From Lachnospiraceae bacterium (GTDB lineage Bacteria; Bacillota; Clostridia; Lachnospirales; Lachnospiraceae), in the NCBI GenBank assembly GCA_024682555.1, contig JAIKZD010000114.1, positions 62,001-126,000 of the forward strand: 64,000 nucleotides of DNA. Direction: 5' to 3'. Position numbers and translations under genes: made by a program. Numbering within the stretch: position 1 is the stretch's first letter; every line of letters starts with the position of its first letter. Shown piece by piece: positions 1 through 64,000 of this stretch. The notes beneath the pieces are model-generated. The model worked only from the letters and a program-made list of their open reading frames with translations. It was not told the origin of the DNA and searched no databases.

Positions 1-253
1 CTTCCGTAACGTCAACCTTAATGATATCCGCAACACTCTCGGGGATCTCGATCTCAAACAGATCATTTGCGTATCTGTATCCCTCATCCGTGATCTCCAC
101 AGGTTCTTCGCTCTGCTCAGCTGTATCGGAAACGGCGGTCTTATCCTCGGGCCCGTTAAATCCTATGGCAGAATCCGGAGTAGATCCGCAGCCTGCAAGC
201 TGGCAGACGGTAAGTCCCGCAAGCAGTAATAATACCGGCAACTTTTTTTTCAT
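1..253 (-). CDS. Lipoprotein, N-terminal part only (runs off the window)
   Basis: The reading frame begins at an ATG on the minus strand (253) and stays open to the window edge, giving 84 residues. An AGGAGG ribosome site lies about 8 bases upstream. The N-terminus is a lipoprotein signal: MKKK, a hydrophobic stretch, then the lipobox LAGC with the modified Cys at residue 22. After it comes a Ser/Thr/Glu-rich linker of the kind that tethers an extracytoplasmic domain to the membrane. The functional domain is missing, so no role can be given. It may share a transcript with the small ORF at 496-567. Confidence 0.75.
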   Translation of the reverse strand, partial: MKKKLPVLLLLAGLTVCQLAGCGSTPDSAIGFNGPEDKTAVSDTAEQSEEPVEITDEGYRYANDLFEIEIPESVADIIKVDVTE

Positions 254-414
254 ATGTCAATTCCTCCTGTCTTATTATTGATCCATATCATAAATATCTA
301 TATTAATTCCGTGTACATGATCCCTCCGGAACAGATCCCTGATCCCTATATCCTGATACCCGGAGTCTGGCTATATTTTATCCGTTTATTCCGTATTTCG
401 CAAATAAATGATGA

Positions 415-447
415 GCCCCCTGAAAGTCTTATGTCCTTTCAGGGGGC
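415..447 (-). terminator. GC-rich hairpin between the small ORF and the lipoprotein
   Basis: The stretch 415-426 (GCCCCCTGAAAG) pairs perfectly with 436-447 across a 9-base loop. On the minus strand it lies 3' of the 23-codon ORF and 5' of the lipoprotein, and is followed by a loose T-rich run, so it may be an attenuator or terminator. The rest of 254-495 shows no supportable gene. Confidence 0.45.
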
Positions 448-495
448 CCCGCCTTATGAATTTCCGGCTGTTATTTTACGCAAAGGAGAGTATAT

Positions 496-567
496 TCAGT
501 CCCACTTAACCGAATGTGAACATTCCTCATAATACTCTTCGATAAAGGATAATAACTTCTTTAACAT
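496..567 (-). CDS. Small ORF, 23 codons, strong ribosome site
   Basis: An ATG on the minus strand (567) is preceded by AAAGGAGG at good spacing. It encodes a 23-residue peptide starting MLKKLLSFIEEYYEE and ending SVKWD, stop at 496-498. The N-terminal half could form a short amphipathic helix. It sits upstream of the lipoprotein on the same strand, with a strong hairpin in between. It could be a free small protein or a leader peptide controlling the lipoprotein. I do not recognise a family. Support is the ribosome site and position only. Confidence 0.45.
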   Translation of the reverse strand: MLKKLLSFIEEYYEECSHSVKWD

Positions 568-671
568 ATCAACCGCCTCCTTTTGTGATGTGTATTATTA
601 ACAACTGCCTTAAATCCGGATCTTTGGGGATTTCCGAAGGGTCATCCCTCTTTCTGATCTTATGATAGCGC

Positions 672-701
672 TTTACATCTTCCGGGTAAAATACATATAA
701 T
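672..701 (+). promoter_or_regulatory. Putative promoter of the LysR gene
   Basis: TTTACA at 672-677 and TATAAT at 696-701 are separated by 18 bp. Just downstream an imperfect dyad (ATACCTTTTAGGTAT) lies between the promoter and the start codon at 759, and could be an autoregulatory site. Confidence 0.5.
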
Positions 702-758
702 AGAGGGGTAATGATACCTTTTAGGTATGGTAATACAAAAGAGCTTCGGGAGGATATC

Positions 759-1631
759 ATGGAACTGAGACATTTAAGATATTTTCTTACGGTATGCGAA
801 GAAATGAATTTTACAAGGGCTGCGGATAAACTGATGATCGCACAGCCTCCGCTTTCAAGACAGATAAAAGATCTTGAGGAGGAGCTTGGAACCTCTCTGT
901 TTATACGTAACCATCATAAACTTCTGCTTACCGATGAAGGGATCAGGTTCAGGGATTATGCCAACAGGATCGTTACTCTGGCTGACAGATCCGTCGAGGA
1001 CTTAAAAGAGATGCATAAAGGCCTTTTGGGAACGGTCTATATAGCGGAGGTCGAAGGAAAGGCCCCGAGACTTACGGCATCATATATATCCGCTTTTTCC
1101 AAAAAATATCCACACGTCCAGTATAATATCTGGAACGGCAATTCGGATGAGGCGGCACAGAGGGTAAGAAACGGGCTTGCCGATCTTGCGATAATAATGG
1201 AGCCCTTTGATCCCCGGGGGTTTCACAGCATCCCTGTTTATACCGAACCATGGATAGCGATGTTTTCCTCAAAACATCCCCTTGCAGAAACAAAAGGAAA
1301 GACAATACCCTTAAGCAGGCTTGCGGGCTACGAGCTGATCATCCCTTCGAGAGGCTTACGGCTGCAGGAGATAAGTGACTGGTTCTCGCCCCAGGGGATC
1401 ACACCGAAAATAAAGGCAAGGATCTCCAACGCAACCACTGCCTATGAGCTTTGTGAACAGAATGTCGGTGTCGCGATCTATCCCGCAGCCGCAGGTGATA
1501 TGATAAACGATGACAGGGTCTGCATACGGGAGATCACCGATCCGGGCTTCAAGGCCTCATACGTGCTGATATATCCGGATAACCATCCGCTCTCTCCCGT
1601 AGCTGACAAATTCATCGAAGAGATACTCTGA
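759..1631 (+). CDS. LysR-family transcriptional regulator
   Basis: A 290-residue LysR regulator. The N-terminal winged helix-turn-helix is plain: MELRHLRYF, then the recognition segment around TRAADKLMIAQPPLSRQI (residues 17-34) and the LFIRNHHKLLLTDEG wing. The rest is the two-lobed periplasmic-binding-like effector domain. I chose the ATG at 759, which has an AGGAGG-like site (GGGAGG), over an in-frame start at 711 that would add 16 unrelated residues and begin before a sensible leader. The effector is unknown. It is divergent from the small ORF and lipoprotein to its left, the usual arrangement for a LysR target, so those genes are candidates for control. Confidence 0.9.
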   Translation: MELRHLRYFLTVCEEMNFTRAADKLMIAQPPLSRQIKDLEEELGTSLFIRNHHKLLLTDEGIRFRDYANRIVTLADRSVEDLKEMHKGLLGTVYIAEVEGKAPRLTASYISAFSKKYPHVQYNIWNGNSDEAAQRVRNGLADLAIIMEPFDPRGFHSIPVYTEPWIAMFSSKHPLAETKGKTIPLSRLAGYELIIPSRGLRLQEISDWFSPQGITPKIKARISNATTAYELCEQNVGVAIYPAAAGDMINDDRVCIREITDPGFKASYVLIYPDNHPLSPVADKFIEEIL

Positions 1632-1635
1632 AAAA

Positions 1636-1798
1636 TCACCGTCTCCACCACCACAAAAATCCTCTGGCGCCAATGGTATCTATACCCGGTACTTTTTCCA
1701 TGCTTTCGTTAATGGTGATGTTGTTGTCCGGGCAGCCTATATCCGCAAGGAACTGTCTGATGCCGGCATGCTTGTTATAATAGCGGTTGCCGTTTGAA
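1636..1798 (-). pseudogene. Possible C-terminal gene remnant
   Basis: About 50 residues in one minus-strand frame look protein-like (NRYYNKHAGIRQFLADIG ... GARGFLWWWRR) but have no start of their own. The upstream side is cut off by the palindromic repeat at 1799-1861, and the stop is just downstream of the LysR gene. I read it as the tail of a gene broken by the repeat or by deletion. It is short and could be chance. Confidence 0.25.
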
Positions 1799-1861
1799 TG
1801 AGACAGGGGGACGGTTCTTTTGTCTTGTCTCAACAAGACAAAAGAACCGTCCCCCTGTCTG
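1799..1861. repeat. Perfect palindrome, variant of the GGGACGGTTC repeat
   Basis: Arms 1801-1828 and 1833-1860 are perfect 28-bp inverted repeats around a CTCA loop. The core GGGGACGGTTCTTTTG is a variant of the repeat found at 6689, 7600, 47249, 49681 and 50864. It lies immediately 3' of the large surface-protein gene, where the hairpin could end transcription. Confidence 0.85.
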
Positions 1862-1866
1862 TGCAT

Positions 1867-4800
1867 TTACTGTACCGTTACGGTGTACTGAACGACTATC
1901 TTCCCGGTAGCATCGGCGGCATAGATCGTTACGTCGGCACCTGAATGAGCGTTCCGATTTATTGTTACCTTACCGCTTTTATTTACGGTTGCCATAGAGG
2001 TGTCAGAGCTTCTGTAGGATACACTGAGGTCGGTGTATTTCCTGTAAAGGTTATAGGCTGCCTTTGTATCCCCGGTATCTTCCGCTCCGTTTATGCTAAA
2101 TACCGGCGTCAGGGTAAGGCTTGTATTTTTCTTCATCGTGCCGTTATATTTTCCTGGCTGTCCCTCTATAGGTACTACACCGTTAAGCCCTGTTATGCTG
2201 TTTGCAGCGACACTCTTAAGAGCAAGTGCCGTTACCTGACCTCTTATCGTTACTGTACAGGTGACCTTCTTATTCGAGCCGTCCGTAGTAATGCCTGTAA
2301 GCGTTGTCACACCCGGATTGACCGCCTTGACCGCAAGATACTGTCCCCTTCGGGTCACTACAGGTTCTCCTGTTTCTCCGTTCTTTCCGTTCGAATTCGC
2401 ATTCTTATAATCAGCCTCATCCATACCCTGCAGTGTCTGTCCCGGGTTAAGAGCCGCGATTTTTATATTTGTGTTATCCGTTGTAAAACTGATAGAAGGA
2501 TCGGTCACATTCGCAGGAAGGACTTCCACTATCCTGATCTTTCCGTACTGACTTCCCTCCAGTGTGCCTATACTGAGCTTACTCTTGTCGATCTTAACAG
2601 CTGTGGCAGGAGCATATACATTGAATCTGGCCGATACGGAAGGCGCATCTCCCTCTGCTCTTTCATCCGCTGATGCTGCGGTGATGGTCACCATCCCCGG
2701 ACTTATGGCCTTTACGATACCCGTCTTTGAGACTGTGGCCACGGAACTGTCAGTACTTGTCCAGTTAAGCACCGTTGATACTGCCTGACCCGGTCCCGAT
2801 AAGGTATACTTTGTCGTTAACTTATAGCTCTTTCCTGTTGCCAGCTTAATACTATCCTGCCCTTGTGTGGGTCCGTTTGTAAATTCTATGTCCGTAATGC
2901 CCGGCTTTACCGTAACGGTGCAGGCTGCAGAGAAAGGAACATCCTCTCCCTTTCTGTTCTTTACCGTTCCCACGGTAGTTGCGATGATATTAACTTTGCC
3001 GGGAGTTTTGGCAGTGACTTTTCCGAACCGGTCAACTACAGCTACTTCTTCATTTTCGCTGCTCCATATAATGCCATCCGGTCCATCGGGATTAACGGGA
3101 TTAAGCGAAGCCGTCAGATCAGCCGTATTCCCTTCCCCGATCGCAAGGGCTGACTTTGATATCTTTATCCCCTTAAGCGGATTGGCCGCCTTAACCGATA
3201 CCTTGCAGGTAAGTATGTTTTCATAACCGTTGTAGGCTCTGACCGTGGCATATACGGGGATATTGCTTATGTTACCTGCATTTTTATCCTTTACCGTCAC
3301 GCACCCATCCGCAGATACCACAAGACAGTTCTTATACTTCACGGCAGGATCCACACTCCATTCAACAGAAGGCTGATTTCCGGGGACAGTACCCGTTGCC
3401 CTCTTTCCTTCTATGGCGGAATTGATGTTTACGGAAAGCTGTAAGCTGTTCCCGTTATCTGCCGTGCTTACGACGCCTGATGACATATTTAAGGCAGCAT
3501 TCTTTACGGGCACATATACAAAGATTTCCTCTTCCGCGCTCTTTTCAGGATTGGCAATGCTTGTTGCCGTAACTCTTACTTTGCCTTCGGAAAGACCTGA
3601 AAGTACGCCCTTTGCGGATACGCTTGCTACAAAAGGCTTATCGACTGTCCATATCAGATCGGTGTTCTTCGGAACAGCATTATTGCTGCCGTCTCCCCAC
3701 TTAACATTCATCTGAAGGGTCTTTCCTGCCGCAAGATCTGCTGCATTATTCTTTCCGAAAATCTCAAAACCAGGAACCGCTGTACCCACGGTGATCGTGC
3801 AGTTTGCCTCCTTGCCGCTTCCGTCCGTTGCATAGGCCGTTACAGTCGCACTTCCCGCATCAACTCCTGTAACTGTGGCACTTAATGTATCTCCTGAGAC
3901 ATCAATCGTTACCTTATCATTGTTTACTTTCCATTCAAGGGTCTGTACTCCTGTAAACGGAAGTACCCGGGCATTCAGGATGACTGTCTCGCCAGTGCCC
4001 ATGGAGTATTTTTTCTTATCAAGGGTAAGAGCCGTTACGGCTTCTGTAACGTTGACAGTACATTCGGCCTTGGAAAAGACCTCGCTTCCTCCGATCTTTT
4101 CCTCGCTGGTTGCCGTAATAACCGCAATCCCGGCGCTCTTTGCTGTCACTTTGCCGTCCTGAGCCACCATAGCAATATCGGGATTGGAGCTTTCCCATAG
4201 TACCTTATTGTTGGCAACATCACCTGCAAACATCTGTACAAGGGTAAAGCTCTTATCCACCAGCAGAGTCCTGGCTGTCCTTACTTCATAGTTCCTTCCG
4301 ACCTTTTCATAAAGGGAAAGGACATCCCGGATAATGTTTATGGTGACGGGAAGATCCTCATAGTTGGTGCTTGAAACAGTTGCCGTTATCCTGCCGGTCT
4401 TCCTGCCTTCCTGTGAGGAAAGGGTGTAGGAAATACCGCTTCCTTTGGCAGATGGCTCCCTGCTGTAGGAAACAGCACCTTCTTTCTTAACATTACTTAT
4501 GGTAACTTTTCCGCAGTCGGGAGGTAAAAACCTGTTAAGATCCGCACTGTCGGAAACACTTTCGGAGCAAAGGTATGTTTTTGAAATATTCGAAGCAGTG
4601 CCTTTAATATCATCAGACAATGATGCCTTGGCGATATCTGCCGTCACGCCTGTCGGCTGAATAAGCTTATAATTGCCGGCATCTGTGCCTTTTAGCCTAA
4701 GCCATGAAACAGCGACGGGCTTTCCTGCTCCTGCGCCGGGATCTTTGATCGTTCCTGTCATTCCGGCAGTATCAAGTTCTGCCACATCCCCTGTAAGAAC

Positions 4801-6516
4801 ACCGTTCAGCGATCCTCCCGTAAGATTTACCGTTTTGTTGCCCTGTTCATATGCCCTGCCTTCAGCCGTTATGTTTGCGGTCACTTCTTTTGGGCTGATC
4901 GTCACGCACACGTCCTTTGCCGCCTCAAAGAAAAGATCTGTTTCTGCCGCCGTGACAGTGACATAAGCTTTGCCGTCTGCGGGAACCTGCTTGATCGTCA
5001 GGGCACCGGTAGAAGCATCTACTTCAATATAGTCCTCACTGCCGGTCTTTACGGCGTAGCTGATCGTGCCGTTGCCATCGGTAGCTGCACTGACGCTTTT
5101 GCCTGTGTCACCGTAGGTTACCGTCACATCGTCTGCCGAAATGGTCTGAGATCTTATTGCATTTGGAACCATGATTTCTATTCTTTCACTTGAGGTCGGC
5201 GTTCCAGAAACCTCGACCATCGTATCACTTATCCTGGCAACGGTTATTCCGTTTGTTGTTTTGTAATAATCGCTTGTTTCAGGAAATTTAGCTGCTTCGT
5301 ATGCCGTAAAGGTGACGGTTTCGATAGCATTACGCGAATTGCCTACATCGAAATAATTCTGAACCATACTGCCACCGCTTCTTGTTGTATATATAGCGCC
5401 GGATATATTAACAGATGAGAAGATTACGGATGACAGATCAAGGTTTAAAGCGGGGCGGACGCCGAGCGGGTATGCTACAGGGTAGTCCGCACCGCGATAC
5501 TGTCCGGAGATGCCGTTCACGATCTTTACAGTGCTTTTATGAACATCTAAGGGCGAGCGCAGCCACCACAGTGCAGTATTTACTGTATCCGGTAACATTC
5601 TTATTGGTAATTTTAAAACATTAGTCGGTAAAGCTCCGGCTTCCTCCTCACTTAAAAGGTAAATCTTTACATCCGTGACTGTATCATAGATATCGACTAA
5701 ACCACCATGGATTGATTCGGGTACTCTCATCACGAAAGTTCTTAAATATTCAACTGTTTTGATCGCATCCGCCACGTCTGCAAAGGAACCGCCTTCGGCA
5801 GTCAGCTTATCCAGCTCCTTTTTTATCGCAGACAGACTGTAGCTGTATCCTTCGTCATCGAATTTGCTCATAAAAAGCGGAACCCCTGCAAGCAGCGTGA
5901 CACTCCCGGTATTCCCTTCCATGGACTCATCCTTTATGATGTACCATGGTAATCCATTGAAAGTCACCATCAATTTTGGCAGTTCATTGACGTCTATTGT
6001 ATTGTTAGGAAAAGTATTTACATCATAATAAGCATAAGCGTGCACTAATCTCTCTTCCGGAATCTCCAATCCCAAGAGTTCCTCATCTTCGACCTCTTCC
6101 TGTATTTCTTCCTCTTCCTTATCCGCGGTCAGTTCATCATAGGATACCGTATTATCGGATACTTCTTCCTGTAACTCTTCCTCTTCCTCAATCAGATCAT
6201 CACCGGAAACAGTATCATCGAATACTTCTTCCGTGCTTCCGTCGGAAACCGGCTCCACGATCTCCGTTACATCTTCGGTATCCTTCATTTCATCAGCCCC
6301 GATCAGGTCATCATCGGATACCGTATCATCTGAGATCGTATCATCGAATACTTCCTCCGCACTTCCATCGGAAACCGGCTCCACAGTCTCCGTCGCTTCT
6401 TTGGTATCCTTAACTTCCTCATCCGCTGATACCGTCACGGGGAGTGAACTTATCAGAAGTAACACCGATAATCCTGCCACTGTTATACCCTTCATTAGTC
6501 TCTTGTATTTTTTCAT
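1867..6516 (-). CDS. Large secreted multi-domain Ig-like surface protein
   Basis: A 1549-residue exported protein. Residues 1-31 are a Sec signal peptide ending in VSADE. Residues 32-155 are strongly acidic and contain an imperfect duplication: a segment with VEPVSDGSAEEVFDDT near 46-60 recurs near 87-101. Around 317-360 is WWLRSP followed by GVRPALNL, the pattern I associate with DUF6273-type domains. Around 550-640 is a module resembling the MBG/YDG type (KEVTANITAEGRAYEQ ... KGTDAGNYKL). The rest is a series of bacterial Ig-like group 2 modules, each with a SSNPDIA/SSENEEVAVV core and a GKVTAK...G..TITA strand. No LPxTG sorting motif or C-terminal anchor is seen, so attachment is unclear. 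Likely an adhesin or wall-associated protein. It is divergent from the MerR gene at 6748, and its promoter looks MerR-controlled. Confidence 0.85.
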   Translation of the reverse strand: MKKYKRLMKGITVAGLSVLLLISSLPVTVSADEEVKDTKEATETVEPVSDGSAEEVFDDTISDDTVSDDDLIGADEMKDTEDVTEIVEPVSDGSTEEVFDDTVSGDDLIEEEEELQEEVSDNTVSYDELTADKEEEEIQEEVEDEELLGLEIPEERLVHAYAYYDVNTFPNNTIDVNELPKLMVTFNGLPWYIIKDESMEGNTGSVTLLAGVPLFMSKFDDEGYSYSLSAIKKELDKLTAEGGSFADVADAIKTVEYLRTFVMRVPESIHGGLVDIYDTVTDVKIYLLSEEEAGALPTNVLKLPIRMLPDTVNTALWWLRSPLDVHKSTVKIVNGISGQYRGADYPVAYPLGVRPALNLDLSSVIFSSVNISGAIYTTRSGGSMVQNYFDVGNSRNAIETVTFTAYEAAKFPETSDYYKTTNGITVARISDTMVEVSGTPTSSERIEIMVPNAIRSQTISADDVTVTYGDTGKSVSAATDGNGTISYAVKTGSEDYIEVDASTGALTIKQVPADGKAYVTVTAAETDLFFEAAKDVCVTISPKEVTANITAEGRAYEQGNKTVNLTGGSLNGVLTGDVAELDTAGMTGTIKDPGAGAGKPVAVSWLRLKGTDAGNYKLIQPTGVTADIAKASLSDDIKGTASNISKTYLCSESVSDSADLNRFLPPDCGKVTISNVKKEGAVSYSREPSAKGSGISYTLSSQEGRKTGRITATVSSTNYEDLPVTINIIRDVLSLYEKVGRNYEVRTARTLLVDKSFTLVQMFAGDVANNKVLWESSNPDIAMVAQDGKVTAKSAGIAVITATSEEKIGGSEVFSKAECTVNVTEAVTALTLDKKKYSMGTGETVILNARVLPFTGVQTLEWKVNNDKVTIDVSGDTLSATVTGVDAGSATVTAYATDGSGKEANCTITVGTAVPGFEIFGKNNAADLAAGKTLQMNVKWGDGSNNAVPKNTDLIWTVDKPFVASVSAKGVLSGLSEGKVRVTATSIANPEKSAEEEIFVYVPVKNAALNMSSGVVSTADNGNSLQLSVNINSAIEGKRATGTVPGNQPSVEWSVDPAVKYKNCLVVSADGCVTVKDKNAGNISNIPVYATVRAYNGYENILTCKVSVKAANPLKGIKISKSALAIGEGNTADLTASLNPVNPDGPDGIIWSSENEEVAVVDRFGKVTAKTPGKVNIIATTVGTVKNRKGEDVPFSAACTVTVKPGITDIEFTNGPTQGQDSIKLATGKSYKLTTKYTLSGPGQAVSTVLNWTSTDSSVATVSKTGIVKAISPGMVTITAASADERAEGDAPSVSARFNVYAPATAVKIDKSKLSIGTLEGSQYGKIRIVEVLPANVTDPSISFTTDNTNIKIAALNPGQTLQGMDEADYKNANSNGKNGETGEPVVTRRGQYLAVKAVNPGVTTLTGITTDGSNKKVTCTVTIRGQVTALALKSVAANSITGLNGVVPIEGQPGKYNGTMKKNTSLTLTPVFSINGAEDTGDTKAAYNLYRKYTDLSVSYRSSDTSMATVNKSGKVTINRNAHSGADVTIYAADATGKIVVQYTVTVQ

Positions 6517-6616
6517 TTTTTTCTCCTTGCTTTCGGGTTTTAATTACTTATCTTTTTAACGAAAATGATTGCCATTAGACTTAATCCGGCAGTTGATTGC
6601 GTTTACGAACATAACG

Positions 6617-6645
6617 TTGCAAAATTAGTATAGTTTTCCTATAAT
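6617..6645 (+). promoter_or_regulatory. Putative promoter of the MerR-family gene
   Basis: TTGCAA at 6617-6622 and TATAAT at 6640-6645 with a 17-bp spacer point toward the regulator gene at 6748. The dyad ACCTTAAGGT at 6661-6670 would lie just past its start site. Confidence 0.5.
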
Positions 6646-6648
6646 AAA

Positions 6649-6679
6649 AGTATAAATCGTACCTTAAGGTTCAAGTCAA
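6649..6679 (-). promoter_or_regulatory. MerR-type promoter/operator for the surface protein
   Basis: On the minus strand TTGACT (6679-6674) and TATACT (6654-6649) are separated by 19 bp, two bases more than usual. The spacer contains the perfect dyad ACCTTAAGGT (6661-6670). An overlong spacer with a central dyad is the hallmark of promoters untwisted by MerR-family activators. Transcription would begin near 6642, giving a leader of about 125 bases to the surface-protein start at 6516. Confidence 0.6.
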
Positions 6680-6688
6680 CACTTTTTT

Positions 6689-6717
6689 TGAGACTTGGGG
6701 ACGGTTCCTAAATCTCA
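6689..6717 (+). repeat. Single 29-bp repeat unit, left of the MerR gene
   Basis: TGAGA-(19 bp containing GGGGACGGTTCCT)-TCTCA. This is one half of the 64-bp palindromic repeats found elsewhere in the window. A second single unit in the same orientation lies at 7600-7628, so the MerR gene is bracketed by direct copies. Confidence 0.8.
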
Positions 6718-6747
6718 ATATTAAGGAAGTTTTGAAAGAGGAATGGT

Positions 6748-7602
6748 ATGAGTCATAATTACAGAACTTCATACGAGCAATGGGACAAAATAAATGAAGA
6801 CGGGCCGAATACCCTATATAAAATCGGGGAAATGACAAAGATCTGCGATGTGACCAGAAAAGCGCTACTGGTTTATGAAGAGGCAGGCATATTATCACCT
6901 GTCATCAAAAATGAACAAAGCGGATTCCGATATTACACTCTGGAGGATATCAGGAAAATTAATTCCCTAAAGACACTGCAGAGTCTGGGTTTATCACTCA
7001 AAGAAATCAACGAATACTTTAACGACTCTTCAAAAATCGACATCTATATCAAAAGATTCGAAACTCTCCGCAATCAGCTTGATGACAGGATAAGCGAATT
7101 AGAGCAGCGTAAACTCAGCAGTAAGAAAAGCTCTGCATTTAAAATAGAAATTACGGTGCTGCCAAAACAGGTATTCTATGCCGGCAAAGCCCAAAGCAGC
7201 AGTATTTCCGAAATTGCCGATGAGTTCCGAAGGACATTCATTCAAGCCGTCAGTACAAATGAGAGTCATGTGAATAATACCGACAAGCCTTCCATTATGT
7301 CATTGCTTCTTGAAAGGAGCCGTGCGGGATATACATTTTTAAATCTGGTGGCCATGAATGACGATTATGACGGACCGAATCGATATGTCCTGGAAGAGAC
7401 TGCTGCTGTGGGCTTAGCATTTCGCGGCCCATATGAAAAAATGCCGATACCCATGAAAAAATTAGAGAACTATATTAAAGAAAACCATTTAACTGTAACG
7501 GGACCACTGCGTTTTATCTGGCTGGAAGGGCCCACCGCTCTCGGTAATCAACCTGAAAGATTTCTGACCAAAATACTATATCCGGTTAAGAATGAATTTT
7601 GA
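6748..7602 (+). CDS. MerR/BmrR-family regulator with GyrI-like effector domain
   Basis: A 284-residue regulator. Residues about 23-95 form the MerR winged helix (LYKIGEMTKICDVTRKALLVYEEAGIL ... GFRYYTLEDI), followed by a dimerising coiled coil (about 98-122). Residues about 130-284 resemble the GyrI-like/BmrR ligand-binding fold, with the conserved GPYEKMP and WLEGP segments. Proteins of this build sense amphipathic drugs or lipophilic cations. The start has GAAAGAGG upstream. The N-terminus is about 20 residues longer than usual. The stop codon TGA is the first three bases of the repeat unit at 7600. It is divergent from the large surface protein, whose promoter carries a MerR-like operator, so that gene is the likely target. 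Confidence 0.85.
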   Translation: MSHNYRTSYEQWDKINEDGPNTLYKIGEMTKICDVTRKALLVYEEAGILSPVIKNEQSGFRYYTLEDIRKINSLKTLQSLGLSLKEINEYFNDSSKIDIYIKRFETLRNQLDDRISELEQRKLSSKKSSAFKIEITVLPKQVFYAGKAQSSSISEIADEFRRTFIQAVSTNESHVNNTDKPSIMSLLLERSRAGYTFLNLVAMNDDYDGPNRYVLEETAAVGLAFRGPYEKMPIPMKKLENYIKENHLTVTGPLRFIWLEGPTALGNQPERFLTKILYPVKNEF

Positions 7603-7628
7603 GACTGGGGGACGGTTCCTGAATCTCA
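7600..7628 (+). repeat. Single 29-bp repeat unit, right of the MerR gene
   Basis: TGAGA ... GGGGGACGGTTCCT ... TCTCA, same length and orientation as the unit at 6689-6717. Its first bases supply the stop codon of the MerR gene. Confidence 0.8.
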
Positions 7629-7632
7629 AAAT

Positions 7633-7671
7633 TAAGAAAGAAGGGAACCTTTTCCGGATACCCTTCTTCTT
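7633..7671 (-). terminator. Intrinsic terminator of tRNA-Pro
   Basis: On the minus strand AAGAAGGG pairs with CCCTTCTT across a long loop, followed by a T-rich run (TTCTTAATTTTG). It lies directly 3' of the tRNA. Confidence 0.65.
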
Positions 7672-7673
7672 AG

Positions 7674-7747
<74 letters not shown>

Positions 7748-7766
7748 TTTTTCTTTATTCTATTGT

Positions 7767-7794
7767 ATTATATTTGTTTGCGCCTCCGGCGCAA
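7767..7794 (-). promoter_or_regulatory. Putative promoter of tRNA-Pro
   Basis: On the minus strand TATAAT (7772-7767) follows TTGCGC (7794-7789) by 16 bp. The -35 element lies within the hairpin TTGCGCCGGAGGCGCAA at the end of the broken tRNA copy. Confidence 0.5.
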
Positions 7795-7885
7795 GTCCCG
7801 AACGGTCTCCGCTTCGCTCCGGTCGGCTCAAAGCCGAGATCCGCCGGATCTCGTGAGCCGCTCTGCCAAACTGAGCCACACGCCG
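7778..7885 (-). pseudogene. Broken tRNA-Pro copy interrupted by hairpin-rich sequence
   Basis: Read on the minus strand from 7885, the first 26 bases match the 5' part of the intact tRNA-Pro except for one base (acceptor, D arm: CGGCGTG ... GGCTCAGTTTGGCAGAGC). Then about 60 bases of unrelated, GC-rich, self-complementary sequence follow (hairpins CGAGATCC/GGATCTCG and CGGCT/AGCCG). The anticodon-loop sequence TTCGGGAC then reappears, followed by a hairpin TTGCGCC/GGCGCAA instead of the T arm. It cannot fold as a tRNA. Either a duplicated gene was split by a small repeat element or the structured element carries a tRNA fragment. Confidence 0.65.
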
Positions 7886-7929
7886 TTAACCTAAAAAATT
7901 ATAGCACGGGGGTTCTGCATTGTCCAATG

Positions 7930-9747
7930 CTATTTGGAAGCAAAGACCGAACCTTCATCAAGGATATAATAATAATTGTTATCGGGAATTATGGCACCGT
8001 TTCTTATGGTGCAGACATCCCAGACCGTTCCCGCATGAGCAGCGGGTACCTTAAATGATGTCTCAAGTCCGTTATATGAATAGATATCGACAACCGCTCC
8101 GGAATCGGACAGGTTATAGGTCATATTGTTGTTTGTAACTGCGTTTCCGTAATCCGACAGATATACCTTATATTCTTTTTTCCCTGCATCTGTAATGCCG
8201 AGACTCTCCGCCATGACCGATCCGATGCTGTCCGTGACGGATCTGGTAAGGGGGTTCCCGTACTGGCCTATCAGCCTGCTGTCAAGATCAAGAGGTGCCG
8301 TCTCCCACGAAATGACCGCAACATAAGAGTTCTCGGGAAGATCAGGTACGGCATAGCCGATCACCGCAAGATGATCCTGTTTTACGGCTAAATTGATATA
8401 GGCTGTCTCATAACCGCCCTTTGACACTTCCGCCGTATACTCCGAAGAATACAGCTGCACAAAGAGGGAGCCGGTGAAATCCAGGGTTCCCGAATAAAAC
8501 ACCTCACCGTCCCTGTTATTTAAGCCCCTTCTTAATTTTATCTGGCCTTCATTTACCGGAACACTTGTATCCACGGCGTTTCTGACAACGATCTGCACGT
8601 CATGGAGCCTAACCTTATTATCAAGATATCCCATATATACGGTTTCCGGTTTTATATCTCCCGAACCTTCGGGGATTTTTATCCCGTATATGTTCACCTC
8701 CTCAAGGGATGTTTTCTGTAAGGAGATATAATGGTCCGCTTCGCTTCCAGCCTTTGCGCTGAATGAGTAAAAACCGTCCCCGTTTGTCTGTGTAAGGGCC
8801 GCTCTGTTACTGTTTCCCTTTTCATAGAATTCAACATTTACCCCTTCGAGAGGCTGGTTGAATTCATCCAGCACATATCCGGATATGGTTACATCGTCGG
8901 ACATGTTCTGACAGGCATAATATGTAACATAAGCTCTGTTTATGATATCCTTTTCAAGATAATCGTACTGGTCCGCAGTGCCCTTACTGTACTGTGAAAG
9001 CTCCGAAAGCCTGTAAACCGTAGCTTTATCGTTTTCACAATATACATATTCCACCAGGCAGTCTTTGTTGATGTAATATCTTGCCGTTATGTCCGAAGAA
9101 CTGATATCTACGGGGTATATGACGGTCTGGTCATATTCATCCGCATATTTGATCCTTCCGTTAAGATAGTAATAATCCGTGATCCTGTAGTAATCGCCGC
9201 AGTTTTCCCTGGCTGTTATCTTTTCGGGCTGCCCGTTTTCCACGTTACTGTATACAAGGAATTCAAGCCCGTTATCCCTGTCATTAACGGCACTGAATCT
9301 TTTAACGGAAAGGTCATTGACCCCGGCGGTTTCGGGATCTTTGACGTTTTCAAGCCTGTTAAAGAAATCCATATCCTTCGTAAGGTTGATATCCCTTTTT
9401 CCCGTTCCGAAGAAGTTTTCCGAATAGTTTATCTTCTTATCGTTATCCACAAAACTGTGGACATCCACCTTTGAAAGATCTATCTCTTTTGAACTCACAG
9501 GCTCGGCCGGCTCTTTTTCTTCCTTCTTTGGTTCCTCTTCTTTAACCGGCTCTGCTTCTTTTGCTTCTTCTTTTTCAAGCTCTTCCTCATAGGCCTTTGC
9601 CGCGGCCTCCGTTGCCCTGAGCTCGCTTTTTTCGAATATGTTTTTTACAAACAGATAGGTTCCGAATACGACCCCTATTAATATCACAGAATAGATGATC
9701 ACTCCCGTAAGGGTAAGGGAGAACTGATCCTTCTGTTTTTTACTCAT
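7930..9747 (-). CDS. Membrane-anchored protein with carboxypeptidase-regulatory-like repeats
   Basis: A 605-residue protein with one N-terminal membrane segment (about residues 14-35). A Lys/Glu-rich charged linker follows (about 45-85), so most of the protein is probably outside the membrane. Around residue 300 is a beta-sandwich pattern (TISGYVLDEFNQPLEGVNVEFYEKG ... TQTNGDGFYSF) typical of CarboxypepD_reg/CnaB-like domains. Similar strands follow to the C-terminus. No catalytic motif is seen. It sits between galM and a tRNA gene with no clear operon partner. Function unknown; a cell-envelope structural or binding role is an inference. Confidence 0.7.
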   Translation of the reverse strand: MSKKQKDQFSLTLTGVIIYSVILIGVVFGTYLFVKNIFEKSELRATEAAAKAYEEELEKEEAKEAEPVKEEEPKKEEKEPAEPVSSKEIDLSKVDVHSFVDNDKKINYSENFFGTGKRDINLTKDMDFFNRLENVKDPETAGVNDLSVKRFSAVNDRDNGLEFLVYSNVENGQPEKITARENCGDYYRITDYYYLNGRIKYADEYDQTVIYPVDISSSDITARYYINKDCLVEYVYCENDKATVYRLSELSQYSKGTADQYDYLEKDIINRAYVTYYACQNMSDDVTISGYVLDEFNQPLEGVNVEFYEKGNSNRAALTQTNGDGFYSFSAKAGSEADHYISLQKTSLEEVNIYGIKIPEGSGDIKPETVYMGYLDNKVRLHDVQIVVRNAVDTSVPVNEGQIKLRRGLNNRDGEVFYSGTLDFTGSLFVQLYSSEYTAEVSKGGYETAYINLAVKQDHLAVIGYAVPDLPENSYVAVISWETAPLDLDSRLIGQYGNPLTRSVTDSIGSVMAESLGITDAGKKEYKVYLSDYGNAVTNNNMTYNLSDSGAVVDIYSYNGLETSFKVPAAHAGTVWDVCTIRNGAIIPDNNYYYILDEGSVFASK

Positions 9748-9816
9748 AACTCTGACTCCATTCCGGGAAGCCGGAACATCTTCCCGGACCCCGCACCTGC
9801 TTTATTGCAGAAATAA

Positions 9817-10854
9817 TCAAACGAACTGATAGATCGTTGTTGTCTTAAAAGGAACTCCCGCCTCGATCACAGGCTTTTCAAATCCTTCCTGGTTGATACT
9901 GTTGGGGAAGAACTGGGTCTCCAGACAGAAAGCCTGTCTCTTTGTATACTTAACATTATCCTTGCCAGTGTCATCGGCTATCATGTTTCCGGCATAGAAC
10001 TGTACTCCCGGAAGATCGGAATATACGATCAGGGTACGGCCGTCATAGTTTGCCTTGGCGATCTGTCTTATTGTCTTATCGTATCCGTCCGTGGCAAAGT
10101 TATGATCGAATCCGCCAACGAGTTTTAACTGTTCATTATCCTCATTGATGTCCTGTCCTATCTTCTTTGGTGTCGTAAAATCAAAGGGTGTTCCCTTTAC
10201 CGGTGCCAGCTCGCCCGTAGGGATGGCTCCCTCCACAACGGGAGTATAATATGATGCCTTTATATCAAGCATCGTATTGTTTAAGGCTTCCTCTCCGGCA
10301 TCATGTCCGCCGAGATTGAAGTAGCTGTGGTTGGTCATATTGAAAAGGGTCTTCTTATCGCTTAAAGCCTCGTATTCTATCTTAAACTCGTTGGCTTTTG
10401 TGAGGGAATAGGTAAGCTTTACCTTCAGATTTCCCGGGAATCCGTTTTCCATATCGGGAGAATCTATGGTCATTATCACCGCATCATCACCGGTCTCTGC
10501 GTTCCACATCTGCTTATGGAAACCCTTGTCAAAATCACTGTGAAGATTGTTGCCTCCGTCGTTTGCAGCCAGTCTGTACTCCTGTCCGTCTATTTCAAAC
10601 TTTGCATCCTTTATCCTGTTTGCGCTTCTTCCCACGCAGGCTCCGAAGAAACAGCCGTTTTTAAAATAATCTTCGGCTTTGTCATAGCCGAGGACCACAT
10701 CCTTTACCTCGCCCCTGTCATTGGGAGCAAGGATGCTTACAACGTTTGCGCCGTAATCGGTAACCGATACCGTAACCCTTCCGTTTGATATGGTATAAAG
10801 GCTTATAACCTTTCCGTCCTTTGTTTTTCCGAAATCCTTTTTTTCTACTGACAT
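9817..10854 (-). CDS. galM: Aldose 1-epimerase (galactose mutarotase)
   Basis: A 345-residue mutarotase that interconverts alpha and beta anomers of galactose and glucose in the cytoplasm, feeding the Leloir pathway. The length fits the family. The N-terminal GANVVSI, the NHSYFNLGGH segment with the catalytic His near residue 175, and CLETQFFPNS near 307 with the catalytic Glu are all present. No signal peptide is seen. It lies 69 bases from the membrane protein at 7930 and 49 bases from recR, on the same strand. No other galactose genes are in the window. Confidence 0.92.
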   Translation of the reverse strand: MSVEKKDFGKTKDGKVISLYTISNGRVTVSVTDYGANVVSILAPNDRGEVKDVVLGYDKAEDYFKNGCFFGACVGRSANRIKDAKFEIDGQEYRLAANDGGNNLHSDFDKGFHKQMWNAETGDDAVIMTIDSPDMENGFPGNLKVKLTYSLTKANEFKIEYEALSDKKTLFNMTNHSYFNLGGHDAGEEALNNTMLDIKASYYTPVVEGAIPTGELAPVKGTPFDFTTPKKIGQDINEDNEQLKLVGGFDHNFATDGYDKTIRQIAKANYDGRTLIVYSDLPGVQFYAGNMIADDTGKDNVKYTKRQAFCLETQFFPNSINQEGFEKPVIEAGVPFKTTTIYQFV

Positions 10855-10903
10855 GATCCTTCTCCTTCCCTGTCTGAGATTTTCTGTTTAATTTGTTTTT
10901 ATC

Positions 10904-11500
10904 TTACAGTTCAACCCTTGCATCAAGGGCTCTTGACAATGTGACCTCGTCTATATACTCAAGTTCTCCGCCTACGGGTACTCCGCTTGCTATCCTCGTT
11001 ACCTTTACCCCCGTCGGCTTTATGAGCTTGCTTATATACATGGCCGTGGTTTCGCCTTCTATACTGGAATTGGTGGCGATTATGACCTCATCGACCTCTC
11101 TCTCTAACCTTTCTATGAGCTCTTTCAGTTTAATATCATTCGGTCCCGTTCCCAGGCTCGGATTTATGGCTCCGTGGAGGACATGATAAACACCGTTATA
11201 TCTTCCGGTTTTTTCATATGCATTCATATCCCTTGTGTTTTCCACTACCATGATCTGCTTATGATCTCTGGCATTATCACTGCATATGGGACACAGATCG
11301 TTGTCCGTAAGTGTATAGCAGCATTTACAGTATTTAACTTTTTCCCTCGCTTCCACCATGGAATCCGCCAGCTTTTTAACGCTTTCCTTTGGCATGTTTA
11401 TCATGTGAAAAGCAAGCCTTTGTGCTGTTTTATAACCTATTCCCGGAAGTAAGGACAGCTCACCGATCAGACGATTGATATATCCGCTGTATAGATCCAT
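10904..11500 (-). CDS. recR: Recombination mediator protein RecR
   Basis: A 198-residue RecR, full length. It loads RecA at gapped DNA together with RecF and RecO. Features in order: a helix-hairpin-helix (LPGIGYKTAQRLAFH, about 18-32), the Cys4 zinc finger CKCC...CPIC (about 58-73), and a Toprim domain (VVENTRDMNAYEKTG ... EVIIATNSSIEGETTAMYI). It follows ybaB by 42 bases in the conserved dnaX-ybaB-recR order. Confidence 0.97.
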   Translation of the reverse strand: MDLYSGYINRLIGELSLLPGIGYKTAQRLAFHMINMPKESVKKLADSMVEAREKVKYCKCCYTLTDNDLCPICSDNARDHKQIMVVENTRDMNAYEKTGRYNGVYHVLHGAINPSLGTGPNDIKLKELIERLEREVDEVIIATNSSIEGETTAMYISKLIKPTGVKVTRIASGVPVGGELEYIDEVTLSRALDARVEL

Positions 11501-11542
11501 TGTTTCACCCCTGTATAATGATGAACAAGCCTGTTTCAGGCG

Positions 11543-11887
11543 CTAAAAGGGCAGTCCCGAAAGTCCTCCGGAAAACCTGCTCATGGCATTTGAAGATGCT
11601 TCATCCACCTTCTTGATGGCTTCGTTCACCGCTGCCATTATCAGGTCTTCAAGCATTTCCACATCTTCCGGATCCACCGCATCGGGAGAGATCTTTACCT
11701 TTGTGATCTCTTTTTTACCGGTGATGGATATCTCCACGGCCCCGCCGCCCGATGTTATGGTAAATTCCTGTTCCTCGAGCTGCTTCTGGCTCTCCTCCAT
11801 CTGCCTCTGCATCTTCTGAGCCTGTTTCATAAGGTTATTCATGTTTCCCATACCCATTCCGCCGGGAAATCCGCCTCTTTTTGCCAT
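11543..11887 (-). CDS. YbaB/EbfC family nucleoid-associated protein
   Basis: A 114-residue DNA-binding protein of the YbaB/EbfC family. After a Gly/Met-rich N-terminus (RGGFPGGMGMGNMNNLMKQAQ) come a long helix (QKMQRQMEESQKQLEEQEF) and the beta-sheet core (GGAVEISITGKKEITKVKI). Family members bind DNA as tweezers-like dimers. The start codon lies one base after the dnaX stop, so the two are translationally linked. Placement between dnaX and recR is conserved across bacteria. Confidence 0.93.
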   Translation of the reverse strand: MAKRGGFPGGMGMGNMNNLMKQAQKMQRQMEESQKQLEEQEFTITSGGGAVEISITGKKEITKVKISPDAVDPEDVEMLEDLIMAAVNEAIKKVDEASSNAMSRFSGGLSGLPF

Positions 11888-11888
11888 C

Positions 11889-13484
11889 TTATTCCTCCGT
11901 TTCTATTTCCATATCTATGCCTTCGATGGTATTAAGTTCGGTGTATTCTTCTTTTTTCTCAGTGTTCCTGTTTTTCAGCTTTATCTCAAAATCAACCTTG
12001 AAGCCGAGAACCTTATCCATCGCGGTGTTTATCAGATTCCTGGTGGTCTCGGTATCAAGGGTTATATCAACTTCCATGCTCTTTGGTATTATGACAAGCT
12101 TATCCTTTGATTCCGCGGACCAGGTGGCACCTAACAGAAGCTCCTTTGTGATCCCGTCAATATTGTTTAGGATCTCGTTTCTCCTCTTTGATGCTTCTAT
12201 GACCTCTTTTTCAATTTCCTCAGGCAGGGGGATCTTAACCGTTTCAGGTTCTTTTTCCTTTTTTTCAACCGTAATCTGTGATATCTGTGAAGGATCTTCC
12301 TTAAGTTTATTTATAATATCCTTAAGCTCATCCGTTTCCTTTTCCAGAAACCTTACTCTCTCGGTGACGGATGAATAATCCGTTTCCATGGCAGGCCTGC
12401 AGAGCTTTATAAGAGCTATCTCAAGAAGTATCCTTTTCTGGGGGGAATACTTTATCGATCCCGACAGTTCGGAAAAGATCCTTATATAGCGCATGATACC
12501 TTCCTGCTTAAGTACACCGGCTTCTTCCCTTATTCTTTCGAGATTTTCCTTCGATACATCAAGGATATCCTCTATATTATCAGAGGCCGCCGTCTTTATC
12601 AGAAGAAGATTTCTAAGATACCAGGTAAAATCGGATACAAACTGCGAAAGATCCCTTCCGTTTAAGGTTATCTCATCAAGCAGCTCTATAAAGCCTCTTA
12701 TATCCGATTTGAGGATACATCTTAACAGTCTGCTGAAAACCTCAGTATCTACCGCTCCCAGAACAGAGAGCGTGTTTTCATATGTCAGTTCCTGTCCGTA
12801 ATAAAAGGCATTGCACTGGTCAAAAAGACTTATGGCATCCCTCAGGGCTCCGTCGGCACTTCTTGCGATATACCTTAAAGCCTTTTCCTCGGCCTTAATG
12901 CCTTCGCCCTCCATCAGTTCCTTCAGTCTGTCCACTATGGTCTCAACACTTATACGTTTAAAATCATATCTCTGGCATCTTGAGAGGATGGTAACGGGGA
13001 TCTTATGTACCTCTGTCGTTGCAAGGATAAAGATAACATACGAGGGCGGCTCTTCCAGGGTCTTTAAAAGTGCATTGAAGGCACCGGGAGTGAGCATATG
13101 GACCTCGTCTATGATATATACCTTATATTTTCCGACGGCAGGCGAATATACCACATCTTCCCTTATATCCCTGACGTTATCGACACCGTTGTTTGAGGCA
13201 GCATCTATCTCTATGACATTCATGCTGCTGCCGTCCTTTATCGCCATGCAGGAAGCGCATTTACCGCAGGGATCGCCGTTTACCGGGGACTCACAGTTTA
13301 CCACCTTTGCAAAAAGCTTTGCAACGGAGGTCTTTCCCGTTCCCCTCGTACCGCAGAAAAGGTACGCATGACCTATACGGCCTGTTTCTATCTGGTTTTT
13401 CAGTGTCTGAACAATGGCATCCTGACCTTTTACATCTTCGAATCTGTCAGGACGCCATTTTCTGTAAAGTGCTGTGTATGACAT
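11889..13484 (-). CDS. dnaX: DNA polymerase III subunit tau (gamma/tau)
   Basis: A 531-residue clamp-loader ATPase subunit. The N-terminal MSYTALYRKWRP is followed by Walker A GTRGTGKTS (about 44-52), a Cys4 zinc module (CESPVNGDPCGKCASC), the DEVHML Walker B and the sensor-1 region. The lower-complexity C-terminal half would bind polymerase alpha and helicase in tau. I chose the ATG at 13484; an upstream TTG at 13493 would overlap the pfkA stop and add three residues. The gene starts 5 bases after pfkA ends. Codons 407-409 contain an in-frame A AAA AAG slippery heptamer, listed separately, that could produce a shorter gamma form. Confidence 0.95.
   Translation of the reverse strand: MSYTALYRKWRPDRFEDVKGQDAIVQTLKNQIETGRIGHAYLFCGTRGTGKTSVAKLFAKVVNCESPVNGDPCGKCASCMAIKDGSSMNVIEIDAASNNGVDNVRDIREDVVYSPAVGKYKVYIIDEVHMLTPGAFNALLKTLEEPPSYVIFILATTEVHKIPVTILSRCQRYDFKRISVETIVDRLKELMEGEGIKAEEKALRYIARSADGALRDAISLFDQCNAFYYGQELTYENTLSVLGAVDTEVFSRLLRCILKSDIRGFIELLDEITLNGRDLSQFVSDFTWYLRNLLLIKTAASDNIEDILDVSKENLERIREEAGVLKQEGIMRYIRIFSELSGSIKYSPQKRILLEIALIKLCRPAMETDYSSVTERVRFLEKETDELKDIINKLKEDPSQISQITVEKKEKEPETVKIPLPEEIEKEVIEASKRRNEILNNIDGITKELLLGATWSAESKDKLVIIPKSMEVDITLDTETTRNLINTAMDKVLGFKVDFEIKLKNRNTEKKEEYTELNTIEGIDMEIETEE
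12258..12264 (-). promoter_or_regulatory. Candidate -1 frameshift site within dnaX
   Basis: On the minus strand the heptamer A AAA AAG is in the proper reading phase (GAA AAA AAG are codons 407-409). A -1 slip would add Gly-Lys-Arg-Thr and stop, giving a product of about 413 residues, near the length of E. coli gamma. I did not find a convincing upstream Shine-Dalgarno stimulator or a strong downstream hairpin. Confidence 0.4.
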
Positions 13485-13489
13485 ATTTA

Positions 13490-14575
13490 TCAATCACCGA
13501 AGCTGATTCCGAGCATTCTTGCCTCATTGATTATCGTGGCATCGGGCTCAAGATATTTAAGCTTCCCTGCCACATCCTCAAGAGGGATCTTGGTTATCTC
13601 ACGGTTTACTATGCCTACCATATATCCGTAATCGTTATGGATTATCAGATCGGCAGCCTTTGTGCCGAGCCTTGAAGCAAACACACGGTCATAGGGGCAG
13701 GGGCCGCCGCCTCTCTGTGTATGGCCCGGAACCGTGACTCTTATCTCCTGTCCCGTCCTTTTTTCTATCTCTGCAGCTATCTCGTAGGATACCGAAGGAT
13801 ATTTTGCAAGGCTCTTGGCAAGGCTTTCCTTGAGCTCCTTCTTGCTCATTGCAGCTCTTTCCTTGGAAATGGCACCTTCAGCCACAGCAAGTATGGTAAA
13901 GGAACTGCCTCTCTTTGTCCTTAAATTGATGGCATCCACCACCTTGTCGATATCATAGGGGATCTCCGGGATCAGGATGATATCCGCACCGCCTGCTATT
14001 CCGGCATTAAGTGTCAGCCATCCTACCTTATGCCCCATCACTTCCACTATGAACACACGGCTGTGTGAGGAAGCAGTGGTATGAATGCAGTCTATGGCAT
14101 TTGTTGCTATATCCACCGCACTCTGGAAACCGAAGGTCATATCCGTGCCCCAAAGGTCATTATCTATGGTCTTTGGAAGGGTTATGATATTAAGTCCTTC
14201 TTCCCTTAAAAGATTTGCCGTCTTATGGGTTCCGTTTCCGCCGAGGATCACCAGACAGTCTAAGTTTAATTTGTAGTAGTTCTGCTTCATGGCAGCTACC
14301 TTATCAACCCCGTTCTCATCAGGTTCCCTTATGGTCTTAAAGGGGGTACGGGAACTTCCGAGGATGGTTCCTCCTCTTGTCAGTATCCCCGAAAAATCAG
14401 AAAAGTTTAACTGCTTGTAATTACTGTAGATAAGCCCTCTGTAACCGTTGAAAAATCCGTAGATCTCTACCTGATCACCTCCGAGCTGAAACCATAATGC
14501 TTTTACGACACCTCTCATTGCAGCGTTGAGAGCCTGACAGTCTCCGCCGCTTGTTAACAGTCCTACACGCTTCAT
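13490..14575 (-). CDS. pfkA: 6-phosphofructokinase (group III-like; donor uncertain)
   Basis: A 361-residue phosphofructokinase phosphorylating fructose 6-phosphate in glycolysis. Key motifs are SGGDCQALNAAM (9-20), GGNGT (112-116), the catalytic PKTIDND (134-140) and PGHTQRGG near 284. In E. coli numbering the residue that separates ATP from PPi enzymes (104) is Gly here, as in ATP enzymes. The Lys of PKTIDND (124) is the PPi/mixed type, and the usual Asp before the Gly is Asn. The phosphate donor therefore cannot be settled by eye. The length suits the long group III enzymes. It lies directly upstream of dnaX (5-base gap) and downstream of gyrA. Confidence 0.9.
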   Translation of the reverse strand: MKRVGLLTSGGDCQALNAAMRGVVKALWFQLGGDQVEIYGFFNGYRGLIYSNYKQLNFSDFSGILTRGGTILGSSRTPFKTIREPDENGVDKVAAMKQNYYKLNLDCLVILGGNGTHKTANLLREEGLNIITLPKTIDNDLWGTDMTFGFQSAVDIATNAIDCIHTTASSHSRVFIVEVMGHKVGWLTLNAGIAGGADIILIPEIPYDIDKVVDAINLRTKRGSSFTILAVAEGAISKERAAMSKKELKESLAKSLAKYPSVSYEIAAEIEKRTGQEIRVTVPGHTQRGGGPCPYDRVFASRLGTKAADLIIHNDYGYMVGIVNREITKIPLEDVAGKLKYLEPDATIINEARMLGISFGD

Positions 14576-14612
14576 AGTTTTTCTCCTTTTCCTTAAGATT
14601 TTCTGATACCTG

Positions 14613-14631
14613 AAAGGGGCGATCCCCCTTT
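14613..14631 (-). terminator. Hairpin after gyrA
   Basis: AAAGGGG pairs with CCCCTTT over a short loop just past the gyrA stop. There is no T tract, so it may only partly end transcription before pfkA. Confidence 0.35.
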
Positions 14632-14638
14632 ATCCTGA

Positions 14639-17278
14639 CTATATATCTTCATCCTCACCGGTATCATCGCCGTCATCGGGATCTTCCTCATCCTCTTCAT
14701 AACCGTCGATATCAACCTCATCGTGTATGATCACATTATCATCATCTTCATCAAAATCGTCCTCATCCTCATACACGGTTTCCTTAACATTGGCATCCGC
14801 TTCGTCAACGCTTTCATATTCAACGTTTCCGTCGGAGATCTTATCCCTTACCTTTGCTATCTTTGCTATGGTCACGCCCTCGTTTAAGTTCATGACCTTG
14901 ACACCTGAGGTTATCCTTCCGAGTATGGATATGTCAGCCATGGGGATCTGTATGATAACGCCTTCATTTGTGATCATCATTATCTCATGATCGTCATTTA
15001 CCGCCTTGATACCCACAACATCACCGGTCTTTTCGAGTATCTTATAGCACTTGACGCCTTTTCCGCCTCTGTACTGGAGATTGAACTCATTTAAGTATGT
15101 ACGCTTTCCGAAGCCTTTTTCCGATACTATGAGAAGTGAATCTCCCTGATGATCGAGCTGCATTCCGATAACCTCGTCACCGTCAGAGAGGTTGATGCCT
15201 CTTACACCGAAGGAGGATCTTCCCGTGGCCCTTACATCGGTTTCCCTGAATCTTATGCACATTCCGAATTTGGTGACAATGAAGATCTCCGAATCCTTTG
15301 AGGTTGTCTTTACCTCGATAAGTTCGTCATCATCCCTTAAGTTTACCGCTATGAGTCCGTTCTTTCTGATGTTTGCATATTCCATCGTATTGGTCTTCTT
15401 TACGGTTCCCTTCTTGGTAACCATAAAGAGATTGTGTTCCTCACCGTAACCGGTCGCGGGTATGATGGCGCTTATCTTTTCATTAGGATTTAACTGTAAC
15501 AGGTTGATGATGGCCACACCCCTTGAGGTCCTTGAGCTTTCGGGGATCTCATAGGCCTTTAGCATATATACCCTTCCCAGGTTTGTAAAGAATAACAGTC
15601 TGGTATGGGTGGTGGCCATTAAGATGTCCTCGATGTAATCATCATCAATGGTGGACATTCCCTTTACGCCTTTTCCGCCCCTGTGCTGAGCCTTGAAATT
15701 GTCAACGCTCATTCTCTTAACATATCCGAGATTGGTCATCGCTATGATGGTATTCTCGTGAGGGATCAGGTCTTCGTTTGAAATATCGCTTTCGTCAAAG
15801 CCGATCCTTGTTCTTCTGTCATCACCGTAATTTGCGGCAATTACATTTATCTCAGTCTTTATTACTCCGAGTAAGAGCTTTTCATCTCCAAGGATCGCTT
15901 TGTATTCTTCGATCAGCTTTTTCTTTTCTTCGTACTCTTCCTCGAGCTTTTCCCTTTCCAAACCTGTCAGGGCACGCAGTCTCATATCGACGATAGCCTG
16001 CGACTGTGCATCCGAAAGGGCAAACCTCTGCATTAATTCTTCCTTTGCCTCGGCTACCGTCTTGCTGCCCCTGATTATCTTTATCACTTCATCTATATTG
16101 TCAAGGGCAATAAGCAGACCTTCCAGGATATGGGCTCTTTCCTCGGCCTTGTTAAGGTCATACTTTGTTCTTCTTGTAACTACATCCTCCTGATGGGCAA
16201 TGTAGTATTTTAAGATGTCGATTATATTCATTACCTTCGGCTCGTTGTTCACAAGAGCGAGCATGATGACTCCGAAGGTATCCTGCAGCTGGGTATGCTT
16301 ATAGAGCTTATTTAAGATGATATTGGGATTGACGTCACGCCTAAGCTCGATAACGACTCTCATTCCCTCGCGGTCCGATTCATCCCTGAGATCGGTGATG
16401 CCGTCGATCTTCTTGTCTCTTACAAGCTCAGCTATTTTTTCAAGAAGCCTTGCCTTGTTTACGAGATAGGGAAGCTCCGTTACGATTATCCTGTTTTTGC
16501 CGTTGGGCATGGTTTCAATATTGGTTATTGCCCTTACTCGGATCTTTCCTCTTCCAGTACGGTAAGCTTCTTCTATTCCTCTGGTTCCCAGTATCTCCGC
16601 ACCCGTGGGAAAATCAGGTCCCTTGATTATGGACAGGATCTCTTCGATCTCTGTTTCCCTGTCCTCTTCTATCCTGTTGTCGATGATCTTCACAACGGCC
16701 TCTATCACTTCCTTAAGGTTATGAGGAGGTATATTTGTAGCCATTCCTACCGCTATACCCGTTGTACCGTTAACAAGAAGATTCGGATATCTTGCAGGCA
16801 GGACCACAGGTTCTTTCTCGGTATCATCGAAATTGGGTACGAAATCAACGGTATTCTTGTTGATGTCCGCAAGCATCTCCATGGATATCTTTGAAAGCCT
16901 TGCTTCCGTGTATCGCATTGCCGCAGCACCGTCACCGTCTACCGATCCGAAATTTCCGTGACCGTCAACAAGAACATATCTCATTGACCATTCCTGGGCC
17001 ATGTTTACAAGGGATCCGTAGATGGAACTGTCACCGTGGGGATGATATTTACCCATGGTATCACCGACGATACGGGCACATTTCCTGTGAGGCTTATCCG
17101 GTCCGTTATTCAGCTCTATCATTGAATAGAGCACTCTTCTCTGTACGGGTTTTAATCCGTCCCTTACATCCGGGAGAGCTCTCTGTGCGATAACGCTCAT
17201 GGCGTAATCTATATAAGAGCTTTCCATTGTCTTTTTCAGATCAACTTCATGGACTTTATCAAAAATTTTGTCATCCAT
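14639..17278 (-). CDS. gyrA: DNA gyrase subunit A
   Basis: An 879-residue gyrase A subunit, which cuts and rejoins DNA to introduce negative supercoils. The N-terminal domain has the catalytic Tyr at 123 (AAMRYTEA). The quinolone region at 79-95 reads HPHGDSSIYGSL, with Ser84 (E. coli Ser83) and Gly88 at the position of E. coli Asp87. The C-terminal beta-pinwheel repeats are present, including QHRGGKGVKGM as the GyrA box near residue 536. The last 60 or so residues are an acidic Asp/Glu tail. It follows gyrB by 98 bases. Confidence 0.97.
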   Translation of the reverse strand: MDDKIFDKVHEVDLKKTMESSYIDYAMSVIAQRALPDVRDGLKPVQRRVLYSMIELNNGPDKPHRKCARIVGDTMGKYHPHGDSSIYGSLVNMAQEWSMRYVLVDGHGNFGSVDGDGAAAMRYTEARLSKISMEMLADINKNTVDFVPNFDDTEKEPVVLPARYPNLLVNGTTGIAVGMATNIPPHNLKEVIEAVVKIIDNRIEEDRETEIEEILSIIKGPDFPTGAEILGTRGIEEAYRTGRGKIRVRAITNIETMPNGKNRIIVTELPYLVNKARLLEKIAELVRDKKIDGITDLRDESDREGMRVVIELRRDVNPNIILNKLYKHTQLQDTFGVIMLALVNNEPKVMNIIDILKYYIAHQEDVVTRRTKYDLNKAEERAHILEGLLIALDNIDEVIKIIRGSKTVAEAKEELMQRFALSDAQSQAIVDMRLRALTGLEREKLEEEYEEKKKLIEEYKAILGDEKLLLGVIKTEINVIAANYGDDRRTRIGFDESDISNEDLIPHENTIIAMTNLGYVKRMSVDNFKAQHRGGKGVKGMSTIDDDYIEDILMATTHTRLLFFTNLGRVYMLKAYEIPESSRTSRGVAIINLLQLNPNEKISAIIPATGYGEEHNLFMVTKKGTVKKTNTMEYANIRKNGLIAVNLRDDDELIEVKTTSKDSEIFIVTKFGMCIRFRETDVRATGRSSFGVRGINLSDGDEVIGMQLDHQGDSLLIVSEKGFGKRTYLNEFNLQYRGGKGVKCYKILEKTGDVVGIKAVNDDHEIMMITNEGVIIQIPMADISILGRITSGVKVMNLNEGVTIAKIAKVRDKISDGNVEYESVDEADANVKETVYEDEDDFDEDDDNVIIHDEVDIDGYEEDEEDPDDGDDTGEDEDI

Positions 17279-17376
17279 ATATGTGCTTTTCTCCAGTTAT
17301 TTTTACTTATTTATTCTATTGATAATGATGATACCGGCCGCTTTGCTGCCGCGTCTGTTCATAAGATATTCATTCA

Positions 17377-19347
<1,971 letters not shown>

Positions 19348-20433
19348 TTAGTTTTCTTTTGTGACGGTCCCGTTTACAACCCGGAAAACCTTATCTATCT
19401 TGATCCTTGAATTAATAAACTCATCAAGTCCCGTACAGGTGACGATGGTCTGAATATCACCGATGCTGTTTAACAGAAAGTTCTGCCTGTGCGAATCAAG
19501 CTCGGAAAGAACATCATCAAGCAAAAGTATGGGTGTGCTTCCCGCAAGGTTCTTCACGAGTTTTATCTCGGAAAGCTTAAGGGAAAGGGCTGCCGTTCTC
19601 TGCTGTCCCTGGGATCCGTATTTTTTAACATCGGTATCGTTTATGTAAAAAATAAAATCATCCCTGTGAGGGCCTACCGAAGTCAGCTTAAACTTTATAT
19701 CCTTAACCCTGTTTCTCTTGATCTTGCCTTCATAATCCATGATCTCTATATTGGGTTCATATTTGATGGTAAGCTTTTCGTTGCCTCCGGAAAGATTTTT
19801 ATGTATATCATAGATTATCTCGTTTAACTGGTTTATAAACATTGTCCTTCGGTCTATTATCTTCGTTCCGAGGGAGACAAGCTGCGAATCCCAGACATCG
19901 AGAGTGTCCGTGAGCTCGGGATGGAACTGTATATCCTTTAAGAGCTCGTTCCTCTGATTTACTATCTTGTTATAGTTTGTGAGATTATAAAGATATACCT
20001 TATCAAGCTGGCAGAGTTCGGTGTCTATGAATCTTCTTCTGTCGGCCGGACCGTTCTTTATTATTGAAAGATCTTCCGGTGAAAAAAGGATGATATTTGC
20101 TATCCCGAGAAGTTCGGTAGCTTTTTTCAGTCTTACACCGTTTACGGCTATTCCCTTTGATTTTTCTTTTCTTAAATGCATGTCGATCTGGTAATCGATG
20201 TCGTTTTTGTTAAAAAGAGCCCTCATGTGGGATTCTGCCTGGTTAAACCTTATGATCTCCTTATCCTTGGAGCCTCTGTGGGATTTTGTATTTCCAAACA
20301 TATATATTGATTCCAGAATGTTTGTTTTTCCCTGGGCATTGTCTCCGTAAAGGATATTTACCCCTTCATCAAACTTGATGAAAAGATATTCATAATTTCT
20401 GAAATTTGTTAATTCTATGGATCTTATGTTCAT
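19348..20433 (-). CDS. recF: DNA replication and repair protein RecF
   Basis: A 361-residue SMC-like ATPase that helps load RecA at single-strand gaps. Walker A is GDNAQGKTN (about 34-42), the ABC signature is GSQGQQRTAALSLKL (about 272-286), and Walker B is ILLLDDVLSELD. It begins one base after the S4-domain gene ends, so translation is coupled. Confidence 0.97.
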   Translation of the reverse strand: MNIRSIELTNFRNYEYLFIKFDEGVNILYGDNAQGKTNILESIYMFGNTKSHRGSKDKEIIRFNQAESHMRALFNKNDIDYQIDMHLRKEKSKGIAVNGVRLKKATELLGIANIILFSPEDLSIIKNGPADRRRFIDTELCQLDKVYLYNLTNYNKIVNQRNELLKDIQFHPELTDTLDVWDSQLVSLGTKIIDRRTMFINQLNEIIYDIHKNLSGGNEKLTIKYEPNIEIMDYEGKIKRNRVKDIKFKLTSVGPHRDDFIFYINDTDVKKYGSQGQQRTAALSLKLSEIKLVKNLAGSTPILLLDDVLSELDSHRQNFLLNSIGDIQTIVTCTGLDEFINSRIKIDKVFRVVNGTVTKEN

Positions 20434-20434
20434 A

Positions 20435-20659
20435 TCAGTTTTCTACTCTGACGGTCACATCCTTAAAGGATACGGTATCACCCGGTATTATCTTTTTTCC
20501 CCTCTGGGTGACCGTCTCGTTATTTACCTTGACTTTTCCTTCATTTATAAGGATCTTTGCCTCAAGTCCGGATCCGGCTATGCCTGCAAGCTTTAAAAGC
20601 TGTCCGAGTTTTATATATTCATCTTTGATCTTAACTGTTTCCATTATTTTTCTTACCAT
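20435..20659 (-). CDS. yaaA: S4-domain RNA-binding protein (YaaA-type)
   Basis: A 74-residue single S4 RNA-binding domain: YIKLGQLLKLAGIAGSGLEAKILINEGKVKVNNE followed by RGKKIIPGDTVSF. Such proteins lie between dnaN and recF in most Firmicutes; the B. subtilis homologue is YaaA, linked to ribosome assembly. Gaps of 21 and 1 bases to its neighbours place it in the dnaN-recF transcript. Confidence 0.93.
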   Translation of the reverse strand: MVRKIMETVKIKDEYIKLGQLLKLAGIAGSGLEAKILINEGKVKVNNETVTQRGKKIIPGDTVSFKDVTVRVEN

Positions 20660-20680
20660 CCCCGATCCTGATCTTTAAGC

Positions 20681-21790
20681 TCAGTCTACGGTAGTGAAAT
20701 TAACGGGAAGGATAAGATAAATATAGTTTTCCTCCTCATCCCTTATGATGCAGGGTGCCTTGGAATTAACCATATAAACGTCTATGGTCTCTTCATCTAT
20801 GGCCTTTAACGCATCTATGAGGAATTTAGGATTAAAGCCTATCTTTATGTCTCTTCCTTCCTTCTCTATGTCGATGAATTCATCAAGGGAACCGATGGTG
20901 GAGCTTATCTTTAATTCAATGCTCTCATCGGTAACGTCGATAATTATGGGTTTCTTGTCACCCTCTTTTACCAGAAGGGTGGATCTCTCGATGCATTCTA
21001 TGAAGTTTTTCTTGTTGATGTTGAACTTTGTTTCATAATCGTTTGAAAGCATCTGTTCAACCTTGAAGTACTCACCTTCTATAAGCCTTGATACGACGGT
21101 AGTATCATCAAATTCAAACAGGATATGCTTATCCGTAAAGAATACATCTATATCCTTGTCGTTATCTCCTGAAATTATCTTGCTGACCTCACTGAGGGTT
21201 TTTCCGGGAACCACCACCTTTATGTCATCATAATCGTTCTTAAGATCAACCTTTCTTATGGATATGCGGTGTCCGTCAAGAGATACAAGCCTTAATTTAT
21301 TGTTGCTTATTTCAAAAAGCTCACCTGACATCATCTTGTTTGTTTCGCTTTCCGAAATAGAGAAGATGGTCTGCCTTACTATTTCCTTTAAAGTAAACTG
21401 GGATATTGTAAGAGGATTCTTCTTTTCAACATCGGGAAGAGCGGGAAAATCATCTCCTGGCCTTCCAACAATGTTAAACTTGGATTTTTCACAGGTTATG
21501 GTGGTTATGTTGTTGTCATCCGTGGTAAAAGTAACTTCACTTTCGGGAAGATGGCGGATTATCTCCTGAAGTATCCTTGCTTCAAGTGCTATCTCACCCT
21601 TTTCTATGATCTCACCGTTTATATAGGTTTCTATTCCAAGTTCCATGTTGTTTGCGGTAAGCTTGATCCTGTCATTTTCCGCATCAACGAGTATGCATTC
21701 GATTATTGACATGGATGATTTTACCGATACTGCCTTATAAACAGTCTGGATACCGTTAAGTATCTCCGATTTTAAACATTTGATCTTCAT
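20681..21790 (-). CDS. dnaN: DNA polymerase III sliding clamp (beta subunit)
   Basis: A 369-residue sliding clamp, full length, with the three repeated clamp domains. It encircles DNA and holds polymerase III and partner proteins. The N-terminal MKIKCLKSEILNGIQTVYKAVS and the C-terminal segment ending YIYLILPVNFTTVD resemble other Firmicutes clamps. It is separated from dnaA by 188 bases that hold DnaA boxes and an AT-rich run. Confidence 0.96.
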   Translation of the reverse strand: MKIKCLKSEILNGIQTVYKAVSVKSSMSIIECILVDAENDRIKLTANNMELGIETYINGEIIEKGEIALEARILQEIIRHLPESEVTFTTDDNNITTITCEKSKFNIVGRPGDDFPALPDVEKKNPLTISQFTLKEIVRQTIFSISESETNKMMSGELFEISNNKLRLVSLDGHRISIRKVDLKNDYDDIKVVVPGKTLSEVSKIISGDNDKDIDVFFTDKHILFEFDDTTVVSRLIEGEYFKVEQMLSNDYETKFNINKKNFIECIERSTLLVKEGDKKPIIIDVTDESIELKISSTIGSLDEFIDIEKEGRDIKIGFNPKFLIDALKAIDEETIDVYMVNSKAPCIIRDEEENYIYLILPVNFTTVD

Positions 21791-21840
21791 TTTACAGCTC
21801 CTCTCTTTTTAAAACGCAGCCGGTTTATGCTGCATTATGT

Positions 21841-21900
21841 TTATATATATATTTTTTATAATAATATAAATAATACTGTGTGTGGATAAGTTGATAACCC
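21841..21900. other. oriC: oriC part 1: AT-rich unwinding region and DnaA box
   Basis: Between dnaA and dnaN lies an almost pure A/T stretch (21841-21875), a candidate unwinding element. Beside it is a perfect DnaA box (TGTGGATAA at 21881-21889, reverse of TTATCCACA) and an adjoining near-match (TTGATAACC). This matches the bipartite B. subtilis-type origin in which the unwinding site is downstream of dnaA. Confidence 0.8.
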
Positions 21901-21978
21901 TTAAAAACCTTTAATTTACATGCTTTTCATGTTTTATAACAGTGTTTAAATCCTGAAATAACACGTTGAATAAATAGG

Positions 21979-23328
21979 TTAACTTATGTTTATCTTTTTC
22001 TTTATTGCATCCAGGTTTGTTTTTATCTCTTCATCAAATTTAATGCAGTTTTCTATTTTTTCTATGCCATGGTGGATAGTTGAATGATCCCTTCCAAGGA
22101 TCTCGGATATCTTGATCTTCGGAACATTTGCATATTTATTGCAGAGATACATTATTATCTGTCTTGGCGTTGCTATATCATCATTTCTTTTCTTTGATAA
22201 TACATCCTCCCTGGTTATATTGTAATGATCACATACAACATCCATTATATAATCAGGTGTAAGGACTATGTCTTCCTTGGGTGATATGACATCCTTCAAA
22301 GCTTTTTCGGCTATTTCCATGTCAATGCTTCTGTTTTCAAGCCTTGAATAGGCTTTTATCTTATTTAATGCCCCTTCAAGATCCCTTATATTTGTGGTTA
22401 TGTTTTCGGCTATGTATTTTATTATGTCTTCACTGATGGAATAGCCGTCCATTTCAATCTTGTTCTTAAGGATAGCCATCCTTGTTTCGTAATCCGGTGA
22501 CTGGATATCCGCTATAAGACCCCAGCCAAACCTGGATCTGTATCTTTCTTCGAGGATATCCATATCCTTCGGAGGCTTGTCGGAAGATATTATTATCTGT
22601 TTTTTGTCTTCGTAGAGCTTGTTAAATGTATTGAAAAATTCTTCCTGTGTGCTTTTCTTTCCTATTATAAACTGTATGTCATCTATGAGAAGGACATCGA
22701 CATTCCTGTATTTTTCCCGAAGCTCCTTCATTGCGGAGGCTGATTCCTTTACATTTCTTAATGCCTCTATAACTTCATTTGTAAAGGTTTCGCTTGAAAC
22801 GTATAAAACCTTGGCATCGGGATCATTGTCTATTATGAAATGAGCTATGGAATGCATGAGATGAGTTTTTCCAAGTCCCACACCTCCATATAAAAACAGC
22901 GGATTATAAGCTTCTCCCGGAGATTCCGCAACCGCAAGGGAAACAGAGTGGGCAAGCCTGTTGTTATCCCCGACTACAAAGGTGTCAAAGGTATATTTTC
23001 TGTTAAGATTTGCCTTTTCGTATTTTATATTATTCTCTGTATCAGCAGCTTTATTGAGATTTTTGACCTCTTTTTCGAGAATAAACCTTATATCGTATGT
23101 TTTACCCAGAGCCTCGGATATGGCTACTTTAAATGGAAGTGTATATTTATTTGTTATATAGCTTTCCGCCGGTGCCTGATTTGAAGGGATCAGGATTATA
23201 ACCTCATCTTCGTCTATCTTATGGAGTTTTAATGGTTCTATCCAGGTATCATAAGATATCTTTGTAAGGCTGTATTCTCTCTCTATTGATTTTTTTATTT
23301 TTTCCCATTTAACATCATCTATGATCAT
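21979..23328 (-). CDS. dnaA: Chromosomal replication initiator DnaA
   Basis: A 449-residue initiator, full length. Domain I is at the N-terminus (WEKIKKSIEREYSLTKISYDTWIEPL). The AAA+ core has YTFDTFVVGDNNRLAHS, Walker A GGVGLGKTH and Walker B VLLIDDIQFI. The C-terminal DNA-binding domain carries the DnaA signature GRDHSTIHHG. It assembles on boxes flanking the gene at 21.88 kb and 23.47 kb to open the origin, and probably represses its own promoter through the latter. Confidence 0.98.
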   Translation of the reverse strand: MIIDDVKWEKIKKSIEREYSLTKISYDTWIEPLKLHKIDEDEVIILIPSNQAPAESYITNKYTLPFKVAISEALGKTYDIRFILEKEVKNLNKAADTENNIKYEKANLNRKYTFDTFVVGDNNRLAHSVSLAVAESPGEAYNPLFLYGGVGLGKTHLMHSIAHFIIDNDPDAKVLYVSSETFTNEVIEALRNVKESASAMKELREKYRNVDVLLIDDIQFIIGKKSTQEEFFNTFNKLYEDKKQIIISSDKPPKDMDILEERYRSRFGWGLIADIQSPDYETRMAILKNKIEMDGYSISEDIIKYIAENITTNIRDLEGALNKIKAYSRLENRSIDMEIAEKALKDVISPKEDIVLTPDYIMDVVCDHYNITREDVLSKKRNDDIATPRQIIMYLCNKYANVPKIKISEILGRDHSTIHHGIEKIENCIKFDEEIKTNLDAIKKKINIS

Positions 23329-23463
23329 AATGTGTTCCCATCATTTACGATTATGCGGCATTATCACATTTACGGGCTTTATAAGGCTGATATCAGAAAA
23401 AATCCGCTATTTATAATCTTATAACAAAAGGGTGTTTTTATCAATTTCAACTTTTTAACCTTA

Positions 23464-23495
23464 TTATCCACAGTCTTTCCACACAGTGTGGATAA
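23464..23495. other. oriC: oriC part 2: DnaA boxes upstream of dnaA
   Basis: Two perfect boxes in opposite orientation (TTATCCACA at 23464-23472, TGTGGATAA at 23487-23495) flank a near-match, and the second overlaps the dyad TCCACAC-A-GTGTGGA (23479-23493). This lies in the 297-base region between divergent dnaA and rpmH, the second half of the bipartite origin. The remainder is AT-rich, with the rpmH promoter at its right edge. Confidence 0.88.
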
Positions 23496-23524
23496 TTATA
23501 TATGAAAGATAGCCTCTTTTTTTC

Positions 23525-23553
23525 TTGACGTGCGTTATTTATTTGAATATAAT
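23525..23553 (+). promoter_or_regulatory. rpmH promoter
   Basis: TTGACG (23525-23530) and TATAAT (23548-23553) with an ideal 17-bp spacer, about 70 bases before the rpmH start codon. Confidence 0.75.
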
Positions 23554-23625
23554 CAGAATGTCGCTTTTCAAAAGACAATATACATGATCTTTTATATATT
23601 ATCATAAGACAGGAGGTGCCAGAAT

Positions 23626-23760
23626 ATGAAAATGACATTTCAGCCTAAGAACAGGCAGAGATCAAAGGTTCATGGATTCAGAAGCAGAATGAGCAGTCCG
23701 GGCGGAAGAAAAGTTTTAGCTTCCAGAAGATTAAAGGGAAGAAAAAAATTATCAGCATAG
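23626..23760 (+). CDS. rpmH: 50S ribosomal protein L34
   Basis: A 44-residue L34: [18 protein letters not shown], then a core rich in Arg and Lys ending [11 protein letters not shown]. Length and sequence are standard. An AGGAGG site lies 9 bases upstream of the ATG. It is the first gene of the rightward origin block and precedes rnpA, as in nearly all bacteria. Confidence 0.98.
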
Positions 23761-23830
23761 ACCGCATTTATGTGGTCTATTTTCCTTTTGTCCATCTTTT
23801 TATATCTGTTGATCCGGAGTAATACAGATT

Positions 23831-24175
23831 ATGATGTTTACCGAATCCTTAAAAAGTAATATCGATTTTAAGAGAGTCTATAAAAAGGGAATTTCAAAAG
23901 CAAACAGATATCTGATCATGTATATTTGCGATAATGACTCCCAACCCGGTAAAAACAGGTTAGGTATTTCGGTAAGTAAAAAGGTGGGAAACAGTGTCGT
24001 AAGGCATAGAGTAAAAAGACTTATCAAAGAGAGCTACAGACTCAGTGAAGATATGTTCAATAGTGGTTTGGACATAGTAGTCGTAGCCCGCGATAATGCA
24101 AAGGTCGCATGTTTTGGTGAGATGCAGAGTGCATTATTGCATGTTTCAAAGCTTCTTCATATTTTAAAGGTGTAG
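23831..24175 (+). CDS. rnpA: Ribonuclease P protein component
   Basis: A 114-residue protein cofactor of RNase P, which trims tRNA 5' ends. The family signature is clear: [28 protein letters not shown] (about 48-75), with the basic RNR-like helix that binds the leader. Two adjacent ATG codons (23831, 23834) could start it. It lies 70 bases after rpmH. Confidence 0.95.
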
Positions 24176-24207
24176 AGAGTTTTATTTTTTCACGGATAAA
24201 AGATATC

Positions 24208-24420
24208 ATGATGAAAAAATTTTTATTATATTTAATAAGAACATATCAGAAGTACATTTCTCCCTTAAAAAGAACCAAATGTCCTTATATACCTTCATGC
24301 TCTGAATACGGTTATCAGGCAATAGAAAAGTATGGGGCATTAAAAGGAAGCTTTCTTGCAATGTACAGGATCTTAAGATGTAATCCGTTTTCAAAGGGCG
24401 GATACGATCCCGTGCCCTGA
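24208..24420 (+). CDS. yidD: Membrane protein insertion efficiency factor YidD
   Basis: A 70-residue Yid[36 protein letters not shown] with the conserved Cys residues, then [17 protein letters not shown]. It is a small amphipathic membrane-associated protein that assists YidC. It lies between rnpA and yidC as usual. Confidence 0.96.
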
Positions 24421-24451
24421 TCCTATAACCTGCGTATCAGATTTAAAGAGT

Positions 24452-24484
24452 AAACCCGTTTTCATTATGATGAAGCCGGGTTTT
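24452..24484 (+). terminator. Hairpin between yidD and yidC
   Basis: AAACCCG pairs with CGGGTTT, with extra pairing inside (TTCAT/ATGAA), followed by TTTT. It could reduce read-through from rpmH-rnpA-yidD into yidC. Confidence 0.55.
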
Positions 24485-24541
24485 ATGTACCTGTGGGTTT
24501 GCTTTTTAATATCCAAAAATCAGTAATCAAGGAGGAAAAAA

Positions 24542-25957
24542 GTGTCAGTTATTGTATTAACACAATATGACGGTAAGTTACTCGGTCCGATCGCCTGGAT
24601 ACTCGGAAAGATAATGAATGTGATATTCATTGCTCTTGATAAAATAGGTATCCCGAATATAGGACTTGCGATCATAATCTTTACGATAGTGATCTATCTT
24701 CTTCTGATGCCGCTTACCGTTAAACAGCAGAGGTTTTCAAAGCTTCAGACAAAGATGAATCCTGAAATTCAGGCTATTCAGAAAAAGTACGGTGACAAAA
24801 AGAACGATCAGAACGCAATGATGCGTATGAACGAGGAAACGAAGGCGGTTTATGCAAAATACGGGACATCTCCTACAGGCAGCTGTCTGTTTCTTGTGAT
24901 ACAGATGCCCATACTGTTTGCCCTTTACAGGGTAATAGATAACATACCCGCATATGTTACCAAGGTAAAGGATATATTTATCCCATTTGTTTCAAAGTTC
25001 ATAAATGAAAAGGGTGCTCTCGATTTTATAGGTAATTCCGAGAATTTCTCGGCTGTTTCACGTTTTTCAAAGTTTGTGAACAATGACCAGTTTACCGTTG
25101 CAAATACCGAGTATACCACCAATGTCATCATTGATATCCTGAACAAATCCACAACATCCGAGTGGGCAAACATCTATGCTCCGGGGAATTTTGCCGGACT
25201 TAAGGATCTTATAACAAATGCGGCTCATAACGGTACTTATGATCTTTTCAGCAAATACAACAATTTCCTGGGGATCAACATAGCAAACTCACCTTCCTAT
25301 ATTTTTAAGGAAGGATTTGCAACACATTCCTTCGGCCTTATGGCGGGAGCAATAATCATTCCTGCCCTGGCAGCCATCACTCAGTGGCTTAATGTCAAAC
25401 TCCAGCCACAGACAAACAACGCACCTTCCGGAAATGAACAGCAGGATGCAATGGCACAGTCAATGAAGACAATGAATGTGATGATGCCTCTTATGTCGGC
25501 ATTCTTCTGTTTTTCCCTTCCTTCCGGTATGGGAATTTACTGGATAGCAGGTGCTATTGTAAGATCCATCCAGCAGGTCGGAATCAATAAATATATTGAT
25601 AAAGAAGATATAGATGAGATGGTAGCCAAAAATGTTGAAAAGATGAAGAAGAAGAATGAGAAAAGAGGCGGTAAGTCCGCTTCATCATCTTTAATGGAAA
25701 AATATGCCAATCTTTCAACAAGAGGCATAAATGAAAACTCCGAACCGGTTAAGCAGCTTTCAATGAGGGAAAAGGCCGGAATAGTTTCAAAAGCCGGTGA
25801 TCCAGGGAAAAAAAGCAGCAGTAACAAGAGTTCAGGATCATCAAATGCCGAAGATGCCGGTGCACCGGCAAAAAATACCGGATCCGGCGGTACCGGAACG
25901 GGAAGTATCAGAGATAAAGCAAATCTGGTAAAAAAGTTTAATGAGAATAATAATTAG
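24542..25957 (+). CDS. yidC: Membrane protein insertase YidC/Oxa1
   Basis: A 471-residue insertase that integrates proteins into the cytoplasmic membrane with or without SecYEG. It starts with GTG behind AAGGAGG. The core membrane segments are IGLAIIIFTIVIYLLLMPLTVKQQ, PTGSCLFLVIQMPILFALYRVI, SFGLMAGAIIIPALAAITQWL and MPLMSAFFCFSLPSGMGIYWIAGAIV, with the conserved hydrophilic groove. Unlike many Gram-positive YidC proteins it has no lipobox. Residues about 165-255 form an extracytoplasmic insertion between membrane segments. The C-terminal 100 residues are basic and then Ser/Gly-rich. Confidence 0.95.
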   Translation: MSVIVLTQYDGKLLGPIAWILGKIMNVIFIALDKIGIPNIGLAIIIFTIVIYLLLMPLTVKQQRFSKLQTKMNPEIQAIQKKYGDKKNDQNAMMRMNEETKAVYAKYGTSPTGSCLFLVIQMPILFALYRVIDNIPAYVTKVKDIFIPFVSKFINEKGALDFIGNSENFSAVSRFSKFVNNDQFTVANTEYTTNVIIDILNKSTTSEWANIYAPGNFAGLKDLITNAAHNGTYDLFSKYNNFLGINIANSPSYIFKEGFATHSFGLMAGAIIIPALAAITQWLNVKLQPQTNNAPSGNEQQDAMAQSMKTMNVMMPLMSAFFCFSLPSGMGIYWIAGAIVRSIQQVGINKYIDKEDIDEMVAKNVEKMKKKNEKRGGKSASSSLMEKYANLSTRGINENSEPVKQLSMREKAGIVSKAGDPGKKSSSNKSSGSSNAEDAGAPAKNTGSGGTGTGSIRDKANLVKKFNENNN

Positions 25958-25969
25958 GAGGACATAATA

Positions 25970-26701
25970 ATGGAATTAAAGGATTTTACGGGAAAAACAG
26001 TTGATGACGCCATTACCGAAGCCTGCCGTACTCTCGAGGTTACGAGCGACAGATTATATTATGAAGTTGTTGAAAAGGGAACAAGCGGTTTTCTCGGATT
26101 TGCCAGCAAGCCTGCAATGATAAAGGCATGTATAAAGAGTGAGACAGCAGAAACGGAGGAATCTTCCGATACGGCATCGGCCGGTAAGGATACATCCGAT
26201 ACCTTTAAGGCAGCTGATGAAAAAGAGGAAAAGACCTATGTTTCCATTACCGCAAAGAACGATCCCAAGATCTTTCTTGACAAGGTATTTGATGCAATGG
26301 GAATGAAGGTCGAGATAAAGACCGAAGTGATCGGAAATGAAATGGATATCGAGCTTTCAGGTAATGATATGGGAGTCCTTATAGGAAAAAGAGGACAGAC
26401 TCTCGATTCTCTTCAGTATCTTACAAGTCTTTTTGTTAACAAGAATTCCGATTCATATGTAAGGGTTAAGTTAGATACCGAGAATTACAGGGACAGGAGA
26501 AAGGAAACCCTTGAGAACCTGGCAAAGAACATAGCTTACAAGGTTAAGCGTACCAAGAGGCCCGTATCTCTTGAGCCCATGAATCCCTATGAGAGAAGGA
26601 TAATCCATTCTGCCCTTCAGAACGACAAATACGTTAATACTCATTCAGAGGGTGACGAACCCTTCAGAAAGGTTGTTATCACATATAACAGTAAATCCTG
26701 A
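25970..26701 (+). CDS. jag: RNA-binding protein Jag/KhpB
   Basis: A 243-residue protein with a Jag N-terminal domain (KTVDDAITEACRTLEV ... EVVEKGTSGFLGF), an acidic Ser/Thr/Asp linker (about 60-90), a KH domain with the GxxG loop IGKRGQTLD (about 140), and an R3H domain at the C-terminus (NPYERRIIHSALQ). The family binds RNA and influences cell elongation. It follows yidC by 12 bases, a conserved pairing. Confidence 0.94.
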   Translation: MELKDFTGKTVDDAITEACRTLEVTSDRLYYEVVEKGTSGFLGFASKPAMIKACIKSETAETEESSDTASAGKDTSDTFKAADEKEEKTYVSITAKNDPKIFLDKVFDAMGMKVEIKTEVIGNEMDIELSGNDMGVLIGKRGQTLDSLQYLTSLFVNKNSDSYVRVKLDTENYRDRRKETLENLAKNIAYKVKRTKRPVSLEPMNPYERRIIHSALQNDKYVNTHSEGDEPFRKVVITYNSKS

Positions 26702-26716
26702 TGATATGGAGCTTTT

Positions 26717-28096
26717 ATGAACAGAAACAGTGACACTATCGCTTCAATAGCCACCGGATTTAACAATTCGGGAATAGGTATCGTAAGGATATCCGGTCCG
26801 GACTCATTTGCGATCATTCAGAAGATCTTTGCGGATAAAAAAGGTGAGAGATTTACCGGCCTTGAAAGCCACAGGGTATATTACGGCTATATTTTTGATG
26901 AAGATACCATGGTGGATGAAGTGATAGTGATCACCATGAAGGCTCCCCGCAGTTTTACCGCCGAGGATACCGTTGAGATCGACTGCCACGGAGGAAATCT
27001 TGTACTGAGAAAGGTACTTAAGACAGTCATAAAAAACGGTGCCAGAACGGCAGATCCCGGAGAATTCACAAAAAGAGCATTTTTAAACGGCCGCATCGAT
27101 CTTTCGGAGGCGGAAGCCGTTATGGATCTGATAGGATCAAAGAATTCCCTTGCCCTTGAAAATTCTCTCAGACAGCTTACAGGCAGGCTGCATGATGAGA
27201 TAGTTCTGTTAAGGGAAGATATCCTGTATGAAACGGCTAAGATAGAAGCTGCCATCGATGATCCCGAACATTACAGTCTTTTAGGATATTCGGAGATACT
27301 CAGAGATAAAATAACATCTATTATTAAAAAGATAGAAGCTCTTGCCTCATCCTTTGATAACGGACGTATCATCAAGGAAGGCATTCATGCCGTGATAATC
27401 GGCAAACCAAATGTCGGCAAGTCTTCACTGTTAAATCTCCTGTCCGGATATGAAAGGGCAATAGTCACCGATATTCCCGGTACCACCAGGGATATCATAG
27501 AGGAAAGCATAGATCTTGACGGGCTCAATCTGATAATATCCGATACCGCGGGAATCCGTTCCAGTGAGGACAGGGTTGAAAAGATCGGTGTGGAAAAAGC
27601 AATAAAGCAGGCTGAGGATTCGGATCTTCTGATACTCATGCTCGACTCTTCCTCCGAACTTGATGAAGACGATAAAAAGCTTCTTTCATATATAAGGAAC
27701 AGATGCTCCGTCATACTTTTGAATAAATCCGATCTTGAGAGCCGCACGGATACCGGTGACATCGGAGCCTTAAGCGATATTCCCTGTATCAGTGTTTCGG
27801 TAAAAAACAATACCGGAATTGAGGAATTCTCAAAACTTTTGCATTCCATGTTCTTAAAGGGTGATATTTCCTATAATGATGAGATCATCATAACCAATGA
27901 GCGTCACAGGGAACTGTTAGGACGAGCCGCCGAAAGTCTTAAAAATGTGCTTGTTTCAATAGACAACCGTCTTCCCGAGGATTTTTATTCCATCGATCTT
28001 GTGGATGCTTATGACGATCTGGGACTCATTATCGGGGAAAAGGCGGAGGACGATCTTGTTGATACCATTTTTTCCAGATTCTGTATGGGGAAATAA
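26717..28096 (+). CDS. mnmE: tRNA modification GTPase MnmE
   Basis: A 459-residue GTPase that, with MnmG, adds carboxymethylaminomethyl groups to wobble uridine 34. The N-terminal folate-binding part starts DTIASIATGFNNSGIGIVRISG. The G domain has GKPNVGKSSLLN, DIPGTTRD, DTAGI and NKSD. The C-terminus is the invariant FSRFCMGK. It sits next to mnmG. Confidence 0.97.
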   Translation: MNRNSDTIASIATGFNNSGIGIVRISGPDSFAIIQKIFADKKGERFTGLESHRVYYGYIFDEDTMVDEVIVITMKAPRSFTAEDTVEIDCHGGNLVLRKVLKTVIKNGARTADPGEFTKRAFLNGRIDLSEAEAVMDLIGSKNSLALENSLRQLTGRLHDEIVLLREDILYETAKIEAAIDDPEHYSLLGYSEILRDKITSIIKKIEALASSFDNGRIIKEGIHAVIIGKPNVGKSSLLNLLSGYERAIVTDIPGTTRDIIEESIDLDGLNLIISDTAGIRSSEDRVEKIGVEKAIKQAEDSDLLILMLDSSSELDEDDKKLLSYIRNRCSVILLNKSDLESRTDTGDIGALSDIPCISVSVKNNTGIEEFSKLLHSMFLKGDISYNDEIIITNERHRELLGRAAESLKNVLVSIDNRLPEDFYSIDLVDAYDDLGLIIGEKAEDDLVDTIFSRFCMGK

Positions 28097-28149
28097 GCGG
28101 GTGATGTCCCGATCTGTTTTTTGATCACTTTTATAAACAGGTATATATT

Positions 28150-30018
28150 ATGGGTTTTTGCGAAGAATATGATGTTGTTGTCGTAGGGGCAGGACATGCA
28201 GGCTGTGAAGCTGCTCTTGCCGCGGCAAGGCTCAATCTTAATACGATAATATTCACGGTCAGCGTAAACAGTATCGCCCTGATGCCGTGCAATCCGAATA
28301 TCGGCGGAACTTCCAAGGGTCATCTTGTACGTGAGATAGATGCTCTTGGGGGTGAGATGGGAAAGAATATCGACAAGACCTTTATCCAGTCTAAGATGTT
28401 AAACAGATCAAAAGGTCCTGCGGTTCATTCTTTGCGTGCCCAGGCAGATAAGGCCGATTATTCGAGAGAGATGAGACAGACTCTGGAAAATCAGGATAAT
28501 CTTACAGTTAAGCAGGCTGAAGTATGCGAACTGATAATAGAAGATGATACTGTTAAAGGGGTTAAGATCTTTACCGGAGGCACCTATCTTGCAAAAGCCG
28601 TAATCCTTTGCACCGGTACCTATCTTAAAGCAAGATGTCTCTGCGGAGATGCCGTTACATATACCGGGCCAAACGGTCTCATGGCGGCCAATCATTTATC
28701 ACAGTCCCTTATTGATGCAGGCATCAGACTCGTGAGATTTAAGACCGGAACACCTGCAAGGATTGATAAGAGGACTATCGACTTTGATAAGATGACTCCC
28801 CAGTATGGTGATGATCCCGTCATTCCTTTTTCTTTTTCCACGGATCCTTCTTCCGTTCAAAAAGAACAGGTTTTATGCTATCTGACTTATACAAATGATA
28901 AAACACATGAGATCATACTTGATAATATAGACAGATCTCCTCTTTTTTCCGGTGTTATAGAGGGAACAGGACCGAGATACTGTCCTTCCATCGAAGATAA
29001 GGTCGTTAGATTCAGGGATAAGGAAAGACATCAGCTCTTTGTGGAGCCTGAAGGCATACATACCAATGAAATGTATATTTCGGGTGCTTCCTCTTCCCTT
29101 CCCGAGGATGTTCAGATCAGGATGTACAGGACCATTCCCGGACTTGAGAACTGTAAGATCGTAAGGAATGCTTATGCCATTGAGTATGACTGTATAGATC
29201 CAAACCAGCTGTATCCCACTCTTGAATTTAAAACCATAAGAAATCTCTTTGCCGCAGGCCAGTTCAACGGAAGTTCCGGTTATGAAGAAGCGGCGGCCCA
29301 GGGTCTGATCGCGGGGATCAATGCAGCCATGTCGGTTCTTGACAGGGATAAGATCGTCATAGACAGATCGGAGGGTTATATCGGTGTGCTTATCGATGAT
29401 CTGGTGACCAAGGAAAATCATGAGCCTTACAGGATGATGACTTCAAGATCCGAATACAGACTTCTGTTAAGACAGGATAATGCTGATCAGAGACTTATGA
29501 AAAAAGGGCATGATATCGGTCTTATAAGTGACGAACAGTATGAAAAGCTGCTGATAAAAGAAAAAGAGATAGAAGAAGAGACTGAAAGATTAAAGAACAC
29601 TTATGTGGGTAATACTAAAGAAGTGAATGATCTTCTCATGTCCCTAAATACCGCTCCCCTTTCTTCCGGGCTGTCCCTGTATGAACTGATATCGAGACCT
29701 GAAATAACCTATTCAGATACGGCTCCCATAGATAAGGACAGAAAGCCATTATCTTCCGATGTTACAGAACAGGTGGATATCAATATAAAATATCATGGCT
29801 ATATAGAGAGACAGCTCAAACAGGTGGAAGCCTTCAAGAAACTTGAAAAAAAGCTGATCCCCAAAGATCTTGATTATGATGATGTTAAGAGCTTAAGATT
29901 AGAGGCAAGACAGAAGCTTAAACAATACAGACCCATATCCATCGGTCAGGCTTCCAGGATATCCGGCGTAAGCCCGGCTGATATATCCGTACTTCTGGTA
30001 TATCTTAAGAAAGACTGA
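28150..30018 (+). CDS. mnmG: tRNA uridine-5-carboxymethylaminomethyl enzyme MnmG (GidA)
   Basis: A 622-residue FAD enzyme and partner of MnmE. The FAD-binding motif [19 protein letters not shown] is at the N-terminus. The conserved [23 protein letters not shown] and [17 protein letters not shown] segments follow. The C-terminal helical domain ends with [18 protein letters not shown]. It lies 53 bases after mnmE. Confidence 0.98.
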
Positions 30019-30091
30019 CAGGACCTTATGACTTAACCGTAATATATTACTTTAGTTCATAAGCGTCTTTATTCATTTTGGAGAAACAGAT

Positions 30092-30814
30092 TTGCACACA
30101 GACTTTGATGAGCATTTAAAAAGATCATTATCTCAGTTAAACATAGCTGTCACGGAGGGACAGTTATCGAAATTTTACCGGTACTATGAACTGCTGACGG
30201 AATGGAACGCGTTTATGAATCTGACGGCCATCACCGGTCAGGATGATGTGATAGACAAACACTTTGCTGACAGCATACTTTTGAGCAGATACACGGATCT
30301 TAATGCTGTTGAGTCGGTCATCGATATCGGAACGGGTGCAGGATTTCCTTCTGTACCGCTTAAGATTATCTTTCCTCATATAAAGCTTACTCTTGTGGAT
30401 TCCTTAAATAAAAGGATCAGGTTTCTTGATACCCTTATATCTTCTCTTGAATTACGGGATGTAAGCACCATCCATTCAAGAGCCGAGACTCTGGCAGGAA
30501 ATAACGAATACAGGGAAAGGTATGATCTGTGTGTGAGCAGGGCAGTTGCAAATCTTTCCTCTCTTTCCGAGCTGTGTCTTCCCTTTGTGAGATGCGGAGG
30601 TTATTTTATATCCTACAAGGGAAATGATGCCGATGAGGAAATAAAAAATGCGGGCAGGGCCATAAATATACTTGGAGGAATACCTGAGAGGATAGAAAAA
30701 ACGGAAATACCTTATACGGATATTTCCAGGACTTTTGTTATCATAGGTAAAGAAAAGAATACACCGAAAAAATATCCGAGAAAAGAAGGGACTCCGGTAA
30801 AGGATCCCCTGTGA
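30092..30814 (+). CDS. rsmG: 16S rRNA G527 methyltransferase RsmG (GidB)
   Basis: A 240-residue SAM-dependent methyltransferase acting on guanine 527 of 16S rRNA. The family segments are YYELLTEWNAFMNLTAI, the SAM motif VIDIGTGAGFPSVPLKI, and SRAVANLSSLSELCLPF. The start is a TTG at 30092 behind GGAG. The C-terminal Lys/Pro tail is slightly longer than usual. Loss in other species gives low-level streptomycin resistance. Confidence 0.95.
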   Translation: MHTDFDEHLKRSLSQLNIAVTEGQLSKFYRYYELLTEWNAFMNLTAITGQDDVIDKHFADSILLSRYTDLNAVESVIDIGTGAGFPSVPLKIIFPHIKLTLVDSLNKRIRFLDTLISSLELRDVSTIHSRAETLAGNNEYRERYDLCVSRAVANLSSLSELCLPFVRCGGYFISYKGNDADEEIKNAGRAINILGGIPERIEKTEIPYTDISRTFVIIGKEKNTPKKYPRKEGTPVKDPL

Positions 30815-30835
30815 TATTGATAAGAGGACATAAGA

Positions 30836-31498
30836 ATGGATACCAAAAACACAAAAGAACTGTTATCGGACCTTTTCGATGAATTCGAACAGGAAAAAAA
30901 TGATCTTAAGATAAGATATGATGATAATCTGAACAGGATCGACATCATAGAATCCACCATTGAAGAACTGAAACGATACAGTGATGAGAGCAATATGTTT
31001 TCACCAAGACAGGTTGTGAATGACAATTCTGTCAGGATAGAGGAGCTTCTGAAAGAAAAAGCGGAGATCGAGGAAGAAAACGTTGTCATCACGGAGCAGT
31101 TAAAATATTACAGTGACAAATCCGAGTCCATCAGTTCCGTATTTGCGGATTACGATAAGATTTCCGAAACCGATGAAGGTTCGGACAATGGTAATTCGGA
31201 AACAGAGGCTGCCGGAACAGTTGCAGCGGATACGGAAGATGTTATTAAAGCCGGATCAGCCGAAGAGAATATTGATGTAAATGACGGTGACAGCCGTCAG
31301 ATCACGGGCCGGACCTTTGACGGGATCATACTGCAGAAGAATTCTTCCGGGGGTGGGGATAAGATCATATTTACCATGTCAGAGATGGATCAGCTTATAC
31401 GAAGACTGGAAAGGATCGTTTCCATTATGGATTCGGATCCCGTAAAAGGAAAAGTTGAACTTGGTTCGATACTTTATGATCTGAAGCATAAATCTTAG
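30836..31498 (+). CDS. Hypothetical coiled-coil protein between rsmG and parA
   Basis: A 220-residue protein of no family I recognise. Residues about 1-100 are highly charged heptad-like helices (FDEFEQEKNDLKIRYDD, IEELLKEKAEIEEE), suggesting a coiled coil. Residues about 105-155 are a Glu/Ala/Gly linker likely to be disordered. The last 55 residues form a second helical region (SEMDQLIRRLERIVSIM). No signal or membrane segment is seen. It lies 21 bases after rsmG and just upstream of parS and parA, so a chromosome-organisation role is possible but only inferred. Confidence 0.7.
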   Translation: MDTKNTKELLSDLFDEFEQEKNDLKIRYDDNLNRIDIIESTIEELKRYSDESNMFSPRQVVNDNSVRIEELLKEKAEIEEENVVITEQLKYYSDKSESISSVFADYDKISETDEGSDNGNSETEAAGTVAADTEDVIKAGSAEENIDVNDGDSRQITGRTFDGIILQKNSSGGGDKIIFTMSEMDQLIRRLERIVSIMDSDPVKGKVELGSILYDLKHKS

Positions 31499-31583
31499 AT
31501 CCCGAATGTGGAATAATACTTTCCTGAATATGGAGTGTTATATCAGGTATATCTATTTGACCGGGTAAATAATGTCTTATTTG

Positions 31584-31599
31584 CGTTTCACGTGAAACA
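31584..31599. other. parS: parS site 1 (one mismatch)
   Basis: CGTTTCACGTGAAACA matches the ParB-binding parS consensus TGTTTCACGTGAAACA at 15 of 16 positions. It lies upstream of parA. Confidence 0.88.
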
Positions 31600-31632
31600 T
31601 TTTGATGTTATTTATTCCGGAACACAAGATAA

Positions 31633-31648
31633 TGTTTCACGTGAAACA
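31633..31648. other. parS: parS site 2 (perfect)
   Basis: TGTTTCACGTGAAACA, an exact parS palindrome, 49 bases right of site 1. A further half-site (ATGTGAAACA) lies near 31674-31683. The rest of the 356-base gap is AT-rich and ends with the parA promoter. Confidence 0.96.
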
Positions 31649-31733
31649 TTATAAAACAAGATATGGTATATCGATGTGAAACATATGATTATGATACAGC
31701 GATTCATATAAAAGTCAATATAAAAGGTTTACA

Positions 31734-31762
31734 TTGAAAATGATAAACCCGTATTGTATTAT
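31734..31762 (+). promoter_or_regulatory. Putative parA promoter
   Basis: TTGAAA (31734-31739) and TATTAT (31757-31762) with a 17-bp spacer, about 90 bases before parA and 85 bases right of the perfect parS site, so ParB spreading could affect it. Confidence 0.55.
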
Positions 31763-31854
31763 AAGCATTGAAACATGAATAAAAAATGAATGAAAATAAT
31801 AAGGGATCCATAAGCAGTACAGGCGGGATCCGGCACAAAAAGGAGTATGAATAA

Positions 31855-32625
<771 letters not shown>

Positions 32626-32659
32626 GATTCCCAATAAGACAAAACAGGAGAGTGAAAAC

Positions 32660-33538
32660 ATGGCAGTAAAAAGAGGTTTAGGAAAAGGACTGGATGTACT
32701 GATACCGGCAGGAACACTTGACAATGATAAGAAGACAAGTGATGACAAAACACAGATAAAGCATGTAAAGATAACACAGGTTGAGCCTAATCCGGATCAG
32801 CCGAGACATTATTTTGACGAAGATAAGCTTCAGGAAATGACGGATTCCATCAAACAGATGGGTGTTCTTGAACCCTTACTGGTACAGGACAAAGGCTCTC
32901 ATTACATGATAGTCAGCGGTGAGAGAAGGTGGAGAGCCGCAAAAAAGGCAGGCCTTAAGGAGATTCCTGTTATAATAAGAGAATTTACCGATGAGCAGGT
33001 GGCTATTATCTCCATCATCGAGAACATACAGAGAGATGATTTTACTCCCATAGAGGAGGCACAGGCATACAAAAAGCTGATAGAAAGGTATAAGCTTAAG
33101 CAGGAAGAGGTAGCCGACAGGGTTTCCAAATCCAGATCCTATATAACCAATTCAATGAGACTGTTAAAGCTTGACAAAAGGGTGCAGGATCTTCTGGTGG
33201 ATGAGAGCATCACCCAGGGACATGCCAGGGCTCTGCTTGCCATCGAGGATAACGATAAGCAGTTTGAACTTGCCCAGGATATAATGGACAAGGACCTGAC
33301 CGTAAGGGATATCGAGAAGGAGGTCAGAAAGCTCAAAAATCCCGCGGAAAAAAAGACTAAGAAAAAGATAGCCATGGAGGTTATCTATAAAGATCTTGAG
33401 GAAAAACTTAAGAATGTCATCGGAACAAAGGTAGTGATAAATCCTAAGGATGACAATAAGGGCAAGATTGAAATAGAATACTATTCCAAGGATGATTTGG
33501 AAAAAATAACGGACGCTCTGTTAAATGCGGAGAAATAA
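32660..33538 (+). CDS. parB: ParB/Spo0J partition protein (first copy)
   Basis: A 292-residue ParB. The N-terminal RGLGKGLDVLIPAG is the ParA-interacting motif. The CTP-binding ParB/Srx domain has QPRHYFDEDKLQEM and VSGERRWRAAKKAGL. The helix-turn-helix is QEEVADRVSKSRSYITNSMRLLKL, and a C-terminal dimer domain ends the protein. It is the cognate of parA and of the parS pair upstream. A second divergent ParB is encoded at 63121-64000. Arg codons here are almost all AGA/AGG. Confidence 0.97.
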   Translation: MAVKRGLGKGLDVLIPAGTLDNDKKTSDDKTQIKHVKITQVEPNPDQPRHYFDEDKLQEMTDSIKQMGVLEPLLVQDKGSHYMIVSGERRWRAAKKAGLKEIPVIIREFTDEQVAIISIIENIQRDDFTPIEEAQAYKKLIERYKLKQEEVADRVSKSRSYITNSMRLLKLDKRVQDLLVDESITQGHARALLAIEDNDKQFELAQDIMDKDLTVRDIEKEVRKLKNPAEKKTKKKIAMEVIYKDLEEKLKNVIGTKVVINPKDDNKGKIEIEYYSKDDLEKITDALLNAEK

Positions 33539-33573
33539 GAATATCAAAACATCGGATACAGAGGGGGAAATAA

Positions 33574-34098
33574 ATGGAAAGTAAACTGTTTTCATCGATA
33601 GGTATAGATATAGATCCGGGGATTCTGTTTTTGATATTGTTCATACTGATCATAGTGCTGCTTGCAGCCTTCATGATACAGACATACAGATACGGTGTCA
33701 TGAGATCGAGCTTTGAGGCCTTTATGAGAGGCAGAAATGCGGCAAGTCTCGAGGAAGAAATAGAACAGCTGTTCGATGATGTGGCGAGGCTCAGGGCAGG
33801 AGCGGAAAAAAACAGAGGCGATATCAACAAGATCATCATGAATCTCAGGGAAACCTATCAGAGAGTCGGGATAGTCAAGTATGATGCATTTAAGGAAATG
33901 GGAGGGAAACTTAGTTTTTCCATAGCTCTCCTTGATGACAATGCCACGGGATTTATCCTGAATTCCGTTCACAGCAGTGAAGGCTGCTATGTATATACCA
34001 AAGAGATAATAGAGGGTGAATGTAACATAACCCTGGGAGATGAAGAAAAGAAGGCACTGATGCTTGCTCTTGAAGGCGACAGTGTTCAGTTTGACTGA
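33574..34098 (+). CDS. DUF4446 membrane protein (first copy)
   Basis: A 174-residue protein with one N-terminal membrane helix (about 15-37) and a cytoplasmic part. The conserved core is VGIVKYDAFKEMGGKLSFSIALLDDNATGFILNSVHSSEG, which I associate with DUF4446, a family found next to parB in Clostridia. Function unknown. It lies 35 bases after parB. A paralogue with about 45% identity over the core is at 62604-63107, also next to a parB. Confidence 0.85.
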   Translation: MESKLFSSIGIDIDPGILFLILFILIIVLLAAFMIQTYRYGVMRSSFEAFMRGRNAASLEEEIEQLFDDVARLRAGAEKNRGDINKIIMNLRETYQRVGIVKYDAFKEMGGKLSFSIALLDDNATGFILNSVHSSEGCYVYTKEIIEGECNITLGDEEKKALMLALEGDSVQFD

Positions 34099-34138
34099 TA
34101 AGGATCGATAAAGGCTATATAAAACAGAGGTAAAGATC

Positions 34139-35014
34139 TTGCATTCATATTTACGTGCAGTAGGATTCAGCAATATAAAAAGCAGATCGGATTTAAAGGA
34201 TCTGTTAAATAAAGTGGTTCAGTCACCCGATAAAAAGTCCTGTCTGGAAGCGGAAGATGACAGGGCTCTGGTTGAATATACCCGCTTTTTTGCGGAAAAT
34301 GCCGGAGTGACCCTCAGGGGCGAGTTTGATAACGGAAACGAGCTTACCCTTGAATATTATTATCCGGTGGTGAACAGTGATATTGTCAGCACCTTTGAGG
34401 AACTGACGATAGAAAGATACGTTGAAAAGGACGCTTATGCCGGAGTATGTGAGGATTCCAGAGTCGGTGTTTCACTGATCTTTGATGTTCAGAACGGACT
34501 TGACTATCTGAAGCAGAGCATGAAAAAGGACCGGATCTCAGGGAATACTTCGGTTTGTTTCGGCGCTCTTTCCATAGAAGGCGTCATAATGCTTCCCATT
34601 CAGAAGAACGATAATGAGAAGGAAATGATAAGAAAGGCTGCCTCGGACAGGAACGAAAGGATAATCGCCGCAAGAAACGGAGACGAAGACGCACTTGAGC
34701 AGCTTGCCTTAGAGGATATAGACACCTATACCAGCATTTCCAGGCAGATATTGAATGAAGATGTATTCACCCTGGTGGAATCTTATATGATGCCCTATGG
34801 TCTTGAGTGCGATCTTTATTCGATCTTAGCGGAGATCGAAAATGTCAGTGAGACCGTTAATGAAATAACGGGTGAAGAATTATACATAATGGAGCTTAAC
34901 TATAACAGCATGCCCATTATGTTATGCATAAACAAAAAGGATGTACTCGGAGAACCCGAGGCAGGGAGGAGGTTCAAGGGAGTCATCCTGTTACAGGGGA
35001 AGGTTAATTTTTGA
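34139..35014 (+). CDS. DUF3881-like conserved protein (first copy)
   Basis: A 291-residue soluble protein starting at TTG (34139) with MHSYLRAVGFSNIKSR. It resembles, from memory, the DUF3881 family of Lachnospiraceae. Conserved stretches are DAYAGVCEDSRVGVSLIFDVQN, AARNGDEDALEQLALEDIDTY and GEPEAGRRFKGVILLQG. No catalytic motif is recognisable. Its stop overlaps the dacA start, so the two are coupled. The homologue at 60379-61287 shares the TTG start and these blocks, and also lies in a parB-DUF4446 block. Confidence 0.75.
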   Translation: MHSYLRAVGFSNIKSRSDLKDLLNKVVQSPDKKSCLEAEDDRALVEYTRFFAENAGVTLRGEFDNGNELTLEYYYPVVNSDIVSTFEELTIERYVEKDAYAGVCEDSRVGVSLIFDVQNGLDYLKQSMKKDRISGNTSVCFGALSIEGVIMLPIQKNDNEKEMIRKAASDRNERIIAARNGDEDALEQLALEDIDTYTSISRQILNEDVFTLVESYMMPYGLECDLYSILAEIENVSETVNEITGEELYIMELNYNSMPIMLCINKKDVLGEPEAGRRFKGVILLQGKVNF

Positions 35015-36528
35015 TGAAGAAGATTTGTTCCCTGTTTGTTATGGTCATATTAAGTCTGTCCGTGACCTGTAACGTGTTTGCTGTCAATACCGTACCTACG
35101 GCAGAGCAGAACGAGGCAGCAGATCAGAGAAAACTGATCACGGTAGAGTCAAATCTTGTAAACGGCTGGCCTGAAGGACCCATCATCGGGGCACAGTCTG
35201 CTATTTTGGTGGATGCCTATTCGGGCATGATCCTCTATGAAAAAAACGTAAATGACCGTCTCTATCCGGCGAGCACCACAAAACTGATGACCGCGCTTCT
35301 GACCATCGAAAACACGGCAATGAATGATGTGGTCACTTTTTCACATGATGCCATACACAATATAGAGAGCAGCTCATCCAGGATAGGAATAGACGAGGGT
35401 GAAGAACTCACCGTGGAACAGTGCCTCTATGGACTTCTGTTAGGTTCGGGCAATGAGGTAGCCTACGCTCTTGCCGAACATGTGGCGGGAGATGTTGACA
35501 GCTTTGTAGCCATGATGAATGAAAGAGCCGCCGAGCTCGGATGTACGAATACGCATTTTGTGAATCCAAACGGACTGCCGGATCCCGAGCATTACGTTAG
35601 TGCTCTGGATCTTTCAATTATTGCCAGGGCCTGTTTCAAAAATGAGTCTTTGGTCACCATATCCGGAACCGCAAAGTATACCATACCACCCACCAATAAA
35701 CAGCCCGAAGAAAGACCACTTGAGAATCATCACCTTATGGTCGGGGGGTTAAAGTATGCCTATGACGGCTTCGTGGGCGGAAAAACCGGCTATACAAAAG
35801 ATGCAAGACAGACCCTTGTTACCTGTGCGGAAAGGGAGGGAATGAGGCTTATCTGCGTGATCCTCAAGGAGGAAAGCCCCAATCAGTTTCTGGATACAGC
35901 CGCTCTTTTCGATTACGGTTTTGACTGTTTTAAGAAGCTGAACATTTCGGAAAATGAAAAAAAATATACCCTCAATTCAGCCACTTTTTTTAATACGGAT
36001 CTTGATATAATAGGCAGTTCGAAACCGATACTTGTCATTAACAGGGACAATTACGTGATCATCCCCAAAACCTGCGGATTTGAGGATCTGAATGTATCCG
36101 TTTACTATGAAGATGTGCCTGCAAATGCCGTAGCCCTGTTAAAATACGATTTTAACACGAGAGAAGTCGGTGAGGCTTTGATCGAATACGCCGATATAGA
36201 AAAAAAAGTGTTCGAATTTTCTAATGTTATCAGATATGCAACCATGGATGAGATTCCCAGATCCTTACAGCCCGAAAAAAACAGGATCTTTGTCAATGTG
36301 GAAAGGGTCGTGATCATACTGGGTATAACCGCAGCCGTCATAATATTCGGATTTTTTATCAAAAACCTCATTACCGGTTATATGTATTCATCAAGACGCA
36401 GAACTCTGAAGGTTGTCAGGAAAAGATATAAGAAGAGAAGGAATGTCAAAACCATAGAGATCACAAGGCCTGTTGATAACGGTCGTGACAGGGATACATT
36501 TTATGACGATTACGATGACAGACTCTGA
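35014..36528 (+). CDS. dacA: D-alanyl-D-alanine carboxypeptidase (class A PBP5-type)
   Basis: A 504-residue membrane-bound carboxypeptidase that trims the terminal D-Ala of peptidoglycan stem peptides. An N-terminal signal peptide ends near NVFAVNT. The catalytic motifs are PASTTKL (SxxK), GSGNE (SxN-like) and KTGYT (KTG). A membrane segment lies near residues 425-450 (VVIILGITAAVIIFGFFI), followed by a basic cytoplasmic tail, unlike the amphipathic C-terminal anchor of E. coli PBP5. I chose the ATG at 35014, which overlaps the upstream stop, over TTG at 35011. Confidence 0.93.
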   Translation: MKKICSLFVMVILSLSVTCNVFAVNTVPTAEQNEAADQRKLITVESNLVNGWPEGPIIGAQSAILVDAYSGMILYEKNVNDRLYPASTTKLMTALLTIENTAMNDVVTFSHDAIHNIESSSSRIGIDEGEELTVEQCLYGLLLGSGNEVAYALAEHVAGDVDSFVAMMNERAAELGCTNTHFVNPNGLPDPEHYVSALDLSIIARACFKNESLVTISGTAKYTIPPTNKQPEERPLENHHLMVGGLKYAYDGFVGGKTGYTKDARQTLVTCAEREGMRLICVILKEESPNQFLDTAALFDYGFDCFKKLNISENEKKYTLNSATFFNTDLDIIGSSKPILVINRDNYVIIPKTCGFEDLNVSVYYEDVPANAVALLKYDFNTREVGEALIEYADIEKKVFEFSNVIRYATMDEIPRSLQPEKNRIFVNVERVVIILGITAAVIIFGFFIKNLITGYMYSSRRRTLKVVRKRYKKRRNVKTIEITRPVDNGRDRDTFYDDYDDRL

Positions 36529-36572
36529 TCTTTTATGATGATTAAGCCGGTCATGCAGCCATAAGACCTTAG

Positions 36573-37946
36573 TCAGTTACGGGGATCACCGGAGGTATCC
36601 GAAGATACACCGGTGATGGTTTTGTGAAGTTTCACGTAATACCGAAGCCAGGCGGTAGATCCGCTGAGTACCCATACGATACCCGCAGACCACCATATTC
36701 CGGGGATACCGAAGCCCATATATCCGGTCATTATAAGGGGGATGGTGAATCTGCCTGCCACTTCCACTATACCGTTAAACAGTGCAAAGAATGCATCCGA
36801 GGCACCCATAAGAATCCCACGGACGATGTATATGAGTCCCAGTGCGGGATAAAACAGACTTGTTATCTTAAGCCCCATTCCTCCAAGCTCTATTACCGAA
36901 GGATCGGAAACAAAGAGCGATGTCAGATTCTCACCGAAGAGCTGCATGGATACGATCATGATTACGGACAAAAGAAGCATCATATACAGGCTTTTTTTAT
37001 AACCCTCATAGACCCTGTCGTATCTTCTGGCACCATAATTCTGTCCGCAGTAAGTGGAAAGAGAAGTCCCGAGGATCATATAGGGCTGGTGGATAAGCTG
37101 TTCGATCCTGTTTGTGGCGGTAAAAGCGGCTACCACAACCGAACCGTAGGAATTGACTATCCTCTGTACTGCCATGGAAGATATTGCTATGAGTCCAAAC
37201 TGCAGGGACAAAGGCACTCCGAGGCGTATGACCTTAAAGGACATGTGCAGAGTGATTGAGAAGTCTTCTTTTTTAAATTTAAAAAACGGATTATTCTTAA
37301 GAGCGAAGAGAAAGCTTGTGATCATTGCCAGAAACTGGGAAATAACGGTAGCATAAGCCGCACCCCTGATCCCCTGCCTGAAATAACAGACCATGATAAG
37401 ATCCAGAATAACGTTGATAACTGTGGACATTATGAGAAAATACAGTGGTGATCTGGAATCGCCCAGAGCCTTGAGCATGGAGGCCACAAAATTATAGATT
37501 GAAACAAAAATAAGACCGAGACATAATATCCTGGTATAGGAAACGGAGTCGGAAATTATGTTTTCAGGGGTGCTTAAAAGAGTCAGCAGACTCTTTGCAC
37601 TCAGAAATCCCGTAATACCGAATATAAGAGGAACAAGCAGCATGATAAATCCCGTATTTACGATACAGTTTCTGACCCTGTCATATTTATGGGCACCGAA
37701 ATACTGGGAAACTATGATACCCCCGCCTCCGCCGATACCATTACAGAGGGCGAAAAACAGAAAAGTAATGGAAGAGGTGGCACCCACCGAAGCCAGTGCA
37801 TCGGGACCGACAAAACGCCCCACTATCATTGAATCCGCAAGGTTATAAACCTGCTGGAATATGCTTCCAAAGAGGGAAGGCAGGGCAAACAGAATGATAT
37901 GTCTCACGGGATTACCCGTGGTCATGTCCATGGTGTTATCTTTCAT
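36573..37946 (-). CDS. MATE-family efflux transporter 1
   Basis: A 457-residue multidrug and toxin extrusion protein with 12 predicted membrane segments. Family features are NPVRHIILFALPSLFGSIFQQVYNLADSMIVGRFVGPDALASVGA at the N-terminus and the matching second half (GVPLSLQFGLIAISSMAVQRIVNSYG). Substrates are unknown; the family exports cationic drugs by Na+ or H+ antiport. It is divergent from a second MATE gene 81 bases away. The two share the common fold but are clearly different in sequence. Confidence 0.92.
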   Translation of the reverse strand: MKDNTMDMTTGNPVRHIILFALPSLFGSIFQQVYNLADSMIVGRFVGPDALASVGATSSITFLFFALCNGIGGGGGIIVSQYFGAHKYDRVRNCIVNTGFIMLLVPLIFGITGFLSAKSLLTLLSTPENIISDSVSYTRILCLGLIFVSIYNFVASMLKALGDSRSPLYFLIMSTVINVILDLIMVCYFRQGIRGAAYATVISQFLAMITSFLFALKNNPFFKFKKEDFSITLHMSFKVIRLGVPLSLQFGLIAISSMAVQRIVNSYGSVVVAAFTATNRIEQLIHQPYMILGTSLSTYCGQNYGARRYDRVYEGYKKSLYMMLLLSVIMIVSMQLFGENLTSLFVSDPSVIELGGMGLKITSLFYPALGLIYIVRGILMGASDAFFALFNGIVEVAGRFTIPLIMTGYMGFGIPGIWWSAGIVWVLSGSTAWLRYYVKLHKTITGVSSDTSGDPRN

Positions 37947-38027
37947 GTTTATATGATACCTTTTTCTGAAAATAAATGTATTATTAACCTAAACCAAAAT
38001 ATTATTTTATGATCAGTATTGGATAAG

Positions 38028-39404
38028 ATGTTTTCAAGGAATAAAAATACCGCAAATCAGATAAATATGCTGGAGGGAAGCCTGCTTGACAAGATAGTGG
38101 TTTTTGCCCTTCCTTTGGCCGCAAGCAGTGTGCTGCAGCAGCTTTTTAATGCAGCGGACCTTGCCGTGGTCGGCAGATTTGCGTCTGCCCAGGCCATGGC
38201 AGCAGTCGGGAGCAATGCAGCCGTTATAAACCTGATAATATGCCTGTTTGTAGGACTTTCAGTCGGTGCAAACGCAGTGATCGCCATGCAGATAGGAAGC
38301 GGTCACAGGGAAAGGATAAGTGAAACGGTACATACCGTGATTACTGTCTCCCTTATAGCGGGTGCGGTTCTCATTATCCTCGGTATCGCCCTTTCCGCCC
38401 CGATACTTCACATGATGGGTGCTCCGGATGAAGTCTTAAGCCTTGCCGTGGTGTATTTAAGGATCTATTTCCTGGCAATGCCGGCAATAATGGTCTATAA
38501 CTACGGATCCGCAATACTCAGATCAAAGGGGGACAGCAAGAGACCGCTCTATGCGCTTATATTATCGGGAGTGATAAATATCCTCCTTAACCTGCTGTTT
38601 GTTATCGTTTTTCATCTTCATGTCATAGGGGTTGCGCTGGCAACCGTTATTTCAAACCTTTTCGGTGCGGGAATGATAATACTCTTTCTCGTGACGGAGG
38701 AAGAACCCTTCAGGTTAAGCTTTAAAAAACTGACCGTTAAACGGAAATATCTGGAACTGATGATGAAGATAGGACTGCCGGCAGGACTTCAGGGAGGCGT
38801 ATTCTCACTGTCAAATGTTGTTATACAGTCGGCGGTAAACAGCTTCGGTGCAGCTGCCATAGCCGGTTCCACCGCGGCCTCTAATTTTGATTTTATCTCA
38901 TACTGTGTGATAAGCGCCTTTTCCCAGACTTCCGTAACCTTTACGAGTCAGAATTTCAGTGCAAGAAAATATGAAAGATGCAGGTCTGTTTTCAGGATGT
39001 GTATGTTATGCGGTTTTCTGACCTCAGCCTTCATCGTTTTTCTGATGGTCACCTTCAGACACGGGATAATAGAGATCTTTACCACAGATCCCGAGGTCAT
39101 TGAGTTTGCCATGAAGCGTATCATGAATGCCTTTTTCCTGCATTTTCTCATTGCAAGCTACGAGGTGAGCGGCGGATGTCTTCGTGGGATGAACCATTCC
39201 CTTCTGCCTGCGCTCATATCCATAATAGGGACCTGCGTGTTCAGGCTTCTGTATGTCTTTCTGTATGTATCGAAAGTACACACCTTTGAGGCGCTGTTCC
39301 GTGTATATCCCATCTCATGGGTGATAACCGGAATCCTGACACTTACGGCGTACTATGCGGTCAGAAGAAGGGAGTTTAAGGGGGAGCGGACAGACATTAT
39401 ATAA
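38028..39404 (+). CDS. MATE-family efflux transporter 2
   Basis: A 458-residue MATE transporter: MLEGSLLDKIVVFALPLAASSVLQQLFNAADLAVVGRFASAQAMAAVG at the N-terminus and KIGLPAGLQGGVFSLSNVVIQSAVNSFG starting the second half. Start choice is uncertain: ATG at 38028 or an in-frame TTG at 38019, neither with a good ribosome site. It is divergent from MATE 1; the 81-base gap must hold both promoters. A 124-bp palindromic element lies just downstream. Confidence 0.92.
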   Translation: MFSRNKNTANQINMLEGSLLDKIVVFALPLAASSVLQQLFNAADLAVVGRFASAQAMAAVGSNAAVINLIICLFVGLSVGANAVIAMQIGSGHRERISETVHTVITVSLIAGAVLIILGIALSAPILHMMGAPDEVLSLAVVYLRIYFLAMPAIMVYNYGSAILRSKGDSKRPLYALILSGVINILLNLLFVIVFHLHVIGVALATVISNLFGAGMIILFLVTEEEPFRLSFKKLTVKRKYLELMMKIGLPAGLQGGVFSLSNVVIQSAVNSFGAAAIAGSTAASNFDFISYCVISAFSQTSVTFTSQNFSARKYERCRSVFRMCMLCGFLTSAFIVFLMVTFRHGIIEIFTTDPEVIEFAMKRIMNAFFLHFLIASYEVSGGCLRGMNHSLLPALISIIGTCVFRLLYVFLYVSKVHTFEALFRVYPISWVITGILTLTAYYAVRRREFKGERTDII

Positions 39405-39415
39405 CGGTATACCGT

Positions 39416-39539
39416 GTCAAAAGCGCCATGCAGCGAAGCTGCATGAGCAATTCGCATGGAGACAGGGCCGGAAAGTGAACTTTCCGGCCCTGCCATCATG
39501 CGAATTCATCATGGCACTTTGTGCCATTTGACTTTTGAC
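39416..39539. repeat. 124-bp palindromic MITE-like element
   Basis: The ends GTCAAAAG and CTTTTGAC are inverted repeats. Inside are three further inverted pairs: CATGCAGC/GCTGCATG near the left, the perfect 13-bp arms AGGGCCGGAAAGT/ACTTTCCGGCCCT at the centre with flanking TTCGCATG/ATGCGAA, and ATGGCAC/GTGCCAT near the right. It lies between convergent genes and could also act as a two-way terminator. No coding capacity. Confidence 0.75.
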
Positions 39540-39570
39540 CCTATCCTCCTAATACGGTCAGTCTTTATAT

Positions 39571-40749
39571 TCAGTTCATGCATTTCCTTAGATCTTCAAG
39601 AAATCGGGAAAGTCTCTCCCTTGTTACATGCTGCATAACCACTATATGGGACAGATCTCCGCCGAGCCTGTCATCATGATCCGGCGCGAGGTCATATTTT
39701 TCGGTTATCTCCTCCGGAGGACGTTTGAAGTATACCGTATTGGATGCATGTTCCAGCCAGGCCTGACAGCCGGTCTTGTTTAGTTCTTCACACAGCCATG
39801 CGGCATTTTCAAGCATTTCTTCGGTCTGTTTTTCAAATTCTTCCCTGCTTGTATGACGTATTATCCACCAGAGCTTAAGGGGCGACAGCGCAGAACGGGA
39901 ACAGTTTATCATGGGCATGTTCCGGTTTAAATAGGAAACATCGAAGGGATTCTGATTGTTAAGGATCTCCTTTGTTGTAAGAAAGATCCCGGCGGGTTCA
40001 TCCATGCCGAAATATTTGTGGCCGCTTATGGCAATGGAATCAAAGGGATGGAGCTTTCTGTTTAAGATATCGCTGTATTTTGTATGAGGGATGTATCCGC
40101 CGAAAAGAGCAGCGTCGATATGACGGTAAACCTCGATCTCCGGATGTCTTGAAAGAACAGCGTTCAGAGCGTCCTGATCATCAATGCCGCCTTTAAAGGT
40201 AGTTCCCATTGCGTATACTACAAGTGCCGGACGATCCGGCTTAAGGGCTTTTTCGAATTCCGCAGGATCCATGCTTCCGTGAACATCGGAGGGGATCAGC
40301 ACCATATCCAGATTCTGCAGATCCGCCAGACGTCTGCTTGAATAATGGGCGGAATCCGATACATACAGGACGGGTTTCTTTTTTGTTTTTTTCTCAAGAT
40401 ATTTAGATCCGAAATAAAGGCCGTGATTATTACCGTCAGTCCCGCTGAAGGTGACTATTCCCCAGACCTCGTCTTCATTAAAGCCGTATAGGGGTCCGAA
40501 ATATTCAATGACTTCCCTTTCATATTCGAGAGTATTAGGAACCTTTTCGTGTATGTCAAAAGGATCCCCCGCATTGTCAAGGGTTGACAGGTTGATCCCG
40601 CTTCCTGCGATCCACTTGTAAAATCCGACAAGTTTGCTTTTCTGGTTAAGGGGATATCCGAAATCAACTGTTTTCTGTTTCATGACCGAAGCGGCAAAGT
40701 CATCAAGCCTTGCCTCATACGGATCATAGCTAATGTTGTTTATGCTCAT
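39571..40749 (-). CDS. PLP-dependent decarboxylase, histidine-decarboxylase-like
   Basis: A 392-residue group II decarboxylase resembling pyridoxal-dependent histidine decarboxylases. Motifs: WGIVTFSGTDGNNHGLYFG (cofactor phosphate region), SDSAHYSSRRLA with the stacking His, YRHIDAALFGGYIPH with the Asp that binds the pyridine nitrogen, and SISGHKYFG with the Schiff-base Lys. The expected product from histidine is histamine, but other amino-acid substrates are possible. I chose the ATG at 40749, preceded by GGAGGTGACC. An AraC-type regulator lies 77 bases upstream on the same strand. No histidine/histamine antiporter is adjacent. Confidence 0.82.
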   Translation of the reverse strand: MSINNISYDPYEARLDDFAASVMKQKTVDFGYPLNQKSKLVGFYKWIAGSGINLSTLDNAGDPFDIHEKVPNTLEYEREVIEYFGPLYGFNEDEVWGIVTFSGTDGNNHGLYFGSKYLEKKTKKKPVLYVSDSAHYSSRRLADLQNLDMVLIPSDVHGSMDPAEFEKALKPDRPALVVYAMGTTFKGGIDDQDALNAVLSRHPEIEVYRHIDAALFGGYIPHTKYSDILNRKLHPFDSIAISGHKYFGMDEPAGIFLTTKEILNNQNPFDVSYLNRNMPMINCSRSALSPLKLWWIIRHTSREEFEKQTEEMLENAAWLCEELNKTGCQAWLEHASNTVYFKRPPEEITEKYDLAPDHDDRLGGDLSHIVVMQHVTRERLSRFLEDLRKCMN

Positions 40750-40826
40750 GGTCACCTCCGATTGTTGTATTCCCTGTCTGTCTATAATCATAGCGGTTAT
40801 CAGGGATAATTACAATAAGGGTATCT

Positions 40827-41741
40827 CTATGTATTACCCTTCCTGTCAGACATCCTGCGGTATTCCCTGGGAGAGCAGTTCATATACTGCCTGAAGATCT
40901 TTCCGAAATAGCTGTCGGATGCAAATCCGCAGTCTTCACCTATAAGGGATATGGATCTTGCACTCATCTTAAGTTCTTCGGCAGCCATGCGGACCCTGTA
41001 GTGGTTGAGATAATCCATGGGAGTAAACCCGATCTGGCGCTTAAAGCATCTTGAGCATTCCCTGGGACTGATATCCGCGGAAGAAGCGATATCCTCGAGA
41101 TAGATCTTTTCCCTGAAATGCTCATGGATATAGTTCATCATCTGTTTCATCCTGTTACTGTCAACGGAATCGATCTTTCCGGAATTTTTTCTTGTTTCCT
41201 CTGTTTCATCAAGAAGGATGAGCCACAGCTCCGACAGGGCAGAACGGGACCTCATCTCATAGCCGTATTCCTCCGCTTTGAAAAGGGAGACCGTCTCATC
41301 TATCAGAGTCATCATTCTGAGGCCTTCTCTGTTTTGGGGCCTTATGGCAAAACAGTCAAGATCCCTGCACAGGGTTACGGGACTGACATATTTTTCCTCA
41401 AACACGCTGCCGTATTCTCCTGTCAGGATCGACCTGTCAAAGAAAAAGGTGTAACAGGACTTGCCTGCAGGGTCATCTCTCCAGCTGACCGAATGGAGGA
41501 TACTGCTGTTTACAAAGGCTGCCTCCCCGCAGTTTAAATGTACCGTGTGATCCGGAGTCTTAAGGATCATCCCGTCCTTTAAGGGAATGGTCAGTTCGAA
41601 AAAATCATGCCAGTGCCAGCCGGCGATGCCGCCGGTCATTCTGGCAAAGTCCGTATATTTGATAACAAAGGGAAAATTTTTGCTGAAGGGAATAGATTCC
41701 CTGTTGTCCTCATCGGTTGAAAAGTTGTAGTTTACGATCAT
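40827..41741 (-). CDS. AraC-family regulator with cupin sensor domain
   Basis: A 304-residue regulator. Residues about 30-115 form a cupin-like domain (GWHWHDFFELTIPL ... NSSILHSVSW). Residues about 205-298 are the paired AraC helix-turn-helix (IYLEDIASSADISPRECSRCFKRQIGFTPMDYLNHYRVRMAAEEL ... GFASDSYFGKIFRQYMNCSPREYR). It precedes the decarboxylase gene on the same strand and probably controls it; the inducer is unknown. Confidence 0.9.
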   Translation of the reverse strand: MIVNYNFSTDEDNRESIPFSKNFPFVIKYTDFARMTGGIAGWHWHDFFELTIPLKDGMILKTPDHTVHLNCGEAAFVNSSILHSVSWRDDPAGKSCYTFFFDRSILTGEYGSVFEEKYVSPVTLCRDLDCFAIRPQNREGLRMMTLIDETVSLFKAEEYGYEMRSRSALSELWLILLDETEETRKNSGKIDSVDSNRMKQMMNYIHEHFREKIYLEDIASSADISPRECSRCFKRQIGFTPMDYLNHYRVRMAAEELKMSARSISLIGEDCGFASDSYFGKIFRQYMNCSPREYRRMSDRKGNT

Positions 41742-41919
41742 ATATTTATATTATTCTCCAAAAATGCCGTAAAACCGGAAAATCCATCTGTCCGGATATT
41801 TATAAAACCTGTCCGTTTATGTACTTACAATATGGCATCCATAGGATTATCATATAATCAGAAAGAAAGAAATGCAAGTATTCAGACAGATAGATCAAAA
41901 CAAAAAAGGAGGGATCGGT

Positions 41920-42156
41920 ATGTTAAACTATTCGGTAAAGATCAATTCGGTAAAAGACCTTATGGAACTTAAGAAAATAGCTGACAGGTACGGTATCAGG
42001 GGTAAGATAAACCAGAACGGATTTCACGGAGATCTGAGATCTGTATTTTCGAACCTGATATACCTGCCCCTTGACGAAGCAAATATCGAGATCGATGATT
42101 ATTATGAATCCCAGGTCGACTATATTACGGAGGCCATCGGAAAGCTTTCCGCATAA
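41920..42156 (+). CDS. Small HPr-like protein
   Basis: A 78-residue protein. I chose the ATG at 41920 (MLNYSVKINS), which has GGAGG eight bases upstream, over an in-frame start at 41872. The pattern of strands and helices and the SVFSNLIYLPL segment resemble HPr-like carrier proteins, but the phosphorylated His of true HPr is not seen. Any carrier role is speculative. Its 3' end overlaps the tail of the decayed kinase on the other strand by 37 bases. Confidence 0.6.
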   Translation: MLNYSVKINSVKDLMELKKIADRYGIRGKINQNGFHGDLRSVFSNLIYLPLDEANIEIDDYYESQVDYITEAIGKLSA

Positions 42157-44600
42157 AGAGAGAGCGTAAAACGGATCAGGAACAGACCGGATACGGTATC
42201 TCCCGAGCAGGTCATCATGGGAACGTCACCTTCAAAAAAGCGAAGGATCACGGCATCATAGTTGTTTTCGATCTCTGCACAGGCATTAAGATCTACCTGG
42301 CAATCATTTAAAAATTGCCCGATCTTTTCAAGAGAAGACCGTAAATACTCACCGGCCGAAGGATCAAGGGAGTTGAGCTTATTGACAGCCTCTTCATCAT
42401 CTGCAACGGTCCCGCAGAAGAAAGGGTATATCGTTACAGTGAAAAGAGAGGTGATCTCCTGTTCGGAGAAGCCCATTATCGGATTATCGTAGCCCTTTTC
42501 ACGAAATGCCCCACACACATCCACAAGCTCTTTGTAGGTGGTGGGAACGGTTAAGCCTTCTTTTTCGAAAAGACTGTTGTTAACAAGCATCCCATAGGTA
42601 TTTGAGAATACCGGTACCATGGGAAGCGAACCATCCTCCGTTTTCAGGATTATGTTTTTCCTGATACAGTCAAGATCGAGTCCCAGTGCGGGATCTGCCA
42701 GATCTACGGCATGATCTATGGAAGATTTATACTGATCTCTGCCGTACATCCAGGAGTAATTGACATAGATATCAGGTGCATCGTTTCCGTTTAAGACCGT
42801 GCCGATCATGTTGTTATAATCATCGATCTTTATATACGTCAGTTCGGCATTGGGATAATACTCATTGAAAGCGTCAAATTCGGCTTCCAGTGCTCTGATG
42901 GCTCTTGTCGCATCCAGACCATTCATTACCGGCATCTGTATGTCCATAAAGATAAGATCGTAACTGTCCTCTGCCGCTTCGCTTATCATATCCACGCAGA
43001 CCTGCCCGTTTTCCGCACGATCGGCGATTATCCCAAAGGTATTCAGCATGTAGGATATGATCTCCCAGTTGATATCATTATCCTCGGTTACCAGGATGTG
43101 CATACCCTGTATATCCGAATGATCGTCTTCCGGCTCAATGGAAACGGGCTTCTTTCCGGTAAGACGGTTAATCTTATCATAAAGCGTCGAGCGGAACAGC
43201 GGTTTGCTGACAAAGCCGCTGGCTCCGGCCTCTTTTGCCCTGTCCTCGATATCCGACCAGTCATAGGCGGAGATCAGTAAGATGGGAATATCAGGGCCTA
43301 CCTCCGGACGGATCCGCCTGATGGTCTCAAGGCCGTCCATTTCAGGCATTTTCCAGTCAACGATGACAATGTCGTAATCCTGTCCGGACTGATGTCTCTG
43401 TTTTATCATGTCAAGGGCCTGTGAACCGCTTCGCGCTTCCCATACAGACGCACCGAGAGATTCAAGGGTGCCGGAAGTAGTCTGAAGCATGATATCATCA
43501 TCATCAACGATCAGTATGTCAAGGGGATCAAGTTTCATGTCATCCCGCTGTCTGTCGGAAATGGGGATGTCCAGTATGATAGTGAAGGTTGTTCCTTTGC
43601 CCTGTTCGCTCTTGCAGTCAATGGTTCCGCCGAGCAGTTCTACCATCTGTCTGGTAATGGTAAGCCCCAGGCCGGTTCCCTGAATGCTGTTAACGCGGCT
43701 GTCTGTCTGCCTGGAAAAAGGCTGATACATGTTTGCCATGAACTCCGGGCTCATTCCGATGCCCGTATCAGACACAATATAGGACATTTTTACGCAGCCG
43801 GGCAGGGTACTCTTTCCCTGATGCAGATCCACACTGACTAATCCGCCGGGTTGTGTGTATTTGATGGCATTTGAGAGGATGTTGATATAGATCTGATTCA
43901 GTCTTAACTGGTCGGCATACAGGTATTCCTTTTCCATCTGATCGATATTAAAGCTGAATTCTATATTTTTTTCCTTGATCATGGGCTGGGAAATATTAAT
44001 AAGGTTCTCAACCGTTTCAACAATGGAGAAGGTCATGGGACTCAGTTTCAGTTTCCCGCTTTCCACCTTCGATATATCAAGAATGTCATTTATAAGAGTC
44101 AGAAGATGATTGCCGGCAAGACTGATCTTTCGGAGATTTTCCGCTGTGGATTCCACATCCCCGAGATTTTTTTCGGCAATGGCCGTAAGCCCCAGTATGG
44201 CATTCATGGGAGTACGTATATCATGTGACATGGTCGAGAGGAAATCGGTTTTTGCCCTGTTTGCGGATTCCGCTTCCATTGCCGAGATCTGAAGGCGCCG
44301 GTTTAAGTGACGCATATAGACCATATCGCAGATGAACAGGATCAGTAAACCGGTAAATACCATGCCAAACAGCAGCCGGTTTTCGGTATCCGTATCAACA
44401 TTGAGGTCCTCTGCCGGCACGATTCCAAGTAACGTCCAGCCGGCGGTGGCCAATACGGGGGTATAGGCAAGAATGCACTCCTGTCCGTGGGAGTTGATCA
44501 TGGAAACGGAACCGGTTGATGAAGTAATGCTGTGAAACAGTTTGTCAGCCGATCCGGGGTCAGTGGGATTATATGACTTTACCGGAAAAGAAACATAAAA
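42120..44600 (-). pseudogene. Decayed hybrid histidine kinase fused to solute-binding fragment
   Basis: The frame carries: the end of an extracellular sensor (from about 44600, ending HGQECILAYTPVLATAGWTLLGIVP), one membrane segment, HisKA with MSHDIRTPMN, HATPase (SDTGIGM, GTGLGLTI), a complete receiver (IVDDDD, VDWKMP, SKP), then a second receiver that stops after the phospho-Asp motif FMDIQMPVMNG. At RAIRALE the sequence switches directly to the middle of an ABC-type solute-binding protein (EFDAFNEYYPNAEL ... DAPDIYVNYSWMYG ... IMGF). That fragment breaks off after FEGDVPMMTCSGD. Both ends are truncated, the 5' end by a terminator belonging to the neighbouring gene. I read this as the product of deletions joining two sensory genes. 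It could in principle still be translated, but it lacks its own promoter and sensor. Confidence 0.75.
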
Positions 44601-44625
44601 AAGGGACAGATTTCTGCCTGTCCCT
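44597..44625 (-). terminator. Intrinsic terminator after the frameshifted surface gene
   Basis: On the minus strand AGGGACAG pairs with CTGTCCCT over an 8-base loop and is followed by six T residues. It abuts the truncated 5' end of the kinase remnant, marking a breakpoint. Confidence 0.8.
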
Positions 44626-44727
44626 CATTAAATTTCCTTGCGGCTTAATATTTCGATCCCCTTATGCAGGATCAGTTGAAGAGATTTCTCCACCACTACA
44701 GGATATCCTTTGGTCCGATGGTAAAGA

Positions 44728-46289
44728 TTATGGTTTTGTCTTCCAGTTTCCGGGTCTGGGTGTGTACAGAACGACATCAGTAACTATCTTACAGTTATTT
44801 ATCGGGGATTTCGTGATCTTGAAAGTCATATCCTTTTTCCCCTTAAGATTCCCTTTTCCGGTGATGGTGACTGTCGGAAGTTTTGTTGTCGAATCTGTTG
44901 TTATCGCTGTATTTCCGGTAAATTTCAGGGTATAATCCTTCCCCTCTTTCAGCGGGATATCATAAAGCTTAACGGTCACAGCGGGTTTCACTCCGGATTT
45001 TACATAAGGGTACTCATAAGGTGCTTCCCCGTCCAGGGTAATCGCTGCCGTGTCTATATCTGCCGGTCTGATCGTAAAGGTTTTGCTTACACTTCCGGTA
45101 TAACCGCCGATTCCGCTGATGGTTACCCTGGCTTTGCCTGCATTCTCGTTCCTGTCATAAATCAGTTTGTAGTCCGCATCTTTTTCAAGTTCCGTGCCGT
45201 TATACTTTACGACCGGTTCAGGTACCTGTTTAATTCCGCTAAAATCGCAGTCCGCAGGCCCTGTTATCACTGTCTTTCTGATCGGGATCGCTAAGATCCT
45301 GAAGGTTACGGTCATTTTTCCGACATATCCCTCTTCCTCGACCCCTTTGATCACTATCTTTGCAGTCCCGGGCAAGGTGTTGTCCGTGTATCCGACCACC
45401 GTATAGTGTGTGTCCTTTGTCAGAACAGTATTTCCGTCCCGGATGGTCACCTCCGGTTTGAATTCTTCTCCCGTATACTGTCTGTCTGCGATCTTATCGA
45501 CCTTTAAAACACTCACGGGTTTTTTCCCGGAATCCGCGATCACAAAGGGTATTACCTTTTCTCCGGTATAGTTACCTGTTCCCGTGATCTTTATATAGTA
45601 TTTTCCGCTTTCTCTCGGGAGACGGTATTCGATGCAGTATATATCCGCAAAATAGGAAATTTCGCAAATGCATAAGTTCCGATCACTGACACCGGTTTTC
45701 CGGAGATCCTGTTCGGAATGACCAGTTCTCCTCTTGCACTTCCATTGAATCCGGTAATCTTGATCGAGCCATTATTCAGTTCTTCATATATCAGACTATA
45801 CTTAGCTCCATCATATGGTACATAAGAGGAACCCATCAGTTCATCTTCCGTTTCATCCTTTTCAATGGATTCCACGATCTCAGACGGACTTTCTTCCAAA
45901 ACACCGGCTTCTTCCGGTATGATCATTTCCAAAGCATCGTCCTCATCAGGCATTTCCTCTGTCAAAACATCCTCTTCAGATGCGGCTGTTTCCGAAATAT
46001 CGGCGTTTTCCGATATTATCATGTCCGTAATGTCATCTTTTGATGTGGCTGTTTCCGAAACATCTGTATTTTCCGGGATATAAGTGTCCGCCACATCTTC
46101 TTTTGGCACAGCCGTTTCCGGTTCATCGGCATTTTCCTGCATAACCGTATCATTGATGTCTGCTTCCCTCAGAATGTCTGCATCAATAAGATCAACCGTC
46201 TCTGCCATGGAAGTATGGATCTGACTGTCACATAATAATGTCAGACAGATCAATGCTGCTATAACGCTCCTTAATGCTTTTTTCTTCAT
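44728..46289 (-). pseudogene. Surface protein gene broken by a frameshift
   Basis: Two adjacent minus-strand frames look like one gene. The 5' frame (46289 to 45591) has a signal peptide (MKKKALRSVIAALICLTLLCDS), a long acidic Glu/Asp/Thr region with loose repeats (ENADEPETA, ENTDVSETA, ENADISETA), and one BspA-like leucine-rich unit ending VIGTYAFA. It then loses sense. The other frame picks up near 45660 with YYIKITGTGNYTGEK and continues to 44728 with bacterial Ig-like repeats (YTGEEFKPEVTI, GTAKIVIKGVEEEGYVGK). A one-base change near 45640-45680 would join them. The break could be real or a sequencing error. Confidence 0.65.
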
Positions 46290-46352
46290 AACATTCCTTT
46301 CCCCGAGTTTGATGCTGTTAATGGCCGGTTTTCCGCTGTGATCCTTTACATG

Positions 46353-47135
46353 TTAAAGAGGCATCTTTAAAAATACTGTCATATATATAAACAACCGAAA
46401 AAGGAATTCCCCTAAAAAAAAATTGAAAAAATTCAAATCTGTGAAAAAAACCCCGTAAACACCTTTGATCTCTTTTTCTTCCGTGAGCCATTTGGGGTTA
46501 TAGGGATCCAGTCCTTTGATCAAGGGTCTGACATGACCCGGATCTATCTTATTATCCTCAAACCCCATTTCAAGATGCTCACGTTTTACCCATCCGATCA
46601 CCTGATCCTTGCCTTCAAAAAATCTCCCAAGAGATTTTTTGTCAAAAATATGGGAAAGAGTAGCGGGAACCTCATCAAAAAGCCAGACTTTTTCGTTGCC
46701 TATAAAGCACTGATATCTGGAAGGATTCATCTCTCTGAAGGGAAGAAGAATGAAGTTGCATCTGAGTTCCGCCAGCTCAAGGAACCTGTATAAAAGTTTT
46801 ACAAGTTCATGCCTGCCCGGGATATAGCAGCCTTTATTCTCTGCCAGGATCCGCAGGTCATGAAGCGGATCGCTGCTTCCCCTGCTTATTTTGCGGAAAG
46901 TCACGCCTGTACCCCTGTTTAGATGATCAGCTACCCACTTTATGGGTGTCCAGGCACTCATAAGTGTGTCTGCCCTGAGCTCACCGTCAAGATACAGGCA
47001 GTCAAGGTCATTATTCTTTCGCCACTCGTCAAAAGATGCGTATCTTTCCCTGCATTCAAGCACCTTGATCCAATACAGGCAGAAATTCCTCAGATGGTTG
47101 CTGCTGTAAGCATTTCCCAGATATTCTTTCATCAT
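46353..47135 (-). CDS. Hypothetical protein, 260 aa
   Basis: No family recognised. The first 225 residues read as a soluble globular protein rich in Arg, Trp and aromatic residues (FCLYWIKVLECRERY, SAWTPIKWVADHLNRG, CFIGNEKVWLFDEVP). The last 35 residues are unusually Phe/Leu-rich (TDLNFFNFFLGEFLFRLFIYM) and lie over several long A runs, so the true C-terminus may have been altered by a frameshift. It stands alone between the broken surface gene and an IS110 element. Confidence 0.5.
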   Translation of the reverse strand: MMKEYLGNAYSSNHLRNFCLYWIKVLECRERYASFDEWRKNNDLDCLYLDGELRADTLMSAWTPIKWVADHLNRGTGVTFRKISRGSSDPLHDLRILAENKGCYIPGRHELVKLLYRFLELAELRCNFILLPFREMNPSRYQCFIGNEKVWLFDEVPATLSHIFDKKSLGRFFEGKDQVIGWVKREHLEMGFEDNKIDPGHVRPLIKGLDPYNPKWLTEEKEIKGVYGVFFTDLNFFNFFLGEFLFRLFIYMTVFLKMPL

Positions 47136-47248
47136 GTTCTTAATTGATTTTGATACCTCCTCTTTAGATATTCCAAAAAAACCTCGTTATCATAAGCGTA
47201 AAGAGTTACACTAATAATATGGACGGAGATATATTCAATATTCTGAAG

Positions 47249-47312
47249 TGAGATTTAGGGACGGTTCCTTTTTCTCAAAAAATTGAGACGGAGGAACCGT
47301 CCCCAAATCTCA
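47249..47312. repeat. 64-bp palindromic repeat, copy 1
   Basis: Two 29-bp units (47249-47277 and 47284-47312) in inverted orientation, each bounded by TGAGA and TCTCA and carrying GGGACGGTTCCT. Nearly identical copies are at 49681 and 50864. It lies in the 388-base gap between the hypothetical gene at 46353 and the IS110 transposase; the rest of that gap shows no supportable gene. Confidence 0.9.
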
Positions 47313-47523
47313 TCAGCTGAAAAACTGAGATCTGGAAATAGCAGGCATTTTTTTCAGGCTATTGGATCAAAGACAGCGCTGATGCAGGGAAAGGTACAGA
47401 GGTGACAAACTATAAACAGTCAAGTGCTTTTAAAGATTTTTTGATTTAATAAAAATGAGCATGACAAATAAACCATCTGAATGCATCGTATTTCAGATGG
47501 TGCAATAGAAGCGGTTATTGATG

Positions 47524-48699
47524 TCAGCGAAGAGTGGTAGCTACAAAGTCAGTGTTCTGCCTCTCCAATGCAAAAATGACTCTGACCAATTTCTTTGCGA
47601 CATGTGATATAGCTACACGATGTGGCTTTCCCTCAGAACGCTTCTTGGCGTAGTAGGTTGCAAAGGTTACATCGAAGCGGATCAGTGGTAAAGCACAATT
47701 CATAAGTGTGTACCGAAGTTGGGATGATCCACGCTTAACCATCCGTCCTTTATGAGACTCCGTTCCCGATTCGCTGATACCAGGCTCTAAACCTGCAAAA
47801 GCGAGCATCTGCGCCGGTGATGAAAAATTTGAAATATCTCCGTATTCAGCGTAGATGACAGCGGCAGACAAAGGGCCGATGCCGGGGATTGACATATAGT
47901 GTGGATGAACTTCTTCGATGAGTTCAGTTATTTGGGCTTCAAGAACTGAAATCTGCTTAGCGACCTCCTTGTAAAGTGTCAGCAGACAGGTAAGCTCTGT
48001 ATCGAAAATTGAGTTGTTTACACCAACAGTATTGGTTGCAAGAGCTTTAAGTTCTATAAATTTCTGAGGTGTAAATTTGCCACGAGAAATACGCCTGAGA
48101 TTATCATACGAAGCAGAGTTCATGTGAGCCATCTTTTCTGCGGAGCCGTAGTTTTCAAGAAGGTATAGTGCGGTCTTGCTGAAACGTTCTTGAAAGAATG
48201 GTTTGAACTCTGGGAAGGTGTGATCCAGCACATTTGTAATCTTAACAAGATAAAAAGAACGCTGACGAATAAGACGATCTCTTAAACGGGTTAATGACTT
48301 TAATGAGTAAGCATGATAAAATCCCTTTGAATAGGGTTTGTATTCTACGGTCATTAACCAACGGGCAATGGATTCACAGTCAATGGAATCCGTTTTTGTC
48401 CGCCTCAAAGAAGTAGACTTCTTGTACTCGCTAATGAGGACTGGATTAACTTCCATAAAGCTGTGGTGGGCTTTCTCAAAGAAGAGTTCAAGATTGAGGG
48501 CATAATGGGCAGTAGATTCAAACCCTATTCTTATGTCCTCCGGAGTGGACAGAGACTGGAGAGAAGTGAGTAATTCGTCGAACCCTTTTTTATCATTACG
48601 GATAGTGAATTTGGCGACGATACTTTGATCTGTTGCATTGATGATACAACAGTCATGTTTGTACTTTGAGATGTCTATCCCGACAAAGTACATGGACAT
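47524..48699 (-). CDS. IS110-family transposase
   Basis: A 391-residue recombinase of the IS110 family. The N-terminal RuvC-like DEDD domain has FVGIDISKYKHDC (first Asp), IGFESTAHYA (Glu) and TKTDSIDCESIARW (Asp). The C-terminal Transposase_20 domain has SIPGIGPLSAAVIYAEYGD and MLAFAGLEPGI, with the conserved Ser in KRGSSQLRY. I chose the ATG at 48699 because AAGGAGG lies just upstream; an in-frame ATG at 48768 would add 23 unrelated residues. The gene appears intact. Relatives are guided by a bridge RNA from the noncoding end. Confidence 0.93.
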   Translation of the reverse strand: MSMYFVGIDISKYKHDCCIINATDQSIVAKFTIRNDKKGFDELLTSLQSLSTPEDIRIGFESTAHYALNLELFFEKAHHSFMEVNPVLISEYKKSTSLRRTKTDSIDCESIARWLMTVEYKPYSKGFYHAYSLKSLTRLRDRLIRQRSFYLVKITNVLDHTFPEFKPFFQERFSKTALYLLENYGSAEKMAHMNSASYDNLRRISRGKFTPQKFIELKALATNTVGVNNSIFDTELTCLLTLYKEVAKQISVLEAQITELIEEVHPHYMSIPGIGPLSAAVIYAEYGDISNFSSPAQMLAFAGLEPGISESGTESHKGRMVKRGSSQLRYTLMNCALPLIRFDVTFATYYAKKRSEGKPHRVAISHVAKKLVRVIFALERQNTDFVATTLR

Positions 48700-48890
48700 A
48701 GTGGTACCTCCTTGAATATAAGATTTGGCGCTGCTTGTCTTCCACAGAGAATCCGACTGTGTAATCACGTAAATAGAAACGTCAGAGCGTTAACAAACTG
48801 ATTAACAGTAATAGACGAAAAGCTGTGGTCTGAGTCACCTCGTACCAGTCAAAGCTGTAAAAACATAGGCACAGATCCACAGCGCCTTGA
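48700..48890 (-). ncRNA. Candidate bridge RNA region of the IS110 element
   Basis: IS110 elements of the IS621 type encode a structured bridge RNA in the noncoding segment before the transposase. This segment has the right place and size. Small stems can be seen, for example CACAG/CTGTG near 48740-48760 on the minus strand. I could not derive the target- and donor-binding loops. The call rests on family knowledge and position. Confidence 0.35.
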
Positions 48891-48961
48891 TAAATATATC
48901 AGAAAGAGGATTAGATTACCCAGTAGAATCTGGGAGAAAGGAAAAATCCAATCATCAACTG

Positions 48962-49675
48962 ATGATTGGATTATACGTGACGAACATGAATAAAACGGAT
49001 TTGCATAAGGAATTGTACAGCTTTCAGGATCTGAAATATCGCAATATGCAGATAAAGATAATCCCGAACATAAATCCCGAGTCGATCATTGGAGTGAAGA
49101 CTCCTAAGCTTAAGAGTATCGCAAAGGAAATGTTGAAATCCGAAGAGTATAAGGATTTTTTGAGGGAGCTTTCGCATGAATATTTTGAAGAAAACCAGTT
49201 GCATGCCTTTATCCTTTCCGGGATGAAAGATTATGATGAATGTATGGAGGAACTGGAAAAGTTTCTTCCCTATGTGGATAACTGGGCTACCTGCGACCAG
49301 ATGTCACCGAAGATCTTTAAGAAGCACAGAGAAGCGCTTCTTACGCATATAAAAGAGTGGATTAATTCTGAAGAGACCTATACTGTAAGATTTGGCGTGG
49401 GGATGCTGATGGAACATTTTCTTGATGATGACTATGATCCGAAGTACCCGGAGATGGTAGCCGGACTGAGAAGCGAAGAGTATTACGTCAATATGATGAT
49501 AGCCTGGTATTTTGCAACTGCCCTTGCCAAACAGTATGAAAGCGTAATTCCATATATAGAACAGAAAAGGCTTGATGACTGGACACACAACAAAGCAATT
49601 CAAAAGAGTCTGGAGAGCAGAAGGATTACAGAGGAACAGAAGATCTATTTGAAATCATTGAAAGTAACACGTTAG
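48962..49675 (+). CDS. DNA alkylation repair protein (AlkD-like)
   Basis: A 237-residue HEAT-like-repeat protein resembling AlkD, a glycosylase that removes bulky or cationic alkyl-purine adducts. Recognisable segments are GVKTPKLKSIAKEM, FEENQLHAFILSG, VDNWATCDQM (with the Trp-Asp region of the active face) and VRFGVGMLMEHFLDD. The start may be ATG 48962 or 48986. A 12-bp perfect hairpin (48945-48972, arms AATCCAATCATC/GATGATTGGATT) spans the first start and could hide it, which favours 48986 or regulation. It begins right after the IS110 5' region; the next gene follows a palindromic repeat. Confidence 0.82.
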   Translation: MIGLYVTNMNKTDLHKELYSFQDLKYRNMQIKIIPNINPESIIGVKTPKLKSIAKEMLKSEEYKDFLRELSHEYFEENQLHAFILSGMKDYDECMEELEKFLPYVDNWATCDQMSPKIFKKHREALLTHIKEWINSEETYTVRFGVGMLMEHFLDDDYDPKYPEMVAGLRSEEYYVNMMIAWYFATALAKQYESVIPYIEQKRLDDWTHNKAIQKSLESRRITEEQKIYLKSLKVTR

Positions 49676-49680
49676 CGGTT

Positions 49681-49744
49681 TGAGATTTAGGGACGGTTCC
49701 TTTTTCTCAAAAAAATGAGACGGAGGAACCGTCCCCAAATCTCA
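49681..49744. repeat. 64-bp palindromic repeat, copy 2
   Basis: Units 49681-49709 and 49716-49744, inverted, same sequence as copy 1 except for one or two bases in the spacer. It lies 5 bases after the AlkD-like stop and 31 bases before the acetyltransferase start. Confidence 0.92.
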
Positions 49745-49775
49745 CAAATCTCACAGAAAGGCGAAAAACAGATAG

Positions 49776-50360
49776 ATGAGTAACGATATCAGGATAGTTG
49801 TTTTACCGAAGGACAAGTGGAAAGGCACTCCCATTCCGCTTGTTATAAAGAGCGACAGTTATTATGATTTTGAAATTGCCCCTCTTGATCAGGACGGATG
49901 TACGGTTAAGATAGTGCAAAAACTCTCCGGACAGAAAATAGTACATACTCCGGAGGAATATGATTTTCCGGATGGTTTGTATGCGGATCATTGGGAAAAT
50001 GCAGAGGCTTATGGAATTGTTGGTGAAGATGGCCATTTGCTTGCCTGTATCGAGGTTTGCCCGGAAGAATGGTCTAACAGACTGATGGTAACAGAACTAT
50101 GGGTCTGTGATGAACTGCAGGGAAAGGGTCTCGGTAAAAGACTTATGGATAAGGCAAAAGAAATTGCCGTAAAACAGGATCGCCGAGCGATCATTCTGGA
50201 AACTCAGTCCTGCAATACACATGCCATCGGGTTTTACCTTCATCAGGGGTTTGAATTGATCGGATTTGACACATGCTGCTATACAAATAATGACATAGGA
50301 CGGAGGGAAGTCCGGATCAATCTTGGCTTCTTTTTTCACAGGGAAGGGCGGAGAAATTGA
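49776..50360 (+). CDS. GNAT-family N-acetyltransferase
   Basis: A 194-residue acetyltransferase. The acetyl-CoA binding motif is VCDELQGKGLGKRLMDKAKEIA (about 111-132) and the C-terminal motif is ETQSCNTHAIGFYLHQGFELIGFDTCCY. The N-terminal 90 residues are a separate alpha/beta segment. The substrate is unknown. Its stop overlaps the TTG start of the next gene by 4 bases, so the two are co-translated. Confidence 0.88.
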   Translation: MSNDIRIVVLPKDKWKGTPIPLVIKSDSYYDFEIAPLDQDGCTVKIVQKLSGQKIVHTPEEYDFPDGLYADHWENAEAYGIVGEDGHLLACIEVCPEEWSNRLMVTELWVCDELQGKGLGKRLMDKAKEIAVKQDRRAIILETQSCNTHAIGFYLHQGFELIGFDTCCYTNNDIGRREVRINLGFFFHREGRRN

Positions 50361-50857
50361 AAGAGCACATATTACATCCAATCCCGCCTTTTTATGACAA
50401 GGAATCAAAAATACTTATCCTTGGAAGCTTTCCGTCAGTTAAATCACGTGATCAGATGTTTTTTTACGGGCATCCCCAGAACAGATTCTGGAAGGTAATC
50501 GCGTCGGTCTTTTCGGATAAGGAACCTGAAACGGTTCCCGAAAAGAAGTCATTTTTGAGAACACATCATATTGCTTTGTGGGATGTAATCGGTTCCTGCG
50601 ATATTGAGGGATCATCCGATTCAAGCATTGAAAACGTAGTAGTCAATGACATCTCAAAGATCTTGAAAGAGGCTGATATCCGTTGCATTTTTGTGAACGG
50701 AAAAACTGCGGAAAAGTATTATAAGAGATATATCGAGCCGAAAACAGGAAAAAAAGCAGTTTGTCTGCCGTCCACCAGCCCTGCCAATGCCGCATGGAGT
50801 GTGGATAAACTGGTTCTAAACTGGGGCAGGTCTATCGGGAGTATCCTGAGAACGTGA
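50357..50857 (+). CDS. DNA-deoxyinosine (hypoxanthine) glycosylase, UDG superfamily
   Basis: A 166-residue uracil-DNA-glycosylase-superfamily enzyme resembling the hypoxanthine-DNA glycosylase group. Family segments: ILILGSFPSVKSRDQMFFYGHPQNRFWKVIASVF at the N-terminus, ALWDVIGSCDIEGSSD, and LPSTSPANAAW in the C-terminal active loop. It removes deaminated bases to begin base-excision repair. It starts with TTG (50357), overlapping the acetyltransferase stop, behind a GGAG site. Confidence 0.85.
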   Translation: MKEHILHPIPPFYDKESKILILGSFPSVKSRDQMFFYGHPQNRFWKVIASVFSDKEPETVPEKKSFLRTHHIALWDVIGSCDIEGSSDSSIENVVVNDISKILKEADIRCIFVNGKTAEKYYKRYIEPKTGKKAVCLPSTSPANAAWSVDKLVLNWGRSIGSILRT

Positions 50858-50863
50858 GATTTA

Positions 50864-50928
50864 TGAGATTTAGGGACGGTTCTTTTTTCTCAAAAAAAAT
50901 GAGACGGAGGAACCGTCCCTCCGTCTCA
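50864..50928. repeat. 65-bp palindromic repeat, copy 3
   Basis: Units 50864-50892 and 50900-50928, inverted. The second unit differs at its end (CTCCG in place of CCAAA), and a few extra TGAGAT/TCTCA fragments flank it. It follows the glycosylase stop by 6 bases. Confidence 0.9.
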
Positions 50929-50942
50929 CCAATCTCACAGTC

Positions 50943-51296
50943 TCATCTGTTTGCGGCTATGAGGGTGACCAATTCGGCTGCTATGGTGATCAGCATGCCG
51001 AAACCATAGACAATGATCTCAATTATACCGATCACAAAGAATTTGCGGGACTCACTCTGTCCCTCATTTTTGGCCTTTGAAGCAAACACCGTACCCATAA
51101 CGGACATCACCAGGCAGGGCAGTGTTGTAAAAATCAGGATCAATGTGCCTGCGAGGATTATCGCAACCGCTGTCACATCGCTTCCGGTGGAAAAATAACT
51201 GATCATAAGCGGTATTAAGCATGCTGCCGTGACCGCAAAAATAATAAGCGGTATCAGGGTCAGGATCTTTGCTCTTTTATGATTTTTATTATCCAT
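50943..51296 (-). CDS. Small membrane protein, three predicted segments
   Basis: A 117-residue protein with hydrophobic segments near residues 10-33, 42-72 and 88-114, separated by a charged loop (SKAKNEGQSESRKF). No family recognised. It is alone between the repeat and the signalling operon. Membrane location follows from hydrophobicity; function unknown. Confidence 0.6.
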   Translation of the reverse strand: MDNKNHKRAKILTLIPLIIFAVTAACLIPLMISYFSTGSDVTAVAIILAGTLILIFTTLPCLVMSVMGTVFASKAKNEGQSESRKFFVIGIIEIIVYGFGMLITIAAELVTLIAANR

Positions 51297-51433
51297 GTCT
51301 TCCTCATTTTGTAAGCTATAGAATAAATCTGCATTCTCATCCGGTAACTGCCGGTCATGGGAGTGCTGTCACCGTCACAGTATTAATATTATACAAAATG
51401 AGGGGACAAAACTACCCCCAAAGGTCTATTATC

Positions 51434-52729
51434 CTATTTGATGGTGAAGTACTCCTCGGGAACGTTTACCTTTGTTACACCCATGTAATGGCCGGGGTCT
51501 CCGAAAATATAAGTATCCTGATAAACCAGGAATACATTATCCATTACCTCACCCGTTTCGGCGTTGGTATATTTTGATCCGTTCCATTCGGTCCGGGGCG
51601 TATAGATCTTATATGCCTCTCTTATCGCATTTAGATCGGTCAGTTCCGATTTTCCCATGATAACATTTCTTGCATGTTCCGCAAGACCCGCCGAATTCGT
51701 AAAACCGTATGAAGATGTCCATGTACCGAATCTGCCTGCTCCGCCTGCTGCAACAACAGCTTTTTCCACTTCGGAGGTTATCTTGTCAAAGTCTCCGTCC
51801 GCACCCGTAAGGTTTAAGTCCAGTGCTCCGGGATAACCCATTATCGGTGAGGGAAGATCCGCTTCGATAAAATATCCTCCGTTTTCCATAAGACCCTTGA
51901 TAAGAGGCTCCGTATGTGCATCATTTGTGCAGAAATATGCTGAATTCTTTCCGTATTTTTCCACCCATTCAGGTACATGCTGCGTTATATACTCCTGAGC
52001 GCCGGGGACCCCCACTTCGGTAGTCGGGTCCGGAGCCTCCTCCATTGCAAACTTCATGCCGAATTCCTCACAGGCCGCCTTCATGATGTTCACGCGTCTT
52101 GCATATGTTTCATATGAAAGATGTCTTGGAAAGGAAATATGTACAAATGTATCACAGCCGAGTTCATGCGCAGTGCGTATGATAAGATATCCGCGGGAGA
52201 CAAAATCATTATTGACCACAAGATCGGCCATATCTTTTATATCTTCGAAGACATCGAAGGTTTCGCCTGCAATACACAGGATATCAGGCCGCTTCTCCTT
52301 GATCCTTTTAAAGGCTTCTTCGGTTCCCTCAACTGCCTGATTAACAATGATGGCCTTCATTTTGGGATCATCCGCAAGCCCGGTCATAACTCCTATCGTG
52401 GTCTCCGCTTCATCAGTGAAATTGTCGGGATAAATGGCGAGCGTTACCTTGTCGGATCCGTATTTTTTCTGGAAAGCCTCGGCGCCGCGCCTGTCATCCT
52501 CGGACTGCGAGAATGATCCCGTAACGATGCCTATGCGGAAATCATCGGCATCCTCTTCAGACTGTGCCGGCTTCTCTTCATCTGCTTGTTCCAGGGCGGT
52601 ATTGACCGCCGCAGCCGGTGTCTCTTCCAGTGTATCCTTTGTTACAACTGCCGCGTCCTTTGAACTGCCGCATGCTGTCACGGAAAACATGAGCATTGCC
52701 GCCATGACAGAACACAAGTATTTTTTCAT
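51434..52729 (-). CDS. DUF3798 periplasmic-binding-like lipoprotein
   Basis: A 431-residue exported lipoprotein. The signal ends in the lipobox VTAC with Cys20. A Glu/Ala-rich tether (about 24-65) leads to a two-lobed binding-protein fold (FRIGIVTGSFSQSEDD ... AIIVNQAVEGTEEAFKRI ... LVVNNDFVSRG ... FCTNDAHTEPLIKGLMENG). I associate this with DUF3798. It is the last gene of a seven-gene operon whose two preceding genes are hybrid sensor kinases, so I infer that it captures a small ligand outside the cell and presents it to one of them. It starts 21 bases after the kinase stop. Confidence 0.82.
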   Translation of the reverse strand: MKKYLCSVMAAMLMFSVTACGSSKDAAVVTKDTLEETPAAAVNTALEQADEEKPAQSEEDADDFRIGIVTGSFSQSEDDRRGAEAFQKKYGSDKVTLAIYPDNFTDEAETTIGVMTGLADDPKMKAIIVNQAVEGTEEAFKRIKEKRPDILCIAGETFDVFEDIKDMADLVVNNDFVSRGYLIIRTAHELGCDTFVHISFPRHLSYETYARRVNIMKAACEEFGMKFAMEEAPDPTTEVGVPGAQEYITQHVPEWVEKYGKNSAYFCTNDAHTEPLIKGLMENGGYFIEADLPSPIMGYPGALDLNLTGADGDFDKITSEVEKAVVAAGGAGRFGTWTSSYGFTNSAGLAEHARNVIMGKSELTDLNAIREAYKIYTPRTEWNGSKYTNAETGEVMDNVFLVYQDTYIFGDPGHYMGVTKVNVPEEYFTIK

Positions 52730-52750
52730 AACCTTCTCCTTGATACTTTT

Positions 52751-55150
52751 CTATCCCCTGTTCTTTTCTACAAACTTCGCCGCACTGTCCATATCCTTGA
52801 CAAATACCCCTTTATATTTACTGCCAAGCAGTTCCTTGAGGGCCCGCAGTTTATCAGATGATCCGGAAATCGCGATGACAACCGGTTTTTCTTCATCCGG
52901 TGCACTCTCTTCCGCATCGCTCTTACTCATATCATCCTCTTTTTGTATCAGCGACGGATCAAGGTGTTTTATCAGCATCTCTTCAAGAGCCTCGTACATT
53001 ACAGGTTTACTCAGATAATCCGAGAATCCTTCACTGATGTAATTCTCCTTCGCTCCGACGATCGCGTCTGCGGTAAGCGCGATAACCTTTGTATCATCAG
53101 CAAGATGATCACCGCGTATACTCTCAAGCGTCTGAACACCGGACATACCCGGCATCATCTGATCAAGAAATATCAGGTCAAAGGACATTTCCTTAAGGAT
53201 ATCTATACACTCCCTGCCCGATTCGGCAGTCGTGACTCTCATCTTTGTATCTTCAAGAAGCGCCGTGAAAACCTCGAGGTTCATATCATTGTCATCCACG
53301 ACAAGTATTTTTGCCTTAGGAGCAACAAGCGCCGGTTTAAACTCCTTACCCTCATCCAGCATTTTTGAAAGCTTGTCCGCGAAATCCCCGATCGGAGTCG
53401 TGTCTATCGCCTCCTGTTTCATCGTGGCTGTAAACGTCGTTCCCTCACCGTATTTGCTGCTGACACCGATCGTTCCGTCCATCATCTTTACAAGGCGCAT
53501 CGTGATGTTGAGGCCAAGGCCGGTACCTTCTATATTTCTGTTCTTATCCTCTTCGAGTCTCTGGAAGGATCCGAACAGTTTTCCGAGATCTTCATGTTTG
53601 ATCCCTATCCCTGTATCGGAAACGATCACCTTCATCATGCCATCGGTGTTATCATACGAAACATCAACGGATACCGTTCCCTCGGGAGTATACTTGATAG
53701 CGTTGTTGATAAGGTTGAGCATTACCTGACGTACCCTTATCTCATCACCGCGAAGTATGGAAGGTATGTCTTTCGAAACCTTAAGATCATATATAAGACC
53801 CTTATCCTGAGCTTTCTTCATAGTCATGTTCACAACGTCGTTCATCACCGATGCAAATCCGTATTCAACCGGGACAAGCTCCATCTTGCCGGATTCGATC
53901 TTGGAAAAATCGAGTATATCGTTGATGATCGACAACAATGTCCTGCCTGCGCTTTGAATATCAATAGCGTACCTTCTGACCTTATCCGATACCTTTTCTC
54001 TAAGTATCATCTCATCCATTCCGATGATCGCGTTCATCGGGGTTCTTATTTCATGGGACATATTTGCCAGAAAGTCACTCTTTGCCTTGTTCGAGGCGTT
54101 TGCTGCGTCCTTCTCAAGCTCGAGCAGCTTACGGTCGTAAGCTGTCTTCTGCTCTTCGAGCTTCATCTCCTCCATTTCCTTGTTGTACTTAATTTCATTC
54201 CTGTGACCGATATAATAGATCGCTGCGATCATCATGAAAATAAGGGCGCATATGATGATAATGACCACGCGCTGGATTCTGACTTCCGCGTACAGATCGT
54301 GATCGCTGACTACCATTACCGTATTCCAGTTATTTGCAATCCTGTTGACATAGACCGTATTCTGTTCACCATCCCATGTGTGTGTAAAGCTTCCGGAATC
54401 AGCAGCCTTAATGGCATCCAGGAAATCACTGCCGCCCGGTATATCACATATATTCGTTCCCTTTATGGTCTCATCACGATGAGCGATGATCATGCCGTCA
54501 TCGCTGACAACAAATCCGTATCCCTTACCGTTTAATGTCAGCTCTCTCATTATTGACTGTATTCCCTTAAGCTGAACATCGAGTGCTATAACGCTCTGCC
54601 TGTCCGGCAGCATTCTGCAGGCCGATACTATCAGATTACCTGTCTGGGCATCTATATAAGGAATTGTAAATACAACACTCCCGTCCGCGGCCATCGCCTC
54701 TATGAACCAGTCACGACTCTTCGGGTCATAGTCCTCCGGAGGTACCCAGTTAAGACCATCAAGATATTTTCCCATTATATAACCGTAAATACCTGTATAA
54801 TTCTCATCGAACTGCTCGGCAACTGTATTCGTTTCATCTACAAGGAATTCATGTATCCTTGCCGAAGTGGTCCCGCTTACGAGCATGTGGTGAACACTGT
54901 CGCCGGCAACATGCAATACGTTTTCCGCTGTATTTATATGATTGTTGATCATCGCGGAGACCGTCAGAATCCTGTCTTCCATTACGGCATTCGAGTTGGA
55001 AACCGCAACGTTGTACATAAGCCTTGTCATGTAGATCACCATGACAGTCATGAATATGAACAGAAAGATCATTGGTATGATCATTCCCGTTTTTTTGTGT
55101 GAGCGAATCTTTATTCGCTCTTTTATACTGTTGTTAACAGTATTACCCAT
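52751..55150 (-). CDS. Hybrid histidine kinase with dCache sensor
   Basis: A 799-residue membrane kinase. A membrane segment at about 24-46, a dCache-type extracellular domain (about 50-290, with [18 protein letters not shown] and [18 protein letters not shown]), a second membrane segment (about 295-318), a coiled coil, HisKA with [10 protein letters not shown], HATPase ([22 protein letters not shown]), and a receiver with VDDND, phospho-Asp in [12 protein letters not shown] and Lys in LSKPV. The last 60 residues are a degenerate domain. The kinase must pass phosphate onward, probably through the HPt protein of the same operon. Confidence 0.92.
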
Positions 55151-55165
55151 GTTAATAAAGCCTTT

Positions 55166-57658
55166 CTACACGACGTTCATGATTCCCGAGGTCTCATGCG
55201 TCTTAAGATACTTTTCTTTTGCAGCCTCTCCGACCACGCACACACATTTGTATATGCCGTCGAGTCTTGTTTTCTCCTGCTTGAGTTTCCCGGGATCATC
55301 GCCCCATATGAGCATTACCGGAAGTTCATCCGCACCGCTTGGCGAAAGCTGTTTTTCCTTTGGTATATACTCTTTTAATACCGCTTCAAGAATTTCGTAT
55401 TTTACAGGCTTTGATATATAATCTGTAAAACCCTTGGCCAGATAGCTTTCCTTGGCACCTATGATCGCGTCCGCTGTAAGTGCGATAACAGGGGTCCCTT
55501 TCAGGATATCAAGCCTTTTCATCTCAGCCAGTGCCTCTTCCCCGCTCATACCAGGCATCATCTGATCCAGGAGTATACAATCATACTTTCCTTCTGCAAC
55601 CTTTTCTATACATGCAGCACCGGATTCCACATAGTCTGTAGGTATCTTTGTGTCGCGAAGAAGTCCTTCCATGACATTAAGGTTCATCTCGTTGTCGTCA
55701 ACCACGAGAAGTCTTGCACCCGGAGCATACAGGCCGACTGCATCAGTCTCCATGTTTCCGAGATACTCCCTGACTGCTTTTGAAAAAATCCCTATCGGCG
55801 CAGTATTGACGACCTTCTGTGGTACCGTAATGATAAATTCGCTTCCTTTACCATACTCACTCTCAAAGGAAATATTCCCGTCCATCATCTGAAGCAGGCT
55901 GTTAGTAATATGGAGCCCCAGGCCTGTTCCCTCTATGCTGTGATTTTTCCTTTCGTCAAGCCGCTGGAAGCTCTTGAAAAGTTTGTCCTTGTCCTCCTCC
56001 TTTATTCCCATTCCGGTATCGGTTACCCTGATGATCAGATTGATATAATTGCCCATCATTACGGATTCTGAAGATATATCGACCGAAACACTGCCTTCCT
56101 GCGTATACTTAATGGCATTGTTTATGATATTGAGCATGATCTGCCGGATCCTGATCTCATCGCCCTCAAGCACGGAAGGGATCGATCCGGATACATTGTA
56201 TTCAAAGGCAAGACCTTTCTTATTTGCTCTGTACCTTGTCATATTGAGTACATCGTTAAGTACCGAAGCGATATCATACTCACCGGTGACTATCTCGAAA
56301 TTTCCGGATTCTATCTTGGAAAGATCAAGAATATCATTGATTATCGAAAGCAGCGTGTTTCCCGCGCTCTTGATCTCGAATGCATAATCCCTTATCCGGC
56401 TCTCCCTGGTGTCCCTGATGATCATCTCATCCATGCCGAGTATTCCGTTAAGCGGAGTCCTTATCTCATGAGACATGTTGGCAAGAAAATCGTCCTTGGC
56501 CTTGTTGATATGCATCAGTTCATTTGCTTCCAGCCTTATACCGATGAGCTGCTTGATCGTATGTATTATGGAGCAGATCATAAATCCAAAAAGGCCCAGA
56601 GCCATAAACAGTCCGGAGAATACTCCGTTGTGGGCAAATGCATAAACAAATATCTGAATGATCGCCGCAACAGCCAGAACAACAAATCCTACTGCCACAA
56701 ACCTGTAGGATGTCAGCTGATGTTTTTTCAGATCCATCAACAAAGTAGCAAACATTATAATGATCCCGACTAGTGCACATACAGCAGAGCTCAGAAAACT
56801 GTCAACAAGCGGCACTTTCCCTGATATGAAAAGCACAGCGCAAACAGCAAAATTCAGCATCACAACGACCGCTGCACTCCCGAGCGGTTTTGCATAACGT
56901 CCTTTTTGGAGCGAATTCAAAAATACAAAGAACGGCAGCGGCATGACCATTACCATCAAAAACGGTATGTCGGACATGACCGAAATATTCCTTGTATACA
57001 GCTGTCGGAATATAGAGTTGGACAATACCCAGCAGGCGCCTATTATGACACCGATGGACAGGTGCTCCATCTCCAGATATTTTCTGTGGATAAACTTGTA
57101 TGTTACAGCTGCGATCAGGCAAATGATACCCAGGAGCATGAGAGCCATTCCGACAAACAGTTCCAGACCATATGACCTGAACAGATACGCCAATATTCCC
57201 AGTCTTGTTCCGATATATACCTCATATACCATTCCGGAATTGTACTCATAGTGTACGCGAAGCACTTTCCCTGCATCATCGGGATACAGCGAAGCCATAA
57301 CATAGCACTCGGCGGATCGGTCGCCCAAAAGACGGTAATCCTCCGTCTTATAGACTGCTCTCTCATCGTCATTAACATAGATCTCCATATCCATTCCGCG
57401 AAAGCACAATACGCTGTAATCTTTGTTAAACTGTTCAGGCAGAATTGTTTCAAGGATGATGTCCGAATCCGTTCTCCCGGGCACGGCAAAGGGCTCTCTT
57501 GAACCGTCAGGCTTTATCTCCACCCAGTTGTCACCGGGGAGAATATCGCAAATATTTCCGTTCACAGGGGTATTTGCCGGCATGAATATCTCGCCGCCTA
57601 TGATATATCCGAATACGGATATGAGTATGACCGCAAGGATCGTTTGTATCTTCTTCAA
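55166..57658 (-). CDS. Hybrid histidine kinase with 7TM sensor
   Basis: An 830-residue kinase. An N-terminal membrane segment and an extracellular beta-rich domain (about 30-165, GDNWVEIKPDGSREPFAVPG) are followed by seven hydrophobic segments (about 165-375), the 7TMR-DISM layout. Then come HisKA ([11 protein letters not shown]), HATPase (NNAIKYTQEG, VTDTGMGI, GTGLGLHI), and a receiver ([22 protein letters not shown]). About 70 C-terminal residues resemble the degenerate tail of the dCache kinase. The kinase and receiver parts of the two are close, so they arose by duplication with different sensors. It starts 9 bases after the HPt gene. Confidence 0.92.
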   Translation of the reverse strand: MKKIQTILAVILISVFGYIIGGEIFMPANTPVNGNICDILPGDNWVEIKPDGSREPFAVPGRTDSDIILETILPEQFNKDYSVLCFRGMDMEIYVNDDERAVYKTEDYRLLGDRSAECYVMASLYPDDAGKVLRVHYEYNSGMVYEVYIGTRLGILAYLFRSYGLELFVGMALMLLGIICLIAAVTYKFIHRKYLEMEHLSIGVIIGACWVLSNSIFRQLYTRNISVMSDIPFLMVMVMPLPFFVFLNSLQKGRYAKPLGSAAVVVMLNFAVCAVLFISGKVPLVDSFLSSAVCALVGIIIMFATLLMDLKKHQLTSYRFVAVGFVVLAVAAIIQIFVYAFAHNGVFSGLFMALGLFGFMICSIIHTIKQLIGIRLEANELMHINKAKDDFLANMSHEIRTPLNGILGMDEMIIRDTRESRIRDYAFEIKSAGNTLLSIINDILDLSKIESGNFEIVTGEYDIASVLNDVLNMTRYRANKKGLAFEYNVSGSIPSVLEGDEIRIRQIMLNIINNAIKYTQEGSVSVDISSESVMMGNYINLIIRVTDTGMGIKEEDKDKLFKSFQRLDERKNHSIEGTGLGLHITNSLLQMMDGNISFESEYGKGSEFIITVPQKVVNTAPIGIFSKAVREYLGNMETDAVGLYAPGARLLVVDDNEMNLNVMEGLLRDTKIPTDYVESGAACIEKVAEGKYDCILLDQMMPGMSGEEALAEMKRLDILKGTPVIALTADAIIGAKESYLAKGFTDYISKPVKYEILEAVLKEYIPKEKQLSPSGADELPVMLIWGDDPGKLKQEKTRLDGIYKCVCVVGEAAKEKYLKTHETSGIMNVV

Positions 57659-57667
57659 TATATGAGC

Positions 57668-58270
57668 CTATTCTATCGCCGTTGCGATCTGTCTGATAAT
57701 TTCGGCAGCCTCGTCGTACATAAAATCCTCAATAAACGCGACGGCATCCTTAAGCTTTTCGGCCTGTGTCAATCTGAAAGGATAACCGGACAGTGCTTTG
57801 GCCTGTTTCTTTGCTTCTTCATCATCAAAATCATCAAGCGCCGCAAGAAGTTTATCTGCCGTCTGCTTCGCAATATCCGCTGATATCTCATCTGCTGCCC
57901 GAACGTCGCCCAAACTTCCCATGGGGGAAAGCTTCTGTATGAGGGCGTCATATTCCTGCAGCGCGGTCCCGTTTTGGGCATCGATAACTTCGAACTCCCT
58001 GTTTCGTGCTGCCATCTCAAGCGTCTCAAACAATGACGACAGCTCCGGTGCGCCTATCATCCTGGCGTTGCTCTTCAGGGCATGTACGGTGATCATATAA
58101 CTTTCGTAGTCCTTTGCATCAAGGTACTCCGTTATCCTGGCCCTGTTCTTCTCATAATTCTTATAAAACCGCATAAGGGCCGAGACATACTTGTCCTCTC
58201 CTCCCGTATATGAAATCCCCGTTTCGGTATCAAGTCCGGTTTCCCTTATCCATGTAAGATCGATCTCCAT
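57668..58270 (-). CDS. HPt phosphotransfer protein
   Basis: A 200-residue protein whose first 110 residues are a histidine phosphotransfer domain: FYKNYEKNRARITEYLDAKDYESYMITVHALKSNARMIGA, with the phosphorylated His in VHALKSNAR. The C-terminal 80 residues are extra helices without a known role. I chose the ATG at 58270 with GGTGAT upstream; an earlier in-frame start at 58288 overlaps the previous gene. It is the expected relay between the receivers of the two hybrid kinases and a terminal receiver. Confidence 0.88.
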   Translation of the reverse strand: MEIDLTWIRETGLDTETGISYTGGEDKYVSALMRFYKNYEKNRARITEYLDAKDYESYMITVHALKSNARMIGAPELSSLFETLEMAARNREFEVIDAQNGTALQEYDALIQKLSPMGSLGDVRAADEISADIAKQTADKLLAALDDFDDEEAKKQAKALSGYPFRLTQAEKLKDAVAFIEDFMYDEAAEIIRQIATAIE

Positions 58271-58274
58271 ATCA

Positions 58275-59084
58275 TCACCCCAGAACATCTATGATCTTTG
58301 CCACCACTTCGGATTTCTTTGCAGGCTTAACTATATACCCCTGCGGTTTGAGCTCGGAGAGTGTCTTCACAACCGCGTTTTTTTCGGTCATGCCGGTAAG
58401 GAATATGACCGGGATATCTTCCCATCTCTCTGAATTATGGATATACCGCAAAACATCGGGACCGTCCATGACGGGCATCACGTAATCAAGCAGGATCAGA
58501 TCCGGCCGCTTGTTTACGAGAAAACGGACTGCTGCTTCTCCGCTTTTGACACAGGTAACGTCATAGAATTCCTCAAGCAGTTCTTTGATATGGATCAGCT
58601 GCTCGGTGTCATCATCCACGACAAGTATATGCTTTCTTCTGTTTCTGCGGTCTTTGTTCTCATTGACAAATTCCCGAAAGGCTAACAGATTGTTTTCCCT
58701 GTCCCGATCAAGGGTCTGCTCGATCTCGGTGAGTTTTTCGTAAAGCGCGAGCAGGGAAACAGGGCGGGAGAGGAAGAAAACCCTGTCAAGTTCCGTATAT
58801 TTCACAAACAGCTTCTCATTATCATCATCCGTAATGACGATTATGGTGATGCTTCCCTGCTTCAGCGCCGTCTGCATCACATTATATGGCTGTATCGTAT
58901 CTGCAGTTTCGTTTCCGAGACAGATGATCACGACCTTGGGGCGTTCCGCGATCATGGTGTCAAACAGGGCCGTCTTGCCAGGGCTGCATTTGATCGTCAT
59001 ATACCCTCTGTCTTCTTCAAGATGTCCGCAGATATCCGTGATGATTTTGCGGTTTTTTCCGGTAACCAGAATTTTTAACTGCAT
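58275..59084 (-). CDS. Response regulator: pseudo-receiver plus receiver, no output domain
   Basis: A 269-residue protein. Residues about 1-120 fold like a receiver but lack the acidic pocket and phospho-Asp (VIICLGNETAD in place of the Asp loop). Residues about 150-269 are a canonical receiver: LVVDDDTEQ, LILLDYVMPVMDG with the phospho-Asp, FLTGM and VKPAKK. There is no DNA-binding or enzymatic output. It may act by protein contact or as a phosphate sink. It lies 21 bases after the DUF3021-like gene. Confidence 0.87.
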   Translation of the reverse strand: MQLKILVTGKNRKIITDICGHLEEDRGYMTIKCSPGKTALFDTMIAERPKVVIICLGNETADTIQPYNVMQTALKQGSITIIVITDDDNEKLFVKYTELDRVFFLSRPVSLLALYEKLTEIEQTLDRDRENNLLAFREFVNENKDRRNRRKHILVVDDDTEQLIHIKELLEEFYDVTCVKSGEAAVRFLVNKRPDLILLDYVMPVMDGPDVLRYIHNSERWEDIPVIFLTGMTEKNAVVKTLSELKPQGYIVKPAKKSEVVAKIIDVLG

Positions 59085-59105
59085 TTCATAACCATCCTGT
59101 GTTTT

Positions 59106-59525
59106 CTATTCTTCGTTTTTCTTGAAATACTTAAGCTCTTCGTTGAGCTTTCTGATGGTATGTTTCCAATATGAGTAATTGATGATCCAGATGATCGTAT
59201 AGATGACAACGTAGATGATCATCATGATGACAAACTCTATGTTCCATCGAAACCATTTCATCGGGAGCTCTATGGCCATTATCGTGGCCAGTGTGATCGT
59301 GGCGTGAACGATCGTGGATTTTGTCAGGCCCCAGCTTTCCATGGCATATACCGTGGCCGCCCCGCAGGGGATCAGTCCGTGTATGCCGGACATGACTATA
59401 TGAAGGACAAAGCTTCTTCCTTCCGGATTTCCGATATTGATCATCCAGGTGAAGATCCCTACAATGATCCCGGCTAAAGTGCCTATAAGTGAGTTTATGA
59501 TAAATCTGTCTTTCAGTTCCATCAT
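59106..59525 (-). CDS. DUF3021-like membrane protein (LytTR partner)
   Basis: A 139-residue membrane protein with four hydrophobic segments (FIINSLIGTLAGIIVGIFTWMI; SGIHGLIPCGAATVYAM; TITLATIMAIELPM; FVIMMIIYVVIYTIIWIINYSYW) and a charged C-terminal tail. DUF3021 proteins are commonly encoded beside a LytTR regulator and are thought to hold it in check at the membrane. It overlaps the LytTR stop by four bases (ATGA). Confidence 0.85.
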   Translation of the reverse strand: MMELKDRFIINSLIGTLAGIIVGIFTWMINIGNPEGRSFVLHIVMSGIHGLIPCGAATVYAMESWGLTKSTIVHATITLATIMAIELPMKWFRWNIEFVIMMIIYVVIYTIIWIINYSYWKHTIRKLNEELKYFKKNEE

Positions 59526-60004
59526 TCAAACCCCCTGATATGATTCTGCGTCAGAAACTCCTTGATCTGTTTGACACGGCTTCTTGATGCCCATGATTTG
59601 ATACCGCAGTCAAACTCTACTCCGATCGTTCCTGCCAGATTAAAATCCAGGCTCTTGACCTTATAAATATTTATGATCTCCGACTGGGATATCCTTAAGA
59701 ACCGCGTGGGATTAAGCACATCCTCTATACCCGCAAGAGTCCTTTTAACCGTGAATACGTCCTTCTCTGTCTGTACTACGATCTTACGGCCCTCCGTATG
59801 CACCCTTACTATATCCTTTTGGGAAACAAACTCGACCACGTCGTCTTTAACAGCCGCTATCTGTGGAAAATCACTATGAGACGCATCTTCGATAGCGCAA
59901 ATGATGTTTTCAACCTGTTGTGTGTTCGATTTGGTTCTGATCGTAACGAACGGATCTGTATAACGTTCATCAAGGACCACCTCGATTTCTACCATATCTT
60001 TCAT
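59522..60004 (-). CDS. LytTR-family DNA-binding regulator
   Basis: A 160-residue regulator without a receiver. The C-terminal LytTR domain spans about 60-155 (VSQKDIVRVHTEGRKIVVQTEKDVFTVKRTLAGIED ... FLRISQSEIINIYKVKSLD ... VEFDCGIKSWASRSRVKQIKEFL). I prefer the ATG at 60004 with GGTGA upstream; the ATG at 60019 has almost no leader behind the predicted transcription start, and 59995 is also possible. It is the first gene of the operon and probably activates it through the 21-bp-spaced repeats upstream. Confidence 0.88.
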   Translation of the reverse strand: MKDMVEIEVVLDERYTDPFVTIRTKSNTQQVENIICAIEDASHSDFPQIAAVKDDVVEFVSQKDIVRVHTEGRKIVVQTEKDVFTVKRTLAGIEDVLNPTRFLRISQSEIINIYKVKSLDFNLAGTIGVEFDCGIKSWASRSRVKQIKEFLTQNHIRGFE

Positions 60005-60036
60005 CTGTTCACCGTCCATTTGCTGAAAATATAGTA

Positions 60037-60109
60037 ATTATATTATATGATATCCGTTATGACTCCGTCGTGTGCGTGTTTATTCGGTCGTTTTTCGTGT
60101 TTATTCGGT
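60037..60109 (-). promoter_or_regulatory. LytTR-type operator and promoter of the signalling operon
   Basis: On the minus strand two identical 14-bp repeats ACCGAATAAACACG (60109-60096 and 60088-60075) start exactly 21 bp apart. Below them is TATAAT (60047-60042, with a second overlapping copy to 60037) and no good -35 box. LytTR activators bind paired direct repeats spaced by two helical turns just upstream of a weak -35. Confidence 0.7.
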
Positions 60110-60158
60110 ATTTATACGAAACGAAATGATGGAATAGAAACGAAAAAAGAAAAAGACA

Positions 60159-60255
60159 CAGGGCGCCAGCCCTGCGAGATACGAACCTGTTCGAGTCCGA
60201 TCAGGACTCGAACAACACAAGAAGCCGGGGCATTCATGCCCCGGCCTCTTGTGTT
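60159..60255 (-). terminator. Three tandem hairpins after tRNA-Arg
   Basis: Reading on the minus strand: an 18-bp arm hairpin with one mismatch (60255-60214, GCCGGGGCA core), a perfect 10-bp hairpin GTTCGAGTCC/GGACTCGAAC (60213-60189), and CAGGGC/GCCCTG (60174-60159) followed by a T-rich tract (TTTTTCTTTTTT). The last is a standard intrinsic terminator. Confidence 0.8.
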
Positions 60256-60260
60256 CTGAG

Positions 60261-60334
60261 CGTCCACGAGAGGATTCGAACCTCCGACCTACCGCTTAGG
60301 AGGCGGTCGCTCTATCCAGCTGAGCTACGCGGAC
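60261..60334 (-). tRNA. tRNA-Arg (anticodon CCT)
   Basis: A 74-base cloverleaf: acceptor GTCCGCG/CGTGGAC with one G-U pair, discriminator G, no encoded CCA. The D arm is GCTCAGCTGGATAGAGC. The anticodon stem ACCGC/GCGGT encloses CTCCTAA, anticodon CCT, which reads AGG. The T arm contains GGTTCGAATCC. Confidence 0.95.
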
Positions 60335-60378
60335 CCAAACAATTATTATACATGCTTTTCTACTGTATTTCAAGCCTG

Positions 60379-61287
60379 CTACAGAGAAATATCTATGGCG
60401 CTCGGCTCATTTGGAAAATTCAAAAAGCCCTGCATCCATATATCTCCTTTGAATCTTCGCCCCGGAGCCGGCTCGCCGAAAAGATCCTTTTCGTTTATCG
60501 CAACATCAAACATCAGCTCGTTACACATGACGCGCATCACAACCACCCTCTCCCTTGTGAGGAAATTGGTCGTCACGCGGTGATCCACGATCTCCCCCAG
60601 TATGGAGTACAGATCGCACTCCACACCGCGGGGCATAAAACTGGTGTCAACCAGAGAGTATATATCATCTTTTTTTGCCTTCTGCGACAAAACCGCATAC
60701 ATATCCATGTCGTAGAGCGACAGCGTCTCCATCGCATCCTCGTCGCCGGCTCTGGCCGCAGCGATAACCTGATTCCTGCCTGCCGCTCTGCGCCTTAGTT
60801 CCTCTTTCTGCTCACTCGTTTTTTCGAGCGGCATAATGATCTTTCCGGAAAGAGAAAGCGCTGACAGAGAAACCGACATGCCGGGCTCGGGGAAACTATC
60901 CTGCCCCGCAGCCCGAAGATAGGGAATCTTATTCTGCAGGTAGAATATGAGCGTGACTCCTACCCGCAGTTCCTCGCAGACCCCGGCAAATGAATCATCA
61001 TACTTATTCCTCTCAACGATCACCTCTTCGGCAGTACTTACTCCGGAGCCGCGCAGATAAGGAAAATAATAATCATAGATGAAATGGTCGTTCTCATCCA
61101 TCTCACCGCATATGGACAGTCCTATGCCTGCGCCGAAATCCCGGTCGAATTGCGCCGTGAGGTGCGTATCGCTCCCGGTTGTATACAGCCTTTTATCGGC
61201 ATCATGTACCGCATCGCCTATTATATTGTTCAGTTCAGTGCGGCTTTCTATATCGGAAAAACCGACCGCTCTTAGAAACTGGTGCAA
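60379..61287 (-). CDS. DUF3881-like conserved protein (second copy)
   Basis: A 302-residue homologue of the protein at 34139-35014. Both start with TTG and MH(S/Q)(Y/F)LRAVGFS. They share FAGVCEELRVGVTLIFYLQN, ARAGDEDAMETLSLYDMDMYA, VECDLYSILGEI and GEPAPGRRFKGDIWMQG. Identity is moderate, roughly 40%, too low for a recent duplication. It has a short C-terminal extension (PNEPSAIDISL). It lies 19 bases after serS. Function unknown. Confidence 0.75.
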   Translation of the reverse strand: MHQFLRAVGFSDIESRTELNNIIGDAVHDADKRLYTTGSDTHLTAQFDRDFGAGIGLSICGEMDENDHFIYDYYFPYLRGSGVSTAEEVIVERNKYDDSFAGVCEELRVGVTLIFYLQNKIPYLRAAGQDSFPEPGMSVSLSALSLSGKIIMPLEKTSEQKEELRRRAAGRNQVIAAARAGDEDAMETLSLYDMDMYAVLSQKAKKDDIYSLVDTSFMPRGVECDLYSILGEIVDHRVTTNFLTRERVVVMRVMCNELMFDVAINEKDLFGEPAPGRRFKGDIWMQGFLNFPNEPSAIDISL

Positions 61288-61306
61288 ATATCTTCTCCCG
61301 TTAAGA

Positions 61307-62590
61307 TCAGCGCGCAGTCAGGATTTCCTTGCCGCCCATGTAAGGTCTGAGCGCCACGGGTATGTTTACACTGCCATCTGCATTGAGGTTGTTCTCGAGG
61401 AAGGCGATCAGCATTCTGGGCGGCGCCACAACCGTATTGTTTAAGGTATGCGCGAGGTAGTTGCCGTTCTCACCCTTGATCCTGATGCGAAGCCTTCTGG
61501 CCTGGGCATCACCGAGGTTGGAGCAGCTGCCCACCTCGAAATACTTCTTCTGTCTGGGAGACCATGCTTCCACATCACAGGATTTGACTTTGAGATCAGC
61601 CAGATCGCCGGAGCAGCATTCAAGCGTTCTCACCGGAATATCAAGACTGCGGAAGAGATCGACCGTATTCTTCCAGAGCCTGTCGTACCATACCTTGGAA
61701 TCCTCTGGCTTACATACGACGATCATCTCCTGCTTTTCAAACTGATGTATCCTGTAAACACCGCGCTCTTCCAACCCATGCGCTCCCTTTTCCTTGCGGA
61801 AGCAGGGCGAATAGCTTGTAAGGGTCTGGGGCAGATCAGCCTCGGGTATCTGCTGATCAATAAACTTACCGATCATGGAATGCTCGCTGGTACCGATAAG
61901 GTACAGATCCTCGCCTTCGATCTTATACATCATTGCGTCCATCTCGGGGAAGCTCATAACTCCTTCGACGACAGCAGCATGGATCATGAACGGAGGTATG
62001 ACATATGTAAAGCCCCTGTCGATCATAAAATCACGCGCATATGCAAGAACTGCGGAATGAAGTCTCGCCACATCGCCGATCAGATAATAGAAACCGTTGC
62101 CAGCCACGCGCCTCGCGGAATCAAGATCTATCCCGCCAAGCTTTTCCATGATATCCGTGTGATAAGGTATCTCAAAGGCAGGTACAAAGGGTTCGCCGAA
62201 TTTCTCTATCTCTACATTGCAGCTGTCATCCTTGCCGATCGGAACTGTATCATCGATCATCTGCGGGATCACCATCATTTTGGAGCGGAGCTCATCATCG
62301 ACCTCATGCTGGATCTTTTCGAGTTCCTTTATCCGCTCGCCGTCGGTCGCGACCTGAGCCTTGATCTTTTCCGCCTCTTCCTTTTTGCCCTGGGACATAA
62401 GTGCGCCGATCTCCTTTGAGATCTTGTTTCTCTGAGCGCGCAGCTCATCCGCTTCTCTCTGGGTCTCGCGGCTCTTTTGATCGAGTGCGATCACCTCATC
62501 AACAAGCGGCAGCTTTTCGTCCTGGAATTTCTTTTTGATGTTTTCCTTTACCGCATCGGGATTTTCCCTTACAAATTTGATATCTAACAT
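61307..62590 (-). CDS. serS: Seryl-tRNA synthetase
   Basis: A 427-residue class II synthetase charging tRNA-Ser. The N-terminal coiled-coil arm spans about 28-105. Class II motifs are visible: the TSEHSMIGKFIDQQIPEADLP region, motif 2 in SPCFRKEKGAHGLEERGVYRIHQFEKQEMI, and motif 3 in HTLNNTVVAPPRMLIAFLENN. The C-terminus is VALRPYMGGKEIL. It lies between a DUF4446 gene and a DUF3881-like gene; the first parB block at 32-35 kb has no serS. No T-box leader is seen; only 13 bases separate it from the upstream gene. Confidence 0.97.
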   Translation of the reverse strand: MLDIKFVRENPDAVKENIKKKFQDEKLPLVDEVIALDQKSRETQREADELRAQRNKISKEIGALMSQGKKEEAEKIKAQVATDGERIKELEKIQHEVDDELRSKMMVIPQMIDDTVPIGKDDSCNVEIEKFGEPFVPAFEIPYHTDIMEKLGGIDLDSARRVAGNGFYYLIGDVARLHSAVLAYARDFMIDRGFTYVIPPFMIHAAVVEGVMSFPEMDAMMYKIEGEDLYLIGTSEHSMIGKFIDQQIPEADLPQTLTSYSPCFRKEKGAHGLEERGVYRIHQFEKQEMIVVCKPEDSKVWYDRLWKNTVDLFRSLDIPVRTLECCSGDLADLKVKSCDVEAWSPRQKKYFEVGSCSNLGDAQARRLRIRIKGENGNYLAHTLNNTVVAPPRMLIAFLENNLNADGSVNIPVALRPYMGGKEILTAR

Positions 62591-62603
62591 ATCTTCTGCC
62601 TCC

Positions 62604-63107
62604 TTATTCCTGCGCCAGTGCGCGGTCCAACGCCTGTTTTTCCTCAGTGCCGAGCTCCAGATCCGAGCGGCCGTCCTTTATTTCCTTGACATATGTATAA
62701 TTCCCTTCCTGGCTGTGAACCGAGTTCAGGACTATGCCATTATCATCATCATTCAAAAGTGCCAACGCAAAAGAGAGCTTCCCGCCCATCTGATTGAAGG
62801 CATCGTACTTTATCAGTCCCAGCTTCCTGAAGCTGGTTTCAAGCAATGCCTGTTGTTTATCCAGTCTCTCATGAATATCATGTGCGTCCTCGGTCAGGAT
62901 ATCATTTGCCTCAAAGAGATGTATGATCTCCGATTCCAGACTGGACGCGGTCTTTCCGCGAAGAAGCCTGTCCAGACGCCTGTTGATATCCTTTATAGTT
63001 TTTCTGTCCCGCGACCACAGTATGAACATGATGATGAGCAAAACCGCCAATACCGCGATCACTGCCAAAAGCAGCGGATCCGATAACAATACCGTCTCGC
63101 CGGCCAT
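62604..63107 (-). CDS. DUF4446 membrane protein (second copy)
   Basis: A 167-residue protein with one N-terminal membrane helix (about 10-31), a coiled coil (about 55-90), and the conserved core LGLIKYDAFNQMGGKLSFALALLNDDDNGIVLNSVHSQEG. This core matches that of the protein at 33574-34098, while the N-terminal regions differ. It lies 13 bases after parB copy 2. Function unknown. Confidence 0.85.
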   Translation of the reverse strand: MAGETVLLSDPLLLAVIAVLAVLLIIMFILWSRDRKTIKDINRRLDRLLRGKTASSLESEIIHLFEANDILTEDAHDIHERLDKQQALLETSFRKLGLIKYDAFNQMGGKLSFALALLNDDDNGIVLNSVHSQEGNYTYVKEIKDGRSDLELGTEEKQALDRALAQE

Positions 63108-63120
63108 CTCCGCTCTCCTT

Positions 63121-64000
63121 TCAGACCCGGTTTCTCAGGCGATCGACTATTCTTTCCAGATCATCTCCCGAGTAAAATTCTATCTCGATCTTTCCGGTAC
63201 CTGCATCTTCACCCGTAATAATAACTCTGGTCCCCAGTTCTTCCGTGAGTTTTTCCTCAAGCTCACGATAGACCGCATCGAGATTGGCATCCTTCTGCTT
63301 TGTCTTCTTCGGTTTTTTGGGACGATCCAGACTCTTTACCAGTTTTTCGGTCTCCCTGACACTCAAGTTTTCATCAAAGACCTGCTGCGCGGTTGTAATC
63401 TGGAGTTCCTTGTCCTCAATGGGGATAAGGGCCCGCGCGTGACCCGTGGTAAGCTTCTCATCGATTAGCATCTGCTGTACATCATCGGTGAGTTTAAGAA
63501 GACGGAGTGAATTGGTGATCGCGGTCCTGCTCTTGGAAACGCGCTCCGCAACTTCATCCTGCTTCAGATGAAAGACCTCTATAAGCTGCTTGTATGCCCT
63601 GGCTTCCTCAATGGAATTCAGGTTCTCGCGCTGGATGTTCTCAATGAGAGATATCTCGGCAAGCTCCTGCTCGCTCAGATCGTCTTTTACTATCGCAGGT
63701 ATCTCTTTAAGATTTGCCAGATGTGCAGCGCGCCATCTGCGCTCGCCCGCCACGATCTCGTAGTGGTCACCTTTACTTACCACAAGGATCGGAGCGACAA
63801 CACCGTGCTGTTTAATGGATTCGGCCAGTTCATTTAATTTGTCTTCATTAAAGGTCTTTCTTGCCTGCTCTTTGTTGGGTTCGATCCTTGTAATGTTAAT
63901 GCTTTGTACCACCTGTCCCTCAGGTATCTTAACACCGGCCATATCGGCAATAGGTGCTGCCGAAGGTATCAGGTTTTCCAGGCCGCCGCCCAGTCCTCTT
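63121..64000 (-). CDS. parB: ParB/Spo0J partition protein (second copy), N-terminus off the window
   Basis: The frame is open to the window edge. The residues beyond the first internal Met (63942) read RGLGGGLENLIPSAAPIAD, the ParA-contact motif of ParB N-termini, so only one or a few residues are missing. It has the CTP-binding motif VAGERRWRAAHLANL and the helix-turn-helix QDEVAERVSKSRTAITNSLRLLKL. It is homologous to, but clearly different from, the ParB at 32660, and uses CGC/CGG for many Arg codons where the first copy uses AGA/AGG. A partner parA is expected just beyond 64000. Confidence 0.95.
   Translation of the reverse strand, partial: RGLGGGLENLIPSAAPIADMAGVKIPEGQVVQSINITRIEPNKEQARKTFNEDKLNELAESIKQHGVVAPILVVSKGDHYEIVAGERRWRAAHLANLKEIPAIVKDDLSEQELAEISLIENIQRENLNSIEEARAYKQLIEVFHLKQDEVAERVSKSRTAITNSLRLLKLTDDVQQMLIDEKLTTGHARALIPIEDKELQITTAQQVFDENLSVRETEKLVKSLDRPKKPKKTKQKDANLDAVYRELEEKLTEELGTRVIITGEDAGTGKIEIEFYSGDDLERIVDRLRNRV

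Follow-up and report, generated by a model that had tools for sequence, protein, structure and literature searches.

Contig C80 (152,899 bp) of the draft genome under study (G000; 159 contigs, 5.84% contamination) is very probably an inter-species chimeric contig produced by assembly, a reading to which we give a probability of about 0.92. On this reading the assembler would have fused a stretch of about 122 kb from the host genus (g1), with the true origin region (copy 1), to foreign DNA of about 31 kb that holds the origin region (copy 2) of another species of Lachnospiraceae; we infer that the join arose in assembly and not in a cell. Positions are those of the window, the whole 64,000-nucleotide stretch analysed (C80:62001-126000), unless prefixed with C80, and the second Lachnospiraceae lineage is referred to as kin.

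Copy 1, from gyrA to DUF3881 (14.6-35.0 kb), is a complete dnaA origin region (Table 1) in which recF, dnaN and dnaA have GC contents of 0.39, 0.39 and 0.36. Four of its proteins were compared with those of the g1 genome G004 (identities of 79% for ParA, 69% for ParB, 83% for DUF4446 and 72% for DUF3881), and a homolog of the adjoining dacA-like gene was found close to DUF3881 in several g1 genomes. Copy 2 begins at 60.4 kb, in the opposite orientation, and runs beyond the window to gyrA. The original prediction had described it as a parB-DUF4446-serS-DUF3881 block, inverted with respect to the plus-strand parA-parB-DUF4446-DUF3881 genes at 31855-35014 and sharing with them the TTG start of DUF3881; Pfam confirmed the families and both DUF3881 genes are listed with TTG. 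The extent of the block had been understated: past parB lie parA to gyrA and then seven more genes up to the contig end (C80:152899), with dnaA, the second one sought past position 64000, dnaN, recF, gyrB and gyrA supported by Pfam. The parS-like sites of both copies are candidates, scored against what we take to be the parS consensus. Putative DnaA boxes at 21881, 23464 and 23487 (copy 1) and at 72815, 72839 and 72917 (copy 2), together with a sign switch in GC skew at both dnaA genes (5-kb bins), would, as sequence features go, mark both places as oriC regions.

Table 1. Features of the window and its right-hand continuation (window coordinates).
Feature	Position	Strand	Basis or remark
gyrA, copy 1	14639-17278	-	Pfam DNA_topoisoIV, 5.1e-170
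gyrB, copy 1	17377-19320	-	Pfam DNA_gyraseB, 1.5e-66
recF, dnaN, dnaA, copy 1	19348..23328	-	Pfam SMC_N, DNA_pol3_beta, Bac_DnaA (7e-69)
rnpA, yidC, jag, mnmE, mnmG, rsmG, copy 1	23831..30814	+	Pfam
Two parS-like sites, copy 1	31584..31648		at 31584 and 31633, with 1 and 0 mismatches to presumed consensus
parA, parB, DUF4446, DUF3881, copy 1	31855..35014	+	Pfam
D-Ala-D-Ala carboxypeptidase (dacA-like), beside copy 1	35011..36528	+	Peptidase_S11, 2e-55
Accessory genes with piecewise g1 matches: two MatE transporters, PLP decarboxylase, AraC-type, hybrid kinase, IS110, DNA alkylation repair, GNAT, UDG-like, others	36573..51296		Pfam
Alternative join	51297..51433		GC skew sign change nearby, weak third-position skew change
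Cluster: DUF3798, two hybrid kinases, Hpt, response regulator, DUF3021, LytTR	51434..60019	-	
Likeliest join	60134..60150		End of g1 nucleotide similarity
Perfect palindrome GTTCGAGTCC-N5-GGACTCGAAC, past tRNA-Arg	60189..60213		
tRNA-Arg(CCT), directly after DUF3881 copy 2	60260..60334	-	ARAGORN
DUF3881, copy 2	60379-61287	-	Pfam, 1.5e-109
serS, copy 2	61307-62590	-	Pfam seryl-tRNA synthetase core, 9e-30
DUF4446, copy 2	62604-63107	-	Pfam, 1.3e-46
parB, copy 2 (past window end)	63121-64011	-	Pfam ParB HTH, 1e-36; ParB_N, 5.5e-32
Two parS-like sites, copy 2	64997 and 65092		1 mismatch each to presumed consensus

The two copies group with different lineages. Across 15 protein pairs they are 34-76% identical, and the values for ParB (51%), ParA (61%), DUF4446 (39%) and DUF3881 (42%), although far above chance, are moderate, as had been predicted, and show that no recent duplication is involved. 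A tree built from five genes (21 rows) placed copy 1 with G004 and G016, both g1 genomes, and copy 2 with the MAGs RUI060, RGIG1458 and RGIG6728, each with 100% support; the latter group is another Lachnospiraceae clade with rumen metagenome assemblies among its members. By percent identity, with the available stretches compared, the best match lay in the kin group for 16 of 16 copy-2 proteins and in g1 for 12 of 16 copy-1 proteins, so that tree and best matches both assign the two sides of the contig to different lineages, as expected of a chimera. DUF3881 of copy 2 is 68-73% identical to its counterparts in four Lachnospiraceae MAGs. The kin genome RGIG6728 has the order from yidC to DUF3881 and carries the rest of the genes on that contig too. 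Six genes at C80:147039-152897 stand in identical order in RUI489, which gives the right end of the contig the gene order of the second lineage.

Gene counts agree with this picture. At E 0.001 the DnaA C-terminal domain had only two matches in G000, both on C80 (that of copy 1, PF08299, at C80:84054-84257), and the serS count asked for by the original prediction came to two, the other gene lying on another contig (C57:8003-9274) and being 80% identical to serS of copy 2; both counts refer to G000. DUF3881 was matched in 58 of 99 genomes (in G062 and G084 as two adjacent pieces of one gene), and among these only G000 has two full genes. Matches were obtained in 19 of the 37 genomes of g1, with no second full copy outside G000. 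One copy is present in each of the four nearest kin genomes, and a separate test gave one copy in 8/8 genomes. Among the genomes with a match, a normally single gene is doubled in this draft alone. An old duplication within the host lineage, later diverged, would account for the same genes appearing twice on one contig; we regard it as extremely unlikely, as the copies fall in different clades with 100% support and none of the congeners with a DUF3881 match carries a second full copy.

Composition divides the contig in a similar way, though with exceptions. By tetranucleotides, all stretches sampled from the other contigs of G000 (20/20) and 11/11 ten-kb pieces of C80:2134-112133 were nearer to the left part of C80, and the three pieces from C80:122134 onward were nearer to the right part; the foreign part is therefore unlike the remainder of the draft, as far as this was sampled. 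The contig to the left of window position 14.6 kb is likewise taken to be host, an assignment made from composition. Several observations count against a chimera. The right part correlates equally well with kin (0.892) and g1 loci (0.891), its GC content (0.491) does not match that of kin (0.558; g1, 0.440), and C80 holds zero N and shows no visible break. The predicted change in arginine codons exists, CGN rising from a fraction of 0.196 (271 of 1384 arginine codons) to the left of 36.5 kb to 0.385 (212 of 550) beyond 60.1 kb; these counts come from mechanically called ORFs, among which antisense ORFs took the place of both DUF4446 genes. It shows no step at 60 kb: the fraction is already 0.376 (74/197) at 36.5-51.3 kb and 0.385 (45/117) at 51.3-60.1 kb, so that the shift begins near 36.5 kb, away from the proposed join.

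The continuity of C80 is also what real lateral transfer would predict, in which a large piece of another Lachnospiraceae chromosome, its entire origin included, became integrated close to the origin of the host. Full-length genes are kept in both copies, and each has parS-like sites, DnaA boxes by dnaA and the skew switch there. Such a natural chromosome would carry, roughly 50 kb away from the native dnaA, a complete inverted origin region (dnaA, parAB, parS-like sites, gyrAB, serS) taken over from a different lineage within the family, an arrangement that seems improbable to us, and two dnaA-type origins would coexist in it, each with its own initiator and partition genes, which is equally hard to credit. 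We hold the transfer itself to be improbable to the same degree, since no other DUF3881-bearing genome has two full copies, Pfam analysis of 20 ORFs at 36.6-60.0 kb found one IS110 transposase and no integrase, and the draft is contaminated. Moreover, the foreign part extends to the contig end, and host sequence therefore does not reappear.

The original prediction had offered two readings, a second, foreign partition module (for example from a chromid or transferred origin) and the fusion of two related genomes by the assembler. The former is weakened because copy 2 is a complete dnaA-gyrA chromosomal origin region with serS, which kin carry as a single copy. A chromid or plasmid present in the same cell as a second replicon, and misjoined to the chromosome, would fit the composition of copy 2, which is unlike the rest of the draft, yet is scarcely credible: the marker gene occurs once per kin genome tested, and Pfam found no plasmid-type replication protein in place of the dnaA origin among 19 genes of C80:126095-152897, a scan covering all but one 106-aa ORF (C80:133670-133990). 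The joining of two genomes in assembly is the better supported of the two readings.

On the chimeric reading, we place the probable join at about 60,134-60,150, with the LytTR gene on one side and the hairpins that follow tRNA-Arg on the other, rather than at 51.3-51.4 kb; the interval of 50.9-60.3 kb named in the original prediction includes it. Nucleotide similarity to five g1 genomes ends at 60128-60133, and the accessory stretch has about 65-88% nucleotide similarity to g1 genomes among the matches listed. The cluster at 51.4-60.0 kb is known from both lineages, including the kin genome RGIG1458, which counts against a chimera; in its tree the C80 copy groups with the g1 genome G009 (100%), in which some 1.5 kb separates the cluster from a dacA-like gene, the two having the same relative orientation as in C80. 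This linkage occurs in one of five g1 genomes; two of the other four have less than 5 kb of sequence on that side, and in G010 the cluster and the dacA-like gene are on different contigs. GC skew flips sign near 51 kb, and third-position coding skew is negative in 4/4 minus-strand genes at 36.5-44.5 kb and positive in four of the seven genes of the cluster. This favours the earlier join weakly, because an all-minus-strand cluster has such skew in g1 genomes too. Composition was rejected for placing the join: the cluster seemed nearer to the foreign part, but cannot be assigned on this basis because its g1 copies have similarly ambiguous profiles (differences of -0.064 to -0.002 in five g1 genomes; -0.029 in C80). 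A 301-base query at the join revealed no long shared repeat in G000, its matches elsewhere being confined to the tRNA part and to stretches of ≤27 bases; this counts against a chimera, but the alternative branches may be missing from the bin. Four of five g1 genomes show a small neighbour gene at the DNA level; it was used to seek a continuation of the host sequence in the bin, and the one 73-aa query, run with no positive control, was unmatched. The next gene of the second lineage, a response regulator, had no close match in the bin apart from one within the left part of C80. Both absences also count against a chimera.

The tRNA-Arg gene was considered as an integration site and rejected, because tRNA-Arg(CCT) follows DUF3881 in several other lineages too. 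Its absence from the four nearest kin loci (L060-L063) counts against assigning it to the copy-2 side, and a promoter-like TTGAAA that by eye starts 5 bases past the stop of copy-2 DUF3881 favours that side.

If the contig is a chimera, the origin contig of the draft includes DNA of a different species, about 31 kb long or about 40 kb if the join is the earlier one, which would mislead surveys of duplicated origins, DnaA paralogs or horizontal transfer. The main value of the finding would then be as a warning, a contamination flag on the genome record, the biology being ordinary. A real contig would offer a natural test of whether one bacterium can keep two complete, unrelated dnaA origins. 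Within the literature searched, no paper on DUF4446 or DUF3881 and none pairing Lachnospiraceae with double origins was found, and the ten papers shown among 1,094 hits of another search did not deal with bacterial origins.

C80 resembles the chimeric MAG contigs described in the GUNC paper (PMC8201837), which combine fragments from two sources, have single-copy genes in surplus and show a lineage assignment that shifts along their length. That paper describes misassemblies as relatively rare compared with mis-binning, which counts against a chimera. In C80 both pieces happen to be origin regions, and the proposed chimera therefore resembles a biological second origin. In Mycobacterium bovis BCG Pasteur the rnpA-dnaA-dnaN-recF-gyrB-gyrA region also occurs twice on one molecule (PMC4403523; PMC2448323). 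There the copies are called identical and are reported as tandem duplications (PMC2448323), whereas those of C80 are 34-76% identical, inverted and of different lineages. Gao (2015) listed putative double-oriC chromosomes, such as that of Dehalobacter sp. CF, whose two origin-like regions lie 150 kb apart and recall the two regions of C80; the second origin in that list possibly came from an extrachromosomal element, and according to Gao there was, in 2015, no evidence for two functional origins in use on one bacterial chromosome (PMC4403523). Those cases are RefSeq chromosomes (PMC4403523), whereas C80 is one contig of a contaminated draft, with dnaA in both copies.

The draft Lachnospiraceae genome GCA_024682555.1 totals 3,125,500 bases on 159 contigs, with a completeness of 95.69% and a contamination of 5.84%. 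Its contig C80, 152,899 bases long and free of N, carries the window at C80:62001-126000. Gene calling matched the genes of the two parB blocks as originally predicted, and their families, as well as those of the rest of copy 1 (gyrA to DUF3881, 14.6-35.0 kb), were confirmed with Pfam. The following 26.9 kb of C80 were read, and parA, rsmG, mnmG and a second dnaA were all present. Beyond the window, copy 2 continues on the minus strand as parB-parA-rsmG-mnmG-mnmE-jag-yidC-rnpA and then on the plus strand as dnaA-dnaN-recF-gyrB-gyrA (families by Pfam); from there to the contig end come seven further genes, the first encoding a family 2 glycosyl hydrolase. The DnaA C-terminal domain was matched twice in the whole draft, both times within C80, and the second block runs on to gyrA; thus the doubling first described for the parB block extends to the entire origin region, which is present twice in opposite orientations with the dnaA genes ~50 kb apart. 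Judged from consensus motifs and GC skew, each origin seems to be complete, with parS-like sites close to parA, DnaA boxes beside dnaA and a change in the sign of GC skew at dnaA. Identity across 15 protein pairs was 34-76% (rnpA 34, DUF4446 39, rsmG 42, DUF3881 42, mnmE 44, yidC 48, ParB 51, jag 52, dnaA 53, recF 55, dnaN 55, ParA 61, mnmG 65, gyrA 72, gyrB 76).

Features on C80 and in compared genomes (window positions unless a contig or locus is named)
Feature	Position	Remark
recF, dnaN, dnaA, copy 1	19348-23328	low GC, 0.36-0.39
parS-like sites, copy 1	31584, 31633	by consensus motif
parB block, copy 1	31855-35014	
Kinase-like protein	42120-44501	histidine kinase and receiver domains, then C-terminal SBP_bac_1 (residues 537-695); this domain order is unusual
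IS110-type transposase	47524-48768	between the two origin regions
Seven-gene signalling cluster	51434-60019	DUF3798, two hybrid kinases, Hpt, response regulator, DUF3021, LytTR
End of cluster similarity	60128-60133	5/5 g1 genomes
Probable join	~60,134-60,150	
Perfect palindrome GTTCGAGTCC-N5-GGACTCGAAC	60189-60213	also G010:C6:26793-26817; by eye, both halves look like a tRNA T-arm
parB block, copy 2	60379-64000	
parS-like sites, copy 2	64997, 65092	by consensus motif
Weaker parS-like site, copy 2	65925	by consensus motif
Six-gene run, right end	C80:147039-152897	L063:1517-7264 in RUI489
692-aa open frame in G009	L076:10796-12874 (G009:C4)	methyltransferase PF02390 joined to D-Ala-D-Ala carboxypeptidase PF00768
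DUF3881 of G024	G024:C76:189-1073	43% to copy 1

The copies were assigned to different lineages. In a five-gene tree (mnmG, parA, parB, DUF4446, DUF3881; 21 rows, 3 of them without mnmG), copy 1 grouped with G004 and G016 of the genome's own genus, g1, and copy 2 with RGIG6728, RGIG1458 and RUI060, both at 100% bootstrap. The latter, with RUI489, are kin from another Lachnospiraceae clade, chosen from a single scan of the genome collection; a rumen source is named for two of the four. By percent identity all 16 copy-2 proteins were best matched in kin loci (DUF3881: RGIG6728 73%, RUI060 71%, RGIG1458 70%, RUI489 68%; next best 51-52%), and of 16 copy-1 proteins, counting the dacA-like one, 12 were best matched in g1. 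The gyrA, dnaN, dnaA and rnpA of copy 1 had somewhat better matches in other genera, the G004 and G016 stretches compared having no match for these four; dnaN was 65-67% identical to two other genera versus 58% to two g1 genomes. RUI489 carries, in this order, serS-DUF3881-ligase-binding protein-permease-ATPase-328-aa-type gene-kinase, and the last six of these genes keep their order at the right end of C80, placed there after gyrA and one further gene and in RUI489 after DUF3881. This common order indicates that the right end of C80 is the second lineage's, and the changed placement suggests that the origin block was turned round between RUI489 and the copy-2 source by an inversion around the origin.

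DUF3881 was matched in 58 of 99 genomes, this draft included, and only here in two full copies; the two rows each of G062 and G084 are adjacent pieces of one gene. Within g1 it was matched in 19/37 genomes and doubled only in this one, genomes lacking a match being uninformative since many are incomplete. Each of the eight genomes from which kin and outgroup loci were taken had a single copy. The genome-wide count of serS was two, one in copy 2 and one on contig C57 (80% identical). The DUF3881 of G024, a g1 genome, falls below the 48-72% identity to copy 1 of other matching congeners and may also be a contaminant.

At the nucleotide level the signalling cluster shared 78-82% identity with its counterparts in five g1 genomes, in two of which its DUF3798 end is missing from the stretches compared. 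To its right lie hairpins, the palindrome, tRNA-Arg and DUF3881, and a join of two genomes here is probable (about three chances in four, for 60.13 kb). The cluster without its response regulator also occurs in RGIG1458 (~75% identity), so the borders of similarity could be merely those of a shared cluster, and a GC skew sign change near 51 kb, with a weak change in third-position skew, likewise counts against 60.13 kb. In a cluster tree C80 grouped with G009 (support 100%), the one g1 genome of five in which the cluster adjoins a dacA-like gene, a pairing found more loosely in C80. The cluster is largely kept as a unit in g1 and other-lineage kin with differing neighbours, and may move between genera. 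Of 42 genomes searched for the palindrome, 40 lacked it; this genome and G010 have it, in each case after tRNA-Arg(CCT) and a hairpin.

Composition was compared by GC-corrected tetranucleotides in ten-kb pieces of C80. All 11 pieces of C80:2134-112133, and 20/20 stretches from other contigs of the draft, were nearer the part left of the join; piece 112134-122133 was undecided and the three from 122134 onward were nearer the right part. As a control, the undecided cluster (51.4-60.0 kb) has a similar profile in g1 genomes. The right part correlated no better with kin (0.892) than with g1 loci (0.891), and its GC of 0.491 lies between g1 (0.440) and kin (0.558); composition therefore sets it apart from the draft without naming its source. 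The shift in arginine codons that had been noted was present, with its onset already at ~36.5 kb and not at the second block; the IS110 transposase and a hybrid kinase contribute 35 of the 74 CGN codons at 36.5-51.3 kb.

Both joined genomes and a foreign origin in a living chromosome had been proposed. A real captured origin, for which the continuity of C80 speaks, is unlikely. Counting against a chimera, a search of the draft gave no shared repeat at the join, neither lineage's true continuation was found in the bin (on the g1 side with one 73-aa query, without positive control), and misassemblies are described as relatively rare beside mis-binning (PMC8201837). Nonetheless, a chimeric contig would be expected to show just this pattern: extra single-copy genes of another lineage, confined to a single contaminated draft, joined on at one edge and continuing as far as the contig end. 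Such a chimera is by far the more probable reading, and the 5.84% contamination estimate may owe much to the doubled block.
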